The position numbers and the translations under genes are program-made. A stretch of 64,000 nt of DNA, from contig JAJQGJ010000002.1 of NCBI GenBank assembly GCA_021200565.1, positions 1 through 64,000 of the forward strand, read 5' to 3'. Positions 1 through 64,000 of this stretch are shown here, in pieces (the stretch's first letter is position 1; every line of letters begins with the position of its first letter). The notes beneath the pieces are model-generated. The model saw only the letters and a list, made by a program, of their open reading frames with translations, did not search any database and was not told the DNA's origin. This DNA is from Oscillospiraceae bacterium (GTDB lineage: Bacteria > Bacillota > Clostridia > Oscillospirales > Ruminococcaceae).

Positions 1-19
1 ATTCCTTCTTATTTTTCTT

Positions 20-97
20 CTATTTTGCTATTGACTTTTTATAGCTGGTCTTTTTTACCTTCTTCTCCTGAATAAACAATACTTTGATTTTGGGCAT
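20..97 (-). CDS. Possible small cationic peptide gene (25 aa)
   Basis: A 25-codon frame starts with ATG at 97 and stops at 20-22. A good ribosome site (AAAGGAG, about 10 bases before the ATG) precedes it, and a promoter-like sequence lies upstream at 172-198. The peptide is lysine-rich with a short hydrophobic stretch near its N-terminus; there is no AgrD-like signature (no conserved Cys, no acidic tail). It lies downstream of the AgrC/AgrA-type pair on the same strand but after a terminator-like hairpin. It could be a pheromone or toxin-like peptide, or chance. I do not recognise it; no function is assigned. Confidence 0.3.
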   Translation of the reverse strand: MPKIKVLFIQEKKVKKTSYKKSIAK

Positions 98-171
98 GTT
101 TTTACTTCTCCTTTCATACGATTCGCTACACTATTATAGACACCAAAAACAGCGAAAAGGGTTCACCTCAC

Positions 172-198
172 ATTATACCTCCCGAAAAATTTTGTCAA
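172..198 (-). promoter_or_regulatory. Promoter-like sequence ahead of small peptide
   Basis: On the minus strand TTGACA (193-198) and TATAAT (172-177) are both perfect consensus hexamers, but the spacer is only 15 bases, shorter than the usual 17. This is either a weak or activator-dependent promoter or coincidence. It would transcribe toward position 97. Confidence 0.4.
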
Positions 199-238
199 GG
201 GTTTTGGCGCGAATGGTCGTTATTTCGACGCAAACGGT

Positions 239-264
239 AAAAAAGAGCCCCACAGGGAGGCTGT
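239..264 (-). terminator. Intrinsic terminator after the sensor kinase gene
   Basis: On the minus strand an AGCCTC.../...GGGGCT hairpin of about six pairs is followed by CTTTTTT, just downstream of the kinase stop at 286. Confidence 0.5.
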
Positions 265-285
265 AGGCAAGGTGGTATATTCTCC

Positions 286-1551
286 TCATTCATCATTGAG
301 GGTTATATTGACGGTAAAGATGCCGTTCTGCGCTGATGCTTCGACGGTGCCGTCGTATTTTTGCACGCAGTGCCGGACGTTTGCGAGACCATAGCCGTGC
401 AGGGCGGTTCGGGGACGACCTAAGTAATTCTCCGGATAAGGGTTTTCTATGCTGTAGGCTAAGATGTTATTGTGCTTTCTAAGCTTCAGGTTGATTTTGC
501 GCTTGCCCTCCTCAAGCTCACAACAGGCGTTGACCGAGTTGTCAAGGGTGTTGCCGAGGATTATATACAGGTCAGAGGTCACGACGGAAAGCTCCGATGG
601 GATGTTTACATCAAGCTCAAAATCAATGCCGCTCTCGTCGGCTATGTGCATATACTCGTTGAGAATTACACTGACGACACGGTTTCCGACATCTACAACG
701 CTGCCTATGTCGTTCACCGACTCCTGAATCTTAAGATAGTTGTCCCTGAGCTCTTCGGAATGCTCGCCGTCGGCAAGCACCTGCATCGATTTCATATACT
801 TGCTGATGTCGTGCCACAGGGAGCGAACCTGCTCCTGATGGGCGTGAAGCTCCTGATAATATTCCCTTTCGAGCATATAGTGCTGTTCGCTGAGCTTTGC
901 TTGATGTTCCATTTCATCTTGTTCCCTGATACGGTTTACAAAATATATAACCAAGATGTTTGTATAGAGAAGTCCCAGAAGAACGGCGATATAGGCGGCG
1001 TTAAGCTCTATAACCTCCGAATAGGACTGAACACACAGCACACAGCAGAGAATCAGGCTTGAGACCCAGCATGGAAGAAAGATGAGAAACGATTGCCACG
1101 ATATTATGCCCTGCTTGCTCTTGCTACGCAAGGATATGACGACTATTATCCCAAGGAAGATGATGTGCGAAATTATGACATAGACCATCCTTGCATCGCT
1201 TTGTTCAAGAAGACTCCCGACGTCAATTCCGAACCAAGAGAAAGCCGCCGCTACTATCACGTCTGTAAGAGCATAGATCGTCATGAAAACAAGGCTTGAA
1301 GCTGTCGCTGAGATAACTTTCGTTTCAAAGAGCAAAAAAGCAATCACAGCAAAGCCAACCATGCTGACAAGAAGCCTCACTACAGACTGACATTCAAGGA
1401 TTGACATCACGGAAATCAGGACGGCAAACACTGCATAACTTGACACCGTCACATATTTCGGGCGGCTTCTGAGATTAAAGAGACTTCTGAAGAAGATATA
1501 GCTGATTATGAGTTCGAGAACAACACAGGAAACTTCGACAACGTAATTCAT
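286..1551 (-). CDS. AgrC-like membrane sensor histidine kinase (GHKL family)
   Basis: 421 residues. The N-terminal ~200 residues hold about six hydrophobic segments (polytopic sensor domain, as in AgrC/ComD-type peptide receptors), followed by a cytoplasmic coiled region with the phospho-acceptor motif LWHDISKYM (His near residue 246) and a C-terminal GHKL ATPase. ATPase features visible are the N-box region LGNTLDNSVNACCE and the G-rich HGYGLANVRHCV near the end. It lies 3 bases downstream of the response-regulator gene, so the two are co-transcribed. Family knowledge: such kinases sense secreted peptides and phosphorylate a LytTR regulator. No agrB or agrD homologue is seen here, so the ligand is unknown; the short frame at 20-97 is only a speculative candidate. 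Confidence 0.85.
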   Translation of the reverse strand: MNYVVEVSCVVLELIISYIFFRSLFNLRSRPKYVTVSSYAVFAVLISVMSILECQSVVRLLVSMVGFAVIAFLLFETKVISATASSLVFMTIYALTDVIVAAAFSWFGIDVGSLLEQSDARMVYVIISHIIFLGIIVVISLRSKSKQGIISWQSFLIFLPCWVSSLILCCVLCVQSYSEVIELNAAYIAVLLGLLYTNILVIYFVNRIREQDEMEHQAKLSEQHYMLEREYYQELHAHQEQVRSLWHDISKYMKSMQVLADGEHSEELRDNYLKIQESVNDIGSVVDVGNRVVSVILNEYMHIADESGIDFELDVNIPSELSVVTSDLYIILGNTLDNSVNACCELEEGKRKINLKLRKHNNILAYSIENPYPENYLGRPRTALHGYGLANVRHCVQKYDGTVEASAQNGIFTVNITLNDE

Positions 1552-1554
1552 ACT

Positions 1555-2256
1555 TTACCTTTCAATAAACTTCACCAGCCGACTGTTGAACTCGGCGAAT
1601 TTTCTTCTGCTCATAAGTATCGTCACGCCGTTAGTAAGCTTCACGGAATCCATAGAGAAGGACTTGACATGGTTCAGATTGACGATATAGCTTCTGTGCG
1701 GCATCGCAAAATATCCCTGCGGGAGCATATCCATTATCTCCTTGAGCGGGTATCTGAGAGAAAAGGTTTCGTCGGCTGTGTGGAGAATGGTACTGTGGGA
1801 ATAGACCTCGAAGTAATAGATGTCGTTCATTCTGACAACGTGAGAAACGCCGTCTATGTTCATGATAAAGCTGTTTGCGGACACCTCGTTAATCGCCGAG
1901 TCCATCGCCTCGCCGAGAGATTTCATAGTAAGAGGCTTGACAAGATACCTGAACGCAACTCCGTAACCGCAGACGGTGTATTTGAGACTCTGGGTGACAA
2001 AGATGAGAATCGGATGCTTTTCGTCTTTAGATAAAATCCTCGCCGCCTCATAGCCGTTAGTACCGGTCATCTCTATATCCAGAAGTGCGATGTCGAATGA
2101 AACCTTTTCACAAGCCCCAAGAAAATCGTCAGCACTTGAATACTCGGACATCTCAAGCTGTGATTCGGAATCATATTCCATAAGCATTCTTCTGAGTTCG
2201 GACAAATCCTCCAGATTGTCGTCGCATATGGCGACCTTTAGTTCCAAATCCTTCAT
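1555..2256 (-). CDS. LytTR-family response regulator (AgrA-like)
   Basis: 233 residues from the ATG at 2256, chosen because GGAAGGTGGTG stands directly upstream; an ATG at 2313 in the same frame lacks such a site. Receiver domain at about 1-120 with the acidic pair in VAICDD and phospho-acceptor Asp60 in LLDIEM; LytTR DNA-binding domain at about 130-233 (DIYYFEVYSHST, PHRSYIVNLNHV). Partner of the kinase immediately downstream, which starts 3 bases after its stop. Expected to activate peptide or bacteriocin-type promoters, but its regulon is not visible. The only neighbouring candidate target is the broken permease gene at 2322-2661, which is divergent from it. Confidence 0.88.
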   Translation of the reverse strand: MKDLELKVAICDDNLEDLSELRRMLMEYDSESQLEMSEYSSADDFLGACEKVSFDIALLDIEMTGTNGYEAARILSKDEKHPILIFVTQSLKYTVCGYGVAFRYLVKPLTMKSLGEAMDSAINEVSANSFIMNIDGVSHVVRMNDIYYFEVYSHSTILHTADETFSLRYPLKEIMDMLPQGYFAMPHRSYIVNLNHVKSFSMDSVKLTNGVTILMSRRKFAEFNSRLVKFIER

Positions 2257-2321
2257 CTGACACCACCTTCCCGTCTGCCTTTTGATTGCTAACAAATAAA
2301 GTATATCATTCAAATTGCTTC

Positions 2322-2661
2322 ATGTCAACGAGGAAACGTCGGAGGATTATTTCGGCATACGGCACAGACGGCATTACAGCGGGCGTGAACTGCATAAGCG
2401 ATATGTTCGCGCTCGGAGAACTTCCTGTCTGGGGCTATCTCGTGATACTTCTTACTTACAGAACGGCGGTGCTGATTCTGTTCTCGCTTCTGCTACTTTG
2501 GATTTCGTCAAGATGCCAGAGTCCGACAACGGCAATGGTAGTAACCCTCGCGCTGTTCTGCCTGCCGATAGTAATCTACCTTGCAGGCGCGGATGCGGCA
2601 AAGTATCTTTGTGTGCCGATAAGTGGAAACAGGGAGATGCGGGGGATGGCGGGGCTGCTCA
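2322..2661 (+). pseudogene. Internal fragment of an ABC-2-type permease
   Basis: An open frame of about 110 residues with two strongly hydrophobic helices (WGYLVILLTYRTAVLILFSL and a following AMVVTLALFCLPIVIYLAG) reads like the last part of an integral membrane ABC transporter subunit, but there is no N-terminal part. The stop codon comes from sequence that may already be the end of the adjoining mobile element. The likely reading is a transporter gene once controlled by the neighbouring two-component pair and destroyed on both sides by rearrangement. The family is inferred from composition and hydrophobic pattern only. Confidence 0.45.
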
Positions 2662-2682
2662 GTTAAGTAGTTCACCCCAAGT

Positions 2683-4398
2683 TCACATCTCATAGTCCTG
2701 CGACTTTTTTATCACTCTGTCCGGCTGACTCATCCGCCGTTTCACCTCCTGCTCATGTCGTATCTTTGCAGTACGCTCCCTTAACAAGTCAGAGTCTTCA
2801 CTAAGTCTGTCATCAATCTGCTGTTCAGCAGAGGCGAGCCTGTCATACTCAAACTTCTGTCCGAAAGTCTCACGGAGCTTTGAACGGATCTGATTGCGGG
2901 AATCATCCCGGAGTAAAACACGGGAATCAAGCAGAGTGTCGTCCTGTTGCGAGGGCACTCTTTCTTTGATTTCTGCGAAGTTCTTCTCATCACTTGCAAT
3001 TTGGTCAGAAAGCTTCGGTTGCTGAGCTTTCATCTCCTCAAGATAATCGGTCATTTTGGAAAGCTTTCCTTCCGCCTGCTTCATCTCTGTATCATTCTGG
3101 CAACCTACCTCGTACATCAGACGGTTCTTTCGGGTTTTCAGTTCTTCAATATCTTCTGTGAGAGTGGTAATCTGCTTATTAAGCTGAACGTGCTTTACGG
3201 GGCTGAAAATGCTCGTATTGCTTTTTTCAGCCTCAAGCTTTTTCTTTTCCGACTGCTTTTCTTTCAGCAATGCTTGCACAGACTTGTATTCTTTGACGAG
3301 AGGCAGATTCCAGTCAACCCGTTCGGATATATTTTTTATCTCTGCACTGTTGTGGAGCAGGTGATATTGCAACATAATCATGTGCGCCCGGATGTTTTCC
3401 AACCGTTCTGCAACTGCCGGAATAGTGTTTGCTACAGCTTCTGTCAGTTTCCGTACCTGTGTTTTCAGCTCCCTGAGCAGGCGATTGTCTGCCTTGATTT
3501 GTCTGTTCAGTTCACGGCGGTCGGAAATGATGCCTTTGTGCTCAAGTGCCTGTGCGGTTACTCCCTCGTGGATTGTGGGCTGTTCGTCAATGCCACGTTC
3601 CGCATGACTGCGGTGATCGATTCGGGCAACAGATTGAACAAGTGCCAAATACTTATTGGTCACATCCGCCCATGCTTCCCGCCAGATGAGGAGTTGCTCC
3701 TCACTGTTCCAACGTTCCGTTATGGGGTTCTGTCTTCCGTACTTTGTGCTTTTGGGATGCTTGTCCGCACGGACAAGTCCCCGCCGTTCTGCTTCGGATG
3801 GTGGCAGATAGATTCTCTTTTTCCCCTTTTCGGAATTGTACAGATACTGCTTCTCCCAGCCCTCGGCTTGAGCTGTTTTGAATTCTGCGGCAGTAAAACC
3901 TCTTTCTTCTCCATTTCGGACACAAAGATATTCTTTCTGTGTCTTATACTGCCATTTGCCGTTTTCATCAAGCGGGCGAACAGTCAGCATGATGTGTGCG
4001 TGTGGATTATGACCGTCAGTGTCATGAATGCAGACATCGGCACACATTCCATCGGCGACAAATTGATTTTGTACAAACTCTGTTAGCAAATCCTGCCACT
4101 GAGTTTTGTTCAGTTCTACCGGTAACGCCACTACAAACTCGCGGGCGAGGCGGCTGTCCTTTGTCTTTTCACTTGCTTCAACGGCGTTCCAAAGTTTCTC
4201 TCTGTCCCGCCATTCCGGCGGAGCATTTTCCGGAAGAAATACCTCTTGCCAGACAAGCCCTTGCTTGCGGGTATAGTCGTGCTGAATGCCGTCGTAGTTG
4301 TTGTAGATCTGACTGCAACTCATATAGGCAGAAGCCGCACAGGCGGAACGACCATTCCCACGGCTGACGACCTTCGCCTCCAAGTGATAGATTGCCAT
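2683..4398 (-). CDS. mobA: MobA/MobL-family relaxase (MobQ)
   Basis: 571 residues. The N-terminal ~220 residues form the relaxase: MAIYHLEAKVVSRGNGRSA start, a nearby YMSC tyrosine region, and the metal-binding histidine triad HNPHAHIML at about 130. The remaining ~350 residues are largely charged coiled coil (EKKKLEAEK, TTLTEDIEELKTRKN), typical of Gram-positive MobA/L proteins. The family nicks oriT and pilots single-stranded DNA into a recipient. A GC-rich oriT-like region with the GTGCGCCC core lies directly upstream (4441-4512). The stop is about 20 bases from the presumed element end. The frame is complete, so the element may still be mobilizable. Confidence 0.93.
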   Translation of the reverse strand: MAIYHLEAKVVSRGNGRSACAASAYMSCSQIYNNYDGIQHDYTRKQGLVWQEVFLPENAPPEWRDREKLWNAVEASEKTKDSRLAREFVVALPVELNKTQWQDLLTEFVQNQFVADGMCADVCIHDTDGHNPHAHIMLTVRPLDENGKWQYKTQKEYLCVRNGEERGFTAAEFKTAQAEGWEKQYLYNSEKGKKRIYLPPSEAERRGLVRADKHPKSTKYGRQNPITERWNSEEQLLIWREAWADVTNKYLALVQSVARIDHRSHAERGIDEQPTIHEGVTAQALEHKGIISDRRELNRQIKADNRLLRELKTQVRKLTEAVANTIPAVAERLENIRAHMIMLQYHLLHNSAEIKNISERVDWNLPLVKEYKSVQALLKEKQSEKKKLEAEKSNTSIFSPVKHVQLNKQITTLTEDIEELKTRKNRLMYEVGCQNDTEMKQAEGKLSKMTDYLEEMKAQQPKLSDQIASDEKNFAEIKERVPSQQDDTLLDSRVLLRDDSRNQIRSKLRETFGQKFEYDRLASAEQQIDDRLSEDSDLLRERTAKIRHEQEVKRRMSQPDRVIKKSQDYEM

Positions 4399-4440
4399 GC
4401 AATCACCTTTCTTTCATTTTTTCTTCGAGAAAAACGCACG

Positions 4441-4512
4441 CTCCCGACTGTAGGGAGGGATACCACTGCTGCCCCAACGGGGCAGTGGTGAGTAAGTGCG
4501 CCCTTCGGGATA
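4441..4512. other. Candidate oriT
   Basis: Three dyads stand just upstream of the relaxase: CTCCC/GGGAG (4441-4457), CCACTGctgCCCC/GGGGCAGTGG (4463-4489), and then TAAGTGCGCCCTTCGGG (about 4493-4509). The TAAGTGCGCCCT core matches what is known of RSF1010-like/MobQ nic regions. Position beside a MobQ relaxase supports the call. The exact nick position is not established. Confidence 0.65.
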
Positions 4513-4558
4513 AAAGAAAAGGGACGCCCGGTTTCCCGAACGCCCCTTGCAGTAAATC

Positions 4559-4756
4559 TTATCGTAAAGCACAATGCAAATAGTCCTCCAGTTTCTCTAA
4601 ATCCATCGTCGTAACAGATGGACAGACTTTCTCCAAGATAGCTCCCTCCTGAATCAGTCGTCGTGTCCTTGCTTTTCGCTCCTTGTCACGGTTTCGCATC
4701 TGCGCTTCCTCCAATCGGTGCTGTGCCTGCAATAATTTCTTTTCGTTATCGGTCAT
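4559..4756 (-). CDS. DUF3847-type small helical protein
   Basis: 65 residues, highly charged and helical (EKKLLQAQHRLEEAQMRN, followed by an Arg/Lys patch). Proteins of this size and pattern (DUF3847) sit next to MobA/L relaxases in many gut mobile elements and may act as accessory relaxosome proteins; that role is inference. It starts with ATG at 4756 after an AGGAGGAT-like ribosome site. It is separated from the relaxase gene by the oriT-like region, as expected for a relaxosome component. Confidence 0.75.
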   Translation of the reverse strand: MTDNEKKLLQAQHRLEEAQMRNRDKERKARTRRLIQEGAILEKVCPSVTTMDLEKLEDYLHCALR

Positions 4757-4790
4757 AAAAATCCTCCTTGTGGTAGTAAAAAGTTGACTG

Positions 4791-4897
4791 TTTGGTATCT
4801 GTCGGATAGCAAATACCTATCAGTCTGGTATTAAGCATTTTGTAAAAATAGTTGTGGTATCAAAAATGCCCCGTTTGGTATCAACATAATACCAAAC
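4791..4897. repeat. GGTAT repeats: possible ParR-binding centromere, with terminator
   Basis: Copies of tttGGTATc or close variants occur at about 4791, 4823, 4853 and 4874, with inverted copies at about 4812 and 4889. The last pair forms a perfect 9-bp hairpin (4873-4881/4889-4897) which, read on the minus strand, is followed by CATTTTT and can terminate the parMR transcript. Spaced repeats beside a ribbon-helix-helix ParR gene suggest a parC-like site. Confidence 0.5.
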
Positions 4898-4913
4898 GAG
4901 GTCAAAATTGACA

Positions 4914-5270
4914 TCAAAAGCTGTCTGCGAAGTCCAAAGCCGCCGAAAGCTCATCGTCAGCCGTTGTGTTCTCTTGTATTGGAATAGTTGACGGAGCAAT
5001 CGGAAGCATGGTGGCAGGAACATAGTGCAGACTCTTTTCAATGGTTTCTGTTACCCGCCTGAGAAAAGCATCCTCTTTTTCACGGGTTTCGAGATATGGA
5101 TCGGTGGCAATGTTGTTTTTCCGTTCAAAATAGTCGTTGATTGCTGTGACAATCGCTTTGCTGTAAGAGTGATATTGCTTCTTGTCCATCTTCTGCAAAT
5201 ACTCGTATGCTCGCCGGTCATCCTCATCCGAGAGATTAAGTCGCAGGGTAGTCGTGTAAATCTGCTTCAT
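4914..5270 (-). CDS. parR: ParR-like partition DNA-binding protein
   Basis: 118 residues. The N-terminal part (TTTLRLNLSDEDDRRAYEYL, then YHSYSKAIVTAINDYF) has the strand-helix-helix pattern of a ribbon-helix-helix domain. The C-terminal ~50 residues are low-complexity and acidic, ending ALDFADSF, which could bind the actin-like partner. The start overlaps the stop of the ParM-like gene by 4 bases, so translation is coupled. Family knowledge: ParR binds a repeated centromere and caps ParM filaments to segregate plasmid-like DNA. The GGTAT repeats just downstream are the candidate binding sites. Confidence 0.75.
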   Translation of the reverse strand: MKQIYTTTLRLNLSDEDDRRAYEYLQKMDKKQYHSYSKAIVTAINDYFERKNNIATDPYLETREKEDAFLRRVTETIEKSLHYVPATMLPIAPSTIPIQENTTADDELSAALDFADSF

Positions 5271-6205
5271 ACGATACCGCCTTTTCTGTGGAGCTTCTGC
5301 TCGACAAGCAGTTCATATCCCTTTGCCGTTGCGCAAATGTCCTCATTAATAATCACCCGGTCTTTCTCATAGTCGCCGAAGTTTTTAAGGATGCAGCTCC
5401 CGCCGCCAACCACATAAAGGCGCATCAGTTCGGGGTCGTATTCGTGTTCGCGCAATCTGCGGAAGATGCCTCTCGCATATTCTGTTGCTGTTTCACGGAT
5501 AGCGATCAGATAGCGTTCGCTGATGTCTGCCGTACCATAACGTATAACTCGCTCAAGCATAGCTTCGTCCACCGATACGCCAAACTGCTTCATCAGATTT
5601 TCTCGCACGGCGAGCATACATTGATGGGTGCCATACTTTTCAGTAAAGCACTTTTTCGCAAGCGGTCGACTCTCGTTGATATACATAACATTCATCGTGC
5701 CATTGCCAATATCGCAGAGCATATTGATACCTTTGAACTCACGCAGACGGTCTGCCACAGCGGAAAAGCCCTGTGGGAAAATATCCGCACCGGCGAATTC
5801 AACGTGATAGTCAATGCCCTTAAAAGTGAAATCCACGCTTTCATTTTGTAGAAGATATGCCCTGAAGCTGTCCTTTTGTTCACTCACCCAAGTCAGCGGA
5901 AGCCCTGCGGCAAGATGAACACGGGCAGAGGTCAGTTTGCAGATATTCAGTTCTCTTGCAACAGCGGCAAGCGTGAGGATATAGTAGTCGCTGTCGGTCA
6001 TTTTGTCAGAGATAAACTCCTTGTGTTCTTCTCCGATTAGATAATATCTGTCCTCATAGACGAGCAGATTGCTTTTGAAGGTTGGCTCTTTGTCGTATGC
6101 GGCAACACCGGTCTTAAAACAGCAGTGAGCAGTCTTGATATTGCCATAACCATGGTCGATACCGATGATGATTGGATTACTTGAGGTGTTGTATGTGAAA
6201 TTCAT
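5267..6205 (-). CDS. parM: ParM/StbA-type actin-like ATPase
   Basis: 312 residues, the usual ParM length. Actin-fold landmarks in order: phosphate-1 loop IGIDHGYGNIKT (about 13-24), phosphate-2 loop LCDIGNGTMNVMYI (about 163-176) and adenosine loop VVGGGSCILKNF (about 268-279). It polymerises with ATP to push apart DNA copies bound by ParR. Ahead of parR in one transcript with a 4-base overlap. A partition system on an integrating element implies it spends time as a replicating circle or stabilises the excised form; no dedicated replication gene is recognised inside this element. Confidence 0.9.
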   Translation of the reverse strand: MNFTYNTSSNPIIIGIDHGYGNIKTAHCCFKTGVAAYDKEPTFKSNLLVYEDRYYLIGEEHKEFISDKMTDSDYYILTLAAVARELNICKLTSARVHLAAGLPLTWVSEQKDSFRAYLLQNESVDFTFKGIDYHVEFAGADIFPQGFSAVADRLREFKGINMLCDIGNGTMNVMYINESRPLAKKCFTEKYGTHQCMLAVRENLMKQFGVSVDEAMLERVIRYGTADISERYLIAIRETATEYARGIFRRLREHEYDPELMRLYVVGGGSCILKNFGDYEKDRVIINEDICATAKGYELLVEQKLHRKGGIV

Positions 6206-6255
6206 TGTGATTCCTTTCTGCCGCTTTGCGGCGATACAAAATAATGATGGGATGC

Positions 6256-6292
6256 AAAAAGCGGCTCATGAGATGTTCCTCTCACAAGCCGC
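6256..6292 (-). terminator. Terminator of the recombinase transcript
   Basis: On the minus strand a GCGGCT...TGAGA / TCTCA...AGCCGC hairpin (arms 6280-6292 and 6261-6273, nearly perfect) is followed by TTTTTG, just beyond the recombinase stop. Confidence 0.8.
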
Positions 6293-6308
6293 CATTGCGG
6301 TTTTTCTG

Positions 6309-8333
6309 TTATGATGTCTTTTTTTCTATGTTCTTGGTATTGCGTGTTCGCTGTCTCTTGAGATTTCCTTCATATCGGCACTCATCACAGCAATACTTGA
6401 CATTGTTTCTCGTCGTGGTAAAGGTCTTGCCGCAGTTTTCGCAAACAGCTTCACGTTTTCGGCTTTCTGCCGCTTCCTGCCGATAAAACTTTGCACGGCA
6501 ATTCTGATTGCAAAACATGGCTGCCGAGCTTCGGGATTCAAATTCCTTGCCACAGCATTTACAGGTCAGCTTGAACGGCTGTCCTACAGTGTGTTTACCT
6601 GCCTTGATTTCCTGATAGCGTTCACGGCTTCTGATGCGGTGACGGCGTTGCTGTTCCTCACGTTTGGCTTCCTCAGCGGTCAATTCCTTTTCGGGAAGCT
6701 CACACTTGCCGATGAAATTCAGATAAATCTCAACCTCTTGTACTCGGTCTCCGTCAACCTTTTCGGGAGCATGGACGACGATTTTGCCTATAAACTCGTT
6801 AATCATCGGCGTAGTAAGCTCAGAAAAATCGGTGTACTTCTTGGCAAGAGTTATAAACTGCTCTACACGGTTGGTATCTTCCGCATAGCTTGACAGGCTT
6901 TCTTCGGCTTCGGCAATCTCCACTTCAAGGCTTTTCTGCTCGGCTTCGTATTCGGAGAGCAAACTGTCAAAACGTTCATCTGTAATGCGCCCGACGGCAA
7001 AAGACTCATAGAGCTTTTTTATGATGGTATCAAGCTCTGCGTGTCGCTTGCGGTCTTTGTTCAGCTTTCGCTTGACATCCTTTGCGGCTTCTGCCTGTCT
7101 GACCTGGGACGCCGCACGAACTTTCGCAATAAATTCCTCTTGATTCGAAATGGCGTATGTACTGACAGAGCGGATTGTTTCCAAAATAAGTGTCCGCAAG
7201 GTTTTTGTGCTGATATAGTGACCACAACAGGCTTTCGCACGTTTCTGATTCGCCAGCGTATAAGAGGAGCAATCAAAGAAATCCGACGGATAGGGATTTT
7301 TCTCAGTGCCGCCTCTGGAACGGTGGTTATACATCTTTTCGCCACAGTCGGCGCAGTACACAAGCCCGGTCAATGGGTTTGCTTCTCCAAATGTGTCGAT
7401 TCGTCTCGGAGTTTTCCTCAGCTTCTGGGCGAGCTCCCATGTTTCCTTATCAACCATGGCTTCGTGCGTATTCTCAAAAATAAGCCATTCATCTTCGGGA
7501 TTCTTCACACTGCTTTTATCCTTATACGATTGCTTATGAGAACGGAAATTGACCGTATGCCCCATATATTCGGGCTTGGACAAAATCTGCCCGACAATAA
7601 AGCCGCTCCAATTATATGGATTCGGAAATTCTTCTTTGCTTTTCCACATACCTTTGTTCTGCTTACCGAAGTAAACGGCAGGAGTTTCGATTTTGTCATC
7701 AAAAAGGATACGGGCAATCTCATAAGGGCCGTAGCCCTCAATAGTCAGGCGGAAGATTCTGCGGACAACAGCGGCGGCTTCCTCGTCGATATGCCAGGTG
7801 TACTTATCTCCCGGTTCCTTCTTGTAGCCGTAAATGGCGGCATTGGTTGTCGGCTTGCCCGATTCTCCTTTGACACGAATAGCGGTTCGTTGCTTGCGGC
7901 TTAAGTCACGAAGATACCATTCGTTCATAATATTAAGAAACGGTGCAAATTCATTGCTGTTCTGGTCATCACTGTCCACGCTGTTGGCAATCGCAACAAA
8001 GTGAACGCCGTGCTGACGGAAAAACACCTCGGTGTAAAAGCCGGTTTGGAGATAATCACGACCCGCACGGCTCATATCCTTCACTATGACGTGGGCTACC
8101 TTGCCCGCCTCAATATCTGCTATCATCCGCTTCCATGCAGGACGTTCAAAAGTTCCTCCGCTGAACCCGTCATCGGTATAGTGGACACAGTTTTCATAGC
8201 CCTTTTGTGCGGCATAGCCTTCGAGGTATCTTTTCTGGTTGATGATGGAGTTGCTATCCCCGGCTTGGTCATCGTCACGGGATAGTCTTTCGTATAAAGC
8301 TGTAATCTTGCTTTCAGTCTGTTTCACGCTCAT
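6309..8333 (-). CDS. tnpX: Large serine recombinase, TnpX family, with C-terminal zinc fingers
   Basis: 674 residues. Resolvase domain at about 8-160 with catalytic Ser18 in LYERLSRDD and the arginine region SRAGRDYLQTGFYTEV; recombinase domain follows; zinc ribbon near 335 (GLVYCADCGEKM...CSSY); long coiled coil at about 400-480; then a C-terminal extension with two more Cys4 modules (CKCCGKEF...CNQNC and CENCGKTF...CCDEC). It excises and inserts the element through a circular intermediate. Its ATG overlaps the tnpW stop by one base (TAATG), as in Tn4451-like modules. The C-terminal double zinc finger looks longer than in classical TnpX. Confidence 0.93.
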   Translation of the reverse strand: MSVKQTESKITALYERLSRDDDQAGDSNSIINQKRYLEGYAAQKGYENCVHYTDDGFSGGTFERPAWKRMIADIEAGKVAHVIVKDMSRAGRDYLQTGFYTEVFFRQHGVHFVAIANSVDSDDQNSNEFAPFLNIMNEWYLRDLSRKQRTAIRVKGESGKPTTNAAIYGYKKEPGDKYTWHIDEEAAAVVRRIFRLTIEGYGPYEIARILFDDKIETPAVYFGKQNKGMWKSKEEFPNPYNWSGFIVGQILSKPEYMGHTVNFRSHKQSYKDKSSVKNPEDEWLIFENTHEAMVDKETWELAQKLRKTPRRIDTFGEANPLTGLVYCADCGEKMYNHRSRGGTEKNPYPSDFFDCSSYTLANQKRAKACCGHYISTKTLRTLILETIRSVSTYAISNQEEFIAKVRAASQVRQAEAAKDVKRKLNKDRKRHAELDTIIKKLYESFAVGRITDERFDSLLSEYEAEQKSLEVEIAEAEESLSSYAEDTNRVEQFITLAKKYTDFSELTTPMINEFIGKIVVHAPEKVDGDRVQEVEIYLNFIGKCELPEKELTAEEAKREEQQRRHRIRSRERYQEIKAGKHTVGQPFKLTCKCCGKEFESRSSAAMFCNQNCRAKFYRQEAAESRKREAVCENCGKTFTTTRNNVKYCCDECRYEGNLKRQRTRNTKNIEKKTS

Positions 8334-8551
8334 TATGCGCTCCTTTCAGACTGTCGGATCATTTGTGGTGTACTTATTATATCACAAGTTCCGGCATTTG
8401 TAACCCCTTCATTGCGAATAAGTCGTAAAATTTTTTCCTCCATTGTTTCTGTGCCGTTATCCTTGAATACCACCTTGACCTTATAGATGGTTGTGCCGAT
8501 GCGGCGTGTTGTGTAATAAGAGTTGCTGTTTTCGATTTTTACCATAGGCAA
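8333..8551 (-). CDS. tnpW: TnpW-like transposon protein
   Basis: 72 residues. The pattern RRIGTTIYKVKVVFKDNGTETMEEKILRLI in the middle is that of the TnpW family found directly upstream of TnpX-type recombinases (quoted in part: RRIGTTIYKVKV, EEKILRLI). The ATG at 8551 follows GGAGGTAATT. The stop overlaps the recombinase start, so the two are translationally coupled. The function of TnpW is not established in the family. The gene is divergent from the sigma-like regulator at 8753. Confidence 0.85.
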   Translation of the reverse strand: MPMVKIENSNSYYTTRRIGTTIYKVKVVFKDNGTETMEEKILRLIRNEGVTNAGTCDIISTPQMIRQSERSA

Positions 8552-8565
8552 TTACCTCCTTCATG

Positions 8566-8594
8566 TTGAAAAGTTCAAGATTTTCGAGTATAAT
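8566..8594 (+). promoter_or_regulatory. Sigma-A promoter of the sigma-like regulator gene
   Basis: TTGAAA (8566-8571), 17-base spacer, TATAAT (8589-8594). It points toward 8753 and overlaps the upstream region of tnpW, so the divergent units may be co-regulated. Confidence 0.75.
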
Positions 8595-8752
8595 ACTTTT
8601 AGTCCCGTTTTATATAGCCGCACTGTAATATAAAAGCGAGAAAAATGTATTACTTCCTCACTAATAGGAGAAATACAGGGCATTCAGCGGAACTGTTTTT
8701 TCGCAGAGTTGAAGAAAATCCAAAAAATATTTTTGAAGGGAGGTGTCCGGCG

Positions 8753-9508
8753 GTGCGTATTGATGATGAAAGATATGAATATGACGGCACTTATGAAGAT
8801 GAAGTCAATGAAAAGGCACAACAACAGATTAAAAAGGAACAGCGGCTTATTGACGAATTGGAAGCCGATGCTGATGAGCATCCAATCGAGGATGACGAGG
8901 ACGATAGAGATGAACAGCCCGAACGAAAGCTACTCAAGCGGGAGCTTCGGGCGCAAGCACTTAAGCGTCTGGAGGATTCCGCACGAACATTAAAAGACTA
9001 CGAAAACCTGATTGCATGGTATGACCGGCTGGATGCCAACAGAGAGCGCAGAGAACGTTATCATGAAATTCCCCGCAGTGGCGATGATATTCCACTTGAT
9101 TACGGAGCAATAAAAGACGGGCTGTACTTTCCCGATACCCTGAATGATGTTCTGGAAAAGCAAATCCGCAACGGCGACTTTATCGACGCCATTTTCTTTT
9201 GTCCTTACGATATACATGAGCTTGTGACCGAGAAGTATATGTCGGATATTCTTCGGGAACTGAGTGAAGACAACAAATTCCTGCTTTTTCTGTTTGCAAT
9301 CCGGCAATACAGCTCCACACGGATTGCTGCTATCCGAGGGCAGACAGACCGCAATATCCGCAAGGTTCGTGGCACGATGCTGAAAAAGATACGAAAAAAG
9401 CTGCTTGCCGCACTCAAAGATAAAGCAGACAAACAGCAACCGTTGACCTTGCTTGAAAAGGAATTTTTAACGGATAACGGTGTGGGTATTGAAAACACCG
9501 TCGGATAG
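8753..9508 (+). CDS. Sigma-70-like/HTH regulator of the mobile element
   Basis: 251 residues from GTG 8753, preferred because GGGAGGTG lies 8-9 bases upstream and the preceding in-frame stretch (an ATG exists at 8645) is AT-rich with no ribosome site. N-terminal part acidic and coiled (KEQRLIDELEADADEHPIE). The C-terminal ~60 residues (FLFAIRQYSSTRIAAIRGQT followed by DRNIRKVRGTMLKKIRKKL) match the helix-turn-helix of sigma region 4-like proteins in such transposons. It may control transfer or excision genes. No region 2 is recognisable, so it is unlikely to be a complete sigma factor. Confidence 0.7.
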   Translation: MRIDDERYEYDGTYEDEVNEKAQQQIKKEQRLIDELEADADEHPIEDDEDDRDEQPERKLLKRELRAQALKRLEDSARTLKDYENLIAWYDRLDANRERRERYHEIPRSGDDIPLDYGAIKDGLYFPDTLNDVLEKQIRNGDFIDAIFFCPYDIHELVTEKYMSDILRELSEDNKFLLFLFAIRQYSSTRIAAIRGQTDRNIRKVRGTMLKKIRKKLLAALKDKADKQQPLTLLEKEFLTDNGVGIENTVG

Positions 9509-9570
9509 TAGTATAATGGTAATATATTTTATAGATATTGGGGTTACAATACATAGTGGAGGGTCTGGCG

Positions 9571-10491
9571 ATGAATAACCTGTTTGAACGCACATCTTCA
9601 AGCTGGGTGCGATACAGCGAATACGAATGGAAAGAAGCCGACAACGGCAAGCTATACCTCACGCCGACCAGAACGGCACAGCCCGGCATTTACGATCCGC
9701 TGAGCGAGTATCAGAGGATTGTTCTGGATGCTATCAACATCGGGCGCATGGAATCACAGGGGAACACCCCGGAGGAAATACAGAAAGCAATTCAGCAGTT
9801 CGCAGTCAGATACGGCTTGCTCGGCTTGATGACCGCTCTGCCAACAACGCCGAACTTCATGGACTATGAAGCGGTGTATCTGCCAAAGAATCATTTTATC
9901 CGTGAGGAATCCATGTCCACAACGGATTATCTCAACTTATTCTTTCCCCTTGACAAGCCGGACGTGGTCAAGCAGGGCATAGAATCCATGTGGAACGTCA
10001 GCAACGACCGTGTTATGATGGCACTCGCCATGACTATGTCGGACAAGCCGATGGCAATCAATATGAGTTTCCAGAGGGAATATGCGGAAAACTATGAGTG
10101 GATGAAGCAACAGTTTATCGACATTGCTTTTACCTATCTGACTTCGGTTCTTTTCTACGAGGACTACGATAAGATGACACCCGAACAGCGGCTCCTTATG
10201 CAACAGGGTATGGAAGCCTTCGGTGGCATTGCTCCGACTTACAGGATTGCTCTTCTGGATAAGCCCACGATTGTCTGGGACTTCCATTCGCTGATGCTCG
10301 GTATTCAGATGATGTTCAGCTTTATGCTAACGGACAGCGACAAACCTATTCGCCTGTGCAAACACTGTATGCAAGCTTTCGTCGCAAGCAGACCAAGTGC
10401 CGTATTTTGCAGTCCTCAGTGCAAAAATAGATATAATGTTTATAAGAGTCGGGGGAAGAATAAAGATAAGGATGGTGACACTGATGCCTGA
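9571..10491 (+). CDS. DUF6076-like protein with C-terminal zinc finger
   Basis: 306 residues from ATG 9571 (GTGGAGGG 7 bases upstream; an earlier in-frame ATG at 9538 has none). The body is helical without a familiar catalytic motif. The C-terminus has a treble-clef-like pattern CKHCMQAFVASRPSAVFCSPQCKNRY, resembling the zinc fingers at the end of the element's recombinase. I believe this corresponds to a DUF6076-type family common in gut mobile elements, but function is unknown. Its stop overlaps the start region of the next gene by 8 bases, so the two are probably coupled. Confidence 0.6.
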   Translation: MNNLFERTSSSWVRYSEYEWKEADNGKLYLTPTRTAQPGIYDPLSEYQRIVLDAINIGRMESQGNTPEEIQKAIQQFAVRYGLLGLMTALPTTPNFMDYEAVYLPKNHFIREESMSTTDYLNLFFPLDKPDVVKQGIESMWNVSNDRVMMALAMTMSDKPMAINMSFQREYAENYEWMKQQFIDIAFTYLTSVLFYEDYDKMTPEQRLLMQQGMEAFGGIAPTYRIALLDKPTIVWDFHSLMLGIQMMFSFMLTDSDKPIRLCKHCMQAFVASRPSAVFCSPQCKNRYNVYKSRGKNKDKDGDTDA

Positions 10492-11839
10492 AAGTCAGAA
10501 CATAGAATGGAAAAGTAAGTGGAAAGACGAATATTTAGAATGGATTTGCGGTTATGCTAATGCACAGGGCGGCAAAATCTATATCGGCTGTGATGATAAT
10601 GGAAATATCATCGGAATATCTAATGCCGGAAAATTGCTTGAGGATATTCCAAACAAAATCAGAGAAGCGATGGGCATTATCGTTGGTGTCAACCTCTGTG
10701 AAGAATACGGAAAAGAATACATTGAGATTGATGTTCCCACTTATCCGATAGGTATCTCCTATAAAGGTGTTTATTACTATCGCAGTGGTAGTACTCGTCA
10801 GGTGCTGAACGGTCCCGCTTTGGAAGCATTTCTGATGCGTAAGCGTGGTGCAACCTGGGATAACCTTCCACTTCCTGCTTTTTCTTTGGACGATGTAGAT
10901 GATACGATTGTGGAGCATTTCAAGAAATGGGCTTCTAAAAAGGGTCGTATCGACAAAAGTGTTCTGGACGAGCCAAAGGATGTGCTTATGGAAAAGTTGC
11001 ATCTGATGAACGGCTCATATCTGACCAATGCCGCCATGCTCCTGTTCGCCAAAGACCCGGAGAAATGGCAGCTTGGAGCTTATGTCAAAATCGGATACTT
11101 TGAAACCGATGCCGACCTTATGTATCAGGATGAAATCCACGGTTCAATTTTAGAACAAATCGATCAAATCGTAGAGCTTGTGTACCTGAAATATATGAAA
11201 GCAAAAATAACCTACGAAGGTATGCAACGTATTGAACGATATTTTGTCCCGGAAGACGCTTTGCGAGAAGCTCTGTTAAACGCTCTTTGCCACAAGCAGT
11301 ATCAATCCGGCGTGCCTATTCAGATAAGCGTGTACGAGGACAAGCTGTATATTGCCAACTGCGGTTGTCTGCCTGAAAACTGGACATTGGAAAATCTGAT
11401 GCACAAACACGCTTCCAGCCCATACAATCCCAATATCGCTCATGTTTTCTACTTGGCAGGATTTATTGAAAGTTGGGGCAGAGGCATTGAAAAGATATGC
11501 TCCGCTTGCAAAAAAGACGGTGTGCCGCAACCTGTCTACACCATCAATCCCGGCGATATTATGATTGAGTTCACAGCCCCGGAGGATCGTATTGTTCGTT
11601 CTGTAACCCATAGGGTGACTGATAGGGTGACTGATAGGGTGACTGATTCAGTGACTGATAACGAACGTGATTTGTTGTCGCTTCTTGCAGAAGATCCCGG
11701 TTACACAATGCCGAAACTTTCTGAGAAAATGGGCATCAGCAGGAAAACTGTGGCGCAAAGATTAAAGCGACTCAAAGAAAAAGGCATTATCGAGCGTATC
11801 GGCTCTGACCGAAAAGGCTATTGGAAGATAAACAACTGA
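10484..11839 (+). CDS. AlbA_2 (Schlafen-like)/RecG-like regulator with HTH
   Basis: 451 residues from ATG 10484 (AAGGATGG upstream; an ATG at 10472 is possible). N-terminal AlbA_2/divergent AAA-4 domain: ESQNIEWKSKWKDEYLEWIC, then FANAQGG-type motif YANAQGGKIYIGCDDNG; central ATPase-like region with ALLNALCHKQY, ending FIESWGRGIEKI; C-terminal winged helix (TMPKLSEKMGISRKTVAQRL). These are usually annotated as RecG-like predicted transcriptional regulators or ATP-binding proteins. Between the core and the HTH is a run of VTDR repeats encoded by 12-base units. Last gene of the element, closed by a terminator at 11851-11892. Confidence 0.82.
   Translation: MPESQNIEWKSKWKDEYLEWICGYANAQGGKIYIGCDDNGNIIGISNAGKLLEDIPNKIREAMGIIVGVNLCEEYGKEYIEIDVPTYPIGISYKGVYYYRSGSTRQVLNGPALEAFLMRKRGATWDNLPLPAFSLDDVDDTIVEHFKKWASKKGRIDKSVLDEPKDVLMEKLHLMNGSYLTNAAMLLFAKDPEKWQLGAYVKIGYFETDADLMYQDEIHGSILEQIDQIVELVYLKYMKAKITYEGMQRIERYFVPEDALREALLNALCHKQYQSGVPIQISVYEDKLYIANCGCLPENWTLENLMHKHASSPYNPNIAHVFYLAGFIESWGRGIEKICSACKKDGVPQPVYTINPGDIMIEFTAPEDRIVRSVTHRVTDRVTDRVTDSVTDNERDLLSLLAEDPGYTMPKLSEKMGISRKTVAQRLKRLKEKGIIERIGSDRKGYWKINN
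11610..11662 (+). repeat. 12-bp tandem repeat inside the AlbA_2 gene
   Basis: The unit agggtgactgat occurs about four times in a row (last copies diverged), encoding VTHR/VTDR/VTDR/VTDS/VTD. Being a multiple of three, copy-number change keeps the frame and alters only the linker between the ATPase-like part and the winged helix. Confidence 0.85.
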
Positions 11840-11850
11840 AAAACAGTTTA

Positions 11851-13189
<1,339 letters not shown>

Positions 13190-13193
<4 letters not shown>

Positions 13194-13681
13194 AGATTCA
13201 TCTCCCGATCCTTGCTCTTGACCTTGACCTTTTCACGCTGTTGCTTCTTAGACTGCTCCTGATGGCGGGAGAGCTTCTGAAGCAGCGAGGGCTTGCCTCT
13301 CTTTGTGAGTGACTTTGCAGAAAACTCCTTGAACGCCTGAGTCATGACATCAACATCCCGTCCCTTGAAGAAGACGAGGTAACGTGGAGGCTGACCGGCA
13401 GTATCCTTCATGAGGGAATAGTCGATTCCGTACTTCTTTGCAGTGCGCTCGAATGACTTAATATTTCCGTCCGTCACCTCGATTTTGCTGAGGGCGGAGT
13501 TCTGTTCGACAAGATGCTTGATTGACTGCTTGCCACGATAAGTCTTCGGCTGAGAAGCGGTCTTCTGAGCCTTCTCGATTTCCTCAACGAACTTCTTGAG
13601 AGCCTTGTTAAGCACCTCGCCAGTAACTTTTCCGCCCTTGATTGCGATTGCAACAACCTTAGTGTTTACTTCGTCTTGCAT
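13190..13681 (-). CDS. pcfB: PcfB-family (DUF3801) conjugation protein
   Basis: 163 residues. Sequence IAIKGGKVTGEVLNKALKKF, LEQN-like segments and a lysine-rich tail (KQQREKVKVKSKDR) are characteristic of PcfB/DUF3801, an accessory DNA-processing protein encoded just upstream of the VirD4 coupling protein in Gram-positive conjugative elements. In pCF10 the family helps the relaxase dock on the coupling protein (family knowledge). ATG at 13681 preceded by AAAGGAGTG. The frame is intact although its partner gene downstream is truncated. Confidence 0.85.
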
Positions 13682-13754
13682 TGGATCACTCCTTTCGTGG
13701 AATTATTGTGGGGACGATAGGTCTACGGCGGAAATCCCCGATAGTAGATAATAA

Positions 13755-14648
13755 TCACGGCAACACCTCCTTCCTTGAGTTACCATAGAGGTCACGGTTT
13801 ACGAGTGCTGAATAGTAGTTGTCCATAGTGAGTGTTGCGTTATACAGCGTCGTTAGGATATATGCCCGGATATTCCGTATGTCCGACGGGCATTCATCCA
13901 TCGCCTGAAAGACATATTCAATATGCCTGCTGTCTAACTTCAAGAGGCGAGATTTAACTACTTCCTGTGGCATATCCTCGCCGTTTATACGGATGGTCGA
14001 GCGTGTGGAGCAGATTGCATCCAGCATAATCTCAACCATCTCGTTTGCTCGGTCGATGTCGAAATGCTTGTCCTGAGCAAGTACCTCCAGTTCAAGATTA
14101 TCCCGGATAATCTCCCTGTATCGCTTCCTCTGCTCCATCCCATCCATCCTATCAAGATTGATAGATTGATTGTTACTTACTAAGTCTTTTGTTTCTTGAG
14201 TGATTACTTGATTAGTATTTATTTGCGTTGGGTTTGCCGACGGCGGTTCAGCCGGTGTCGGTTTTGCCGTCGTCGGATTTTCCGATGGCGGTTTTCCCGA
14301 TGGCGGATTTTCCAATGACGGTGATAACACATTCGGAATATTGAAAACTGTGTATCTTGCCTTGCTCATGTGTCCGTTTTCATCTCTTGTCTGATAGCGA
14401 TACACATAACCTTGTTCCTCAAGCTCTTTCATGGCAGAACGTATGCCGTCAATGCCATCCGTGTTGAGGGTTGCAAGCCCTTGTAGCGAATAATCCCAAT
14501 CAGGAGGAAGACTCAGCATCTTTGAAAGAAGACCGACTGCTTTCAAAGATAGATTCTTGTTTCGGAGATGATGATTCAGCATAGTCGTAAAACCGTTAGC
14601 TCTCTGAATATCTATCTCAGGCAGACTGTTGCTCTTGACTTTCTTCAT
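13755..14648 (-). CDS. RepA N-terminal/HTH replication initiator-like protein
   Basis: 297 residues from ATG 14648 (GGGGGCAGAAAG upstream); an open stretch upstream overlaps the preceding gene and is not used. N-terminal ~100 residues resemble the RepA_N/DnaD-like winged helix of conjugative elements (FTTMLNHHLRNKNLSLKAVG, LLSKMLSLPPDWDYSLQGLA). A Pro/Ser/Thr-rich linker follows at about 135-165, with repeats of the type PPSGKPPSENP. The C-terminal domain (DUF6017-like: YREIIRDNLELEVLAQD, SRLLKLDSRHIEYVF) completes the usual length. It probably allows transient replication of the excised element. Confidence 0.8.
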   Translation of the reverse strand: MKKVKSNSLPEIDIQRANGFTTMLNHHLRNKNLSLKAVGLLSKMLSLPPDWDYSLQGLATLNTDGIDGIRSAMKELEEQGYVYRYQTRDENGHMSKARYTVFNIPNVLSPSLENPPSGKPPSENPTTAKPTPAEPPSANPTQINTNQVITQETKDLVSNNQSINLDRMDGMEQRKRYREIIRDNLELEVLAQDKHFDIDRANEMVEIMLDAICSTRSTIRINGEDMPQEVVKSRLLKLDSRHIEYVFQAMDECPSDIRNIRAYILTTLYNATLTMDNYYSALVNRDLYGNSRKEVLP

Positions 14649-14847
14649 CTTTCTGCCCCCTTCTTGTGGATAGCTCATATGGTGAATATGGGCAATACTC
14701 GAATACGCACGACTGATCCTTCCAGAACGGACGATTGAACCGGCAGGTGCGACATTCGGGAATAATGCCATCATAGCCGCTATCAAATTTCGAGTACGGC
14801 GACTCTTTCATCATCGCCTCGAATGCGATGAAGATTTCGTTTTTCAT
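14617..14847 (-). CDS. Small Cys-containing conjugative-element protein
   Basis: 76 residues from ATG 14847 (GGAGGAAACAA upstream). Pattern ECRTCRFNRPFWKDQSCVFEYC has four or five cysteines spaced like a small zinc site. It overlaps the RepA-like start by 32 bases. The same protein is present almost unchanged at 43368-43583, which identifies the two conjugative-element remnants as homologous. No function is known to me; it is a frequent companion of RepA in this element family. Confidence 0.75.
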   Translation of the reverse strand: MKNEIFIAFEAMMKESPYSKFDSGYDGIIPECRTCRFNRPFWKDQSCVFEYCPYSPYELSTRRGQKDEESQEQQSA

Positions 14848-14885
14848 TTTGTTTCCTCCTGTTGATTTCATATTGAGATAAAAAA

Positions 14886-14915
14886 GCCCCTTGCGGTTGC
14901 AAGCAATGACGGGGT
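14886..14915 (-). terminator. Leader hairpin ahead of the small Cys gene
   Basis: Read on the minus strand CCCC...TTGC/GCAA...GGGGC is followed by TTTTT, about 35 bases before the gene start. The second copy at 43594-43632 has the same arrangement with a stronger stem, so this is probably a conserved terminator or attenuator in the leader. Confidence 0.55.
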
Positions 14916-14946
14916 GGTGTTAAACTTTTCTTTTGAGAATAGAGTC

Positions 14947-14975
14947 TTGATTTATGCGTAACTGTGTGGTATAAT
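14947..14975 (+). promoter_or_regulatory. Promoter of the Rpn nuclease gene
   Basis: TTGATT (14947-14952), 17-base spacer, TATAAT (14970-14975), 34 bases before the start codon. Confidence 0.7.
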
Positions 14976-15009
14976 ATAGTCACAGTAAGGTAGGATTGGG
15001 GCGATAGCG

Positions 15010-15846
15010 ATGGGCGACATTCCAGAGAATCATCTGGAAATAATACATCGTGGTGCTGAAAATATGCAGAAGCAGAATCTGTTCAGCGATACATTAGCTT
15101 CTGTTGCACTGGAAGACATAGGCGCTTGTCAGCACGTTGTCCGTACGATTCTTGGTAAGGATGACATCGAAATCATAAGCGTAAAAGGACAGTATCGGCT
15201 TTTGAATATTACATCGAAAGACACGATATTGGACGCATTTGCACAGGATAGTACAGGACGGCGTATAAATATCGAAATCCAGCGCAGGGATACTGTTGAC
15301 CATGCAAGACGAATCAGATACTATGGTTCAATGATTGACAAGAGTATTCTCGACAAAGGCGCATACTATGATGAGTTGCCAGATGTGTATATAATTTATA
15401 TCAGTGAAACGGATTTGCTGAATGTCGGCGAGGCGGTTTATCCGGTTACAAAGACACTCGGAAAGTCTGGAATCCCATATGATGATGGTAACTATGTAGT
15501 GTTTGCAAACGCCGCCATCGATGATGGTAGCGACACAGCGAAATTGATGCAGTATTTTAAGAAAGCAGACCCGGACGACATGAGTCAGGGAGCATTGTCA
15601 GAGCGCATTCATTATTTGAAATGCGAGCAAGGAGGTTATGACGAAATGTGCAAAGTAGCAGAAGATCTTTATAACAAAGGTAAAGAACAAGGTATCGAGC
15701 AAGGTATTGAGCAAGGTAAGCTCGAAAATGCCAAAGCCATGGCGATTAGTTTACACGCATCTGGTGTAGCCGAAGATTTAATTGCTAAGGCTGCAAACGT
15801 CAGCGTCGAACTTGTTAGAAAGTGGCTTGGTTTGGCTTCAGCATGA
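15010..15846 (+). CDS. Rpn-family PD-(D/E)XK nuclease/putative transposase
   Basis: 278 residues. NLFSDTLASVALEDIGACQH near the start and then the nuclease core: LDAFAQDSTGRRINIEIQRR, whose Asp and the ExQ pair fit a PD-(D/E)XK active site. The C-terminal part has a Gln/Gly-rich coiled segment with a short peptide repeat (KEQGIEQGIEQGK) and a terminal HTH-like tail that varies between paralogues. The family (PF12784-like) includes Rpn proteins that promote recA-independent recombination; some have been linked to defence. It is a cargo gene between the small Cys gene and the excisionase-like gene. Confidence 0.82.
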   Translation: MGDIPENHLEIIHRGAENMQKQNLFSDTLASVALEDIGACQHVVRTILGKDDIEIISVKGQYRLLNITSKDTILDAFAQDSTGRRINIEIQRRDTVDHARRIRYYGSMIDKSILDKGAYYDELPDVYIIYISETDLLNVGEAVYPVTKTLGKSGIPYDDGNYVVFANAAIDDGSDTAKLMQYFKKADPDDMSQGALSERIHYLKCEQGGYDEMCKVAEDLYNKGKEQGIEQGIEQGKLENAKAMAISLHASGVAEDLIAKAANVSVELVRKWLGLASA

Positions 15847-15873
15847 GATAGTTATGCCCAGATAAAGAAGTAA

Positions 15874-15943
15874 TAGCTCAGCGGGTACTTTCTGACTGTG
15901 AAATTATCACAGAATATGTGAGTATTTTGCTGGGCTATTTTTA
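15874..15943 (+). terminator. Long terminator after the Rpn gene
   Basis: Outer arms TAGCTCAGC (15874-15882) and GCTGGGCTA (15929-15937), continued inward by a G-U-rich stem and an inner CTGTGA/TCACAG hairpin, then TTTTTA. Confidence 0.65.
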
Positions 15944-15949
15944 CCCGCA

Positions 15950-16189
15950 GTGCTGAAAGAGTGTGCGAATATTTCGCTTGATATTGATTCTGATGAGGAG
16001 GTAGTAGATATGTGCAAAGCATGGAGTGATGCTCGGAAAGATGCCGAGAGAAATGGCGAAATAAGGTCTGCTGTGAATACTGCAAGAAGATATGGTATAT
16101 CAGATGATAAGATTTTAGCAGACATCATTGCACAGTTTGATCTTACCGAGGGAGAAGCTAAAGCATATCTGCTTAAGGAAAGTGCTTAA
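15950..16189 (+). pseudogene. C-terminal tail of another Rpn-family gene
   Basis: About 79 codons with no nuclease core. The frame EEVVDMCKAWSDARKDAERN and then a helical tail ending EGEAKAYLLKESA matches the variable C-terminal region of Rpn-like proteins. It is a leftover of a paralogue whose front has been replaced or deleted. A following 200 bases holds yet another such tail. Confidence 0.65.
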
Positions 16190-16198
16190 CTTCTCGGA

Positions 16199-16387
16199 GG
16201 TTATTGATGTGTGCAAGGCGTGGAAAGAAGAATTTGAATACGGTAGAGAAATGGTCTGATTTTAGGCACGATTGAAACCTTAAGAGACCTCAGTTTTGTC
16301 GATGACGAAATCAAGGAAAAGATTATGGCTAAGTACAATCTTACCGAAAAGGAAGCTAAGGAGTATATGCTTAAAAAGAGTGCCTAA
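16199..16387 (+). pseudogene. Third, frameshifted Rpn C-terminal tail
   Basis: Reads VIDVCKAWKEEFEYGREMV then a stop, and after a small break TIETLRDLSFVDDEIKEKIM ending TEKEAKEYMLKKSA. Clearly the same domain as the fragment just before it, now with an interior stop/frameshift. Confidence 0.6.
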
Positions 16388-16408
16388 CTTCTAACTCAAA
16401 CAACAAGC

Positions 16409-16468
16409 CCAGACGGTTATATCTCACTGCGAAAGCAGTCTGTAGTAACTGTCCGGGCTTCTTTTTGG
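16409..16468. terminator. Terminator between Rpn remnants and excisionase-like gene
   Basis: AAGCCC-A-GAC ... GTC-C-GGGCTT with a long loop containing an inner ACTGC-GAAA-GCAGT hairpin, then CTTTTT on the plus strand. Confidence 0.6.
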
Positions 16469-16476
16469 CTCTAAAT

Positions 16477-17100
16477 TTAAGCTTGTCTACTCAACTTCTC
16501 AATCCTTTGCTTCTCATGAAAACCACTGAAAAGAGCCAGATGCTTCCAGGTCTTGCGGTCGATGTTGCAGCAATACGGGGAGACAAGAAAGTCGATGAAA
16601 CAAGGCTTTGGAATCAGGTATTTCTTGGATATATAAAACGACTTGACACGCTTGTCTTTGCACCAATTGCGAATTGCCGAATCGCTGTAGCCGGTGAACT
16701 CTGTCACATCAGAAACTGTGAGAACATCGTCATAGTCAATCAGCTCATTCTCAATATATTCACGGAAAGCTTCTCTTTCCTCGCTTGTCAGAATACACAG
16801 CGTTTTAATCCTGAAACTCTTGGGCTTATGACGAATCGGGCGACCGCTGTACCAATTCCTTGGCGCACGGTATTCGTCGGGATGAACTTCTCTGTCTATC
16901 AGGTAAAAGATTATGTCGTCCGTCCTTATAGAGAACCTGTGTGTCTGATTGCCGTTGTCTTTGCAAGGAACCTTTCCACTTTCGAGAAGATATAGAGCGG
17001 TTGACTTGCTTATGTGAGCAATCCTATAGAACTGGTCTTTTGAAACCGTTTCGGGATAATCATTTCTGATCGAGGAGAAGTATTGAAAATCAAACTTCAT
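16477..17100 (-). CDS. Excisionase-like double-HTH protein of the conjugative element
   Basis: 207 residues from ATG 17100 (AAGGTGG nine bases upstream). Two MerR/excisionase-like helix-turn-helix segments: FYRIAHISKSTALYLLESGK (about 20-40) and VSDVTEFTGYSDSAIRNWCK (about 130-150), joined by a region reading DEYRAPRNWYSGRPIRHKPK. It lies next to the tRNA-type attachment site, as xis genes do, and may control excision. A truncated copy with about 90% matching residues lies at 45400-45755. No integrase gene is adjacent. Confidence 0.72.
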   Translation of the reverse strand: MKFDFQYFSSIRNDYPETVSKDQFYRIAHISKSTALYLLESGKVPCKDNGNQTHRFSIRTDDIIFYLIDREVHPDEYRAPRNWYSGRPIRHKPKSFRIKTLCILTSEEREAFREYIENELIDYDDVLTVSDVTEFTGYSDSAIRNWCKDKRVKSFYISKKYLIPKPCFIDFLVSPYCCNIDRKTWKHLALFSGFHEKQRIEKLSRQA

Positions 17101-17428
17101 GGAGATAACCACCTTGTCTTTGTTAGAATATGGCATAAGTAGGTGGTATCTGTCTCTTAAACTGTGCTTTTTCTCTCCAATTTCTGAGGGTATCCTCGCA
17201 AAGCCACTTCTCAAGTGCCTTGCTGTTCTCTCCTAATTCTCTCTTTTTTGCAAAAAATCTCGCTTTTTTAGCCCAAAATCAAGACCTTCGAACTTTCCTT
17301 TATCTAAGCGGTTTTACGGGATTTTCGGAACTTTTTAGCTACGAAAAATCCAGATTTGATGCGGTTTTTAAGCTCTTTTATCTTCTTCTGAAATCTCTTT
17401 ATTTCCTTTAACGTCCGGATTTGATACT
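17101..17428. other. Non-coding region between excisionase-like gene and att site
   Basis: About 330 AT-rich bases without a credible gene. Near-repeats tccagatttgatgc (about 17348) and tccggatttgatac (about 17413) could be integrase arm-type sites flanking the att core; this is weak. The minus-strand leader of the excisionase-like gene occupies the left part. Confidence 0.35.
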
Positions 17429-17490
17429 TGACTCGAAATCGTTTGACGGACTGAATCCGTCCGTGGGTTCGAATCCCACCGTCTCCGCCA
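17429..17490 (+). tRNA. 3' part of tRNA-Ser(CGA): attachment-site fragment
   Basis: From the anticodon loop onward this is a good serine tRNA: loop CTCGAAA with anticodon CGA (17434-17436), long variable arm GACGGA/TCCGTC (17445-17461), T arm GTGGG-TTCGAAT-CCCAC (17463-17479), acceptor CGTCTCC, discriminator G and encoded CCA at 17488-17490. There is no matching GGAGACG acceptor 5' strand or D arm upstream, and the anticodon stem is only partly paired, so it is not a functional gene. It is what remains when an element integrates into a tRNA 3' end: the attR side, with the rebuilt tRNA at the element's other end. Confidence 0.8.
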
Positions 17491-17494
17491 TCTC

Positions 17495-17520
17495 AAAAGC
17501 ACCCAATTCGGGTGCTTTTT
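17495..17520 (+). terminator. tRNA terminator
   Basis: Perfect 10-bp hairpin AAAAGCACCC (17495-17504)/GGGTGCTTTT (17510-17519) with T-run, directly after the CCA end. It indicates that the sequence to the right is the original chromosomal flank. Confidence 0.85.
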
Positions 17521-17561
17521 TCATTCAGATTTACTTATATAAAAGAGAATCGAGGTACCAT

Positions 17562-18134
17562 ATGACCAAATCCACCACCAAAGAAAACCAGAAGCTAAAC
17601 GAAGCTATTATCTTCGCCGTCAACCAGCATGCTGGACAGCTCCGAAAGGGCTCTAGCAAGCCGTACATAGTGCATCCGATTGAAGTCTTTCAGCTTCTCT
17701 ATTCGATGAAGGCAGACACAAACCTCATTATTGCCGGACTTCTCCACGATACGGTTGAGGACACCGGTGCGACTGTTGACGAAATAAGAGAACGATTCGG
17801 TGAGGATGTTGCTACTCTCGTTGCGGCTCATAGCGAGGACAAGTCGAAGACGTGGGATGAGCGCAAAATCTCCGCAATCGAGGAGCTTGAGACCGCCGAT
17901 AAACGTCTCAAAATGCTTGTCATGGCGGATAAGCTCTCGAATATGCGGAGCATCGAGTCGGATTATAACGAAATCGGCGAAGACCTCTGGAACCGCTTCA
18001 ATGCGCCATTTGAGAAGCAGAAGTGGTACTATACAGGCATCAAGGACGCTCTTGAGAGTATGTCAACCTATCCCGAAACCAGGAAGTGCTATGAAGAGCT
18101 TGCAGGAATCTGGGGGAGGGTGTTCGGGAAGTGA
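17562..18134 (+). CDS. HD-domain (p)ppGpp hydrolase-like protein
   Basis: 190 residues from ATG 17562 (GAGG six bases upstream); frame extending upstream runs through the tRNA fragment and is not used. RelA/SpoT-type HD fold: HAGQLRKGSSKPYIVHPIEV with the first His, LLHDTVEDTGAT carrying the HD pair (about 63-66), and a C-terminal VMADKLSNMRSIESD. This short HD-only form resembles MESH1-like small alarmone hydrolases; substrate is inferred. First chromosomal gene beyond the attachment site. Confidence 0.85.
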   Translation: MTKSTTKENQKLNEAIIFAVNQHAGQLRKGSSKPYIVHPIEVFQLLYSMKADTNLIIAGLLHDTVEDTGATVDEIRERFGEDVATLVAAHSEDKSKTWDERKISAIEELETADKRLKMLVMADKLSNMRSIESDYNEIGEDLWNRFNAPFEKQKWYYTGIKDALESMSTYPETRKCYEELAGIWGRVFGK

Positions 18135-18218
18135 GGGTCTTTAGACAGGTTGTCAGTTTGCGTGCGCAGAAGCGTTACTTTCAAAATAACGTGAAAGCTC
18201 TAAGATTCTACGTCAGAC

Positions 18219-18353
18219 TCAAGCTGATAGAGAATCTGACGGAGTACACCAAGGACAATGAACACCCTTGCCGGGTTTGTAGTCAAAGACTCTGTTGAAG
18301 TCCTTCATGACGGCGACTGCAATTTCTTCGAGATTACCATAGGATAAAATCAT
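18219..18353 (-). pseudogene. Decayed ImmA/IrrE-type gene in SOS operon
   Basis: From ATG 18353 it reads 44 codons (MILSYGNLEEIAVAVMKDFN then a stop at 18219). The start resembles ImmA/IrrE-family proteins that follow this kind of 85-residue gene beside Y-family polymerases in Clostridia. The HExxH peptidase part is absent; the remaining ~80 bases toward the HD gene are scrambled. Its start overlaps the upstream stop by one base (TAATG). Family call is from memory of this gene context. Confidence 0.4.
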
Positions 18354-18610
18354 TAGCATCCCTCCTTTGCTTCTACAAACCACCTGTTGCCCTCCTGAAA
18401 CAGAAACGACTCCTGTCCTTTAATCAGAACAGTGTAACGTATACCTCCACCGCTGACCGCCATCGAAGCGGCACGGCACTTATAAAGTACTTTCTCAATG
18501 TGAAACACAAGTCCGTTTTTCCAAATGACGAAGCAAGGCATAATGTTGCCCTGCTCGTCGATGTTGACGTTTACTGAAACATAAGCCTTTCTTCTCTTAA
18601 CATCAGTCAT
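18353..18610 (-). CDS. Small SOS-associated hypothetical protein
   Basis: 85 residues, mostly beta-strand-like, with AYVSVNVNIDEQGNIMPCFV, then IEKVLYKCRAASMAVSGGGI, and a C-terminal ENRWFVEAK-type end (GNRWFVEAKEGC). Similar small proteins occur next to DNA polymerase Y and ImmA genes in Firmicutes; no activity is known to me. It is the first gene behind the minus-strand promoter that carries two LexA boxes, so it should be DNA-damage inducible. Confidence 0.6.
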   Translation of the reverse strand: MTDVKRRKAYVSVNVNIDEQGNIMPCFVIWKNGLVFHIEKVLYKCRAASMAVSGGGIRYTVLIKGQESFLFQEGNRWFVEAKEGC

Positions 18611-18646
18611 GATAAATCTCCAATCTTAAAAATCTCGCTCTGGCTA

Positions 18647-18734
18647 TTGACATGGCTGTCGGTTGTATGGTATCATATTATCGAACAGCCGTTCTTTTTA
18701 AGAAGAGTATACCACGAACATAAGTTCATGTCAA
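18647..18734. promoter_or_regulatory. Divergent SOS promoters with two LexA (DinR) boxes
   Basis: Minus-strand promoter: TTGACA (18729-18734), 17 bases, TATACT (18706-18711). Plus-strand promoter: TTGACA (18647-18652), 18 bases, TATCAT (18671-18676). LexA boxes GAACagccGTTC (18683-18694) and GAACataaGTTC (18716-18727) match the Firmicute consensus exactly. The second lies in the minus-strand spacer and the first just downstream of both -10 regions, so LexA can block both. Confidence 0.85.
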
Positions 18735-18915
18735 GCATTTTTGAAAATTTGTTCGCATCAAAATTTTGGAGGAGGAACACGGAGCATGAACATGAAGATG
18801 ACGTCAGAGTTCCTGTTGTAGGCACACTTGCTGTTGACGGCATTCTCCGTACTTTCTTGCCGTATGAAACTGGTATTTGTTCATAAAAGGTTCATAATTT
18901 TTTCGCACAAAACGG
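18735..18915 (+). other. Region transcribed from the plus SOS promoter, no assigned gene
   Basis: About 180 bases. Short open frames exist (one starting ATG 18728 ends at 18886; another follows GGAGGAGG near 18772), but none looks like a known SOS protein. A LexA-like regulator gene often found here is absent. I see no feature I can name. Confidence 0.3.
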
Positions 18916-19003
18916 TTGCATTTTTCTGTACAATCAGGTACAATATAAATAAACTCGAGTGGCGTTGAGTTGTCATAATAATGCTATGTACAATATTTTG
19001 TAC
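18916..19003 (+). promoter_or_regulatory. Promoter and palindromic operator of the dehydrogenase gene
   Basis: TTGCAT (18916-18921), 17 bases, TACAAT (18939-18944). About 44 bases downstream is the palindrome GTACAA-TATT-TTGTAC (18988-19003), and half-sites of the same word (GTACAAT) overlap the promoter itself. Looks like a repressor operator; the repressor is not encoded nearby. Confidence 0.6.
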
Positions 19004-19035
19004 GCTAAAATTTAAGAAAGGTATGGTGTATTCAA

Positions 19036-19806
19036 ATGGATGCATTCAGAATGGACGGAAAAGTAGCATTGGTTGCAGGCGCAAGCTCAGGAATGGGTGC
19101 CGGCACAGCCAAGATTCTCGCTGAAGCAGGAGCAAAGGTCTTTATCCTTGCAAGGCGTGAAAGCAAATTGGCAAATGTCCAGAAGGAAATAACAAGCAAC
19201 GGTGGTATCTGTGAATATATGGTTTGTGATACTTCCAGCGAAGAGAATTGCAAAAACGCTGTTGATGCATGTGTAAAGGCTTTTGGTCGTGTGGACGCAT
19301 TGGTTTACTGTGCAGGCATAGAAGGAAGTTCAACGCTATATTCTCCGGTTGAGGAGCAATTTGAAGCTGATAACCTTCATAATGTTATGAGCGTTAATTT
19401 CGACGGAATCTACTATATGATAAAGTACGTTTATCCTGAGATGGTGAAAGTCGGCGGCGGTTCAATCGTCGATATTTCCTCTGTTGCGGCTATAAGGTCA
19501 GGTATGAGCTCTGTAGCATACGCTTCTTCCAAAGGCGCAATGTGGAGCATGGTTAAGACTCTTGCCAGAATGGTGGGTCCCCAGAAGATTCGCGTCAACT
19601 CTATCCTGCCCGGAATGGTCGAGACAGAAATGACGCAGGACTATGTCAAGGATCCGGCTTTCCTTGAGCAGTTTATTCCCACTATTGCCCTGCGTGATTC
19701 CGGAAAGGTTGACGATATCGGAAACACTGTTCTGTTCCTTGTCTCTGATGCTTCCAGATACATTACAGGGCAGGACATCGTTGTTGACGGCGGTATGACC
19801 TGCTAA
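19036..19806 (+). CDS. Short-chain dehydrogenase/reductase (SDR)
   Basis: 256 residues, the classical SDR length. NAD(P)-binding AGASSGMGAGTAKIL at about 14-28, strand end VYCAG (in place of NNAG), catalytic Ser in IVDISSVAAI, catalytic YASSKGA (about 158-164), and the C-terminal SDASRYITGQDIVVDGGMTC typical of FabG-like enzymes. An oxidoreductase with unknown substrate; hydroxysteroid or 3-oxoacyl substrates are common for gut SDRs. Transcribed from its own promoter with palindromic operator and closed by its own terminator, it is a free-standing unit placed inside the SOS module between the LexA-box region and the polymerase. Confidence 0.88.
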   Translation: MDAFRMDGKVALVAGASSGMGAGTAKILAEAGAKVFILARRESKLANVQKEITSNGGICEYMVCDTSSEENCKNAVDACVKAFGRVDALVYCAGIEGSSTLYSPVEEQFEADNLHNVMSVNFDGIYYMIKYVYPEMVKVGGGSIVDISSVAAIRSGMSSVAYASSKGAMWSMVKTLARMVGPQKIRVNSILPGMVETEMTQDYVKDPAFLEQFIPTIALRDSGKVDDIGNTVLFLVSDASRYITGQDIVVDGGMTC

Positions 19807-19830
19807 ACAGCTCCATATAATCATAAAAAG

Positions 19831-19854
19831 GCGGAAGCATATTGCTTCCGCTTT
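19831..19854 (+). terminator. Terminator of the dehydrogenase gene
   Basis: Perfect hairpin GCGGAAGC (19831-19838)/GCTTCCGC (19844-19851) followed by TTT. Confidence 0.75.
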
Positions 19855-19926
19855 AAAATTATAAACCAAAAAATTTCCCGAAGTAACGAAGAGCTATCAC
19901 GCAAAGGAAAGGAGTGAGACCGAATC

Positions 19927-21432
19927 ATGAAAGACCGCACCTACATCGCAATAGATCTCAAAAGCTTTTATGCTTCGGTTGAGTGCCGGGAGCGAGGGCT
20001 GGATCCGATGGACACAAATCTCGTTGTGGCGGACGAATCGAGGACAGACAAGACCATCTGCCTTGCGGTTACGCCCTCTCTCAAAGCCTATGGCATTTCC
20101 GGACGAGGACGGCTCTTTGAAGTCAAGCAAAGAGTAAAAGAAGTAAACATAGGAAGACGGCACGATGCTCCGGGGAGGTCTCTTGAGGGAAAGTCCTGCT
20201 TCTTCTCGGAGATTCAGGCGAACCCCAAGCTTGAGGTTGACTTCATCATCGCTCCTCCGCAGATGGCGAAATATATGGAGGTCAGCACCAAAATCTATCA
20301 GGTCTACATGAAGTACGTTTCGCCTGAGGACATTGTTGTCTACTCGATAGACGAGGTTTTCATGGACGTGACCGATTACCTGAAGACCTACGGGATGACC
20401 GCCCACGAGCTTGCGATGAAGATGATTCTGGATGTCATTGAGACGACGGGAATCACTGCAACTGCCGGAATCGGGACGAATCTCTATCTCTGCAAGGTTG
20501 CGATGGACATTGTCGCAAAGCACATTCCTGCGGACGAGAACGGTGTGAGAATTGCCGAGCTTACTGAGATGAGCTATAGAAGAACTATGTGGACGCACCA
20601 GCCTCTCACAGATTTCTGGCGTGTCGGGCGTGGGTATGCCAAGAAGCTTGAGGAGCATGGAATGTTCACAATGGGTGATGTTGCGAGATGCTCTGTTCAG
20701 AATGAGAACTTGCTCTACAGGCTTTTCGGAAAGAATGCGGAGCTTCTCATCGACCACGCTTGGGGCTGGGAGCCGACGACTATTGAGGCGATCAAGGCAT
20801 ACAAGCCGGGAAGTAACAGCCTTGGTTCCGGACAGGTTCTTCATACTCCTTATGAAGCTGAAAAGGCGAAGCTCGTCCTCCGGGAAATGGCGGATATGCT
20901 GACTCTTGACCTTGTTGAAAAGGGCTTCGTCACCGACCAGATTGTCGTGACTATCGGCTACGATGTTGAAAATCTCACCGACCCGAAGCGCAGGGAAAGC
21001 TACCACGGCGCAGTCGTCAAAGACCACTATGGCAGGCTGATTCCGAAGCATTCTCACGGAACAGCGAACCTCGGCGGGTATACCTCCTCCACAAAGAAAA
21101 TTCTGAGTGCCGTCTCGGAGCTTTTTGACCGAATCGTCGATAAAAATCTTCTCATCAGGAGACTGAATATTACCGCCAGTCACGTCATCCCCGAAGCGGA
21201 AGCTCCGAAAAATGACGTGCCCGAACAGCTCGACTTCTTCACTGATTACGAGGCGAAGCAAGCTGAAAAAGAGCAGGAGCAGCGTGAGCTTGAGCGAGAG
21301 AAGAAGCAGCAGGAAGCAATCTTAAAGATAAAGAAAAAGTACGGCAAGAACGCCATACTCAAGGGCATGAATTTTGAAGATGGTGCGACCGCAAAGGATC
21401 GCAACTCGCAGATTGGAGGGCATAAGGCGTGA
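19927..21432 (+). CDS. Y-family DNA polymerase (UmuC/DinB type)
   Basis: 501 residues. Palm motifs: YIAIDLKSFYASVECRERG with the first metal Asp (about 8) and steric-gate area, and VVYSIDEVFMDVTDY with the SIDE pair (about 139-145); TAGIGTNLYLCKVAMD helix-hairpin-helix region; little-finger domain; charged coiled tail (EKEQEQRELEREKKQQEAIL) of about 60 residues. A translesion polymerase expected to be SOS-induced. Its stop overlaps the GTG of the YolD-like gene (GTGA), so translation is coupled. The start follows AAAGGAGTG. No LexA box is visible right before it. Confidence 0.93.
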   Translation: MKDRTYIAIDLKSFYASVECRERGLDPMDTNLVVADESRTDKTICLAVTPSLKAYGISGRGRLFEVKQRVKEVNIGRRHDAPGRSLEGKSCFFSEIQANPKLEVDFIIAPPQMAKYMEVSTKIYQVYMKYVSPEDIVVYSIDEVFMDVTDYLKTYGMTAHELAMKMILDVIETTGITATAGIGTNLYLCKVAMDIVAKHIPADENGVRIAELTEMSYRRTMWTHQPLTDFWRVGRGYAKKLEEHGMFTMGDVARCSVQNENLLYRLFGKNAELLIDHAWGWEPTTIEAIKAYKPGSNSLGSGQVLHTPYEAEKAKLVLREMADMLTLDLVEKGFVTDQIVVTIGYDVENLTDPKRRESYHGAVVKDHYGRLIPKHSHGTANLGGYTSSTKKILSAVSELFDRIVDKNLLIRRLNITASHVIPEAEAPKNDVPEQLDFFTDYEAKQAEKEQEQRELEREKKQQEAILKIKKKYGKNAILKGMNFEDGATAKDRNSQIGGHKA

Positions 21433-21911
21433 AGAATCCGTACGAAGACATCATCAACCTCCCTCACCATGTCTCGAAGACCCATCCTCAGATGTCCATG
21501 CAGGACAGAGCCGCTCAGTTTTCTCCGTTCGCCGCTCTCACCGGCTACGATGATGCCATTGACGAGACCGCCCGCCTGACCGGCAGGAAGATTGAACTCG
21601 GCGAGGAAGCGAAAGAAATCCTCGATAGAAAGCTGCAGTATCTTGGGAGTATAATCTCCGACCAGCCGGAAATCTCGGTCACTTATTTTGTGCCGGATGA
21701 AAAGAAAGACGGCGGAGAATATGTCACCGTGAAAGGGAATCTGAAACGGATTGATGAGTTTGAGAGGGCAATCATTATGACGGATGGAAAGAAAATTCTG
21801 ATGGATGAGATTATAGATATTGAAAGTGAATTTTTTACGAAAGGATTCTATGACGGCGATGTTGATGGACAGGCAGGGCAAATACATCGAATAAATCAAA
21901 TATCTATCTGA
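21429..21911 (+). CDS. YolD-like protein
   Basis: 160 residues from GTG 21429. SMQDRAAQFSPFAALTGYDD is the family signature near residue 25-45, and TVKGNLKRIDEFERAIIM with ILMDEIIDIESE end the conserved part. The last ~25 residues look extended. YolD-like proteins are encoded after UmuC-type polymerases in Bacillus and Clostridia and are thought to replace UmuD functionally. Overlaps the polymerase stop by 4 bases. Confidence 0.88.
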   Translation: MKNPYEDIINLPHHVSKTHPQMSMQDRAAQFSPFAALTGYDDAIDETARLTGRKIELGEEAKEILDRKLQYLGSIISDQPEISVTYFVPDEKKDGGEYVTVKGNLKRIDEFERAIIMTDGKKILMDEIIDIESEFFTKGFYDGDVDGQAGQIHRINQISI

Positions 21912-21970
21912 GTCAGAATGCTTCTCAAGAGAGGGAGAGTAAGAGGAGTAGCGAACTTGAATAAATAGAC

Positions 21971-22016
21971 AAGACTTATTGATTTACACCCTGTTAATCA
22001 ATAAGTCTTTCTTTTT
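21971..22016. terminator. Strong bidirectional terminator
   Basis: Perfect 14-bp stem AAGACTTATTGATT (21971-21984)/AATCAATAAGTCTT (21996-22009), 11-base loop, followed by TCTTTTT. Confidence 0.9.
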
Positions 22017-22086
22017 CTATTCTTCTTGCATGCGATAGTATTCCATGTGATAGAGTGTACTTAATCGCAAATTTTTGTAGATAATA

Positions 22087-22115
22087 TTGTATTTTCGCAG
22101 AGGACATGCTATAAT
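22087..22115 (+). promoter_or_regulatory. Promoter of the helicase/kinase locus
   Basis: TTGTAT (22087-22092), 17 bases, extended -10 TGCTATAAT (22107-22115). About 120 bases of leader precede the start codon; the region from the terminator to 22236 otherwise holds no gene. Confidence 0.7.
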
Positions 22116-22236
22116 ATGCTTTGGTTAGTTGAAACCACGCCAAAACTTGCAGACGCCTTGATTGCAAGGTAGATGATATTATGGATGTAATCGAACTAAA
22201 CGATAAAGGACAGTAACTAAGCAAGGAGAATTTCTT

Positions 22237-25200
22237 ATGTCTTCTACACTGTTAGACAAGAAAATTGAATACTGGGAACACCAACTTCTTGATCTCGGAA
22301 AGCGCAATAAAATGATCAATTATCGAGAAACAAAGAGGTCAACCTTGAAGCTGGTTGAACCGGCATTTGAAGACTTATTCCAAAGGTTAGCAATCAATGA
22401 AGAAACGCTTACATTCCAACGCTCTGTAGATCGAGAAACCGACATTCGTGTCTTCTCAATTTTATCTCTCCTTGAAAATCTTTCTTCCCCATTGCCTGTT
22501 ACTATTGGCGATATAAAGGCAGAGGGAAGCATTTTGGAACGGCAAAAAACACTGAAGAATATTCGTTCAAAGTCACGTCTTTCAATGGAAGAACAAGGAA
22601 CAAATATCCTATACCTTTCGTTCGGATTTATTGAATGGCGAGACGGCAAGGGTGCATCTGCACAATGGATAAAATCCCCTCTAATTCTTGTGCCTGCTGT
22701 ATTGGCACTTGAAGCTTTGAACTCGCCATATTCTCTATCAAAACATGAAGATGACATTGTAGTCAATCCGACGTTGCAATACTATCTCAAGACTGAATAC
22801 GGAATCGATCTGCCGGACTTCGATGCAGACAAAGACACTCTAAGCGATTACTTAGAAAGCCTCGAAGAAATTGCAGATCAGCGTGGTTGGCGAATCTTGA
22901 AGGAAGTCAGTCTGGGATTGCTTTCTTTTTTGAAGATTTCAATGTATAACGATCTAATGCGGAACGAAGAGCGGATTAAAAGCAACCCAGTAATCAAGGC
23001 TATGTCTGGTGACACTGACGAAGCAAACGACATTCCTGAGAACTTGCGGACTTTTGATTTAGATTCGATACGGACACAAGATTGTTATCAGGTTATGAGT
23101 GCAGACTCAAGTCAGCAAGATGCGATCCTTTATTCTAAAAACAATATAAGCTTTGTTATGCAGGGACCTCCTGGTACAGGCAAAAGCCAAACTATTACCA
23201 ATATCATCGCAGAAGCTTTAGCTGATGGTAAAAAAATATTGTTTGTTTCGGAGAAAATGGCTGCGCTTCAGGTAGTTTACCGAAGATTACAAGACGCTCA
23301 TCTTGCTGATTTCTGTTTACCATTACACAGTTACAAAGCAAATAAGAAAGAAATTCTTGAGCAAATTGGTGCGAATTTACGCCTGAAACAGACACGAGTA
23401 AAGGACACCGCATTAAATAATCTAGAAGAGCTGCTGGCTATTCGTCAGGAGTTGAATCAATATGCAACAGAATTGCATCAGCTTAATCCTGAACTCAATA
23501 TAAGCTGCTACGAGGTCTACAGTAAATTAGAGGATGTTAACGATGCTCCTTCTGTAACATACGCCATAGACGCTCCATTAACAGTAACTCAAGCTAAGCT
23601 ACAAGCATATCTTAACAAGCTGAAGGACTATTCTTTGGCTATTCAAAGAATAAGCTACGAGATACATAACAACCCGTGGGATGGACTGAAGTCTCGAACA
23701 ACTGGGTATGAATACACAGAAAAAATGCGGCAAGAATTAACATCCCTGCGGGATGCGATAGATGCTGTATTTAGATCCATATCGGACATCAAAGAATGTC
23801 CTGATTTAATATCTGTGTTGTCATACACTTCCCTTCTCGCAATGGTAAAGACCATGTGTGGCATTTGCGAACTACCTGCTATTCCTGATATTTGGCTTGA
23901 GACAGGGAAACTTCAAGTCGTTCGCACTGAAGCTGAAGACCTTAAAGCAAAATACGAAAAACTCTTTGTGCTCGAGAATAGTATATCGGGCGTTTTTGTA
24001 TCGAATATTTATGACTATAACTACAATGATTGGAAAGACAATCTGTTGGCTATAGCAAACAGCCTTGTTGGAATGCCGTTTATCAAGAACGCCAACTCAG
24101 ATTTCTTTGTGGAAAATCATGCTTCATTGCATCAGATGTTCACAGACATTCGAGATCAGCTTGCTCAGGCAATTTCTGCTTTCGATTCGATGAACTCTAT
24201 GCTTGGCTTTAACGGCGCAGTCAATAAAAATAACCAGCAGGACATCGCTGCTGTACTTGCCGCAATTAGAGGTAATATCATTATTCCCTCACAATGGTTT
24301 GACAATGATACAACAAAATACAAAGCGTTAGTTTTAGAGGCAAAAGCAAAAGCGTCGTATCTCTCAGAAACAAAGGATCGTATTTTAGCTGATTGGGAAT
24401 CTGATGTTCTGCGCTTAGACTATGCCCCTATGTTGCTACGATATAAAACAGAGTACACAAGCTTTTTCAAAATCTTCAAGTCGCAATATAAGCAAGACAA
24501 AAAGCAAATTCAAGCTCTATCAAAAACTGTTATCAAGAAATTATCGGATGAAGCTGCAAGTTCTCTGTTGCTTAGTCTGAAGGAATACCATGAGCAATTA
24601 GCATGGTTTGAATCTAATTCTGCAAGTCTGGCTGATGCACTTTCCATCTATTATAACGGCGTTGAATCTAAGTGGGATGATGCACTCGCTGCAATAGATG
24701 TGATAGAGAAACTGAAAGCTCTTCCTACGGCGTGTATCACCGATAATCTGCAAAGAATTGTGTCGCAGGATCATTCTAAACAAATTGCCGCATTAGATGA
24801 ACACCTAAGCTCGTCTATGACCGCATTTGCCAAGATTCAGGATGTCATATCTTCTGGCGCAATAGAGCTTAATATTGACAAGACCGATTTTGACGGAAAA
24901 ACAGCTATAGAACAGATTGATATTTATCTGAGAGAACTTAATCGTGTAGCAGACGAAACAGCCTTACTTGCTCCATATTTGGTGAATAAAGGAGTTCAAG
25001 TTTCTGTAATTTATGGAGCGATTGAAGACTTGAACGAACATACAGGACTCTCTGAATTGCTTAGTACTGGTAAACATTTTTATGAGCGGCATTTTGGTGA
25101 ATTTTACGCCGATCGCAAAACTGATTGGGACAACATCCTCAAGTTACTCAGCCAGACAGAAAATATCATTCAGATGGAACTGTATGAGGAATTAAAGCCC

Positions 25201-27780
25201 ATTATCAATGTAGAGGCATCTCGGAAGAAAGAACTCAAAGACATTGCAGATGAAGTATCTAAGCTTCTCAGCAGGACAAGCAATCACCTTGAATGGGTAT
25301 CAGCACAGTTTGCATCGAACAGTTTCAGTCAGACAATGAAACTGACAGAGCTATATTCAAGAACACAAAAATGCTTAGCTTCCATGCATATGCTAGGTGG
25401 TTGGATTGACTATCAAGAAGCAAAGGATGATTGTTGTGCCAACGGACTTGAAGATTTTATCTCGAAAATTGAGACAGCAAATTATTACTCCGATATCGAA
25501 AGGATTTTCCTTAAAGGCTTCTATCATATGTGGCTTGGAGCAGTGTGCGACAAGTCTGCTTCAGTGCGTCGCTTTAGACGAAATACTCAAGACGAGCGCA
25601 TCAAAAAGTTTATTGAGCTGGATGATCTTCAGCTTCTCATTGCTCAAATGCGTATCCGCGAAAAGCTGATTGAGAATCTTCCTTCAAATCACCAATTACT
25701 CAAGGCAACAGATGAAGTTGCTATACTAAAAAAAGAATTGAGTAAAAAGCGAAACATCATGCCTCTGAGAAAGCTCTTCAAGCAAATTCCAAATCTGTTG
25801 CTGAAGCTCAAGCCATGTTTGATGATGTCTCCGCTTTCCGTATCTTATTTCTTAGAGACTGAAGCATATCACTTTGATCTTGTAATCTTTGATGAGGCAT
25901 CTCAGATTTTCCCTGAAGATGCTATTGGTGCGATATTTAGAGGATCACAAGTGATCATTGCAGGTGACAGTAAACAGTTGCCCCCTACAAATTTCTTTGC
26001 TGCATCAACCAACAATTTTGATGGTGATTACGACATTTCAGGAGAAGAGGATTTCAGTGAAGTCATTTCCGACTCTATTTTGGAGGAATCCGCATCAGTG
26101 TTGCCGAATCGAACTTTGCTTTGGCATTATCGTAGCAAACATGAAAATTTGATTGCCTTTTCTAACAGAGAAATCTACAAGAACAACCTGATCACCTTCC
26201 CAAATAGCGCCACGAAAATTCCTGATATGGGTGTCGAATATATTCATGTAGAGAATGGTTATTATGAGGGCGGAGGCAAGAATTGCAATATAAGAGAAGC
26301 TCAAAAGTGCGTGATGCTCGTATTGGATCACATCCAAAGGCATCCGGAGCGTTCGCTCGGAATCATTGCATTTAGCGAAAAACAACAGACTGCAATCGAA
26401 AATGCAATAATTGATTTCAGAGAGCGTAATCCAAAGTATGAATGGTTTTTTGACGAATCTAAAGATGAGCCGTTCTTTGTGAAAAATCTTGAGAATGTTC
26501 AGGACGATGAAAGAGATACCATAATATTTAGTATCTGCTACGCAAAAGATAGGACAGGTAAAATGTATATGCGTTTCGGTCCCCTTGGTCATGAAGGTGG
26601 CGAACGCCGTCTGAATGTTGCTATTACAAGAGCAAAGTGCAATGTCAAACTCGTTGGCTCTATTCTTCCGTCAGATATCGACCTGAGCAGAACAAACTCC
26701 GAGGGCGTAAGGATGCTAAGATCCTATATTGAGTTTGCACAGCAAGGCACAAGCGCACTAAAACCGGTTGAGAACGATGAAGCTTTTGAGTTAAAAGATG
26801 ATTTCTGTAAAGTGATTGCAGAGTTCCTGAGAAAACACGGATACTCAGTAGAAACCGAGATCGGTTGCTCTGACTATAAGATTGACATCGCTGTTGTTAA
26901 TCCTGATGAAGAAGGCGAGTATATAGCCGGTATTGAGTGTGACGGATTTTCTTATGTTCACGCAAAGACAGCTCGTGATAGAGATCATCTAAGACGAACC
27001 ATTCTTCAGAACATGGGATGGAATCTTTACCGTGTTTGGTCTACTGAATGGATGCGTAATCCTAATGCTGAAGGAGAAGCATTACTTGCTTTCTTGCACT
27101 CTGTTGTTGGAAAAGATGGTAAAGTGCGCCATGCTATAAAAAATAGCAATGACGGAAGTGCCGGTGTTGCTATCGATCAAATTGCAAGTGAGACAACAAA
27201 AGTTGTTCAGAAGCAACCTTCTGTTAACCCTTATGGATTCGCTTACTACAAAGAGGCAAAATGGTGGGATACGCCTCATTCTGGCTCAAATGACAATCTC
27301 ACAAGAATCAGTGAGAATATTAAGTACATAGTTTCAGTTGAACAGCCAATGCACATGGAACTGCTTTATAAACGAATGGGGCCATCTTTTACAGCCGGAA
27401 AGGCAACAGAAGGCGTCAAGAACACTATCCTTGAAGCAATCAACAAGAGGCTTAATGGTCAGGTGCGGATCGATAATGACAATTTTATTCGACTCCTACC
27501 CGAAACTCCCGTTATCGTTCGTATTCCAAAGAGATATGACACACCACGCCCCATAGAATACATTCATACTGAGGAAGTTGCAAATGCAATGATAAAGATC
27601 ATCGAACATTCCTTTGGTATTACTATAGAGGATTTGTCTACTGAGTGCGCTCGTGCATTTGGATTCGAGCGAAAAGGACCGAAAATCAAGCAAAAAACTG
27701 ACGCTGCTATCGACTTCTTGGTTAGATCCGGCAAAGTTAAGCTTATTGACGGTAAAGCTCAATTAGCGGGCGGCAGATAA
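22237..27780 (+). CDS. Giant DUF4011-helicase-nuclease-DUF3320 protein
   Basis: 1847 residues. DUF4011-like N-terminus (YWEHQLLDLGKRNKMINY). Superfamily 1 helicase split by a large coiled insert: Walker A MQGPPGTGKSQT near 308, then about 900 residues with helices, then Walker B VIFDEASQIFPEDAIGAIF near 1218, AGDSKQLPPTNFF, WHYRSKHENLIAFSN and GGERRLNVAITRAK near 1460. A Vsr/MTES_1575-type nuclease at about 1530-1620 (DYKIDIAVV, IAGIECDG, RDRDHLRRTILQNMGWNLYR). DUF3320-like tail from about 1765. Such helicase-nucleases occur as phage-defence proteins (I recall the name Hhe for a similar order, unverified). GGAGAA before ATG. The kinase gene starts 23 bases after it. Confidence 0.9.
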   Translation: MSSTLLDKKIEYWEHQLLDLGKRNKMINYRETKRSTLKLVEPAFEDLFQRLAINEETLTFQRSVDRETDIRVFSILSLLENLSSPLPVTIGDIKAEGSILERQKTLKNIRSKSRLSMEEQGTNILYLSFGFIEWRDGKGASAQWIKSPLILVPAVLALEALNSPYSLSKHEDDIVVNPTLQYYLKTEYGIDLPDFDADKDTLSDYLESLEEIADQRGWRILKEVSLGLLSFLKISMYNDLMRNEERIKSNPVIKAMSGDTDEANDIPENLRTFDLDSIRTQDCYQVMSADSSQQDAILYSKNNISFVMQGPPGTGKSQTITNIIAEALADGKKILFVSEKMAALQVVYRRLQDAHLADFCLPLHSYKANKKEILEQIGANLRLKQTRVKDTALNNLEELLAIRQELNQYATELHQLNPELNISCYEVYSKLEDVNDAPSVTYAIDAPLTVTQAKLQAYLNKLKDYSLAIQRISYEIHNNPWDGLKSRTTGYEYTEKMRQELTSLRDAIDAVFRSISDIKECPDLISVLSYTSLLAMVKTMCGICELPAIPDIWLETGKLQVVRTEAEDLKAKYEKLFVLENSISGVFVSNIYDYNYNDWKDNLLAIANSLVGMPFIKNANSDFFVENHASLHQMFTDIRDQLAQAISAFDSMNSMLGFNGAVNKNNQQDIAAVLAAIRGNIIIPSQWFDNDTTKYKALVLEAKAKASYLSETKDRILADWESDVLRLDYAPMLLRYKTEYTSFFKIFKSQYKQDKKQIQALSKTVIKKLSDEAASSLLLSLKEYHEQLAWFESNSASLADALSIYYNGVESKWDDALAAIDVIEKLKALPTACITDNLQRIVSQDHSKQIAALDEHLSSSMTAFAKIQDVISSGAIELNIDKTDFDGKTAIEQIDIYLRELNRVADETALLAPYLVNKGVQVSVIYGAIEDLNEHTGLSELLSTGKHFYERHFGEFYADRKTDWDNILKLLSQTENIIQMELYEELKPIINVEASRKKELKDIADEVSKLLSRTSNHLEWVSAQFASNSFSQTMKLTELYSRTQKCLASMHMLGGWIDYQEAKDDCCANGLEDFISKIETANYYSDIERIFLKGFYHMWLGAVCDKSASVRRFRRNTQDERIKKFIELDDLQLLIAQMRIREKLIENLPSNHQLLKATDEVAILKKELSKKRNIMPLRKLFKQIPNLLLKLKPCLMMSPLSVSYFLETEAYHFDLVIFDEASQIFPEDAIGAIFRGSQVIIAGDSKQLPPTNFFAASTNNFDGDYDISGEEDFSEVISDSILEESASVLPNRTLLWHYRSKHENLIAFSNREIYKNNLITFPNSATKIPDMGVEYIHVENGYYEGGGKNCNIREAQKCVMLVLDHIQRHPERSLGIIAFSEKQQTAIENAIIDFRERNPKYEWFFDESKDEPFFVKNLENVQDDERDTIIFSICYAKDRTGKMYMRFGPLGHEGGERRLNVAITRAKCNVKLVGSILPSDIDLSRTNSEGVRMLRSYIEFAQQGTSALKPVENDEAFELKDDFCKVIAEFLRKHGYSVETEIGCSDYKIDIAVVNPDEEGEYIAGIECDGFSYVHAKTARDRDHLRRTILQNMGWNLYRVWSTEWMRNPNAEGEALLAFLHSVVGKDGKVRHAIKNSNDGSAGVAIDQIASETTKVVQKQPSVNPYGFAYYKEAKWWDTPHSGSNDNLTRISENIKYIVSVEQPMHMELLYKRMGPSFTAGKATEGVKNTILEAINKRLNGQVRIDNDNFIRLLPETPVIVRIPKRYDTPRPIEYIHTEEVANAMIKIIEHSFGITIEDLSTECARAFGFERKGPKIKQKTDAAIDFLVRSGKVKLIDGKAQLAGGR

Positions 27781-27803
27781 CCGCTTTTACAGGAGGAAAG
27801 GCT

Positions 27804-29486
27804 ATGAGCAATCAAACAGTAATCAGCCCTAATGTTAATACAACTGTAATCAATTCTGAACTTGGTCAGGCTACCGCAATCAACCCTGCTCTGACCAGCG
27901 ATTCAAGTAAAAAGTTGGCTTCAGGCACGATTCTTGGTGGTAAGTATCAAATAAGTGAGCCGTTGAGTATTTCGACCGGAGAAGCTGACCTCTATGTCTG
28001 CAAATACAACGAAAGAGAGTATGTTGCGAAAGTTTATAGAAGACAGCGTGCGGTCAAGCCGGAGGTCATCTCTGTTTTGAAGTCGATCAACTCTCCTTAT
28101 GTTGCGTCACTGTTCGATACGGGCGAACACAATGGTTTGCCATTCGAGGTACTGCCCTATTACAAAAATGGCAGTCTGCAAGGAAGGAAGTTTTCTCTTG
28201 ATGAACTGAAAAAGACGATCATCCCATGCGTCAATGAGGCTCTTCATGTCTTGCACAAGAACGATATTATTCACAAGGATTTGAAGCCATCCAATATTAT
28301 GCTTTTGGATGATAACAAGAGCGTGGCAATTATTGACTTTGGTATTAGTTCAGTTGTCGAGCAAGGAAATACAGTTCTGGTAACAAAAACAGGTATGACT
28401 CCTGAGTATTCTGCGCCGGAAACTTTCAGAAGCCTCTTTTTGGAAGAGTCCGACTATTATTCCTTCGGCATTACTTTATATGAGCTGTATTGTGGTTATA
28501 CACCGTATAAAAACATGAGCGCAGAAGAGATTGCGCAATTTACCGCTGTGCAGCGCATTCCATTCCCGAAGGATATGCCGAAGGAACTGCAAGATCTTAT
28601 CTCTGCTGTAACCTACTTCGATATTACTAATAGACACAAGAAGGAAAATCCCAACCGCCGCTGGACATATACAGAAGTTCTAAATTGGTGTAGGGGAAAG
28701 AAGCAAGTCATTCCGGGTGAAGGTGTAGGCATGGTTGCGGAAAAGGCTATTCCCACCTATACTTTCTTGGGACAGGGCTATAAGGACATACCGTCTTTGG
28801 TTACGGCACTTGCAAGCAACTGGAACGACGGCAAGAAGCAACTATATCGCGGTTTGATGTCTGCATTCTTCAAGAACTTTAATCCTGAAATTGCCGGATA
28901 CTGTATGGATGCGGAGGACGAGGCATCTCGCACAGCAGGAAAAGATGATATTATCTTCTGGAATTTGCTTTACAAGATTTATCCCGAACTCAACGGCTTC
29001 TATTGGATGGGGCAAATCTACGAATCACTTCCTGCTCTGGGACGAGATATGCTCGAAAAACTTTGGAAGAATGACAAGTCCAACTATACATATTGGGACA
29101 GTATTCTGGGCAATAAATTACTCACAAATTATTTGGCTATGGTTAAATCCAAGAATGCAGGACTGTCTGTTGCCGTATCTACCCTTGAAACTGCTCACAG
29201 TTTGAGCAACAGAAGCACGAGAGATACCTTGATGAACTATTACACAATGGCATATTTACTCTCTGGTCAGAAGCTTTTCAGTATCGGAGACAAGCAGCTC
29301 AAAAATGTTTCCGAGCTTACTGCACACATGAGAGCCCTCCTTGATTCTTCATATGAGGAATTTGAAGACTTTTGCCATTCATTGATTGACTACGATGACA
29401 CGCTGGATGTCCAGCTTGAAGCATGGCTAATTGCACTTGGCAAAAGGAAGGAATTAGATGCTTGGCGTCATAGTCTGAATGCCTGA
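27804..29486 (+). CDS. Hanks-type Ser/Thr protein kinase
   Basis: 560 residues. Kinase domain at about 46-300: degenerate glycine loop (EPLSISTGEADLYVC), VAIK-type lysine in EYVAKVYR, catalytic HKDLKPSNIMLLDD near 156, DFG in IDFGISS near 177, TPEYSAPETF. About 260 further residues are helical with no transmembrane segment, so unlike PknB-type receptors it is cytoplasmic. Phosphorylates Ser/Thr; natural partners are the FHA protein and PP2C phosphatase encoded downstream. Starts 23 bases after the helicase stop with AGGAGGAAAGG. A 279-base gap with a possible structured RNA separates it from the next gene. Confidence 0.92.
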   Translation: MSNQTVISPNVNTTVINSELGQATAINPALTSDSSKKLASGTILGGKYQISEPLSISTGEADLYVCKYNEREYVAKVYRRQRAVKPEVISVLKSINSPYVASLFDTGEHNGLPFEVLPYYKNGSLQGRKFSLDELKKTIIPCVNEALHVLHKNDIIHKDLKPSNIMLLDDNKSVAIIDFGISSVVEQGNTVLVTKTGMTPEYSAPETFRSLFLEESDYYSFGITLYELYCGYTPYKNMSAEEIAQFTAVQRIPFPKDMPKELQDLISAVTYFDITNRHKKENPNRRWTYTEVLNWCRGKKQVIPGEGVGMVAEKAIPTYTFLGQGYKDIPSLVTALASNWNDGKKQLYRGLMSAFFKNFNPEIAGYCMDAEDEASRTAGKDDIIFWNLLYKIYPELNGFYWMGQIYESLPALGRDMLEKLWKNDKSNYTYWDSILGNKLLTNYLAMVKSKNAGLSVAVSTLETAHSLSNRSTRDTLMNYYTMAYLLSGQKLFSIGDKQLKNVSELTAHMRALLDSSYEEFEDFCHSLIDYDDTLDVQLEAWLIALGKRKELDAWRHSLNA

Positions 29487-29556
29487 TTCCATTCTTTATT
29501 TTACACTCATATTCACGATAGTATTTATGACAGTAATGGGTACCGATCACTATATG

Positions 29557-29659
29557 TTCGACGAAAACATTAAACTTTAGGCAAGTAGCCTACCCTAAGT
29601 CTGCCAGCGTTTTATTTCGTAGGTGGCTGGCTAATTGGCTGTTGAGTATTTTCGTCGAA
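29557..29659 (+). ncRNA. Candidate structured RNA between kinase and coiled-coil genes
   Basis: A perfect 11-bp stem, TTCGACGAAAA (29557-29567) with TTTTCGTCGAA (29649-29659), encloses 81 bases that fold into two local hairpins: TAGGC-AAGTA-GCCTA (29578-29592) and GCCAGC...GCTGGC (29603-29608/29626-29631). This three-way-junction layout has no good open frame. It could be a cis-regulatory leader of the downstream genes or a separate small RNA. No reverse transcriptase is near, so it is not an obvious retron. No known riboswitch family is recognised. Confidence 0.5.
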
Positions 29660-29765
29660 ACCTATTATTTTTTGCAATGAGGGTTCAAGAGCAGCTCGTT
29701 ATGTGGAAGAAAATTACTTGCCTCCACACAGACCATACGAATTGTTTGATAAGGAGAAATAATCT

Positions 29766-31052
29766 ATGTCAGGACCTAAATCATCAAGATACACATTAAC
29801 ACCAGAGCAACGCAGGATTCTTGCAGAGCAACGGGAAGTCGAACGCCGCAAGGCTGTAGCAACAGAAAAGATTAGAAAAGCGCAGAAACAGCTCCTTCAG
29901 ATCGGAGGGATGTTTAATACTGAAAAGCAAATCGCCTCAGAGTTGTCTAACAGAACCGGGGATGATAATGGAATGACTGCACTCATTTCAGAGCTCGAAA
30001 CATTGATTACGTCGATTCAACCTATAGTACGCACAAATTATGAAGATGTGAACTCTGTTGAAGAGGCAGCAAATGCAGTGTGCTCTTGCCTCAAAGAAGC
30101 AGAAAAACTCGCAACAAAAATTTCATCAACTGCTGCTGATAACGAGGACATCCTTAAAGCAAACTTGTCCGAGGCTGTTAATCAGGGATTCACTACTTCC
30201 TTTGCAGATATTAAGGAGATTAAAGCCGACACCGCAACCACATTGCGTATTGAAGCCGCACAGCGGCTGGCACAGATAAGCAAAATTGGTTTTCTTCCTT
30301 ATGAATACAAAACAGAAATTAATAGAGCAATCACCAGACTGGATGAGATTACCGATGAAATTTTCCTGAAAAACTTCATTGCGGTGAGCGTCAATCCTCT
30401 GATCAAGCAAGCCAATCATTTCATTGAGGAATACAAGGAATGTCAAACTGAATTTGACAGACTATATACTGAATATTCTGCACTGTGCGAACTTTATTAC
30501 TATGCGACCCAGGAATATGTGTGTTCTCGCTCTTCCATTCAAATACTTGAAGCTGAGATTGCGAGAATCAAGCAAGCAGTTGCCGAAGATGACGAACAAG
30601 CCTATATTAGCGATTGCTTAGATGAAGTTATGGTTGAAATGGGTTATTCTGTGCTTGGCTCTCGCGAAGTTACTAAGCGAAGTGGGAAAAGATTTCGGAA
30701 CGAGCTGTATGCATATGGAGATGGTACAGCAGTCAATGTAACATATTCTTCAGATGGCAAAATTGCTATGGAGCTTGGTGGTATAGATACAAGCGATCGT
30801 GTACCTACTGCACAGGAAACAAACAAGCTTTGCGACTCGATGGAGCATTTTTGTGAGGACTTCAAGGAGATCGAAAAAAGGCTTCTTGTGAAAGGCGTTG
30901 TACTCGCAGATCGTATTCTTCTTCCCGCAGAAGCAGAATATGCGCAAATTATCAACACATCTGACTATGCCATGGAAACTGAGGCTGACACCATCAGCGT
31001 AAAGAAACAGCGCAAATCTGCCTCCAAACAAAAGGCTCTTCGGAGGGAGTGA
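29766..31052 (+). CDS. Coiled-coil protein of the kinase/FHA locus
   Basis: 428 residues, unrecognised. N-terminus MSGPKSSRYTLTPEQRRIL followed by a strongly charged helix (EQREVERRKAVATEKIRKAQ), long helical segments through about 290, and a mixed alpha/beta C-terminal part with ELYAYGDGTAVNVTYSSDGK (a short beta domain) before a Lys-rich tail. No membrane segment. Starts with ATG after AAGGAG and sits 5 bases before the FHA gene. The MSGPKSSRY start recurs in proteins of similar gene clusters as far as I recall. It may be a structural or scaffold component and a kinase substrate; function unknown. Confidence 0.75.
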   Translation: MSGPKSSRYTLTPEQRRILAEQREVERRKAVATEKIRKAQKQLLQIGGMFNTEKQIASELSNRTGDDNGMTALISELETLITSIQPIVRTNYEDVNSVEEAANAVCSCLKEAEKLATKISSTAADNEDILKANLSEAVNQGFTTSFADIKEIKADTATTLRIEAAQRLAQISKIGFLPYEYKTEINRAITRLDEITDEIFLKNFIAVSVNPLIKQANHFIEEYKECQTEFDRLYTEYSALCELYYYATQEYVCSRSSIQILEAEIARIKQAVAEDDEQAYISDCLDEVMVEMGYSVLGSREVTKRSGKRFRNELYAYGDGTAVNVTYSSDGKIAMELGGIDTSDRVPTAQETNKLCDSMEHFCEDFKEIEKRLLVKGVVLADRILLPAEAEYAQIINTSDYAMETEADTISVKKQRKSASKQKALRRE

Positions 31053-31057
31053 TATAA

Positions 31058-31687
31058 ATGCAGAAATATAAAATATGTCCATCATGCCGTTCAAAAAACG
31101 AGCCAACACTTTTAGAGTGCCTTTACTGTGAGGCAGACTTAACTCGTGTGAAGATAACAGATGAAGAAACTGAGAAGATGTTAGAAGAAAACGCATCGAC
31201 CTCTCCTGCTTCATCAGAAAAAGCAACGATGATCCGTGTGTGTGATTGTGGAGAGAAAAATCCTGCAAATGCAAGAAAATGTCAGGCGTGTGGAGAGGAT
31301 ATATCTGACATTACTCCGACACCAGATGAAGTAACGGAGAGTGCGCCTGTTAGTTCCCATGCCTATGTTTTGAGCAGTCTTGACGGACAGTATGCATATA
31401 AGGTATTTTGCGATGAAACCGTGATTGGTAGAGAAAACTCCATGAGCGATTACTTGGCGTCAAAAAGCTATGTGAGCCGCGCCCACGCCAAGCTAACTAT
31501 TGAGGGCGGTCTATTCTATATTGAAAATCTCAGCGGAACAAACTTTACATATGTGAATAATAAGAAGATCATCGCAAAGACGGAACTTAAAAACGGAGAC
31601 GAGCTAGGACTGGGTGGAACAAACATCAATGGAAAGTGTCAATCTGAGGCTGCTTATTTCTTGGTGAGGATTAACCAATGTATGTAG
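31058..31687 (+). CDS. Zinc-ribbon plus FHA-domain phosphopeptide reader
   Basis: 209 residues. Two short zinc ribbons: CPSCRSKN...CLYCEAD (about 7-28) and CDCGEKNPANARKCQACGED (about 66-85). FHA domain at about 110-209 with the canonical phosphothreonine-binding features VIGRENSMSDY, SYVSRAHAKLTI and LSGTNFTYVNNKKI. Reads phosphothreonine marks set by the kinase two genes upstream. Five bases after the coiled-coil gene, and its end overlaps the start of the radical-SAM gene by 10 bases. The domain pair recalls the FHA components of bacterial secretion and TerY-type systems. Confidence 0.9.
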   Translation: MQKYKICPSCRSKNEPTLLECLYCEADLTRVKITDEETEKMLEENASTSPASSEKATMIRVCDCGEKNPANARKCQACGEDISDITPTPDEVTESAPVSSHAYVLSSLDGQYAYKVFCDETVIGRENSMSDYLASKSYVSRAHAKLTIEGGLFYIENLSGTNFTYVNNKKIIAKTELKNGDELGLGGTNINGKCQSEAAYFLVRINQCM

Positions 31688-32226
31688 CAAGGGTATTATA
31701 CCCCGTTGAAGTATTAGGTCCCGGTAAACGAGTTGGAATATGGTTTTGTGGTTGCCCAAGACGATGCAAAGGCTGTAGCAACCCGGAACTGTGGGAATTT
31801 CAAGATCGGTATCTTACTACGCCACAGCTTGTTTATGAGCTTGTTTTGCAGATTGCAACAGATCATACAATAGATGGATTCACTATAACAGGTGGAGATC
31901 CTATGTATCAAGGGGAAGATCTAAAGGAATTACTTAGTCTTCTCAAAGGGATCTCTGACGATATTATCGTATATACAGGATACAAGTATCAAGAACTAAA
32001 TTCTGCCTCATTTGAAGACATCAGTGTTCTTATAGATGGTGAATATATTGAAGAGCTCAATGATAATACATTGCTCAGAGGCTCATCAAATCAAAATGTG
32101 TATGTTTTAGATGAAACTAAGTCTGATAAATATAGCAGCTATTTTAGTACGGAAAGCAATAAAATTCAGAACTTTTTTACTTCAGATGGTGTGGTTTCCG
32201 TTGGAATACATAAGCCAAACTTCTGA
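31678..32226 (+). CDS. Radical-SAM activase-like 4Fe-4S protein
   Basis: 182 residues. GIWFCGCPRRCKGCSNPELW carries the CxxxCxxC iron-sulfur motif (about 28-35), followed by FTITGGDPMYQ, an SAM-binding GGE-like motif. This is the minimal fold of NrdG/PflA-type glycyl-radical activases. No glycyl-radical enzyme is encoded in the window, so its substrate must be another protein of the locus or be elsewhere. Overlaps the FHA gene by 10 bases, so it is translationally coupled. Odd in a signalling locus and probably a modification enzyme. Confidence 0.85.
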   Translation: MYVARVLYPVEVLGPGKRVGIWFCGCPRRCKGCSNPELWEFQDRYLTTPQLVYELVLQIATDHTIDGFTITGGDPMYQGEDLKELLSLLKGISDDIIVYTGYKYQELNSASFEDISVLIDGEYIEELNDNTLLRGSSNQNVYVLDETKSDKYSSYFSTESNKIQNFFTSDGVVSVGIHKPNF

Positions 32227-32352
32227 AATCGAAGTTTAGCTCGCAGAGGTGGAGAGTTAGGCTAATTTACTGATTACCCAATAGCGAAATTAAAAAACAC
32301 ATGCGACAAAAATTTTTATAACGAAATCATTAAACGAATTGGAGGGAAAGAA
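32227..32352 (+). other. Intergenic spacer with hairpin in the kinase/FHA locus
   Basis: 126 bases without a gene. A TTAGC.../...GCTAA hairpin (about 32236-32263) is visible, with an AT-rich tail and GGAGGG before the next ATG. It may be an internal promoter or processing region; no clear -35/-10 pair was found. Confidence 0.35.
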
Positions 32353-34233
32353 ATGAGTGATTACATTTCAAAATGGCATAAGGAGCTTGGCATTTTCTCA
32401 AAGATTAAACCTCTCATTATCTTGGAGGGTAATGTGCTTGACTCCTATCAGTACCCTGAAGAAGGCAGCACACCGAAAGGAAGCATTCTTCGTCTGCCTG
32501 AATATCTGCATTTCTATTTCAAAGATATGGGCTATCAGAATATCGTATTCTATGATAGTCTTTGCGGATTCTATAACACTTGCGAGGAAGGCTACCTTGA
32601 CAATTTTGCAAAGTTGGCTGAATGCTCTGCATCTCAGGGATATATAAAGTCTGAGTTCAAGGGCAGCAGCAAAAACGATGCGGCAGTAAACATTGTAAGG
32701 AAAACACTTGCCCAAAACAAAGAAGCAACTGTTATCATTATGGACTTCGCATCTCGATATATTACTTCTCCCGACAACATGGAACAGAGTGAAGTGGACA
32801 GCTTTACCGTATTACTTCAGGCATCTCTCGATGCAAAAGATGTTCGAACCGAGAGTAACGGTATTCTTAAAAACCTCCTGATTCTGATTACCAATAAAGC
32901 TAATGATATTCCCGCTTGGTTTTATCTACAGAATCCCAATGTCAAAATGATTACCCTTTCTTCTCCATCTAAAGAAGAGCGCGAAGCACTTGTAAAAAGT
33001 CCTAACTTTCCCGGCTTCTTTGCCAGAGAAGTGTATATGCAGGATAGTGCATATTACAACGAGCATCCAGATGAACTCGAAAAAATTCAAGACAAATTTG
33101 TTGCACTTACCGAAGGTTTTAGCTTTACAGAAATCAATGGTCTTCGCAGACTATGTAAAAATGAAAAGATCCGAATGCAGGATTTATGCGATGTCATCGA
33201 TCTTTATAAATATGGTATTCGTGAGAATCCTTGGAAGAACCTTGACTTAGCTAAAATCCGCAATGCTAAAGCTGATTTTGAAAACCGCGTCAAAGGACAA
33301 GACTATGCTATAACAAAGACTCTTGATGTAATCAAGAGAGCCATTACAGGAATGTCCGGTTTACAAGGATCGTCTCATACCAGACCAAAGGGTGTCCTGT
33401 TTTTTGCGGGTCCTACCGGTACAGGTAAAACAGAAACAGCAAAAACTCTTGCAGAGATTCTGTTTGGTGATGAAAGCTGCTGCAAGCGTTTCGACATGAG
33501 TGAATACGGTCAAAGTCATAGCGATCAGAAATTGCTTGGTGCGCCTCCCGGATATGTCGGCTATGAAGCTGGTGGTCAGCTCACAAATGCTGTGAAGAAA
33601 AATCCGTTCGCCATTCTTTTGTTTGATGAAATTGAAAAAGCCCATCCTTCCATTCTGGACAAGTTCCTTCAGATTCTTGAAGATGGAAGAATGACAGACG
33701 GACAAGGTAATACAGTGTATTTTTCTGAAACCATTATCATCTTTACAAGTAACCTTGGCATTTTCACAGTGAATGAAAATGGTCAGCGAGAGACAAATGT
33801 AACAAGCGATATGCCGTATCAGGAGATGTCTGCTCGTGTTAGAGAAGCAATCGAAGATCACTTTAAGCTTCAGCTTGGTCGCCCTGAGATTCTTAATAGA
33901 ATTGGCGAAAATATTGTTGTATTTGATTACATTCGTCCTGATGTCGCCAAACTCATACTTTCTTCTCAGGTTAAAAAGATCGTCAAGAATCTCTCTGTTG
34001 AAAAACATATTGCGCTGACTATTTCTGACGATGCTATGAGTATTCTGACTGAACAATCCCTCAGTAACTTGGCGAATGGTGGTAGAGGCATTGGTAATGT
34101 AGTCGAAAACCTTCTGATCAATCCGCTATCCAGGTACTTGTTTGACAACGAGATTTTTGATAATGCAACGGTAAGTATTGATACTATCGATGTGACAGCA
34201 AGCCCACCTTCATTGGTTTGCACAAAGGAGTAA
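32353..34233 (+). CDS. ClpB/ClpA-type AAA+ ATPase
   Basis: 626 residues. The first ~300 residues look like a degenerate AAA-type module without a Walker A loop (LIILEGNVLDSYQ, VIIMDFASRYI). The second is a full Clp-type D2 domain: GPTGTGKTETAKTLAEIL near 352, Walker B ILLFDEIEKAHPSI, IIFTSNLG sensor, LGRPEILNRIGEN with the arginine finger, and a Clp D2-small C-terminus. There is no Clp N-domain or ClpP-binding tripeptide, so it is more likely a remodelling ATPase than a protease subunit, much as ClpV is in type VI secretion. The PP2C gene starts 3 bases after its stop. Confidence 0.9.
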   Translation: MSDYISKWHKELGIFSKIKPLIILEGNVLDSYQYPEEGSTPKGSILRLPEYLHFYFKDMGYQNIVFYDSLCGFYNTCEEGYLDNFAKLAECSASQGYIKSEFKGSSKNDAAVNIVRKTLAQNKEATVIIMDFASRYITSPDNMEQSEVDSFTVLLQASLDAKDVRTESNGILKNLLILITNKANDIPAWFYLQNPNVKMITLSSPSKEEREALVKSPNFPGFFAREVYMQDSAYYNEHPDELEKIQDKFVALTEGFSFTEINGLRRLCKNEKIRMQDLCDVIDLYKYGIRENPWKNLDLAKIRNAKADFENRVKGQDYAITKTLDVIKRAITGMSGLQGSSHTRPKGVLFFAGPTGTGKTETAKTLAEILFGDESCCKRFDMSEYGQSHSDQKLLGAPPGYVGYEAGGQLTNAVKKNPFAILLFDEIEKAHPSILDKFLQILEDGRMTDGQGNTVYFSETIIIFTSNLGIFTVNENGQRETNVTSDMPYQEMSARVREAIEDHFKLQLGRPEILNRIGENIVVFDYIRPDVAKLILSSQVKKIVKNLSVEKHIALTISDDAMSILTEQSLSNLANGGRGIGNVVENLLINPLSRYLFDNEIFDNATVSIDTIDVTASPPSLVCTKE

Positions 34234-34236
34234 GAC

Positions 34237-35076
34237 ATGAACATCATAGCAATTACTCAAAAAGGTCCAAACAAAGCCGAAAATGAGGATCGAATAATCC
34301 TTGGAAAAAACATAATAGCGGAAGGTATTTTTCAGACACAGCTTGTAAATGGCATTATTGCCGTTGCAGATGGTGTCGGAGGGAATAATGCCGGCGCTGT
34401 AGCTTCTCATTTTGTTGCAAAACAGCTCTCCACACTGAATACTCTTTCTGAAAACGAATTGACAAGAATCAATGAGGAATTGCTATCTCTTTCATCAGAG
34501 TGTTCAGATTACGAGAATATGGCAACTACTCTTTCTGGTGTTGCATCTTATAATGGCATTACACAGTTGTTCAGTATTGGTAATACTAGGGTGTACTTGT
34601 TGCAAGGGAGAAAATATCTCAAGCAACTGACAACAGATGACACAACCCTGAACTACCTTCTTGCCACTGGACAACTATCATCTGAAGAAGCAGAATCGTT
34701 TGATAGAAAAAATGAAATTACAGCTTGTTTTGGTGGTGGAGCTGCACACCTATTTAAGATAAAATGTAGCACCATGGAACTTCTGCCCTCTCCTTTCATT
34801 ATCACTTCCGACGGCATCCATGATTATATCTCTATTGATCTCATGGAAGATATTATTGCTGCTAAAGGAATAACTGTCTCTGCGTGTGAAGCAATGATTA
34901 CTGCTGCTCGTAACGCAGAATCAAAGGATGATATAAGCATTGTTATGGGAGAAATAGTGAATTTATCTAATGTCAAGTTTGACTACATTGATCCTTCGGA
35001 CATGCTAACACAGTTTAAGCACAACATAAATTATAACGACAGGTCCGGTTTTGCTCCTGTCGCTAATCTCGAATAA
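34237..35076 (+). CDS. PP2C-family Ser/Thr protein phosphatase
   Basis: 279 residues. PP2C metal-site motifs in order: NKAENEDR (about 11-18), IIAVADGVGGNNAG (about 37-50), SDGIHDYIS near 190, and ESKDDISIVMGE near 230. Expected to reverse phosphorylation by the kinase at 27804. It follows the AAA+ gene by 3 bases, and the DUF4236 gene begins 11 bases later. A short C-terminal tail after the catalytic domain has no membrane segment. Confidence 0.92.
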   Translation: MNIIAITQKGPNKAENEDRIILGKNIIAEGIFQTQLVNGIIAVADGVGGNNAGAVASHFVAKQLSTLNTLSENELTRINEELLSLSSECSDYENMATTLSGVASYNGITQLFSIGNTRVYLLQGRKYLKQLTTDDTTLNYLLATGQLSSEEAESFDRKNEITACFGGGAAHLFKIKCSTMELLPSPFIITSDGIHDYISIDLMEDIIAAKGITVSACEAMITAARNAESKDDISIVMGEIVNLSNVKFDYIDPSDMLTQFKHNINYNDRSGFAPVANLE

Positions 35077-35087
35077 GGAGGATAATC

Positions 35088-36104
35088 ATGAGCTTCAGGT
35101 ATAGAAAAAGCATCAATCTCGGTGGTGGATTCAGAATAAATCTCAGTAAGTCCGGTATCGGTTATAGCTGGGGTGCAAAAGGCTATAGAGTAACCAAAAC
35201 AGCAAAAGGAACTACACGCACAACTGCTTCAATTCCGGGAACAGGAATTTCGTATGTTCACGAAACCGGAAAAGCAAATAATAGTTCATCGCAACGCAGC
35301 ACAAATCCCGGCCAGCAGCCCGTTCCTGCTATTGACAACAATCATTATGACACACAAAACATTGTGAATAGCGTAGCAACAGAAATGGTTTCTGAGGGTT
35401 TAGAGGCTATGCTGGCATCTGCAAGTAGAGCATTAAAATTAAAGAGGATCGCAACTGTTGGCTTTTGGATCACATTCATTATCGGCTTTGCCAACCCCGT
35501 TTTTTTAGTTTTAGCTGCCATCTTTGCTGCAATGTTTGGTTATGTCAAAACAAAAGGAATGATTGATCTCGAATATGATATTGAAGCGGATCAGCAATCC
35601 CTTGTTGATTCGAGAATGAATCCGATTGCAAAAATAACAGACTGCTCCAAAGTATGGAGAATAATGCAAACCAGTAAAGTGATTGATCGTAAGTATTCTG
35701 GTGGTGCAAGTAATACAGTTAATCGTACTGCTTGTACTGCATCTACCAAAGCTCCTTTCCCCTTTAGAGCTAATGTGAAGGTTGCTGCATTCAAAGTAAG
35801 AAAGGAAACTCTTCTCTTCCTTCCCGACAAACTTTTCATCATTCAGGGAAGTAAAATAGGAGCGTTGAACTACAACGATATTTCCATTTACCCTCATACA
35901 ACCAGATTTATCGAGAGCGAAGCCGTTCCGAAGGATGCCCAAATTGTAGGACAAACCTGGAAATATGTTAATAAATCCGGAGGACCGGACAGACGATTCA
36001 AAGACAATAGGCAATTACCTATTTGCCTCTATGGTGAACTTGAGCTGACATCAACATCGGGATTGAACACTGTTATAATGTACTCAAATCCTGATGCTAG
36101 GTAA
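35088..36104 (+). CDS. DUF4236 membrane protein
   Basis: 338 residues. The N-terminal ~60 residues are a DUF4236 domain (FRYRKSINLGGGFRINLSKS, GIGYSWGAKGYRVTKTAKG). A hydrophobic hairpin lies at about 122-148 (VGFWITFIIGFANPVFLVLA), followed by a soluble alpha/beta domain. The last gene of the kinase/FHA run, with GGAGG before the ATG. DUF4236 proteins are of unknown function; membrane attachment suggests it anchors or is a target of the system. Confidence 0.8.
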   Translation: MSFRYRKSINLGGGFRINLSKSGIGYSWGAKGYRVTKTAKGTTRTTASIPGTGISYVHETGKANNSSSQRSTNPGQQPVPAIDNNHYDTQNIVNSVATEMVSEGLEAMLASASRALKLKRIATVGFWITFIIGFANPVFLVLAAIFAAMFGYVKTKGMIDLEYDIEADQQSLVDSRMNPIAKITDCSKVWRIMQTSKVIDRKYSGGASNTVNRTACTASTKAPFPFRANVKVAAFKVRKETLLFLPDKLFIIQGSKIGALNYNDISIYPHTTRFIESEAVPKDAQIVGQTWKYVNKSGGPDRRFKDNRQLPICLYGELELTSTSGLNTVIMYSNPDAR

Positions 36105-36138
36105 AAGCTCTATTTGAGTTTCCATTTTTCACTCTTGC

Positions 36139-36255
36139 TCATATGCCTCTATCCGGCTTCCGTTCTTTCTGAGGCATAGCCTTTTCCTTTGGAATATCAG
36201 ACTTTGCGGGCTTTAGTCTGTCCATGATTGAGGATTTACCGCCTTTGTTTCCTTA
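36139..36255 (-). pseudogene. C-terminal scrap of a conjugative-element protein
   Basis: On the minus strand about 38 codons, GNKGGKSSIMDRLKPAKSDI through a lysine-rich end to a stop at 36139, preceded by an in-frame stop. Such tails end the large YodL/SNF2-like proteins of conjugative elements (from memory). It marks the boundary between the kinase/FHA locus and mobile debris. The rest of 36105-36351 shows nothing I can name. Confidence 0.4.
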
Positions 36256-36351
36256 TGAACAGAAAAAAACGACGGCTTGCTTTTTGTCACGAGTCGCCGC
36301 TATGATTTTTGCTTCTTCTAATGACTAAAATCATATTTGTTCACATACCTC

Positions 36352-36436
36352 CTCAGAAAAAGTGTGATTTTGCCCCTCAAAAACTCAGAAAAAATGTAAT
36401 TTCCGCCTTGTAAAAGCTAAGAAAAAGTGTTATACT
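36352..36436 (+). promoter_or_regulatory. Promoter with three phased direct repeats
   Basis: ctcagaaaaagtgt-like repeats begin at 36352, 36384 and 36417, spaced 32 and 33 bases (three helical turns). The third lies in the spacer of the promoter TTGTAA (36408-36413)/TATACT (36431-36436). This is a likely operator for a DNA-binding regulator. Confidence 0.6.
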
Positions 36437-36466
36437 TTTCTCAGAGTTTACGAGGCGGTGATTTTT

Positions 36467-37825
36467 TTGAAACGAAATGCAATTAAAGATCTGATAAACT
36501 GGAAGGCAAGCGAGACCCGCAAGCCGCTTGTCCTGAAAGGCGCACGGCAGGTCGGGAAAACATGGTTGATGAAAGAGTTCGGGCAGAATTACTACGACAG
36601 CTATGTCTATTTCAATTTCGACGAGGAAGACGAGCTGAAATCCATTTTTGAAGCTAACAAGAATCCTACTCGGATTATCGAGCTTCTTTCGCTGATTGCC
36701 GGTGAGAAGATTCTCCCGGAGAAAACTCTGATTATCTTCGACGAGATTCAGGAGTGTCCGGAGGCTCTCAACAGCCTCAAATACTTCAAAGAAAAGACGA
36801 ACGAATATCATGTGATTGCCGCAGGAAGTCTTTTGGGGACTCTTCTGGCTCAGCCGAAGTCCTATCCCGTCGGGATGGTGAATCTCTTAGACATTTATCC
36901 GCTCAAGTTTGATGAGTTCCTTGAAGCGGTTGACCCAGCATTATTTGCTTACTACGATAGTATTCAGACTGATACTCAGATTGAAGAGATCTTCCACAAC
37001 CGACTCTTAGAAGCCTACAACAACTACCTCATAATCGGCGGAATGCCGGAGTGCGTTGACTCGTGGATTAAGTACAAAGATCCCGCAAAAATCAGCCAGA
37101 TTCAAAGGGAGCTGATTGAGGTCTACGAAAACGATTTCTCGAAGCACAACGGCAAGGTCAACAGCGGTCGGATTCTGATGGTCTTCAGAAGCATCGTCAC
37201 ACAGCTTGCTAAGCCGAACGAGAAGTTTATGTATGGCGCTGTCCGTGAGGGCGGCAGGGCAAAGGATTTTGAGGAAGCGATTGAATGGCTTGTCTCGGCA
37301 GGAATGCTCAATCGTGTTTATAATGTCTCGAAGATGGAGCATCCGCTGTCGGCGTTTGATAAATTAGACCAGTTCAAGCTTTTTGTCTTCGACACAGGGC
37401 TTCTCAAGCATATGGCGGGAATAGACAACAGTGCAATTCTCCTCAAGTCCGACTATCAGTTCAAGGGTGCACTGACCGAGAACTATGTCCTGCAGCAGCT
37501 GAAAGGTGAATTCGAGGTCGAACCGAGATATTATTCAGACAAAAACAGTGAGATTGACTTCGTCATCCAGAACGGCACGGAGATTATCCCCGTGGAAGTA
37601 AAAGCCGGTGAGGACAAATCCGCACCGTCTTTCAAGAAATATGTTGCACGTAACCAGCCTGCCCACGCCATCAGATTTTCAAAGCGAAATCTAAGAACCG
37701 ACGGCGGGATCACGAATCTGCCAGTATATCTGGTGGGGAAAACGAAAGAACTCCTACCAAATCTTCTTTCCAACTCGTTGAAGAAATCCGTCACGACTTG
37801 GAAAAGTAACTCCGGGTCAACATGA
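36467..37825 (+). CDS. AAA_14/DUF4143 ATPase
   Basis: 452 residues from TTG 36467; a GTG at 36458 is in frame, but the ribosome site GAGGCGG then stands too close. Walker A LKGARQVGKTWLMKEFG (about 20-36), Walker B LIIFDEIQECPEAL near 90, and the C-terminal DUF4143 domain with a PD-(D/E)XK-like core (YYSDKNSEIDFVIQNG, IIPVEVKAGEDK). These ATPases are abundant in gut bacteria near mobile elements; their biochemical role is unknown, with antitoxin or defence roles proposed. Free-standing, with its own repeat-containing promoter. Confidence 0.88.
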   Translation: MKRNAIKDLINWKASETRKPLVLKGARQVGKTWLMKEFGQNYYDSYVYFNFDEEDELKSIFEANKNPTRIIELLSLIAGEKILPEKTLIIFDEIQECPEALNSLKYFKEKTNEYHVIAAGSLLGTLLAQPKSYPVGMVNLLDIYPLKFDEFLEAVDPALFAYYDSIQTDTQIEEIFHNRLLEAYNNYLIIGGMPECVDSWIKYKDPAKISQIQRELIEVYENDFSKHNGKVNSGRILMVFRSIVTQLAKPNEKFMYGAVREGGRAKDFEEAIEWLVSAGMLNRVYNVSKMEHPLSAFDKLDQFKLFVFDTGLLKHMAGIDNSAILLKSDYQFKGALTENYVLQQLKGEFEVEPRYYSDKNSEIDFVIQNGTEIIPVEVKAGEDKSAPSFKKYVARNQPAHAIRFSKRNLRTDGGITNLPVYLVGKTKELLPNLLSNSLKKSVTTWKSNSGST

Positions 37826-37963
37826 TAATCTGGTAGATTGACTCTTTTGGACAGGTTCTCTTGTCCTTGAGCAAGCCCGTTGTCGTTCGGCTCTCGTCTC
37901 AACTCCTTTTCTAAGGGAATCCGGGCGGCGAAGGCGATTCCTTTTTTGCAAATGAGCAAAGCC

Positions 37964-37998
37964 AAAGGCGACCAACCTTTTACAGTCGGTCGCCTTTT
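37964..37998. terminator. Bidirectional terminator
   Basis: Perfect stem AAAGGCGACC (37964-37973)/GGTCGCCTTT (37988-37997) with T-runs on both strands, between the convergent DUF4143 and LRR genes. Confidence 0.85.
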
Positions 37999-38025
37999 CG
38001 TTACCTGGTTCAATTCAGTATTATG

Positions 38026-41000
38026 TCAGAAGACATCGTCTTTTGTATCGGAGTTTGTATCCTCAATCGGCTCATCAATATTGACCGTTTCCTCGGTGAT
38101 GTTGGCTGTGGTCTTGACCAAGCTATCAATCGCCGTGTTGATTGCGTCGGCATAGGCATTGACGGTCATCTGATTGATTGCCTTCAGGTTCCAATTAACG
38201 GCGTTGATTGCCTCTGTTACAGCCGAAAAGTTCTCGTAATCGCTCGGGTTAAGAGCGTTCGCTCTGTCTATAGCCTCGGTGACTGCGGAGTAGTTCGCAG
38301 AAATCTTTAGAAGAATGTCTATCATCGACGAGCTTCCGCCGGAGGATGCGTTTGCTACCGACAATACCACGAACGGCGAGTAGTCGGAAGCTTCGAACTC
38401 AACTGTGAGAGTTTCACCGAATGTGACGGTGCTGGCTACTACTTCCCATGTGGGATATGAGCCGGTGTAGTGAAGCACATATATATCGCTCGAAGAAAGG
38501 TCAGACGCAGAAGCGAAGTCCATCGTGACGGTGGAAGTGCCGGCTCCGCTATAGTCAACATCTCCGTAGAAGAGGATTGTGACCTTCTTGAGAGTCTTCC
38601 TGTTGTTCTCTGTAGTTGTAATCGTGAAGCTGTTGGTTTCGCTGATAAGGTCGTCGCCCTGAGCCTCGTTATAGAGAGTAAAGCTGAGAGTGTCGGCTAT
38701 ATGCTCAACGAGGTAAGGATAAGCGCTATCCTCGACAACCTTAGAAACGACAAGCGTGCCGCCGTCAGCGTTTGAAACAGTAATCTCAACTGATGTAACC
38801 AAACCAGAAGGAAGGACATTTGCGAATATGGTATCGTCAGAATCAACCGTTACGGTTGAAGTAGTTCCGGTCTCTCCAGTCTTTGCTCCGCAAGCCTCGC
38901 ATACACCTTCGCTGTTGAAGCTATGTCCGGTAGCGGAAATCTCAGCAGTGTAACTATCATCGCCTCTGGTACAGGTGTAAGTCATAATACCCGCCTCCGT
39001 GCAGGTTGCTTCCTTTGTTACTTCGGATTCGTAGTTGTGTCCAAGTGCTACTGTTTCATCGGCAACATAGCTATCTTTGCAGGCGGAGCAAGTGTAAGTT
39101 GTGTAACCGTCCTCGGTGCAAGTTGGCTCTGTTACAACTGCTTCGTAGTTATGAGCAATTTTAGCTGTAACTGTGTCGGCAAGAGTAATCTCGTTCTCGG
39201 CATTTTCATCACTGTAATACTTATCACAGCCGGAGCAATACCAATATTCAGTGTTGCCCTCAGCAGTACAAGTTGCGTCTACAGCCTCAACGTGAGTGAG
39301 CGTGTGAGTGTGTACATATGCCGTTGCGGTTATCGTCCCGGTTTCGGTCAATGTATCCGACTCGTTGCCGGCGGAAATCGTGAAGTTAATCGTGAAGCTT
39401 CCGTCGGTTCCATCCACATCAGTTGCATCACCGGCAATCGCTTCGGTTATGTCGGTAATAGTGTAGGTAACTGTCACATTGCTATCGATGCCAAGCTCTG
39501 CGAGGATTGCGTCAATCAGAGTTGAAATCTTGTCGGCAGTTGTAGAGCTGGTTGCGGATTCAACATCACTCTGGGTGAGAGTCCAGTCGGTGGAGGAGAG
39601 GGTGGTTTTGGCTTCGGCGACAAGTTCAGCATCATTATTTGCCATGGTGGTATAATGATAATCCTCATCAGTCGTTTCGCCATTCACTACCAGTTCAGTC
39701 GTGATATTCTCAGGGGTGCTTGTTGTGGAAGCAACTGCAATAGTCTGATTGTTTTCATCCTCTGTAAGTTGAATATCAAACTCTGTTCCAGTCTCAAGTG
39801 TTCCCGTAGCCTCAGCAACTGTATCTCCATCACTATTGATAAGAGCGATTTCAATCTCAATATCTGCATCGGAAGTATTCACAACAGATATACTCAGGCT
39901 ATCTTCATCTACAGTGATTGTAGCGTCACCACTGACATAATAAGCAATAACGCTCTCGTCATTAAGATAACTACAAATGGCGGTTTCACTCTCACAAACA
40001 ATTTGATATTGGTTTGTAGGAAGAATCAATACGCCTTTAACAATATCCGCATCTATAGATTCCATGTAGCTGACGTACTCAACGTCCTCAGAGTATAATG
40101 TACAGTCACCGTCGGCTACATCAAACATCACTTCTCCAGTAGAATCCACCACCTGACAAGAATTGCTAACTGCAACATAAGTACCACAAATTAAATCCAT
40201 TAATGTTGTTCCTAATATGCAATCAAAGTATGAATCGTCCAATTGGCTAACATCATAAAATTCTATCTGTTCTTGCCATCCAAAATAGTATTTACTATAT
40301 TTATTGTTATTAGTGCCATCTGAATTGAAAGTTATATACATATATTCGCCTGTATCTGTATTTAAAGCCAAGAAGCTTGTGCTTATGCTATATCTACTAA
40401 TAGCATCCTCTAACTCATTGGTTAACTGAGGATAATTGCTATCGTAAAGTACATAACACACCCATTCGTCTCCCCAACTATCGTTTAGCTCTACCTGCTG
40501 ACTTGTCAAGACAACTGTATGATTACATGCATTAAGGTTAACTAACAAAGCACTGTCTGGATTGTTCTCTAAGAATTCAATAACCTCGGAATAATCCTCA
40601 TCATAGTCACCAATTTCAATATCATTAAAATAACTAGAAAATGACGATGAAAACTGGCTCACTTGTGCTTTTTCAATTATGCGAATAATATCAGCGTTTC
40701 CAACAAATGTATAGGCATTTCCAATCGTTGTGCCTCCTTTATATGTAAAATTAACGGAGGTTACTTCTTCATATCCGTAAACATTAAGAGAATCACCGCC
40801 ATTACTAAAATAATTACTAAGATCAATTTGTCCGTTGTAATTAGCAAGCGCAAGTAAGGATAAGCCAAAACAACTTCCGTTCCAATCGTTGAAAATAGTT
40901 TGAATCAAGCTGTTGCCCCACATTCCAAATGCTGAAAAGTTATGTTGAAAGTATGCGCTCAGCGGTATATCGTAGCCTTCTTCATATCCAAATGACCAAT

Positions 41001-42738
41001 AATGATTAACTTCACTCCAACCATCTACATCTGGGCTGAATCCGGTGTAAGTTTCTTCTTCATCATACTCCACCGTCCCATCACTATTTATAGTGCCATC
41101 GGTGCAGTGGATGGTTACGCCTTCAAGGTCCATCATGGGGACAGAATATACTCTTACTATCTTAACACTATTCCATTCCTCGACCGTTCCACCAAAGTAA
41201 ATATCAGTCAACTTGGAGCAATAGTAAAATGCGTATTCATGACACGACGTTACGCTATTTGTCATCGTAACGCTCTCTAATTTAGAACAGTTCTTGAAAG
41301 CGTATTTGCTGATACTAGTTACACCATCCGGTATCGTAATGCTAACTAAACTTGTACAACCCTGAAACAGATTATCACTTATGGTTGTTATACTATTTGA
41401 TAATGTGACATTTTCGAGAGATATACATCCTATAAACGCATACGTTCCAATACTTGTTACACTATCTGGAATTACTATGCTCTTCAAGCCTTCGCAATAA
41501 CTAAAAGCAGAACCACCTATAGTTTTAAGACCGTACGGTAATTCTAATTCAGCCAAACTATCACAGCTCGTAAATGCATACTGCGGAATTGATGTAATGT
41601 TATTTGATAAAGTAATATTTGCTAGGTTGGAACAGCACCAAAATGCTTCATAGCCAATACTTGTGACATTGTCTGACATATATACGCTGGTTAAATTATC
41701 ACAAGTTATAAATGCTCCGGCGGCAATAGTGGTTACACTGTCCGGAATAGTATAAGTCGATTGTCCGAAGGTTGACGCATTTGGATACCAAATTAATGAT
41801 GTCATACTCTTATTGAACACAACCCCATCAACTATTGTGAAATGAGTATTGTCATCATTGATGGTAATACCTTCGAGTTTTTCGCAATTTTTAAATGCGC
41901 CATAATTAATACTTGTTACACTGTTTGGAATGTAAACAGAAGTAAGTTTTTTACAGTCACTGAAAGCTGATGCGCCAATACTGACACATCCCTCGCCAAT
42001 AGTTACGCTTTCCAAACTATAACAACTAGAAAATGCTCCGGTGCTGATAGTTGTCACACTACCTGGAATGTAAATACTCGTTAAGCTCTCGCAAATAATA
42101 AAAGCATTTGAGCCAATGCTCTTAAGATTAGCAGGTAAAGTAATAGAAGTAACGTTACGGCAACAATAAAAGGCTCCTGTTCCTATGCTTGTGACACTGT
42201 CTGCGATTGAAACAGTTTTAAGCTTCTGATTGCCTTTGTATACCTTATACAGGCTGAATGCATAATCACCGATATGAGTTACACCATCTTCAATAATGAT
42301 TGACTGAATCTTGCTACCGTAACTTGAACACCACGTTCCCGGAGATGATGTCGATGAATAGTCCTTCATTTTTCCCGTTCCAGAAATAGTCAAAGTTCCA
42401 TCCGAAGTAAGAGTCCAAGTAACATTGTCACCACTTGCTCCACACTCACCTGAGGCAAGCACGGTTACTTCTTCATCATCACTAGCCGTCGCAATTCCCG
42501 ACTCATCCGATGAATCTTCTTCCTCATCAGCCGTTGCTCCAAGAAGCACCGTTTCTTCTTCCTCAACAGCTTCTTCAACGGTTTCTTCCGCTTCCTCGGT
42601 ATCCTCCTCAACCGCTTCCACCGAAACTTCCACATTTTCAGTAGCGTCTTCTATCTCCGTCGCAAGCGATGCCAGAGGCAGAACCTCGAACATCATCACG
42701 AAAGCTACGAACAGAGACAAAACTTTTCTTAACTTCAT
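38026..42738 (-). CDS. BspA-like LRR surface protein with embedded cysteine-peptidase-like domain
   Basis: 1570 residues from ATG 42738 (GGAAGG ten bases upstream). Signal peptide MKLRKVLSLFVAFVMMFEVL; acidic Glu/Val-rich stretch at about 30-70; LRR_5 repeats of 23 or so residues (YAFxxCxxLxxVxIPxSVTxI) at about 130-510. At about 600-770 is a papain-like pattern: Cys in NGSCFGLSLL (about 622), His in ACNHTVVL (about 738), Asp in VLYDSNYPQ (about 764). Then Cys-containing repeats (ATCTAEGNTEYW, PTCTEDGYTTYTC, ATCTEAGIMTYTC) and a FIVAR-like C-terminus. No LPXTG motif. Secreted; probably an adhesin with peptidase-like module. Confidence 0.85.
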   Translation of the reverse strand: MKLRKVLSLFVAFVMMFEVLPLASLATEIEDATENVEVSVEAVEEDTEEAEETVEEAVEEEETVLLGATADEEEDSSDESGIATASDDEEVTVLASGECGASGDNVTWTLTSDGTLTISGTGKMKDYSSTSSPGTWCSSYGSKIQSIIIEDGVTHIGDYAFSLYKVYKGNQKLKTVSIADSVTSIGTGAFYCCRNVTSITLPANLKSIGSNAFIICESLTSIYIPGSVTTISTGAFSSCYSLESVTIGEGCVSIGASAFSDCKKLTSVYIPNSVTSINYGAFKNCEKLEGITINDDNTHFTIVDGVVFNKSMTSLIWYPNASTFGQSTYTIPDSVTTIAAGAFITCDNLTSVYMSDNVTSIGYEAFWCCSNLANITLSNNITSIPQYAFTSCDSLAELELPYGLKTIGGSAFSYCEGLKSIVIPDSVTSIGTYAFIGCISLENVTLSNSITTISDNLFQGCTSLVSITIPDGVTSISKYAFKNCSKLESVTMTNSVTSCHEYAFYYCSKLTDIYFGGTVEEWNSVKIVRVYSVPMMDLEGVTIHCTDGTINSDGTVEYDEEETYTGFSPDVDGWSEVNHYWSFGYEEGYDIPLSAYFQHNFSAFGMWGNSLIQTIFNDWNGSCFGLSLLALANYNGQIDLSNYFSNGGDSLNVYGYEEVTSVNFTYKGGTTIGNAYTFVGNADIIRIIEKAQVSQFSSSFSSYFNDIEIGDYDEDYSEVIEFLENNPDSALLVNLNACNHTVVLTSQQVELNDSWGDEWVCYVLYDSNYPQLTNELEDAISRYSISTSFLALNTDTGEYMYITFNSDGTNNNKYSKYYFGWQEQIEFYDVSQLDDSYFDCILGTTLMDLICGTYVAVSNSCQVVDSTGEVMFDVADGDCTLYSEDVEYVSYMESIDADIVKGVLILPTNQYQIVCESETAICSYLNDESVIAYYVSGDATITVDEDSLSISVVNTSDADIEIEIALINSDGDTVAEATGTLETGTEFDIQLTEDENNQTIAVASTTSTPENITTELVVNGETTDEDYHYTTMANNDAELVAEAKTTLSSTDWTLTQSDVESATSSTTADKISTLIDAILAELGIDSNVTVTYTITDITEAIAGDATDVDGTDGSFTINFTISAGNESDTLTETGTITATAYVHTHTLTHVEAVDATCTAEGNTEYWYCSGCDKYYSDENAENEITLADTVTAKIAHNYEAVVTEPTCTEDGYTTYTCSACKDSYVADETVALGHNYESEVTKEATCTEAGIMTYTCTRGDDSYTAEISATGHSFNSEGVCEACGAKTGETGTTSTVTVDSDDTIFANVLPSGLVTSVEITVSNADGGTLVVSKVVEDSAYPYLVEHIADTLSFTLYNEAQGDDLISETNSFTITTTENNRKTLKKVTILFYGDVDYSGAGTSTVTMDFASASDLSSSDIYVLHYTGSYPTWEVVASTVTFGETLTVEFEASDYSPFVVLSVANASSGGSSSMIDILLKISANYSAVTEAIDRANALNPSDYENFSAVTEAINAVNWNLKAINQMTVNAYADAINTAIDSLVKTTANITEETVNIDEPIEDTNSDTKDDVF

Positions 42739-42773
42739 GGTTTCCCATCCTTCCAAAAAATTTTTCAAAACAA

Positions 42774-42938
42774 AAATCTCTTTCAGTAAACCGAAAGAGA
42801 TTTAAAAGGACACACATGATACACCGAACCCTCCGGACTACCTATAGGGAGCGGAGGTTTGATAATTGGGTGTGCGAAGCACTACCCCCCACAATTCAAA
42901 AACCTGAGAACATTATTCTCAGAACTATCACAAGTGTA
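42774..42938 (-). promoter_or_regulatory. Structured leader with intrinsic terminator upstream of the LRR gene
   Basis: Within the ~190-base leader: CTGAGAA/TTCTCAG hairpin (42903-42921), a long imperfect hairpin capped by GTGC-TTC-GCAC, a GC-rich hairpin CCTCCG...CGGAGG near 42828-42860, and finally a perfect 11-bp stem (42774-42784/42793-42803) followed by TTTTTGTTTT, an intrinsic terminator 36 bases before the start codon. The arrangement is that of an attenuator or riboswitch. I cannot assign it to a known riboswitch class. Confidence 0.65.
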
Positions 42939-42961
42939 TCACATTATTTGGATGTTGTCAA
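42933..42961 (-). promoter_or_regulatory. Promoter of the LRR surface-protein gene
   Basis: TTGACA (42956-42961), 17-base spacer, TACACT (42933-42938) on the minus strand. Confidence 0.8.
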
Positions 42962-43020
42962 CAGGATTTTTAATCGTGTCGGGCGATAAAAAGCTGTTAT
43001 GTTGCTTTTTACTGTTGGAA

Positions 43021-43103
43021 TAAAGGTCGTTTTTTGCGATTTTCCACCCCTCTGAGGTAAAATCTCCATAATCTGACCGACTTTGAGGTAGTCACGACCG
43101 AGA
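43021..43103 (-). pseudogene. Internal fragment of a serine recombinase
   Basis: The minus strand reads SRLGRDYLKVGQIMEILPQRGG, the arginine-containing helix of large serine recombinases (compare SRAGRDYLQTGFYTEVFF in the intact enzyme at 6309-8333). It is fused in frame behind a scrap of virD4 at 43104. Nothing else of this recombinase is present. Confidence 0.65.
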
Positions 43104-43400
43104 CGGCTGTTCATCGTGAGTGCCTCCGTCTGAATTGTAATCACGGCAACTCCTCCTTTCTTGAATCACCCATAGAGGTCATGATTTTCATCCCATCCAT
43201 CCTATCAAGATTGATAGGATGACGGACAAGATAGCCGGTTTCTTCAAACTCACAAAGTGTCGAAAGGATTGCATCTGGTCCCTCTTTGCAGATTGCTGAG
43301 AGACCTCTGATTGAGAATCGTCAACCATCATTGAACGAGAGCATTTTTGATAACAATCCGACAGACTTCAAAGAAAGTCGCTTGTCCCGCAGATGGAGTA
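43104..43400 (-). pseudogene. Scraps of virD4 and of the RepA-like gene
   Basis: 43104-43140 corresponds to the QTEALTMNSR part of copy A VirD4 (nucleotides near 12795-12835). From 43138 the sequence matches the end of the copy A RepA-like gene (13750 onward), then jumps at 43185 to its middle (near 14135), and by 43330-43400 matches its N-terminal coding part (near 14520-14600). Two or more internal deletions; no open frame remains. Confidence 0.7.
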
Positions 43401-43583
43401 GGGACACTTCTCAAATACGCACGATTGGTCTTTCCAAAGCGGACGGTTGAACCGGCAGGTGGGGCACTCTGGGATTGTGCCATCATAACCGCTGTCAAAT
43501 TTCGAGTACGGCGACTCTTTCATCATCGCCTCGAATGCGATGAAGATTTCGTTTTTCATTTTGTTTCCTCCTGTTGATTTCAT
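43368..43583 (-). CDS. Small Cys-containing protein, copy B
   Basis: 71 residues from ATG 43583 (GGAGGAAACAA). Nearly identical to the 14617-14847 protein over the first ~60 residues (MKNEIFIAFEAMMKESPYSK, then ECPTCRFNRPLWKDQSCVFEKC) but with a different C-terminal end where the RepA-like gene has been deleted. Its function is not known; the leader hairpin is retained. Confidence 0.65.
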   Translation of the reverse strand: MKSTGGNKMKNEIFIAFEAMMKESPYSKFDSGYDGTIPECPTCRFNRPLWKDQSCVFEKCPYSICGTSDFL

Positions 43584-43593
43584 ATTGAGATAA

Positions 43594-43632
43594 AAAAGCC
43601 CCGCCAATGGGTTTGCGGTTGCAATGGCGGGG
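43594..43632 (-). terminator. Leader hairpin/terminator, copy B
   Basis: Perfect 8-bp stem CCCCGCCA (43599-43606)/TGGCGGGG (43625-43632); on the minus strand it is followed by GCTTTTTT, upstream of the small Cys gene. Equivalent to 14886-14915. Confidence 0.7.
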
Positions 43633-43681
43633 ATGATGGTGGATATTTAGTTGTTAAAGCCTTTGTTTGCCTGTCTCACTC

Positions 43682-43710
43682 TTGACTAAACCTCGAATTT
43701 ATGGTAAGCT
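43682..43710 (+). promoter_or_regulatory. Promoter of the AAA/PD-(D/E)XK gene
   Basis: TTGACT (43682-43687), 17 bases, TAAGCT (43705-43710). CGAATTT and AAATTCG (about 43694 and 43724) form an inverted repeat around the -10 region. Confidence 0.6.
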
Positions 43711-43753
43711 ATATATGAACCTAAAATTCGAAAGCACAAGGAGGTAGACTGAA

Positions 43754-45328
43754 ATGGGATTATATTTAAATCCAGGCAATGGATCTTTTCAACAGATTTG
43801 CAACGGAATCTATGTAGATAAAACCGACATGATTGATTATGTAAACAGCACTGTTGGCACACCAGCGAAGCTGACTTGTTTCAGTCGCCCAAGAAGATTT
43901 GGCAAGTCATTTGCCGCAAAAATGCTATGTGCATATTACGACAAGAGCTGTGATTCAAGAGAACTGTTCGAAGGCTTGAAGATTTCAAAAATGGATTCTT
44001 TCGAAAAATACTTGAATAAGTACAACGTAATATACCTTGACATCACGTGGTTTATCTCTACTATAGCAAGTATTGAAAATGCTGTGTCAGACTTACAGAA
44101 ATGTGTCATTCAAGAGTTAAAGGCTTCATTTCCTTGTGTAGCAAACAGCGGAGAGACCTCTTTGCCTCGTATGCTGGCGGATATTTCCCATAAGACAAAG
44201 CAAAAGTTTGTAATAATCATCGACGAGTGGGATGCACTTTTCCGTGAAGCAAAGGACGACGATAATCTCCAAAAAGAGTATGTTCAGCTTCTGAGAGGAT
44301 TGTTCAAAGGCGGCACAGCGACTGATGAGACAATCGCTGCTGCCTATATGACAGGCATTCTGCCAATCAAGAAGTACGGCACAGAGTCAGCTTTGACAGA
44401 TTTCCGTGAGTACACAATGACAAATCCCTCGAGGCTGGCTGAATATGTCGGCTTTACTGAAGACGAGGTAAAGGCACTTTGCGATAAGTACAATATGGAC
44501 TTTGAGAGTATGCAGACTTGGTATGACGGCTATTCATTCAATCAGATACAGCACGTCTATAGTCCGAATTCTGTCATGCTTGCTATATGGAATCAAGAAT
44601 TTAGCAACTATTGGACAGCTTCCGAGACATATGAGTCTCTCAAAAAATACATCGAGATGGACTTTGATGGTCTTAAAGGTGAAATCATCAGTATGCTAAG
44701 TGGAGAGGCTGTGAGAGTGAGAGTCAGCACATTCCAAAATGACATGACGTCTTTTAATAGCAAGGACGATGTTTTGACGTTGCTGATTCATCTCGGATAC
44801 CTTGCGTATGATAGCAAAACTCAAAAAGCAACTATACCGAATTTAGAGGTTGCCGGTGCTTTTGGAGACGCTGTTGGCGGAACCGATTGGGCATATGTAG
44901 CGGAGGCGATCAAGGATTCAGATAATCTGCTTGACGCAACAATTCAAGGAAACTCAGATAAGGTTGCCGATGCCTTAGAGAAAGCACATGAGGGAGCTTG
45001 CTCTGTTTTGGAATATAACAACGAAGCTTCTCTAAGTGCAGCGATTGTGTTGGCTTATTATACCGCTCGGCGACAGTATGAGATAGTTCATGAAATGCCA
45101 ACGGGAAAAGGCTTTGCCGACTTGGCATTCCTCCCTCGTAAGTATTCAGACTATCCAGCAATGGTAGTCGAGCTTAAGTACAATCAGGATGCCGACACTG
45201 CAATCAGGCAGATAAAGGAGAAACGCTACGACGGCAAGCTGAAAGAGTATTTCGGTAATCTCCTTATGGTTGGTATCAATTATGACAAGGAAACTAAGAA
45301 GCATACTTGCGTGATTGAGAAAAGCTAA
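43754..45328 (+). CDS. AAA-ATPase-like/PD-(D/E)XK (PDDEXK_9) protein
   Basis: 524 residues. AAA-ATPase_like N-terminal domain: YVDKTDMIDYVN, Walker A FSRPRRFGKSFAAKMLC near 45 and Walker B KFVIIIDEWDALF near 160. The C-terminal PDDEXK_9 nuclease-like domain includes GKGFADLAFLPRK with the Asp and MVVELKYNQDADTAIRQIKE with ExK. This family is hugely expanded in gut Bacteroidetes and Clostridia; function unknown, suspected defence or mobile-element cargo. Its slot, between the small Cys gene and the excisionase-like gene, is where copy A carries the Rpn nuclease. GGAGGTAG precedes the ATG. Confidence 0.9.
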   Translation: MGLYLNPGNGSFQQICNGIYVDKTDMIDYVNSTVGTPAKLTCFSRPRRFGKSFAAKMLCAYYDKSCDSRELFEGLKISKMDSFEKYLNKYNVIYLDITWFISTIASIENAVSDLQKCVIQELKASFPCVANSGETSLPRMLADISHKTKQKFVIIIDEWDALFREAKDDDNLQKEYVQLLRGLFKGGTATDETIAAAYMTGILPIKKYGTESALTDFREYTMTNPSRLAEYVGFTEDEVKALCDKYNMDFESMQTWYDGYSFNQIQHVYSPNSVMLAIWNQEFSNYWTASETYESLKKYIEMDFDGLKGEIISMLSGEAVRVRVSTFQNDMTSFNSKDDVLTLLIHLGYLAYDSKTQKATIPNLEVAGAFGDAVGGTDWAYVAEAIKDSDNLLDATIQGNSDKVADALEKAHEGACSVLEYNNEASLSAAIVLAYYTARRQYEIVHEMPTGKGFADLAFLPRKYSDYPAMVVELKYNQDADTAIRQIKEKRYDGKLKEYFGNLLMVGINYDKETKKHTCVIEKS

Positions 45329-45346
45329 AAAAGCTAAATGTAAATC

Positions 45347-45375
45347 AAAAGAGCCACCACACTGTGACTCTTTTT
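45347..45375 (+). terminator. Terminator of the AAA/PD-(D/E)XK gene
   Basis: AAAGAG-C-CAC (45348-45357)/GTG-A-CTCTTT (45364-45373) hairpin followed by TTTC, 19 bases past the stop. Confidence 0.7.
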
Positions 45376-45399
45376 CTGTATCCAAGCTCAACCTTGTCC

Positions 45400-45755
45400 A
45401 CTCAACAGAAACTGTGAGAACGTCGTTGTACTCGGTCAGCTCATTCTCAATATATTCAATGAAAAGCTTCTCTTTTCTCGCTTGTCAGAATACATAGCGT
45501 TTTAATCTTGAAGCTCTTGGGCTTGTGGCGGATGGGACGACCGCTGTACCAATTCTTAGGCGCACGGTATTCGTCGGGGTGAACTTTTCTGTCTATCAGG
45601 TAGAGGATTATATCATCTGTCCTTATTGTGAAACGGTGCGTCTGATTGCCGTTGTCTTTGCAGGGAACCTTTCCGCTTTCAAGAAGATAAAGAGCGGTTG
45701 ACTTGCTTATGTGAGCGATCCGATAGAACGGGCTTTTTATTTTTAGCATTCCTTC
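45400..45755 (-). pseudogene. Truncated copy of the excisionase-like gene
   Basis: FYRIAHISKSTALYLLESGK through DEYRAPKNWYSGRPIRHKPK is almost the same as the intact protein at 16477-17100. The first ~18 codons are lost, a one-base frameshift falls near 45475 (after CILTSEKREAF) and about 200 bases of the C-terminal coding part are deleted, the remainder matching again near 45400-45470. Confidence 0.8.
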
Positions 45756-45829
45756 AAAGCCTTGTTTTTTGTTGCGTAGTGTGGTATAGTTATTGTAGGA
45801 TATAAAACTATCATACTGAAGGTGATAAT

Positions 45830-45883
45830 ATGATGAGAGAAGACAACTACAATTATAAAACAATTCTGGAGGAGTTTAAATGA
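45830..45883 (+). CDS. Possible leader peptide coupled to mcrB
   Basis: 17 codons, MMREDNYNYKTILEEFK, preceded by GAAGGTGAT; its TGA overlaps the mcrB ATG (ATGA). The mcrB ribosome site GGAGGAG lies inside it. It may only couple translation; no attenuator hairpin is seen. Confidence 0.4.
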   Translation: MMREDNYNYKTILEEFK

Positions 45884-47922
45884 TAGATAAATCCAGTATA
45901 GAGCTTGCATTAGAAGAATACAAACAGGATTTTGTGCCTGTCTTGTGGGAAAGTGAGCGATACAAATGGGAGGCTATAAAAGTCTTCCAGGATAATTGGG
46001 ATGTTAATGCTACCGATTTTGCGGATATGCTTGAACGGTCTTTTTCTGGAACTTATAATTTGTTGCTATCTGCCAGTAATTTTCCTGCAAAGATGATTGT
46101 CAGTTTTGCAAGGTCTGCGCCGGATGATGTTCGTGCCATGTTTGTGGCATTATTTGATGAGAGCGTAGACGTGATAGAACGTATTGAAACATTCAAAGAA
46201 AAAGCCTCTGTTTTACATGAGAAATATGGGAATGGAGCCAGGCAACATTACCAGAATGAGAACTCAATCAGTATCTATCTGTGGCTTCGCTACCCCGACA
46301 AATACTATATTTTTAAGCTCAGAGAAATAAAGAATGTAGCCACAAAGCTTCTTAGTGATTATCGTTTTATACAGGGTCACTATGAAGAGAACCTCAGAAA
46401 CTTCTATAGCCTCTATGATGAAATCTGTGAATATGTCAGTGCAGACAAAGAACTTATCAATCTTTTCGAATCGCAGCTTACTGAGGATTGTTATCCCGAC
46501 CCTAAATATAAAACCTTAACTGTTGATGTGGGATTTTATATCAGCCGTTACTATCTTGAAGAGGAGCTTGCGGAGGCGTTGGATAATATGGATTTGAGCA
46601 ATGTTGAGTTATATACTAAAGCCGAAGCGGAAGAGGAGAATCCTGACCGCAGATATTGGTGGCTGGATGCAAATCCGAGGATTTGGAGCTTTTCTAAGAT
46701 TAATGTCGGAGAAAGACAATCTTATTCCCTTCGTAATGAGAACAATAACAAGAGACGTATTTATCAGAATTTCTTGGATGTAAAAGTCGGCGATATGGTT
46801 ATCGGCTATGAATCCCAACCTGTCAAGCAGATTGTTGCTATTTGCAGGATTACTGCGGAGCAGAACGGCGAAAAGATAGAGTTTGAGAAGGTAGAAAATC
46901 TGACTTCTCCTATTGATTATGCCACTTTGAAGGCTTGCCCGGAACTTGAAAAGATGGAGTTTCTTGTGAATCCTAATGGTAGCTTGTTCAAGCTTACCGA
47001 AGACGAATATGACTTCATTATGGACTTAATCCGTGCTGAAAATCCGATTGTCAAAGAAAAAGATGTCAAAAAATATAGTAAAGAAAAATTCCTGAATGAT
47101 GTCTTCATGGACGAGAAAAAATACGATACTCTTGTGGCTGTTCTCAGAAACAAGAAGAATATAATCTTACAGGGTGCACCGGGTGTCGGAAAGACGTATG
47201 CCGCAAGGAGATTGGCTTACTCAATCATGGGTGAAGAGGATGAGGAGCGGGTTCAGCTTGTCCAGTTCCACCAGAATTATTCCTACGAGGATTTCATCAT
47301 GGGATATAAGCCGACTGAGGATGGCGGGTTTGAACTGAGAAGCGGTGTTTTCTATCGCTTCTGCCAGAAGGCTTCCAATCTGCCTGACAAGGATTTCTTT
47401 TTCATCATCGACGAAATCAATCGTGGAAATATGAGCAAGATTTTCGGCGAGCTATTGATGCTAATTGAGAAGGACTATCGTGGCGAGAGGATGACTTTGC
47501 CTTATGAAGGAAAGTCGATTCAGGTTCCTAAAAATCTCTACATAATCGGCATGATGAACACGGCGGACAGAAGCCTTGCCATGATTGACTATGCCTTGCG
47601 CCGCAGATTCAGCTTTATTGAAATGGAACCGGCATTTGATTCGGAAGGATTCAGGAAGTATCAGGAAAGTCTGAACAACGAGACTTTTGATAGGCTTATT
47701 GACGAAGTCATAGAGCTGAATAAAAAGATTGCAGAAGATAAGTCACTCGGAAAAGGCTTCTGCATCGGTCACAGCTACTTCTGCAACTGGGATGAATGCA
47801 CGAAAGAAAAGATGCAGGAAGTCGTTGACTTCGATATTATTCCGACACTTGAGGAATATTGGTTTGATGAGCCTGACGAAGTGCAAAAGTGGAGTGATAT
47901 ACTGCATGGAGTAGTTCAATGA
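45880..47922 (+). CDS. mcrB: McrB-type restriction GTPase with EVE domain
   Basis: 680 residues. N-terminal helical region to about 250; EVE/YTH-like modified-base reader at about 258-385 (RYWWLDANPRIWSFSKINVG, GDMVIGYESQPVKQIVAI); AAA+ GTPase at about 420-640 with Walker A LQGAPGVGKTYAARRLAY near 430, FHQNYSYEDFIMG, FFIIDEINRGNMSKIFGELL and the McrB signature MNTADRSLAMIDYALRRRF near 558. Binds modified cytosine in DNA and powers McrC cleavage. The EVE domain suggests recognition of modified DNA of invading phage. Stop overlaps the mcrC start by 4 bases. Confidence 0.93.
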   Translation: MIDKSSIELALEEYKQDFVPVLWESERYKWEAIKVFQDNWDVNATDFADMLERSFSGTYNLLLSASNFPAKMIVSFARSAPDDVRAMFVALFDESVDVIERIETFKEKASVLHEKYGNGARQHYQNENSISIYLWLRYPDKYYIFKLREIKNVATKLLSDYRFIQGHYEENLRNFYSLYDEICEYVSADKELINLFESQLTEDCYPDPKYKTLTVDVGFYISRYYLEEELAEALDNMDLSNVELYTKAEAEEENPDRRYWWLDANPRIWSFSKINVGERQSYSLRNENNNKRRIYQNFLDVKVGDMVIGYESQPVKQIVAICRITAEQNGEKIEFEKVENLTSPIDYATLKACPELEKMEFLVNPNGSLFKLTEDEYDFIMDLIRAENPIVKEKDVKKYSKEKFLNDVFMDEKKYDTLVAVLRNKKNIILQGAPGVGKTYAARRLAYSIMGEEDEERVQLVQFHQNYSYEDFIMGYKPTEDGGFELRSGVFYRFCQKASNLPDKDFFFIIDEINRGNMSKIFGELLMLIEKDYRGERMTLPYEGKSIQVPKNLYIIGMMNTADRSLAMIDYALRRRFSFIEMEPAFDSEGFRKYQESLNNETFDRLIDEVIELNKKIAEDKSLGKGFCIGHSYFCNWDECTKEKMQEVVDFDIIPTLEEYWFDEPDEVQKWSDILHGVVQ

Positions 47923-48986
47923 AACAGAATGAACACGTTCTGGTAAAGAACATCTACTATATGCTGGCTTATGCTTTTCAGGCGTTGAAGCAGTCGAGCT
48001 TTGAGAGCGTTGAAACCGAGGAGTTCGACAACGTGCAGAACCTGTTTGCCGCTATTCTCAGCAAAGGCATAGGCGTTCAAGTGAAGCAGGGACTCTATCG
48101 GGAGTATCAGAACAAGTCGGAGAACCTCTCAACCATGCGTGGCAGGATTGATATGCCCGGAACGATAAGGCATAAAATTACCCGCAGGCAAAAGTTAGCC
48201 TGCGAGTATGACGAACTGTCGGAGAACAATCTTCTCAATCAGATTCTTAAAACGACCGTTATGCTTCTATTGAAAAGCGACGAAGTCGAGACAGAATACA
48301 AAGATATTCTCAAAAAAGAGATGCTCTACTTTTCAGGAATAGACCTGATTGAACCGTCTTCAATTCGGTGGGAACGAGTTCGGTTTCACAGAAATAATCA
48401 GAACTATCGGGTTCTCGTGAGCTTGTGCCAGTTTATCCTGCAGGGAATGCTTCTGACGACCGAGCATGGAGAAAACAAGCTCGCATCTTTCATAGACAGC
48501 CAACAGATGTATCATCTGTACGAGAAGTTTATTCTCGAGTATTACAGAAAAGAGATTCCCAAGCTTAACGCTTCTGCATCGCAGATTGATTGGGCACTCG
48601 ATGACGATGGGAAAACGATGCTTCCGAAAATGCAGAGCGATATTATGCTTTCACACGGGGACACTGTGCTGATTATAGACGCAAAGTATTATTCCCGCAC
48701 CATGCAGACACAGTTTGGAACCCGTACATTGCGCTCGCATAACATGTATCAGATTTTTACATATGTCAAAAACAAAGACTCAGAGTTCGGAGACAGACTG
48801 CATACTGTTTCGGGAATGCTTTTGTATGCCCATACCGACGAAGCCATCCAGCCGGAGCAGTCCTACCGGATGAGCGGCAACAGGATTGACGTCAGGACTC
48901 TCGACCTGAATTGCGAGTTTTCAGAGATAAAGAGCAGGCTGAACGGGATAGCGAAAGAGTTCTTTCCGGAGTTGAATATTAAATAA
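47919..48986 (+). CDS. mcrC: McrC nuclease subunit
   Basis: 355 residues. Typical McrC opening KNIYYMLAYAFQAL, a conserved middle RGRIDMPGTIRHKITRRQKL, and the PD-(D/E)XK nuclease core with MQSDIMLSHGDTVLIIDAKYY (Asp ... DAK) near residue 245-265. Forms the type IV restriction complex with the McrB gene immediately upstream, overlapping it by 4 bases. The frame is complete. The gene converges on the channel gene at 49016 with only about 30 bases between and no clear terminator. Confidence 0.92.
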   Translation: MKQNEHVLVKNIYYMLAYAFQALKQSSFESVETEEFDNVQNLFAAILSKGIGVQVKQGLYREYQNKSENLSTMRGRIDMPGTIRHKITRRQKLACEYDELSENNLLNQILKTTVMLLLKSDEVETEYKDILKKEMLYFSGIDLIEPSSIRWERVRFHRNNQNYRVLVSLCQFILQGMLLTTEHGENKLASFIDSQQMYHLYEKFILEYYRKEIPKLNASASQIDWALDDDGKTMLPKMQSDIMLSHGDTVLIIDAKYYSRTMQTQFGTRTLRSHNMYQIFTYVKNKDSEFGDRLHTVSGMLLYAHTDEAIQPEQSYRMSGNRIDVRTLDLNCEFSEIKSRLNGIAKEFFPELNIK

Positions 48987-49015
48987 AGGAGGGTGTTCGG
49001 GAGACCTAAATCAGA

Positions 49016-51043
49016 TTAATGCCTGCTATAAACAATCAGCTTGTCTTTTTCTGTAAGCTCGACAGTGATATTATTCTGATTTCCGGTGAACAGAGTTGTG
49101 TCGGAGCTGGAATTGACGTATCCTATCACTATCGCCTTGTTGGAATCCGGCGAAGCGTCATAGACTGCTCTTATGAGCTGTGCAGCTGTACAACGAGGAG
49201 GAAGCTTCCTGAGGAAGGTGCTGACCGGCTTGGTGTAAAGCTCCTTGCTCTCATATGTATCTGCACCAGCTTCGTCATATGTGAGAATATCGCAGTAGTA
49301 TTCGTACAGCGAAACCTTTTCACTTATCTGGGTAACCATCTTACTGATATATCTGTTGCTGATAACAACATTTTTCGCACTGAAATCATGAACTACATCG
49401 TAGTTCTTCGGATTGATAATCTCAACTATAACATCAATAGTGTTGATGTCGAAGTTGGGATTTTTTCTGAGTCTCTCCACGATTATATCCTGAACATAAA
49501 TAAGGTATGTGAGGGCGTTTGAATCGATGTCTTCAGCCGGCACACTGTCGTCCGAGAGGATCAGGATGCTCGTATCTCCTTCATGAGAATCGATATATTC
49601 ATCGATGGCAGAGGTTATTTTATCGTTCTCATAGACCTCAGCCTCTTTCACGGAGCTGACATAGGTATAGTCCCTGTAGTAGTCGTGCTTTTCGAGGCTC
49701 TTTTTGTCGTCAATTACAAGAATATCAACTATTTCCCTTCCGTCTTTACGGTTCCATTCCTCTCTGAAAGCATCAAAGCCGTTCATAATATCCTCGCTCT
49801 TTGAGTTATGTCCGACTATAATTATATTTGTTGGTGCCATCCAGTAATCAAGATTCAGCTCCACTTCAACAGGTTCAGCATCAAAGGATTCAGTTCGGTC
49901 AATATCTTCATCGTAATCGGCAATATAGAACGATTCAGTACCAGTTTTTGTTTTCATTGTCGTGAGCGGAATAGCATGGTAATTCGTGGACAGATAATGC
50001 GACGTTTCGCCTATCTCGTCCCACTTTTCATCATGAGGTCTTGAATAACACTCAGCTCCTCTGTTGGAAAACAGCTCACTGTAAACTGTGTTCAGCTCAG
50101 GCATGATAGAAAACTGGGACAGAATCTGACCAAGAATTTTGTTGACAGGCACAGGTATGATATTGCACTTGCCGAGCTTCTCCTTGTGGTAGATGATTTT
50201 ATCGACAAGCTGCTGAGTCCATTGGTCTTCAATTTCTACGATAATAGTCTGATCATCCCTCGACCTTTCGGAGGAAGTCAGCTCCGCAACCTGAACCAAT
50301 GTCTTGATCGTATTTGAGTTGCCGTGTTCAAGCTGTTCACGCCTCTCGGAATAATCATACTTGCAGACAGAGCTCTGGACACTGCTGCTGAGAATAATGA
50401 TGCTTTTTGCGTCAAGAATCGATATGTCATGCAAGGCTTTTGAGGAGAATGTGTCGCCTTCTCTTACTATTATCGTCAGCTTATTCCTGATTTTCTCCCG
50501 GCTGATGGTATCTGCAATACGATCGGATATATCCCGTTCCACACGTTCAACATTATCATTAACAAGAATAACAATAGTCTCTCTCGTTCCTTCATAAAGC
50601 AAATCGTTGATTATCTCGGAAGCACGTGAATTCCAGTTGAGTATGACAGTGTGCCCGGATATTCTCAATGGTCTGTTGCCTGATTTCGAATTCTCGATAA
50701 AGCTGGATATGGTATTGGTGACATAACCGATTACTGCGCCGGTGAATGTGATCATTCCGACTATTACAATAATTATGCAGGCGATTATAAGACCAACACT
50801 TGCTTCGCCTATGTCGGTTATAACATAGGACACGCAACCGGCGTCGAGAACCATACTTATAGTATAAAACACCGACTGCCAGAAGCCCGACTCCTGCAAA
50901 GAATCCGGTGCCAGACAGGATATTACCACTGCAGAGATTGCAAACCAAAGAACATTAAGCAGCAAAATGCCGAGCAGAATAGCATGCGACGGCTTTTTAG
51001 CCACATATATACTGATGCTTTCCCTGATCTTTTTCAATTTCAT
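49016..51043 (-). CDS. CASTOR/POLLUX-type RCK ion channel
   Basis: 675 residues from ATG 51043 (GGAGGGTG seven bases upstream; an earlier in-frame ATG at 51070 has none). Two to three membrane segments in the first 120 residues with a pore-like re-entrant stretch FWQSVFYTISMVLDAGC between them. Then two RCK/TrkA-N-like domains: HTVILNWNSRASEIINDLL near 130 and NIIIVGHNSKSEDIMNGFDA near 415. The plan matches plant CASTOR/POLLUX and bacterial homologues (calcium or potassium channels). Last gene of the large minus-strand operon, behind a GC-rich hairpin. Confidence 0.82.
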   Translation of the reverse strand: MKLKKIRESISIYVAKKPSHAILLGILLLNVLWFAISAVVISCLAPDSLQESGFWQSVFYTISMVLDAGCVSYVITDIGEASVGLIIACIIIVIVGMITFTGAVIGYVTNTISSFIENSKSGNRPLRISGHTVILNWNSRASEIINDLLYEGTRETIVILVNDNVERVERDISDRIADTISREKIRNKLTIIVREGDTFSSKALHDISILDAKSIIILSSSVQSSVCKYDYSERREQLEHGNSNTIKTLVQVAELTSSERSRDDQTIIVEIEDQWTQQLVDKIIYHKEKLGKCNIIPVPVNKILGQILSQFSIMPELNTVYSELFSNRGAECYSRPHDEKWDEIGETSHYLSTNYHAIPLTTMKTKTGTESFYIADYDEDIDRTESFDAEPVEVELNLDYWMAPTNIIIVGHNSKSEDIMNGFDAFREEWNRKDGREIVDILVIDDKKSLEKHDYYRDYTYVSSVKEAEVYENDKITSAIDEYIDSHEGDTSILILSDDSVPAEDIDSNALTYLIYVQDIIVERLRKNPNFDINTIDVIVEIINPKNYDVVHDFSAKNVVISNRYISKMVTQISEKVSLYEYYCDILTYDEAGADTYESKELYTKPVSTFLRKLPPRCTAAQLIRAVYDASPDSNKAIVIGYVNSSSDTTLFTGNQNNITVELTEKDKLIVYSRH

Positions 51044-51070
51044 ACAACACCCTCCAAAATCCACACACAA

Positions 51071-51101
51071 GCGGCGGCATCATTCTGACAGAAACCGCCG
51101 C
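51071..51101. promoter_or_regulatory. Hairpin between small helical gene and channel gene
   Basis: Perfect GCGGCGG (51071-51077)/CCGCCGC (51095-51101) stem. On the plus strand it is followed by AGTTTTT, giving a terminator for anything coming from mcrBC. On the minus strand it lacks a T-run and may reduce or stabilise the downstream channel message. Confidence 0.55.
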
Positions 51102-51166
51102 AGTTTTTATCTGATTATCCCAACTGCTGCCCGCAAAACGCCTCAGAGCAATTATTTCAGCGCTTT

Positions 51167-51454
51167 TCAATCATCCTCGGCCCAGATTGCATCTTCTTTC
51201 CTATGATGATCAATTTCCGCCTGCAGCTCTTCGGCTAATTTACCGGCTCGCTCAGCTATTTCCGCATACTTCACGGTACATGCAGTGATTTTCTTGTTGA
51301 TTTCTTCGACAGCCTGGTCACCGGAAACCAGAGCACCAGCACAAACGCCTGCAAGCGTCTGGAGCTCCGACTGTACAGAGTACACGTTGCTTGCGAACGC
51401 ATACAAAGCCTGCATCATAGCCTGGTAATTCTGTTCATTATATACATCTGCCAT
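51167..51454 (-). CDS. Small helical-hairpin protein (ESAT-6-sized), first of pair
   Basis: 95 residues, almost all helix: two long amphipathic segments (NYQAMMQALYAFASNVYSVQ and VEEINKKITACTVKYAEIAE) separated near residue 45 by SGD. No WXG motif is present, so membership of the WXG100 family is not established. Size, helical hairpin and neighbourhood with an FtsK-type translocase make it a candidate substrate or structural partner analogous to type VII secretion. GGGGAGTG before ATG. 13 bases downstream of the 101-residue gene. Confidence 0.65.
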   Translation of the reverse strand: MADVYNEQNYQAMMQALYAFASNVYSVQSELQTLAGVCAGALVSGDQAVEEINKKITACTVKYAEIAERAGKLAEELQAEIDHHRKEDAIWAEDD

Positions 51455-51467
51455 ACAATCACTCCCC

Positions 51468-51773
51468 TTAACGGCTTCTGCCTTTAGAGTTGCTGAAGGC
51501 GTTCTGACGACCTTTGCGGACTATAGCAGCTCTCTGCAGCTTCAGAACGAGCTTCTTGACAGGATAAGACGCTTCGGCTTCTTCTTCTCCCATATCCTCA
51601 AGAATCTTCAATATCTCAGCCGAGTATCTCCCGAGCCCTGATTTGTTTTCTTCGTAAACATCAAGCAGCGTTTGCGTTTCCTGATGAAGACGTCCAGAAA
51701 GCAGCGTGAGGTTATCCGCCATGTTCTCCAACGCTTTGATTCCTTCATCAGATACTGTTACCGGACCTGGCAT
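51468..51773 (-). CDS. Small helical-hairpin protein (ESAT-6-sized), second of pair
   Basis: 101 residues with helices at about 8-40 (EGIKALENMADNLTLLSGRL) and 45-85, ending in a basic, Ser-rich tail (RKGRQNAFSNSKGRSR). Like its neighbour it lacks a WXG signature but has the length and helical hairpin of such proteins. The turn holds NKSGLGRYS. AAAGGAG nine bases before the ATG. Follows the FtsK-type gene by 43 bases and lies 13 bases from the 95-residue gene, so a heterodimeric pair is plausible. Function not known. Confidence 0.65.
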   Translation of the reverse strand: MPGPVTVSDEGIKALENMADNLTLLSGRLHQETQTLLDVYEENKSGLGRYSAEILKILEDMGEEEAEASYPVKKLVLKLQRAAIVRKGRQNAFSNSKGRSR

Positions 51774-51816
51774 CTTGAATTGCTCCTTTCAAAATAATTA
51801 TAGATTTCCAATGTTT

Positions 51817-54800
51817 CTAATTTACCGCTTCTCCCTTTTCATCAATATCCCATCCATCCCATGAGATACCGTTATGGATAAACGGGCGAAGTGAGTACTG
51901 CTCCAGACTATCTGTGTATTGGCATATATGCTCCGGCAAGCCTGATGCAGCTTTTGATGAAAACAGCATCCTTGAATCGTCTGCAGAAATCTGGAAGGCA
52001 ATTTTATGCCTGAACAATTCAGCCTGAAGACCGGAGCTTCTGAGATCTGACAGATCATTCAGACAGATCATAAAGTGATACCCTAATCTGCTTCCCTGCT
52101 TTATGATGTACCTGAAATCCTCCAGAGCGTTGTAGACACCAGGCTTTTCAGGTTCAGAATCTGATTTCTCTTGAGAAACCTCTGGAAGCTCTTCTGATTC
52201 TTCCGCAGCGGTCACTCTGCCTGTCTTCCTGCAATATTCCTGATGCAAGCGTTCTATCTCAGCAGTCATATACTCGACACTTCTGTCTTCTGCAAGCCAT
52301 TGCTCTTCAAGCTCGTCAATGTGATACATCTCTTCGAATTCCCGCTGAGCATCATCCACCTCTGCCACCTGCTGCAGCTCCTCTTCGGTTTTAGCGGTTA
52401 CCGAAGACAAATCGCCGACAGCAGCCTTCACAGCAGCATCCTGCTTCAATTTCTCAGGCTCAACCAGTTCAAAATCACTGCAAATCTGATCCATTCCCAG
52501 AAGGACAATCAGCTCGCTGCTGGTGACCCGGGAGATTATTTTTTCCTTCATCTCTGAGATGGCGTTGCAGACATCCTCCATGCCTTCACGGACATCGAAC
52601 CTTGCAAAATGACTGTCCTTATACGCTTTGAACATAGAGTTCTTGCTGTAAGCCCAGACATGCACCGTAGAGCCCTGCTCACTGAAAAGCTCCATCGTTG
52701 TCATGACGACAGACATTCCGCAGGCTAGCTCGGAGTTTCTTGAGATCATAAGGATATTCTCACGGGATTCATTTGAAACGGTTGCATACTTGACGCTGAC
52801 CATTCTTCTTGGTGAACCAAGTGCGAGTATCGTGTCGCCCTCGACGATGTCGGAGGCGTTTTCACGGCGGTATTCAGCTATGCCAGCCATAATACGAGCT
52901 GTGTTGAAAGCCTTATAGCTGTTTCCGTCGACAATTACTGGGTGCTTATCGACATATGTGCTGACATCATCCGGATTATACTCGCTTATGTCAACAGGAC
53001 GCATACGCCTGATTCTTTCTATAAGCTTACGTTGTGGCTGAAGTGCCTCCTCACCGTTGCCCTTGAAATACATGACCTGCAGCTTTTTGACATAAACGTT
53101 CTCTCCATCACGATACTTTGCCAGAGCATAATGCGGAGGAAGAGCGTTCATCCAGTTTCTGACCTGATCAGTTTTCATTGTGGATGAGAGCTGCAGGGTT
53201 TCGTCTATCTCGCTATAAGAATTCTTCATGGCAATTCTTGTCTGGATCTGATCCTTGGCAGTGGTTGTCAGTCCACGTATTCCACTGGTGAAGGTCTGGC
53301 TCGAAAAGATGAACTTGATTCCGAGAGCCCGTCCTTTTGCCAGAAGATTCTGGAGGCGAAGCTTATAGGTTTCGCTGTCAGCAACAGCCTGGGACATGAT
53401 AGAGAACTCGTCAAGTATGACGAATATTATCGGCATATAGGTGTCCTTCGGGACATTTTCAACCTTTTTCATATCACGATGCTTCATAAAGAACCTCTGA
53501 CGCTCCATCATCTTTTCGGTCAGCTGATCAAGAAGGTCATATACCAGCTCAGGAGACTCATCAAGAAGTATATACTTTACATGTGGAGGCATCGGATCCA
53601 TATACTGTGCGAATTCGGACATCTTGAAGTCGGCAAGCCAGAGCTCTACATCATCGGGGTGATAGTCTCTCAGTATGCCGGTTATGAGGGTGTGTATCAG
53701 CGTCGACTTTCCGGAACCAGAGGCTCCCATAAGGTAGCAAGCAAAATTCTCGTTGTCAAACGAAATGCTGTTCACTCCGTCCTTGCCGTCAACACCGTAT
53801 GGAAGAACTATGCTCTTGCGCCCTCTTTCGTAGTTTGGGGCGTTTTCCATATCAACTCTTCTGACATATTCCGTGCCGAGAGTATTCTGAGAGTTATCGT
53901 AGCTTCTCACTTCGCTCACAAACGAATCGCTGAGCTCCTGGCGCAGTTCATACCACCTGAAGAAGTGGTTCGTTCCGTCATCCTGCCTGACAACCTCGTT
54001 CTGCTTCGTCATCTGGATTCTGAATAATCCACTTCCAACATCTGAGGACACATCGTCCCGGGAATCATCTCTTGATGCCGAGAACTGCGTATCTGCAAGA
54101 ATCAGCGTGATTCCATAGCGTTCATAATTAAGGAGAATTCTCCTGATGAGGTCTTTTGCCTCAGAAGAGAAAGATGTCGGATAGCCGATGAGAACGAGTA
54201 TAGTCCTCACAATCCTCTCCTCCGGCTTGACCTGCGAATTATATTCCTGCACTGAATCTACAAACTCGAGAGTTTCGTCTATGTCAGAAAATCCTGAAAC
54301 TATCTGCCTGAGTGCATCGGCTATCTGTTCAGCACTCTTTGGAATAGGCTCTATAAGTATGCTCTCCTCGAGAGGTCTCAGAGCTCCGAGTGCAGTGTTG
54401 TTGAAATGGACGGCATCAAGAAGACAAACCTTTCTTGAGCCAATCGGTGACTGCGAGGCAATGTCGAGGATATAATTCTGTATCCCTCGATAAAGCTTCT
54501 TTTCCTTTGCAGGAGAGCATCCTACAGACAGAACCACCTCACTTTGCAGACTGTGCTCGAGCGGAAGCAAAACTCTGCTTCCCTTGACGTCGTAATACTC
54601 ACCGAGCTTAGCCTTTGCTAAGTACTTCAGCTCTTCGATAATCGGGAACGACTTTGCATATTGTCCGATTCCTGCGGCATAAGCTTCATCAGAAGCAGTT
54701 ACAACCCTCTGCAAAGACGATGAGTCGGTATGTCCTGAGTGATGAGAAGCAACCAAATGAGAAAACTGCTCAAATTCCTGGCTTTCAAGAACCATGAGGC

Positions 54801-55281
54801 ACTCATTCACGAGCTGATTTTTCAGCGCATCGATGGCTTTTTGCTCCTGGTCATCGAGCTTAACCTCTCCCGAGGTAAGCTCCGCCAGGGTTTTCTCAAA
54901 CTCTTCCTTTTTGAGCTTGAGAAACATCTCGTTGCACTTAGCCTGGATATAGATTCTCTGAGCGTATGGGTCATCAGTTCCCTCAGGATCTATCATCATA
55001 GCCCAGTTTCTCAGACGGTTGAAGTTGAGCTCACGTGGAGTTATGGTGAGAATATTTTTGCTGGTGAGGTGCTTTTCAGCTATATGGCGAAAGTAGTCGA
55101 CCTTCTCCTCGTACTCCTCGATTCTCTTAAGCTGCTCCTGAAGATTATCGATTCGCTTCTGCTTGGTGATTTCGTCCTGCTCGCCGGCTAAAATAACCTG
55201 CTTTCCAACGTTTGCGTAGCGAGCTGCTATGCTGTCGAGCTTAGCAAATAAAGAGGTATAAAGTTCGTTAATCGTCAGCAT
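51817..55281 (-). CDS. FtsK/SpoIIIE (HerA)-type translocase with a degenerate second ATPase domain
   Basis: 1154 residues from ATG 55281 (GGAAGT eight bases upstream; ATG 55287 is possible). Residues 1-200 are coiled coil; at about 480-760 a complete FtsK motor: YLMGASGSGKSTLIHTLITG near 515, PIIFVILDEFSIMSQAV near 620, FIFSSQTFTSGIRGLTTTAK. From about 830 a second FtsK-like fold has lost its P-loop (LMISRNSELACGMSVVM) but keeps LIVLLGMDQI and a C-terminal AFQISADDSRMLFSSKAA. Tandem active and degenerate motors recall EssC/EccC of type VII secretion. No membrane segment of its own, but it overlaps the gene for a 1427-residue membrane protein by 7 bases. Confidence 0.88.
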   Translation of the reverse strand: MLTINELYTSLFAKLDSIAARYANVGKQVILAGEQDEITKQKRIDNLQEQLKRIEEYEEKVDYFRHIAEKHLTSKNILTITPRELNFNRLRNWAMMIDPEGTDDPYAQRIYIQAKCNEMFLKLKKEEFEKTLAELTSGEVKLDDQEQKAIDALKNQLVNECLMVLESQEFEQFSHLVASHHSGHTDSSSLQRVVTASDEAYAAGIGQYAKSFPIIEELKYLAKAKLGEYYDVKGSRVLLPLEHSLQSEVVLSVGCSPAKEKKLYRGIQNYILDIASQSPIGSRKVCLLDAVHFNNTALGALRPLEESILIEPIPKSAEQIADALRQIVSGFSDIDETLEFVDSVQEYNSQVKPEERIVRTILVLIGYPTSFSSEAKDLIRRILLNYERYGITLILADTQFSASRDDSRDDVSSDVGSGLFRIQMTKQNEVVRQDDGTNHFFRWYELRQELSDSFVSEVRSYDNSQNTLGTEYVRRVDMENAPNYERGRKSIVLPYGVDGKDGVNSISFDNENFACYLMGASGSGKSTLIHTLITGILRDYHPDDVELWLADFKMSEFAQYMDPMPPHVKYILLDESPELVYDLLDQLTEKMMERQRFFMKHRDMKKVENVPKDTYMPIIFVILDEFSIMSQAVADSETYKLRLQNLLAKGRALGIKFIFSSQTFTSGIRGLTTTAKDQIQTRIAMKNSYSEIDETLQLSSTMKTDQVRNWMNALPPHYALAKYRDGENVYVKKLQVMYFKGNGEEALQPQRKLIERIRRMRPVDISEYNPDDVSTYVDKHPVIVDGNSYKAFNTARIMAGIAEYRRENASDIVEGDTILALGSPRRMVSVKYATVSNESRENILMISRNSELACGMSVVMTTMELFSEQGSTVHVWAYSKNSMFKAYKDSHFARFDVREGMEDVCNAISEMKEKIISRVTSSELIVLLGMDQICSDFELVEPEKLKQDAAVKAAVGDLSSVTAKTEEELQQVAEVDDAQREFEEMYHIDELEEQWLAEDRSVEYMTAEIERLHQEYCRKTGRVTAAEESEELPEVSQEKSDSEPEKPGVYNALEDFRYIIKQGSRLGYHFMICLNDLSDLRSSGLQAELFRHKIAFQISADDSRMLFSSKAASGLPEHICQYTDSLEQYSLRPFIHNGISWDGWDIDEKGEAVN

Positions 55282-58200
55282 CTGCATCTACTTCCTCTCG
55301 GGCACAATGCTTTTGAAGCAGCACGCACATCCTCTATTTCAAGCGGCGGGAACGAAGCAAACGGTGTGAATGTCGGATCATCTCCGTTGCGCTCAATGCC
55401 GTATCTGTCACGATACAGCCGGAATCCAACACCATACTCGTCGTTTCTTGAGAGCATAATCGCCTCCTGCTTCTCGGCATAAGATGTTTCGCCCATTGAG
55501 TAAAGCATCTGGATAGCAGACCAGACTGCCATTCCCTCATAGACTATAAGGCGTGCTCTTGCGGTGCATTCTCTTCTTGGCATGCTATAATATCTGCGGA
55601 TCTTATTGTCATCCCAGTTTATATACTGCCAGATGTGAGTGAGCTCGTGCGTGATCGTATCGACAGAAGCAAGCCTGGGGCTTCCGTTTTCAATCAGCAG
55701 ACTGTACTTTCCGCCTTTATGCTGCGCAAATCCGAGCACTCTTCCGGCAAACTGAGCAGAAGGACGGAAGATCATGCCTGACTGCTTGCCTATCGTGCGG
55801 GCATCAGCCGTCCTGACAGTTATGCTGACAGGAATGTGGATGCCATAAGTGTCCTCCATCATCGCTTCTGTGTGGTTGAACAGCTCTCTGAATTCTGCAA
55901 CGGTATTGATAGCAGTCATAGAGCAATCGTTGCAGCGGATTCTGCCGTCAGCCAGTCTGTCATAGCTGACGCCAGTCAGCGGAACGCCGCAGAAATCGCA
56001 GCAGTTGACAGCATCCATGTCAAGCATATCACCGTCAAATGCCTCACGCTTTCTTGCCTTGGCGAGATCGCCGTTGCTCCAGCCACGCACTGTCAGGTAG
56101 CTGCTGACATCTTCTATCGCAAGGCGGGAGTCAATCTCGGCAAATCCGAATTTAAGGAAGCATTCCTTCTGGTAGCGTGTAGGCTCTATCGGGAGAAGAA
56201 TATCCAGGTCATCAGGGACCCCGTCTGTACCAAACAGGTCTTCACCGTCAGTGTGAAGAGCAATCTGCTCCTCAGCAGGCGTTACTATGTCGGAGGTGTC
56301 CTGATTTGCCTTTTCTTCAGAGCCTGAATCCTCAGCTTCAGACTTCTCATCCTCTATCGGAGCATCTTCGCCTGAAGAGCTCGTCTCAACGATTGACTCC
56401 TCTTCCGGCGTATCCTTCTTTTCATCCTCCTCAAACGGGGATTCATCAGCTTCTTTACCCTTGGCTTCGGGTTTCTGGTCATCAGATGGCTTCTTTTCAG
56501 GAGTGTCCTTCTTCTTTTTTCCGCCGTCCTTCTTTTCAGGCTCATCTTCGCCGTGTCTGCCTAAAATACGGTTGATAAGGCGATTGAAGCGTGCACGCAA
56601 GCTAATACGCTTCTTCTCCTTCTCATCGGGAATTTCCACCTCCGGAACAGGGTCCTTGGCTGGCGGCTCCTTCATCTTCTCAAAATGCCAGTTGAGATAA
56701 TCGGACATAATCTCAAAGAAGTGAATAAGGTTATTTTCAACCGCCTCCAATAGTCCAAGATCCATGTCGCTGTCTTCAACGACATAAATCATGTCATCCT
56801 CTATATCACCGTCAATGCCGTAGTTGAACTTTCTTAAGATGCCTTCGACATCATCAGGATATGGCGACAAAACTCCGAGATACATCCAGGAATCAGGGAA
56901 CACAGTGCGGAAAATCTCGTTCAGAAGCATGCTGATGGTGAACCTGACGCTGGCGTCGGTGTCAGGAAGCCTGATTTTCAGAACAGTCTTGTTTTTATAG
57001 CTGCGGTTGAAGGCTTTTATGTTTGGATCGCCTGAAAGATCAATTTCCTGAGACGTTCTGAGATCATGATTATCGAGCATCTGAAGATAACCAGTTGTAT
57101 CTACACTGAAGCTTCTGCGGACAAACGAAACCTCGACATCCGTAATCCTCTTGGAAGAAATCAGTTCCTCTCCGCTCTGGAAATTGTAATGCCTTATCTG
57201 CTTATAATAAACCCTACGGGTGTAGGAATCAGCCGCCCGATGAAGAATGCACCCTATCTGAGGCGAAACCGAGCTGACTCTGTAGTATTTGCCGTTGTAG
57301 GTGATGTACTGTCCCGGCATGACCGTCTGGGTAATGTGTCCGAACAGCTTGGCATCAATCCGCTGAGTGTCAAACTTCTCATCCTCGACAACAAAGAATG
57401 CATTCTTGAGTGTTGAAGCAAAGTTATCCTCAAATACCTGCTTCGAGATTGAATAGCAGGTCGACTGAATCGGCACAAGGTCATCATTAAGGCTCTGATG
57501 GGTTTGCGCGGTGATAATTGTATCGGCTACAAACGTATACTTGTATATCAGGTCTGACAAAATCTTGTATGCGTCATCGACTTCATAGCCAAGCATCTTC
57601 AGCTCATGGATTATGTAGCTTTCCTCCACCGGTGAGCAAGCCATCATCAGAATGATTTTGATTACAGTGTTTCTTTCAGTCTTCGCATAGTACGGAGCGA
57701 CAGCAGAAATTGCTTTCGGGTCGCTCATAAACAGCTGCCGGTTATATCTCATATAGTCTCTCAGCAGATAATTCTCGGAGATTACATTTACAAACGACTG
57801 TGACTCGCCTCTTGAAAGATAGGTTCTGAACATAGAGAACATATTGCAGAACTCATCTTCAACAATAAGAAATTCCTCTTTTTTGACTTCACTCCCCCAA
57901 AGATTTGAAGAGAATGAAATATGTTCATCGAGGCTCTTTTGCTGGCTTGGAAGATTTGAGTACTTGCATATCTGAGGATAGTACTGTCCCGCTATCCAGT
58001 GGATGTCCCTCACAGGCGCCTTTTCAGCACCATACCAGGTCACATGGGGTATCTGATTCTTTACTGCGACAGCTGCAATCTCCGTTCCATTGCCAAGATA
58101 ATGGGTTTGCTTGTCGAAGAGCTTCTGGCGAAGCAAGTCTCCGGCAGCTGCCCATCCGATATATGTCGACGAATTGCGGTTGACAGGAGCGGCGACAACG

Positions 58201-59558
58201 TTCGTCAGATTGATCTGCAAAACATGCGACATGACGTCAACCAAACCATCAACATCACGATCACAGATACAGCATGTGGGCTTGGATGCCTTGTTGAACT
58301 TTTCAGCAATGATCCCCAAACCCGACTGAGAGGTTGCAAGCATCCTTGAAGGCTCGATGAAAATGACAAACCCGGTGTTCCCGAAGAACTCGCTGTTCGC
58401 ATTGAGAACCTCATCATCATAAATCTGCGAAAAGGACATTATGCCGACTTCGCACTCAGGAGTGTTCCTGTCGAGCATTGCAGTTCTGAAGAGCGAACGT
58501 GTACGGCTGTACTTCTTGAGGATTCCACAAACCCAGTCGGAAATATCCGAGGCTATATCCCCTCTTCCGACGATAATCAGGCACTTTTTATCATTGATAA
58601 GGCTGTTTACAATCGGCAACAAGAGATAATCGCTCAGGTCTCTGTAAAAAGGATTAAAAATTACGGAGCTTTCGCCGTGCAAAAGGGCGTTGGTTGCTGA
58701 AACCAGGTCAACGTCAAACAGACCATTCTTCTTTTTGAGCGAAGAAAAGTAGCTTCCGACAATTCGTTCTGTTTCATCCTCAGAGCCTTCAAGCCTGCGT
58801 ATTGCTTCGGTAGCTCCAACCTTTCCCGAATAACTGTTGTCGGTGTGTGAAACCAAAATTGCCGACGGGAACAGATCTTCATAAATCTTCCGGAGCTTGT
58901 AGTAAACGCCGACACGTGAAGACCTGATTCCCTCGCCACCGACATCATAAAGATATTCTGCCTTTGTATAGCCGTTCAAAAAATTATATATTTCTGTTAC
59001 AACTATAAGCGCACCAATCGGGAAAGCCTTCACCCACCATCCGGACTCCTCGCTGAAAGAAACCGACAGTATGAAAACTGCAGCACAAGCAACGGTTATA
59101 ATCCATGAGAGGACGGAAAACATAGATCTGAGATTCCTGAATCTGTCCTTCAGAAACCACAGCTTATAGTCCTCGTCATACTCATACCAGCTGCCACTTG
59201 TAAGCTCAATCTGCTCATTCTTCTTCAATGCCGACTTCACAATCGGCATCATAATGAGCTTGATCACAAGGAAAACAAGCAGTATTACAATATTGACTAC
59301 AATCACCGAAGAGCTCGAAGCCACTTCAGTTCCAGCTTCAGGGAGCTGCTCATAAAAGGATGAAACTGTCTCGCTCCCGGCGTATTTATCATAGAAGACG
59401 TATCCCGCAATTATTCCCGCAATGCCAATAAAAGGTGATACGTATGTTATCGGAATCTGCCGCATGCGAAAATCTCTTTTTATATTGATTTTCCTGAGCA
59501 AAAGCGCCGACATCAGTGCCGCTACTAAAGCAAGAGCTATCTTAATTATAGTTGACAT
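55275..59558 (-). CDS. Large membrane protein with zinc ribbon and HExxH metallopeptidase-like tail
   Basis: 1427 residues, unrecognised as a whole. About five membrane segments in the first 200 residues; a soluble alpha/beta region at about 300-900 (KKCLIIVGRGDIASDISDWV; FVIFIEPSRML recalls a degenerate ATPase strand); a ~120-residue Lys/Glu/Asp-rich linker at about 960-1085; Cys4 ribbon CDFCGVPL...CNDCS at about 1185-1211; and THELTHIWQYINWDD (HELTH at 1304-1308) with a downstream EGMAVW motif as in zincin peptidases. Overlaps the 654-residue gene by 17 bases upstream and the FtsK gene by 7. Predicted roles: membrane core of the apparatus, with a peptidase domain on the far or near side. 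Confidence 0.7.
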   Translation of the reverse strand: MSTIIKIALALVAALMSALLLRKINIKRDFRMRQIPITYVSPFIGIAGIIAGYVFYDKYAGSETVSSFYEQLPEAGTEVASSSSVIVVNIVILLVFLVIKLIMMPIVKSALKKNEQIELTSGSWYEYDEDYKLWFLKDRFRNLRSMFSVLSWIITVACAAVFILSVSFSEESGWWVKAFPIGALIVVTEIYNFLNGYTKAEYLYDVGGEGIRSSRVGVYYKLRKIYEDLFPSAILVSHTDNSYSGKVGATEAIRRLEGSEDETERIVGSYFSSLKKKNGLFDVDLVSATNALLHGESSVIFNPFYRDLSDYLLLPIVNSLINDKKCLIIVGRGDIASDISDWVCGILKKYSRTRSLFRTAMLDRNTPECEVGIMSFSQIYDDEVLNANSEFFGNTGFVIFIEPSRMLATSQSGLGIIAEKFNKASKPTCCICDRDVDGLVDVMSHVLQINLTNVVAAPVNRNSSTYIGWAAAGDLLRQKLFDKQTHYLGNGTEIAAVAVKNQIPHVTWYGAEKAPVRDIHWIAGQYYPQICKYSNLPSQQKSLDEHISFSSNLWGSEVKKEEFLIVEDEFCNMFSMFRTYLSRGESQSFVNVISENYLLRDYMRYNRQLFMSDPKAISAVAPYYAKTERNTVIKIILMMACSPVEESYIIHELKMLGYEVDDAYKILSDLIYKYTFVADTIITAQTHQSLNDDLVPIQSTCYSISKQVFEDNFASTLKNAFFVVEDEKFDTQRIDAKLFGHITQTVMPGQYITYNGKYYRVSSVSPQIGCILHRAADSYTRRVYYKQIRHYNFQSGEELISSKRITDVEVSFVRRSFSVDTTGYLQMLDNHDLRTSQEIDLSGDPNIKAFNRSYKNKTVLKIRLPDTDASVRFTISMLLNEIFRTVFPDSWMYLGVLSPYPDDVEGILRKFNYGIDGDIEDDMIYVVEDSDMDLGLLEAVENNLIHFFEIMSDYLNWHFEKMKEPPAKDPVPEVEIPDEKEKKRISLRARFNRLINRILGRHGEDEPEKKDGGKKKKDTPEKKPSDDQKPEAKGKEADESPFEEDEKKDTPEEESIVETSSSGEDAPIEDEKSEAEDSGSEEKANQDTSDIVTPAEEQIALHTDGEDLFGTDGVPDDLDILLPIEPTRYQKECFLKFGFAEIDSRLAIEDVSSYLTVRGWSNGDLAKARKREAFDGDMLDMDAVNCCDFCGVPLTGVSYDRLADGRIRCNDCSMTAINTVAEFRELFNHTEAMMEDTYGIHIPVSITVRTADARTIGKQSGMIFRPSAQFAGRVLGFAQHKGGKYSLLIENGSPRLASVDTITHELTHIWQYINWDDNKIRRYYSMPRRECTARARLIVYEGMAVWSAIQMLYSMGETSYAEKQEAIMLSRNDEYGVGFRLYRDRYGIERNGDDPTFTPFASFPPLEIEDVRAASKALCPRGSRCRC

Positions 59559-61506
59559 CGTTATACGTCTCCTCTCGCTCTATCTTAAGCTTATCAACGA
59601 AGCCAAACGGCGACTTGATATACAGTCCACCATCATTCAGAGGAACACGGCTTTCCGCTTCCTCATCCAGGGAATACAGCCTGTCATAATCAACTGCATC
59701 GTGAATGTCCTCGGCATATTCCATAATATCCGTTGACTGCAGGTCAACATTGATATGCATAGCGGTTCTCCAGAGGTCAATCTTTTCTAAGAACAGTTCT
59801 ATCGCCTTGAGATGCTTCTGAATGAAGAAGTAGGCTGTATCCTTTCTGGCACGGTTTTCACCCATTATTCTAAGGTAGGACCAGCCACGCATATGCGATG
59901 CAATACTGCTGAAGAAATCTGAGTATGTCGTTGCGTTGTGGGACAGCTCGCTGAGAACCGTAGAAAATGCCTGCTGATATTTTTTTGCAACCCCGATAAA
60001 CTTTGCTCTCTGTGTAAGAAGAACTGCAGCTCCACCAACTGCTATTGCAGCTGCTGTCAGTGCAATGACAAGACCCGTCTTGAGAGGAGATGGAGACAGT
60101 ATAAACCAAGGCAGCAAGCAGATTGCAAATGCCAGGCATGACAATGCTATCGCAAAGGCAGCCTGTCTGCCGGTGATTCTTTCAACTATTTTCTGCCTCA
60201 CATTATTATCAGCTTCATCAAGCTCCTCATCGATATTTGACAATCCCTCCGGAAGACCTTCCTGCTCGGTGAATATGTCATGATACACCGAGTCGAGTGA
60301 ATTTCTCATGTCCTCTTCCTGATATTCAGTGAGCTGTTCTACCTCCGGCTTCATGTATTCGCATTTGTCCCGGAGTCTTCCCGCTGCCTGGTCAAGCGTA
60401 CGGTCAACGCTCTTTGTAAGCGTACGGAGCTCTCTTCGGGAAGCGTCGGTATACTGCTTCCAGTTGGTGAAGTCATCAGAGCCTATGCCGCCTGTAAGAC
60501 CATACTCGGAGCTATTGAAGCTTATCGAAGAAGCCTGAGGCAGCTGGAACGAAACCGGAACGTCGACAGAATAGTCGGGTATCTCAGTGACGACATCATC
60601 GTCCTTTTTCTCATCCTCAACAAGGCTCTTGCTGAGCCAGTGCTTCGCTATATTCAGCTTGTTCACGGCTTTCTGAAGGCTCATAGCCAGAGCTTTCTCG
60701 TTGATTACAATATCAAGGTTATACAGCCTGTGTGCCTGAAGAGTATCGTTATCTGTATTGTTTCTGGCAAGAAGCAGGACAGCGGTCCAGAGCTTGAACA
60801 TGTCCTTCTGCTTTCGGATAACCCCTTTTTCCTCAACATCAAACGTCAGGAAACGGCAATTATGAGGATACATATTCCGCTGCCAGAAGTCTGAGCTGTC
60901 CGCCTCGGTGTGAACCGCCCAGGAGGAGCGCATCTGGATATACTCATCCTTTGCGACTGATTTTCTTCTTGCTTTGATGATGATAATTTCTGTCGGGGGA
61001 ACTCCGTCAAACGAATGCGTTTCACACCATTCGGCATGTGCACGCCTCTCTTCGGACACTTCCTCATTCTCCATGAGCTTGTATTTCATCTGAGGAACCT
61101 TGTCTTCACGCCTGTCGATAGACGGTGTGAACTGCGGCACAGGTGCCGGAAGTCCACCAAGAAGGTGCACAAGCCTGATGAGAGGAATTTCGCTGTCCTT
61201 TATCATTCCATCAACGACATCGTAGCCCTCTCTCGTGGCATTCTCAAGGTAGTCAAACGGATTTATAGCGGTTGCCGGGTGCTTTGTGTCCTTAGGTTCT
61301 GGCTCTGAACAGACGATGATTGCCCTCCACTCTTTTTTCGAGCTAATCAGGTCATAGAGCTCAGGAACAGAAGTATCAAGTGTCGTTCCAGGCTCAGACC
61401 AGAGGCAGGCGTCAAGGAGTCCCGCATCTATCGATTCAGAAAAAAGAGGGTAAAACTGCTGTAAACAGTCATAGGTCTGCTTTGACTGAATAAGAACTGT
61501 ATACAT
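59542..61506 (-). CDS. 654-residue membrane protein of the FtsK operon
   Basis: 654 residues, unrecognised. The N-terminal ~120 residues look like an alpha/beta (Rossmann or vWA-like) domain (MYTVLIQSKQTYDCLQQFY, IIVCSEPEPKDTK). Two membrane helices at about 450-505 (AAFAIALSCLAFAICLLPWF and LVIALTAAAIAVGGAAVLL), flanked by coiled-coil, and a soluble C-terminus. GAGGGTTGACG before the ATG. Overlaps the 1427-residue gene by 17 bases, so translation is coupled. Probably a membrane partner of the translocase; the function is not inferred further. Confidence 0.65.
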   Translation of the reverse strand: MYTVLIQSKQTYDCLQQFYPLFSESIDAGLLDACLWSEPGTTLDTSVPELYDLISSKKEWRAIIVCSEPEPKDTKHPATAINPFDYLENATREGYDVVDGMIKDSEIPLIRLVHLLGGLPAPVPQFTPSIDRREDKVPQMKYKLMENEEVSEERRAHAEWCETHSFDGVPPTEIIIIKARRKSVAKDEYIQMRSSWAVHTEADSSDFWQRNMYPHNCRFLTFDVEEKGVIRKQKDMFKLWTAVLLLARNNTDNDTLQAHRLYNLDIVINEKALAMSLQKAVNKLNIAKHWLSKSLVEDEKKDDDVVTEIPDYSVDVPVSFQLPQASSISFNSSEYGLTGGIGSDDFTNWKQYTDASRRELRTLTKSVDRTLDQAAGRLRDKCEYMKPEVEQLTEYQEEDMRNSLDSVYHDIFTEQEGLPEGLSNIDEELDEADNNVRQKIVERITGRQAAFAIALSCLAFAICLLPWFILSPSPLKTGLVIALTAAAIAVGGAAVLLTQRAKFIGVAKKYQQAFSTVLSELSHNATTYSDFFSSIASHMRGWSYLRIMGENRARKDTAYFFIQKHLKAIELFLEKIDLWRTAMHINVDLQSTDIMEYAEDIHDAVDYDRLYSLDEEAESRVPLNDGGLYIKSPFGFVDKLKIEREETYNDVNYN

Positions 61507-61549
61507 AACGTCAACCCTCTTTCTTCATTTCTGATATATTCTGTATCAT

Positions 61550-64000
61550 TTATCTCTTGAGGCTTCTCACAGTTTCCTGGGTGGCGACGGAAGCCTTATG
61601 GAATCCAAGCTCATCCAGCTCATCTGCAACAGACTTGCAGATATAAGTGAACAGTGAATCCTCGAAGACATTCTCCAGACCGTCCCTCTCAGCAGTTGCA
61701 GTCATGTTCCTGATAAACAAATCAAACTGACTGCGCAACAGTTTGCTGTAAGCCTCGGCAAATTCCTTCTTGTTGACAAATCTTGCAACGTAAGCCTTGA
61801 TTTCGCTGAAGATGGTTTCAAGCAGGCTTATCATATTCTCCTCGAAGTAAAGCTCAGATGGAACCGAGTGCTTCATGAGTATCGGCAGCGCAAAGATACT
61901 GCGAACGGCATCCTTGTCCTCCATCTCGTACTCATCAATACGGTATTGACCGAGCATTTCGAACAGGAAGCTCTCCTCGAGTGGCACCTTGCGATAAAGG
62001 TCTCTGTCCACACGGGCGTTGAATTTCTTGCGGACAACCTCAACCAGCTCAGGATAGATTGTGAATGAATCAAGAACCTCATAAAGATGATCGCATGGTG
62101 TGCCGTTGGAAACAACGAGCCTGTTGTCGCTATCCTCTCCGCTGAGACCGAGCGCCTTTCTGTCAGGTCTGTAAACACTCGTCGTCTCGTTTACCCTTTC
62201 GAAATTGACATACTTTCCAAGCATCGCCCAGAAGAACGCTGCATATATCTCATCCTCCTGCTTCTTCTGCTCCTTTTCATCAAGTTCAGGAAGCTTGGAG
62301 ATGGCATGCCAGAGTCTGTCGATATGCGGAGTGATAGCCTTGCTCTTCTGAGATTCCGGGTGAATCTGCCTTACCAGCTCGTGGTACGCTTTATAGTACT
62401 CTCCGCCCGGTCTGTCGTAGGTCTCAGCCTCCTTGGGAGGAGCAAACTTGCTTAAGTCATTGACTCTCAGGTCATAGACCGACTGGTAGAAGAGAATTGT
62501 ATTTCTGTCGATACTGTCATCATCCACGCCGCCTCTGTCCTTGAGGTTTGCCGAAACAAACCCGGCACGACCTGGGATTCTCTCATCTGAAAGCTCAGGA
62601 TTATAGGCGCAGGCAGGAATGACTCTCGGCTCCTTGCCGACTGGCGATTCGATAAACGGCTTGGCGAGGATTTCGGTGCTTTCGATGATATGCTTGGCAT
62701 AGAACTCCTGCTCAACAAGATCCAGAGCTATGTCAGGTCTCTTGACAACAGCTTCCTTTTCAAGAGCCGAAATGATGTCCATGTTGACTAAGGAATCATA
62801 CTGCCTTACAATCTCCTTCTCCAGGAATCCGACAACAGTGTTCTTGAAGAGGTCTGTGAAATATCTGTCTGAGCTTGGCTTTTTCTCCGAGAGAGCGTAT
62901 TCCCTGACCCTCAGATAGATTTCACTGCTGAGGTCTGACGGCAGATCAAGACTGCTGCCGTCGTTTATTGCTTCGTTTGAAAGCTCTCTCAAGCATTCTC
63001 TGTCTGCACAGACATAACGGAGTGCAACGCCGGGTCTGGGATCATACTTCGCTTCAAGCTCTGCAATCTCTCTGTCGGTGCTGCTTATGCTTCTGCCCAG
63101 GACGTCATAGAAATCGTGGAACGAATCACAGAGAGCTTTGACGAAATTAATTGCGCTGTTATACACCTTGTAGCTGACATATGCCTCCCAGTATTCCTTA
63201 GTCTTGGAATATAGGGTTCCGAACTTGCCGGTAAGGTTTGCCCTGACCTCAGCAATGGCAGAATGGTGGAAAAGTCTGGCTATGCCTTCTTCATTAAGAT
63301 GTGAAGCCTCAAAATACTCGTCCTGCGTCTCCACTTCCTCTGTATCCGGCAGGTCAAATGTCTTCTTCTCAAAATCAGCCCAATATGCCGTGATATTATC
63401 TACCTTGATCTTCTCTTCAGCTTCCCTGACTCTGAGATTTGACAGAACGTTATACAGGAAGTACCTAACCGCATTCGGATGAATAAAGCTGTCTTCATTT
63501 CCGTTCTGACGAAGCCAGTATTCGATTCTGAACTTTTCTCTCGTTCTGGTATAGTCAGATGACTCCTTGAAAAGGGTGTACTCGATGTTGTTGGAAAGTG
63601 AATTTGTCACCTTTATTGTTGCAGTCTTGAAACCGAGCAGCTGAGCATACCACGCAGTGAACGCCTCGACATCAGCATTGTTTTCACGTGCAGCAGAAGA
63701 CTTTGCGTTTACGTCCTCGATAAGATCCTTCAGCTTGTCCATCTGCAAAGAAATCTGATCGCCGATATAGCCATCAAGCTCGGAAATATAATTCATCCAG
63801 CTGAGAGACTTCTCTACATAGCCGTTGGGATCATGCTCGATGCAGAGATCACGTATTGCAGCCTCGAACGGAAGATGCTCAGCCTGTCCACGATTTATGG
63901 TATCGACATAATCTTCGCCTCTGTCAATGCTCTCGACCTGGTAGCCCTTGCGGCGTCTGTCTCTGTTCTCCCTGTCCTTTTCGTGGAATTTACGGTCCAC
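61550..64000 (-). CDS. Very large helical protein, start beyond the window
   Basis: At least 816 residues, open to the right edge; the start codon may lie outside. Mostly helical and charged, with opening KFHEKDRENRDRRRKGYQVE, and without signal peptide, membrane segment or P-loop in the visible part. Large bacterial tubulin-like (Tubulin_2) proteins sometimes have such long helical C-terminal regions and occur with FtsK genes; that is a guess from memory, not shown by this sequence. It is upstream in the operon, 43 bases before the 654-residue gene. Confidence 0.6.
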   Translation of the reverse strand: MDRKFHEKDRENRDRRRKGYQVESIDRGEDYVDTINRGQAEHLPFEAAIRDLCIEHDPNGYVEKSLSWMNYISELDGYIGDQISLQMDKLKDLIEDVNAKSSAARENNADVEAFTAWYAQLLGFKTATIKVTNSLSNNIEYTLFKESSDYTRTREKFRIEYWLRQNGNEDSFIHPNAVRYFLYNVLSNLRVREAEEKIKVDNITAYWADFEKKTFDLPDTEEVETQDEYFEASHLNEEGIARLFHHSAIAEVRANLTGKFGTLYSKTKEYWEAYVSYKVYNSAINFVKALCDSFHDFYDVLGRSISSTDREIAELEAKYDPRPGVALRYVCADRECLRELSNEAINDGSSLDLPSDLSSEIYLRVREYALSEKKPSSDRYFTDLFKNTVVGFLEKEIVRQYDSLVNMDIISALEKEAVVKRPDIALDLVEQEFYAKHIIESTEILAKPFIESPVGKEPRVIPACAYNPELSDERIPGRAGFVSANLKDRGGVDDDSIDRNTILFYQSVYDLRVNDLSKFAPPKEAETYDRPGGEYYKAYHELVRQIHPESQKSKAITPHIDRLWHAISKLPELDEKEQKKQEDEIYAAFFWAMLGKYVNFERVNETTSVYRPDRKALGLSGEDSDNRLVVSNGTPCDHLYEVLDSFTIYPELVEVVRKKFNARVDRDLYRKVPLEESFLFEMLGQYRIDEYEMEDKDAVRSIFALPILMKHSVPSELYFEENMISLLETIFSEIKAYVARFVNKKEFAEAYSKLLRSQFDLFIRNMTATAERDGLENVFEDSLFTYICKSVADELDELGFHKASVATQETVRSLKR

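What the first reader, a model, noticed from the sequence alone, without database searches (positions are those of the whole stretch)
49016..64000. Type VII-like operon with FtsK motor, ESAT-6-sized pair, RCK channel and metallopeptidase
Seen: seven minus-strand genes, overlapping or close, with tandem FtsK-like domains, two ~100-residue helical proteins and two polytopic/bitopic membrane proteins. Known: type VII systems combine tandem FtsK ATPases with small helical-hairpin substrates. Odd: no WXG motif, no EssB/YukD/EsaA relatives recognised, but a CASTOR/POLLUX channel and an HExxH domain instead. This may be a new export, channel or contact-dependent system.
Basis: partly seen in the sequence, partly recalled or inferred. 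Interest (0 to 1): 0.85.

Follow-up and report, generated by a model that had tools for sequence, protein, structure and literature searches.

The report
Tubulin-linked type VII-like toxin exporter
This operon looks like a variant protein-export machine that pairs a type VII-like motor with a tubulin-like protein and a surface protein, and in related bacteria the same motor genes are followed by toxin genes that seem to be fused to the export signal by a deliberate ribosome slip.

Summary
The ATPase lacks TM helices and has one intact Walker A, like published "solo" EssC/WXG100 modules. A homologue of the 101-aa protein is modelled as a hairpin closest to EsxB/EsxA. EssB was found in none of 11 genomes; YukD was absent from the window genome.

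Nine genomes carry the window-type module. In eight (not the window) the -1 frame stays open past the stop of the 101-aa gene through a Gly/Ala/Ser linker, into a known toxin domain in six. Seven of eight have a canonical slippery heptamer directly before the stop; in three the first ATG/GTG/TTG lies inside the toxin domain. Small downstream genes match within toxin type, like immunity genes. The window copy has no toxin.

The vWA-tubulin-654-1427 core also occurs without a visible motor, and once directly beside an EssC/WXG100 cluster. Best reading: modular type VII-like toxin export with frameshift-made fusions. Export and frameshifting are inferred from sequence, not measured.

The parts
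49016..51070 (-). RCK-type channel-like protein (684 aa from TTG; an in-frame ATG nine codons on is a likelier start); 2 hydrophobic segments
   Evidence: homologues by profile in L005, L037, L043 and L064; Pfam RCK/Castor matches below cut-off
51167..51454 (-). S95, 95-aa small partner protein (Lap/WXG100-like by size and context; fold not modelled)
   Evidence: top hit, E 5e-8 among 514 ORFs, of a profile built without the window
51468..51773 (-). S101, 101-aa WXG100-like hairpin protein; no slippery site and no toxin follow it in the window
   Evidence: E 1.2e-10 with a window-free profile; AF2 hairpin of the L008 homologue, window row in the alignment; Foldseek top 17 all EsxB; 3' end read
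51817..55287 (-). EssC-like FtsK-family ATPase, 1156 aa, one intact Walker A, no TM by hydropathy, N-terminal region that looks coiled-coil by eye
55275..59558 (-). P1427: 4 N-terminal hydrophobic segments, a P-loop-like region without a Walker A (by eye), CxxC zinc-binding-like motifs (by eye) and C-terminal HELTHIWQ metallopeptidase-like domain
59542..61506 (-). P654: conserved protein with two hydrophobic segments, unknown fold
   Evidence: alignment; AF2 pLDDT 76 with no significant PDB match
61550..64000 (-). C-terminal 816 aa of a Tubulin_2 protein (1165 aa; contig 61550-65047)
   Evidence: Outside the window: vWA protein, 827 aa, contig 65051-67534

Best explanation
A modular type VII-like export system. 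Shown by sequence: an EssC-like ATPase and a pair of small helical proteins (one with a WXG100-like predicted fold) sit in one operon with a conserved core (vWA protein, Tubulin_2 GTPase-family protein, two-TM protein, polytopic HExxH protein), in some loci also with an RCK-type channel. Inferred mechanism: the soluble ATPase hexamer docks on the core's membrane proteins, recognises the S101/S95 pair, and drives S101, and S101 carrying a toxin, through the membrane. The vWA protein acts outside; the tubulin-like protein organises or gates assembly. In eight of the nine genomes with this module, the toxin is apparently made by -1 ribosomal frameshifting at the 3' end of the S101 gene, giving much free S101 and a little S101-linker-toxin, with an immunity-like gene next door in several. 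The window copy is the same machine without a visible toxin.
For: Motor: best NCBIfam hits are EccCa/EssC/EccCb; of the 6 solved-structure sequences its profile finds, 4 are named EccC, EccC5 or YukB, the other two 'FtsK/SpoIIIE' and 'uncharacterized'. S101: helical hairpin, pLDDT 88; first 17 Foldseek matches all B. anthracis EsxB, with EsxA, ESAT-6/CFP10 and GBS1074 lower down. Known toxin domains in the -1 frame in 6 of 8 loci: Gln_amidase 3, ADPrib_exo_Tox 2, Endonuclea_NS_2 1; the other two are an HExxH-containing protein without an accepted family and a contig end. Frameshift: -1 frame open in 8 of 8; canonical heptamer in 7 of 8; first ATG/GTG/TTG at codon 67 (L003), 101 (L071) and 145 (L072), inside the toxin domain. 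L071 against L072: S101 93% identical, first 75 nt of linker 85% with 7 of 10 substitutions at -1-frame third positions, then about 51-55% where the toxin type changes. A second S101 copy is fused in frame to a C-terminal domain of unassigned family in L008 and L064. Downstream small genes match within toxin type (3 with Gln_amidase, E 4e-14 to 7e-28; 2 with ART, E 1e-5). The same core lies directly before an EssC/WXG100 cluster in G685.
Against: No export, complex or frameshift was measured. The motor has no TM helix by hydropathy. No EssB in any genome tested. Seven other core loci show no FtsK-like neighbour, so the core's role need not be export. Core genomes are only weakly richer in near-full-length EssC: 3 of 12 against 5 of 67, Fisher p 0.10. 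S101 Foldseek E-values are weak (0.036 at best, none at 0.001 or below). L003 lacks the canonical heptamer, and five of eight loci do have a GTG or TTG early in the -1 frame (codons 7 to 53). RNA structure after the slip is not consistent, z -2.65 to +0.74. Two of three linker comparisons show no third-position excess. The window copy has no toxin, the pair in reversed order, and an S101 only 21% identical to L008's.
Confidence: 0.66

Rival explanations
1. An intracellular conflict (anti-phage) system: the vWA/tubulin core senses invasion and releases toxins, channel and TIR proteins inside the cell; the ATPase and WXG-like proteins only hold the toxin until a peptidase frees it.
For: The window operon lies between McrBC and genes read by eye as a type I RM cluster. 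Tubulin/vWA conflict systems of this flavour are described (PMC7159879, section 29). A TIR-domain gene (Pfam) and further TIR-like and channel-like genes (by eye) lie downstream in L008 and L071-L073. A vWA-Tubulin_2 pair sits near brxL in Allomeiothermus.
Against: Immunity-like genes that go with the toxin family and cassette exchange behind a constant fold fit exported polymorphic toxins better; the WXG100-like fold and EssC kinship; a vWA domain behind an N-terminal hydrophobic segment; the same core beside an EssC/WXG100 cluster.
Confidence: 0.22
2. The motor pair and the core are two unrelated units that merely share an operon; only the motor module exports.
For: The core is often without a visible motor. 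In G716 a motor with S95/S101-like genes has no core in the 19.9 kb fetched, next to a 567-aa protein read by eye as a serine recombinase.
Against: The order Tubulin_2-654-1427-ATPase-small pair is kept in nine genomes as far as contigs reach, the pair itself reversed in the window, with overlapping genes in the window. A different motor, EssC with FtsK domains, follows the same core in G685, and an EssC-like motor accompanies another Tubulin_2/vWA cluster in G1038.
Confidence: 0.12
3. The toxin reading frames are separate genes translated from their own starts; the slippery motif is chance.
For: Five of eight loci have a GTG or TTG in the -1 frame before codon 54 (L064 codon 7, L004 22, L005 24, L008 33, L006 53).
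Against: In L003, L071 and L072 the first ATG/GTG/TTG lies inside the toxin domain and the open stretch before the stop has none. Of 319 non-overlapping ORFs of 100 aa or more in the loci and window, five have GGGAAAH before the stop: three are S101 genes and two are TIR-like paralogues whose -1 frame is closed.
Confidence: 0.1

Closest known systems
Solo EssC-like ATPase with two WXG100 proteins, as in extended Type III-A CoCoNuTs (PMC11090510, section 10 read) and 'mobile versions of T7SS' (PMC3482391, passages)
   Same: EssC-like ATPase with only the middle domain intact, no TM at the N-terminus, two small WXG100-size proteins, WxG lacking in one (print) or both (here)
   Different: Here it is joined to a vWA/Tubulin_2/654/1427 core; in relatives it is followed by toxin domains with immunity-like genes and an apparent -1 frameshift, none of which those passages mention
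Type VII secretion systems T7SSb and T7SSc-T7SSj (PMC11217815; parts 1-4 of 7 read plus a term search)
   Same: EssC-type ATPase, WXG100-like protein, toxins with small helical partners and immunity genes
   Different: No EssB, no YukD in the window genome, no FHA match or TM in the motor; the paper's main text has no 'tubulin' or 'FtsZ'
GAP1-N2 GTPase-centric systems with tubulin and vWA (PMC7159879, section 29 read)
   Same: Tubulin-domain protein with a long C-terminus, vWA protein with membrane segments
   Different: No GTPase with zinc ribbons or GAP1 matched in the operon; that section mentions no WXG100 proteins
LXG polymorphic toxins (as summarised in PMC11217815)
   Same: Helical N-terminal domain, variable C-terminal toxin, immunity gene, small helical partners
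   Different: No LXG model match; N-terminal domain about 100 aa; joined to the toxin apparently by frameshift in most loci

Membership tests
T7SSb | EssC-type tandem FtsK ATPase | tested here: met
   scores far below the equivalog cut-offs (61 of 778 bits for EssC), so a relative, not an orthologue
T7SSb | FHA domains and two TM helices at the ATPase N-terminus | tested here: not met
   no FHA match; no TM by hydropathy in 4 of 4 motors checked
T7SSb | WXG100 protein | tested here: inconclusive
   model resembles EsxB/EsxA; no WXG motif; Pfam WXG100 only E 0.025 on one relative
T7SSb | EssB/YukC | tested here: not met
   0 of 11 genomes at E 0.001; B. subtilis control rings
T7SSb | EsaB/YukD | tested here: not met
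   0 of 9 window-type genomes over the cut-off; one weak match in G687 (E 0.037). G685 (contig C14, not the core's contig C10) and G069 have one each over the cut-off
T7SSb | EsaA and EssA | tested here: inconclusive
   no NCBIfam match in seven operon proteins; genomes not searched for them
T7SSc-j | associated kinase, PPM phosphatase, FHA or YukD-like protein | tested here: not met
   none matched in the operon proteins by Pfam or in seven of them by NCBIfam
Solo EssC/WXG100 module | only the middle ATPase domain intact, no TM, two WXG100-size helical proteins | tested here: met
   (6 of 6 complete motors); N-terminal coiled-coil by eye only; fold of S95 not modelled
Solo EssC/WXG100 module | CoCoNuT or TerY context | tested here: not met
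   the neighbouring McrBC is a separate plus-strand pair with an EVE domain
GAP1-N2 tubulin systems | GTPase plus GAP1 | tested here: inconclusive
   no such Pfam match in the operon, but whether Pfam holds a GAP1 model was not checked
Programmed -1 frameshift | X XXY YYZ heptamer in the 0 frame next to the stop | tested here: met
   7 of 8 relatives; absent in L003 and in the window
Programmed -1 frameshift | downstream stimulatory RNA structure | tested here: inconclusive
   z -2.65 to +0.74 over eight loci
Programmed -1 frameshift | fusion product observed | not testable with these tools
   needs mass spectrometry or a reporter
Polymorphic toxin system | constant N-terminus, exchangeable toxin, cognate immunity gene | tested here: met
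   sequence level only, in relatives only; immunity function inferred

The most novel reading that the evidence does not exclude
A distinct secretion machine in which a tubulin-family cytoskeletal protein, a vWA surface protein and two membrane proteins replace the whole type VII membrane complex around a soluble EssC-like motor, and in which toxin load is set by ribosomal frameshifting: each cell makes mostly free WXG100-like protein and a fixed small share of WXG100-toxin fusion, so that one constant secretion signal serves any toxin cassette dropped in behind the slip site.
Probability: 0.35. Interest if true: 0.92.

Novelty: new variant of a known kind. Interest (0 to 1): 0.78.

Why it matters
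The solo EssC/WXG100 modules have been in print as predicted secretion systems whose motor lacks the usual membrane part. Here they come with a conserved membrane/tubulin/vWA core and with toxin-immunity-like cassettes. If the frameshift is real it is a simple way to attach exchangeable toxins to one export signal and to fix their dose, and it could make such toxins easy to overlook, since some have no standard start before the toxin domain. It also gives a direct test of what Tubulin_2 proteins do.

Tried and rejected
P654 fold: AF2 model (pLDDT 76) has no significant PDB match; best E 0.019, alpha-pore-forming toxins, query TM about 0.15, read as long-helix chance. S101 sequence profile against PDB: 98 sequences at E 1 or less, best 4.7e-5 (spike HR1 mimic), then chemoreceptors, apolipoproteins and designed bundles; read as coiled-coil chance. 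Viral contigs: 189 pattern matches, no relative of the motor. Phages (44 records) and plasmids (62 records) match the motor, none over 80% of it; the rows listed (20 of each) are FtsK-, EccC-, AAA- or DUF87-type features, hypothetical proteins or unannotated places. PADLOC: the motor's FtsK region matches mad8 (E 1e-14) and SspH (E 1.6e-13), taken as shared ATPase domain. Conserved RNA hairpin after the slip site: not shown. TIR-like genes with GGGAAAT before the stop: -1 frame closed, taken as a control. Core with canonical EssC: not significant. L007 and L009: ATPase ends mid-gene and no small pair is visible; left out of the frameshift counts. The frameshift or a tubulin-bearing T7SS was sought in eight literature searches and not seen in the rows listed; several listings were cut (20 of 92, 10 of 104, 15 of 247, 10 of 11), only open-licence papers are held, and absence is not proved. 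That two of the PDB chains (4nh0, 4lya) are EccC structures is recalled, not from a call.

Full report
What is there. The seven minus-strand genes are real. Extending the contig (the window is positions 1-64000 of a 330,994-base contig) shows that the last, open ORF is the end of an 1165-aa protein with a Tubulin_2 domain (E 1.4e-53) and that an 827-aa vWA protein with a hydrophobic N-terminus and one C-terminal hydrophobic segment precedes it. Transcription order is therefore: vWA, Tubulin_2, P654 (two TM), P1427 (four TM, zinc-like motif, HELTHIWQ), EssC-like ATPase, S101, S95, RCK-type channel. On one side lie plus-strand McrB (with EVE) and McrC; on the other a YgjP peptidase gene and genes read by eye as type I restriction.

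The motor. The ATPase has one FtsK domain by Pfam (E 7e-19). Its best NCBIfam matches are EccCa, EssC and EccCb. In the PDB its family profile finds six distinct sequences: four named EccC, EccC5 or YukB, one named FtsK/SpoIIIE, one uncharacterized. One Walker A is intact in each of six complete motors; L004 has a second pattern match, which I read as lying in a linker. No TM by hydropathy was found in the four motors checked. This is the architecture described for CoCoNuT-associated EssC homologues (PMC11090510 section 10) and solo 'mobile' T7SS modules (PMC3482391 passages).

The small pair. Profiles built from relatives only, without the window, rank the two window genes first among 514 ORFs (E 1.2e-10 and 5e-8). 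The L008 S101, with the window's in the alignment, is modelled as two long helices around a conserved Leu-Gly hinge (pLDDT 88.4). Its 17 best Foldseek matches are all B. anthracis EsxB; EsxA of S. aureus and Geobacillus, CFP10/ESAT-6 and GBS1074 follow among unrelated helical proteins. E-values are weak (0.036 at best, none at 0.001). S95 was not modelled.

Relatives. A pattern scan of named genomes gave seven loci. P654 is found in 2 of 398 phylum genomes and 13 of 295 order genomes, the window's own included in both. The window-type motor module with both small genes is seen in nine genomes: window, L003, L004, L005, L006, L008, L064, L071, L072. Two more loci (L007, L009) have a motor that ends mid-gene. 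An RCK-type gene of the window's kind is found by profile in 3 of the nine (window, L005, L064) and in two core loci without a visible motor (L037, L043). Twelve other order genomes have the core vWA-Tubulin_2-P654-P1427: one (L031) is followed by an EssC cluster, four (L033, L036, L040, L041) stop at or near the contig end, and seven show no FtsK-like gene in the stretch fetched.

Link to canonical type VII. In G685, same family as the window's genome, the core is followed at once by a 1525-aa EssC (TIGR03928 E 5e-226, 753 bits, cut-off 778), a YukD-like protein (E 0.021, below cut-off), a WXG100 protein (E 1.3e-10), a second WXG100-like protein (E 4e-5, below cut-off) and, further on, a Mbeg1-like protein with weak lipase likeness (E 8e-26). 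In G069 an EssC gene with a YukD gene lies on the same strand upstream of the core, within about 15 kb. But in the 80 genomes, EssC over 700 bits occurs in 3 of 12 other core genomes (one just under the cut-off) and 5 of 67 without the core, p 0.10 (the window genome set apart). EssB was found in 0 of 11 genomes; no YukD over the cut-off was found in the nine window-type genomes (one match at E 0.037 in G687).

Toxins and the frameshift. In all eight non-window genomes with the module, the frame -1 to S101 continues open past the S101 stop: 178, 204, 294, 76 (contig end), 249, 179, 186 and 235 codons in L003, L004, L005, L006, L008, L064, L071, L072. It begins with a Gly/Ala/Ser-rich linker and then carries Gln_amidase (L003, L064, L071; E 9e-9 to 2.5e-8), ADPrib_exo_Tox (L005, L072; E 5e-28, 2e-29), Endonuclea_NS_2 (L004; E 8e-24) or, in L008, an HExxH-containing protein with no accepted family. 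Seven of eight have GGGAAAA or GGGAAAC right before the stop; L003 has GGCAAAT. In L003, L071 and L072 the first ATG/GTG/TTG of that frame is codon 67, 101 and 145, inside the toxin domain, and the short open stretch before the stop has none; the other five have a GTG or TTG at codons 7 to 53. Of 319 non-overlapping ORFs of 100 aa or more in the loci and window, seven have any XXXYYYZ motif and five GGGAAAH before the stop; the five are three S101 genes and two TIR-like paralogues whose -1 frame is closed (other S101 genes were shorter or masked by longer ORFs and so not among the 319). L071 and L072 have near-identical S101 and linker but different toxins. Against: no consistent RNA structure follows the site, and two of three linker comparisons show no third-position excess. 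L008 and L064 have in addition a second S101 copy fused in frame to a C-terminal domain with no accepted family.

Immunity-like genes. Ten small genes downstream of the toxin frames in L003, L004, L005, L064, L071 and L072 were compared with one another. Those after the three Gln_amidase frames match each other (E 4e-14 to 7e-28), and those directly after the two ART frames match each other (E 1e-5). The best other match is E 0.028. Function as immunity is inferred.

The window copy. Its S101 ends without a slippery site, its pair is in reversed order, RCK follows within about 100 bases, and its genome holds one S101-like gene at E 1 or less. Either the toxin was lost or its cargo is unrelated to this profile.

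Mechanism. Shown: gene content, homology, frame structure. Inferred: ATPase docking on core membrane proteins, export of S101 with or without toxin, the vWA protein outside, the tubulin-like protein in assembly, the channel in an effector or regulatory role. An intracellular conflict function of the core is the main rival, since the core often lacks a visible motor, tubulin/vWA conflict systems are known, and TIR-like genes lie nearby.

Novelty. The motor/WXG100 module and tubulin/vWA clusters are each in print. Their joining, the toxin cassettes behind this motor and the frameshift were not seen in the rows of the eight literature searches listed in Tried and rejected. I file it as a new variant of a known kind.

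Noticed in passing
window 38026-42768: 1580-aa minus-strand protein with BspA-type leucine-rich repeats (E 1e-127).
   Followed up: no
window 45880-48986: Plus-strand McrB with EVE domain and McrC, convergent with the operon.
   Followed up: partly
L002 6750-14676 (contig 67749-75675): YgjP metallopeptidase beside genes read by eye as type I restriction hsdR/S/M, just upstream of the vWA gene; the operon sits in a defence-like island.
   Followed up: no
L071 7708-10109; L072 18413-20000; L073 27-3482; L008 16064-21014; L077 6367-8729: Rows of TIR-like genes next to the toxin or core loci (L008 16064-17155 confirmed by Pfam; the rest by eye), with TrkA/RCK-like genes nearby.
   Followed up: partly
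L058 11247-15576: Motor with S95- and S101-like genes but no core in the 19.9 kb fetched, next to a 567-aa protein read by eye as a serine recombinase: looks like a mobile solo module.
   Followed up: partly
L059 8690-14278 and L060 5031-11099: Two Tubulin_2 proteins, a vWA protein and an EssC-like motor in one genome of the same family as L008's: a second, different joining of tubulin/vWA genes with such a motor.
   Followed up: partly
L075 10366-16767 (Allomeiothermus plasmid): vWA, Tubulin_2 and a 686-aa protein near brxL, helicase and methyltransferase genes.
   Followed up: partly
L042 5857-11328; L043 8542-14334: P1427 homologues of 1823 and 1930 aa with a transglutaminase-like domain behind the HExxH domain (E 1.8e-5 and 0.01).
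   Followed up: no
L007 9875-11299; L009 9980-10567: Motor gene stops mid-way and unrelated genes follow; rearrangement or assembly error.
   Followed up: no
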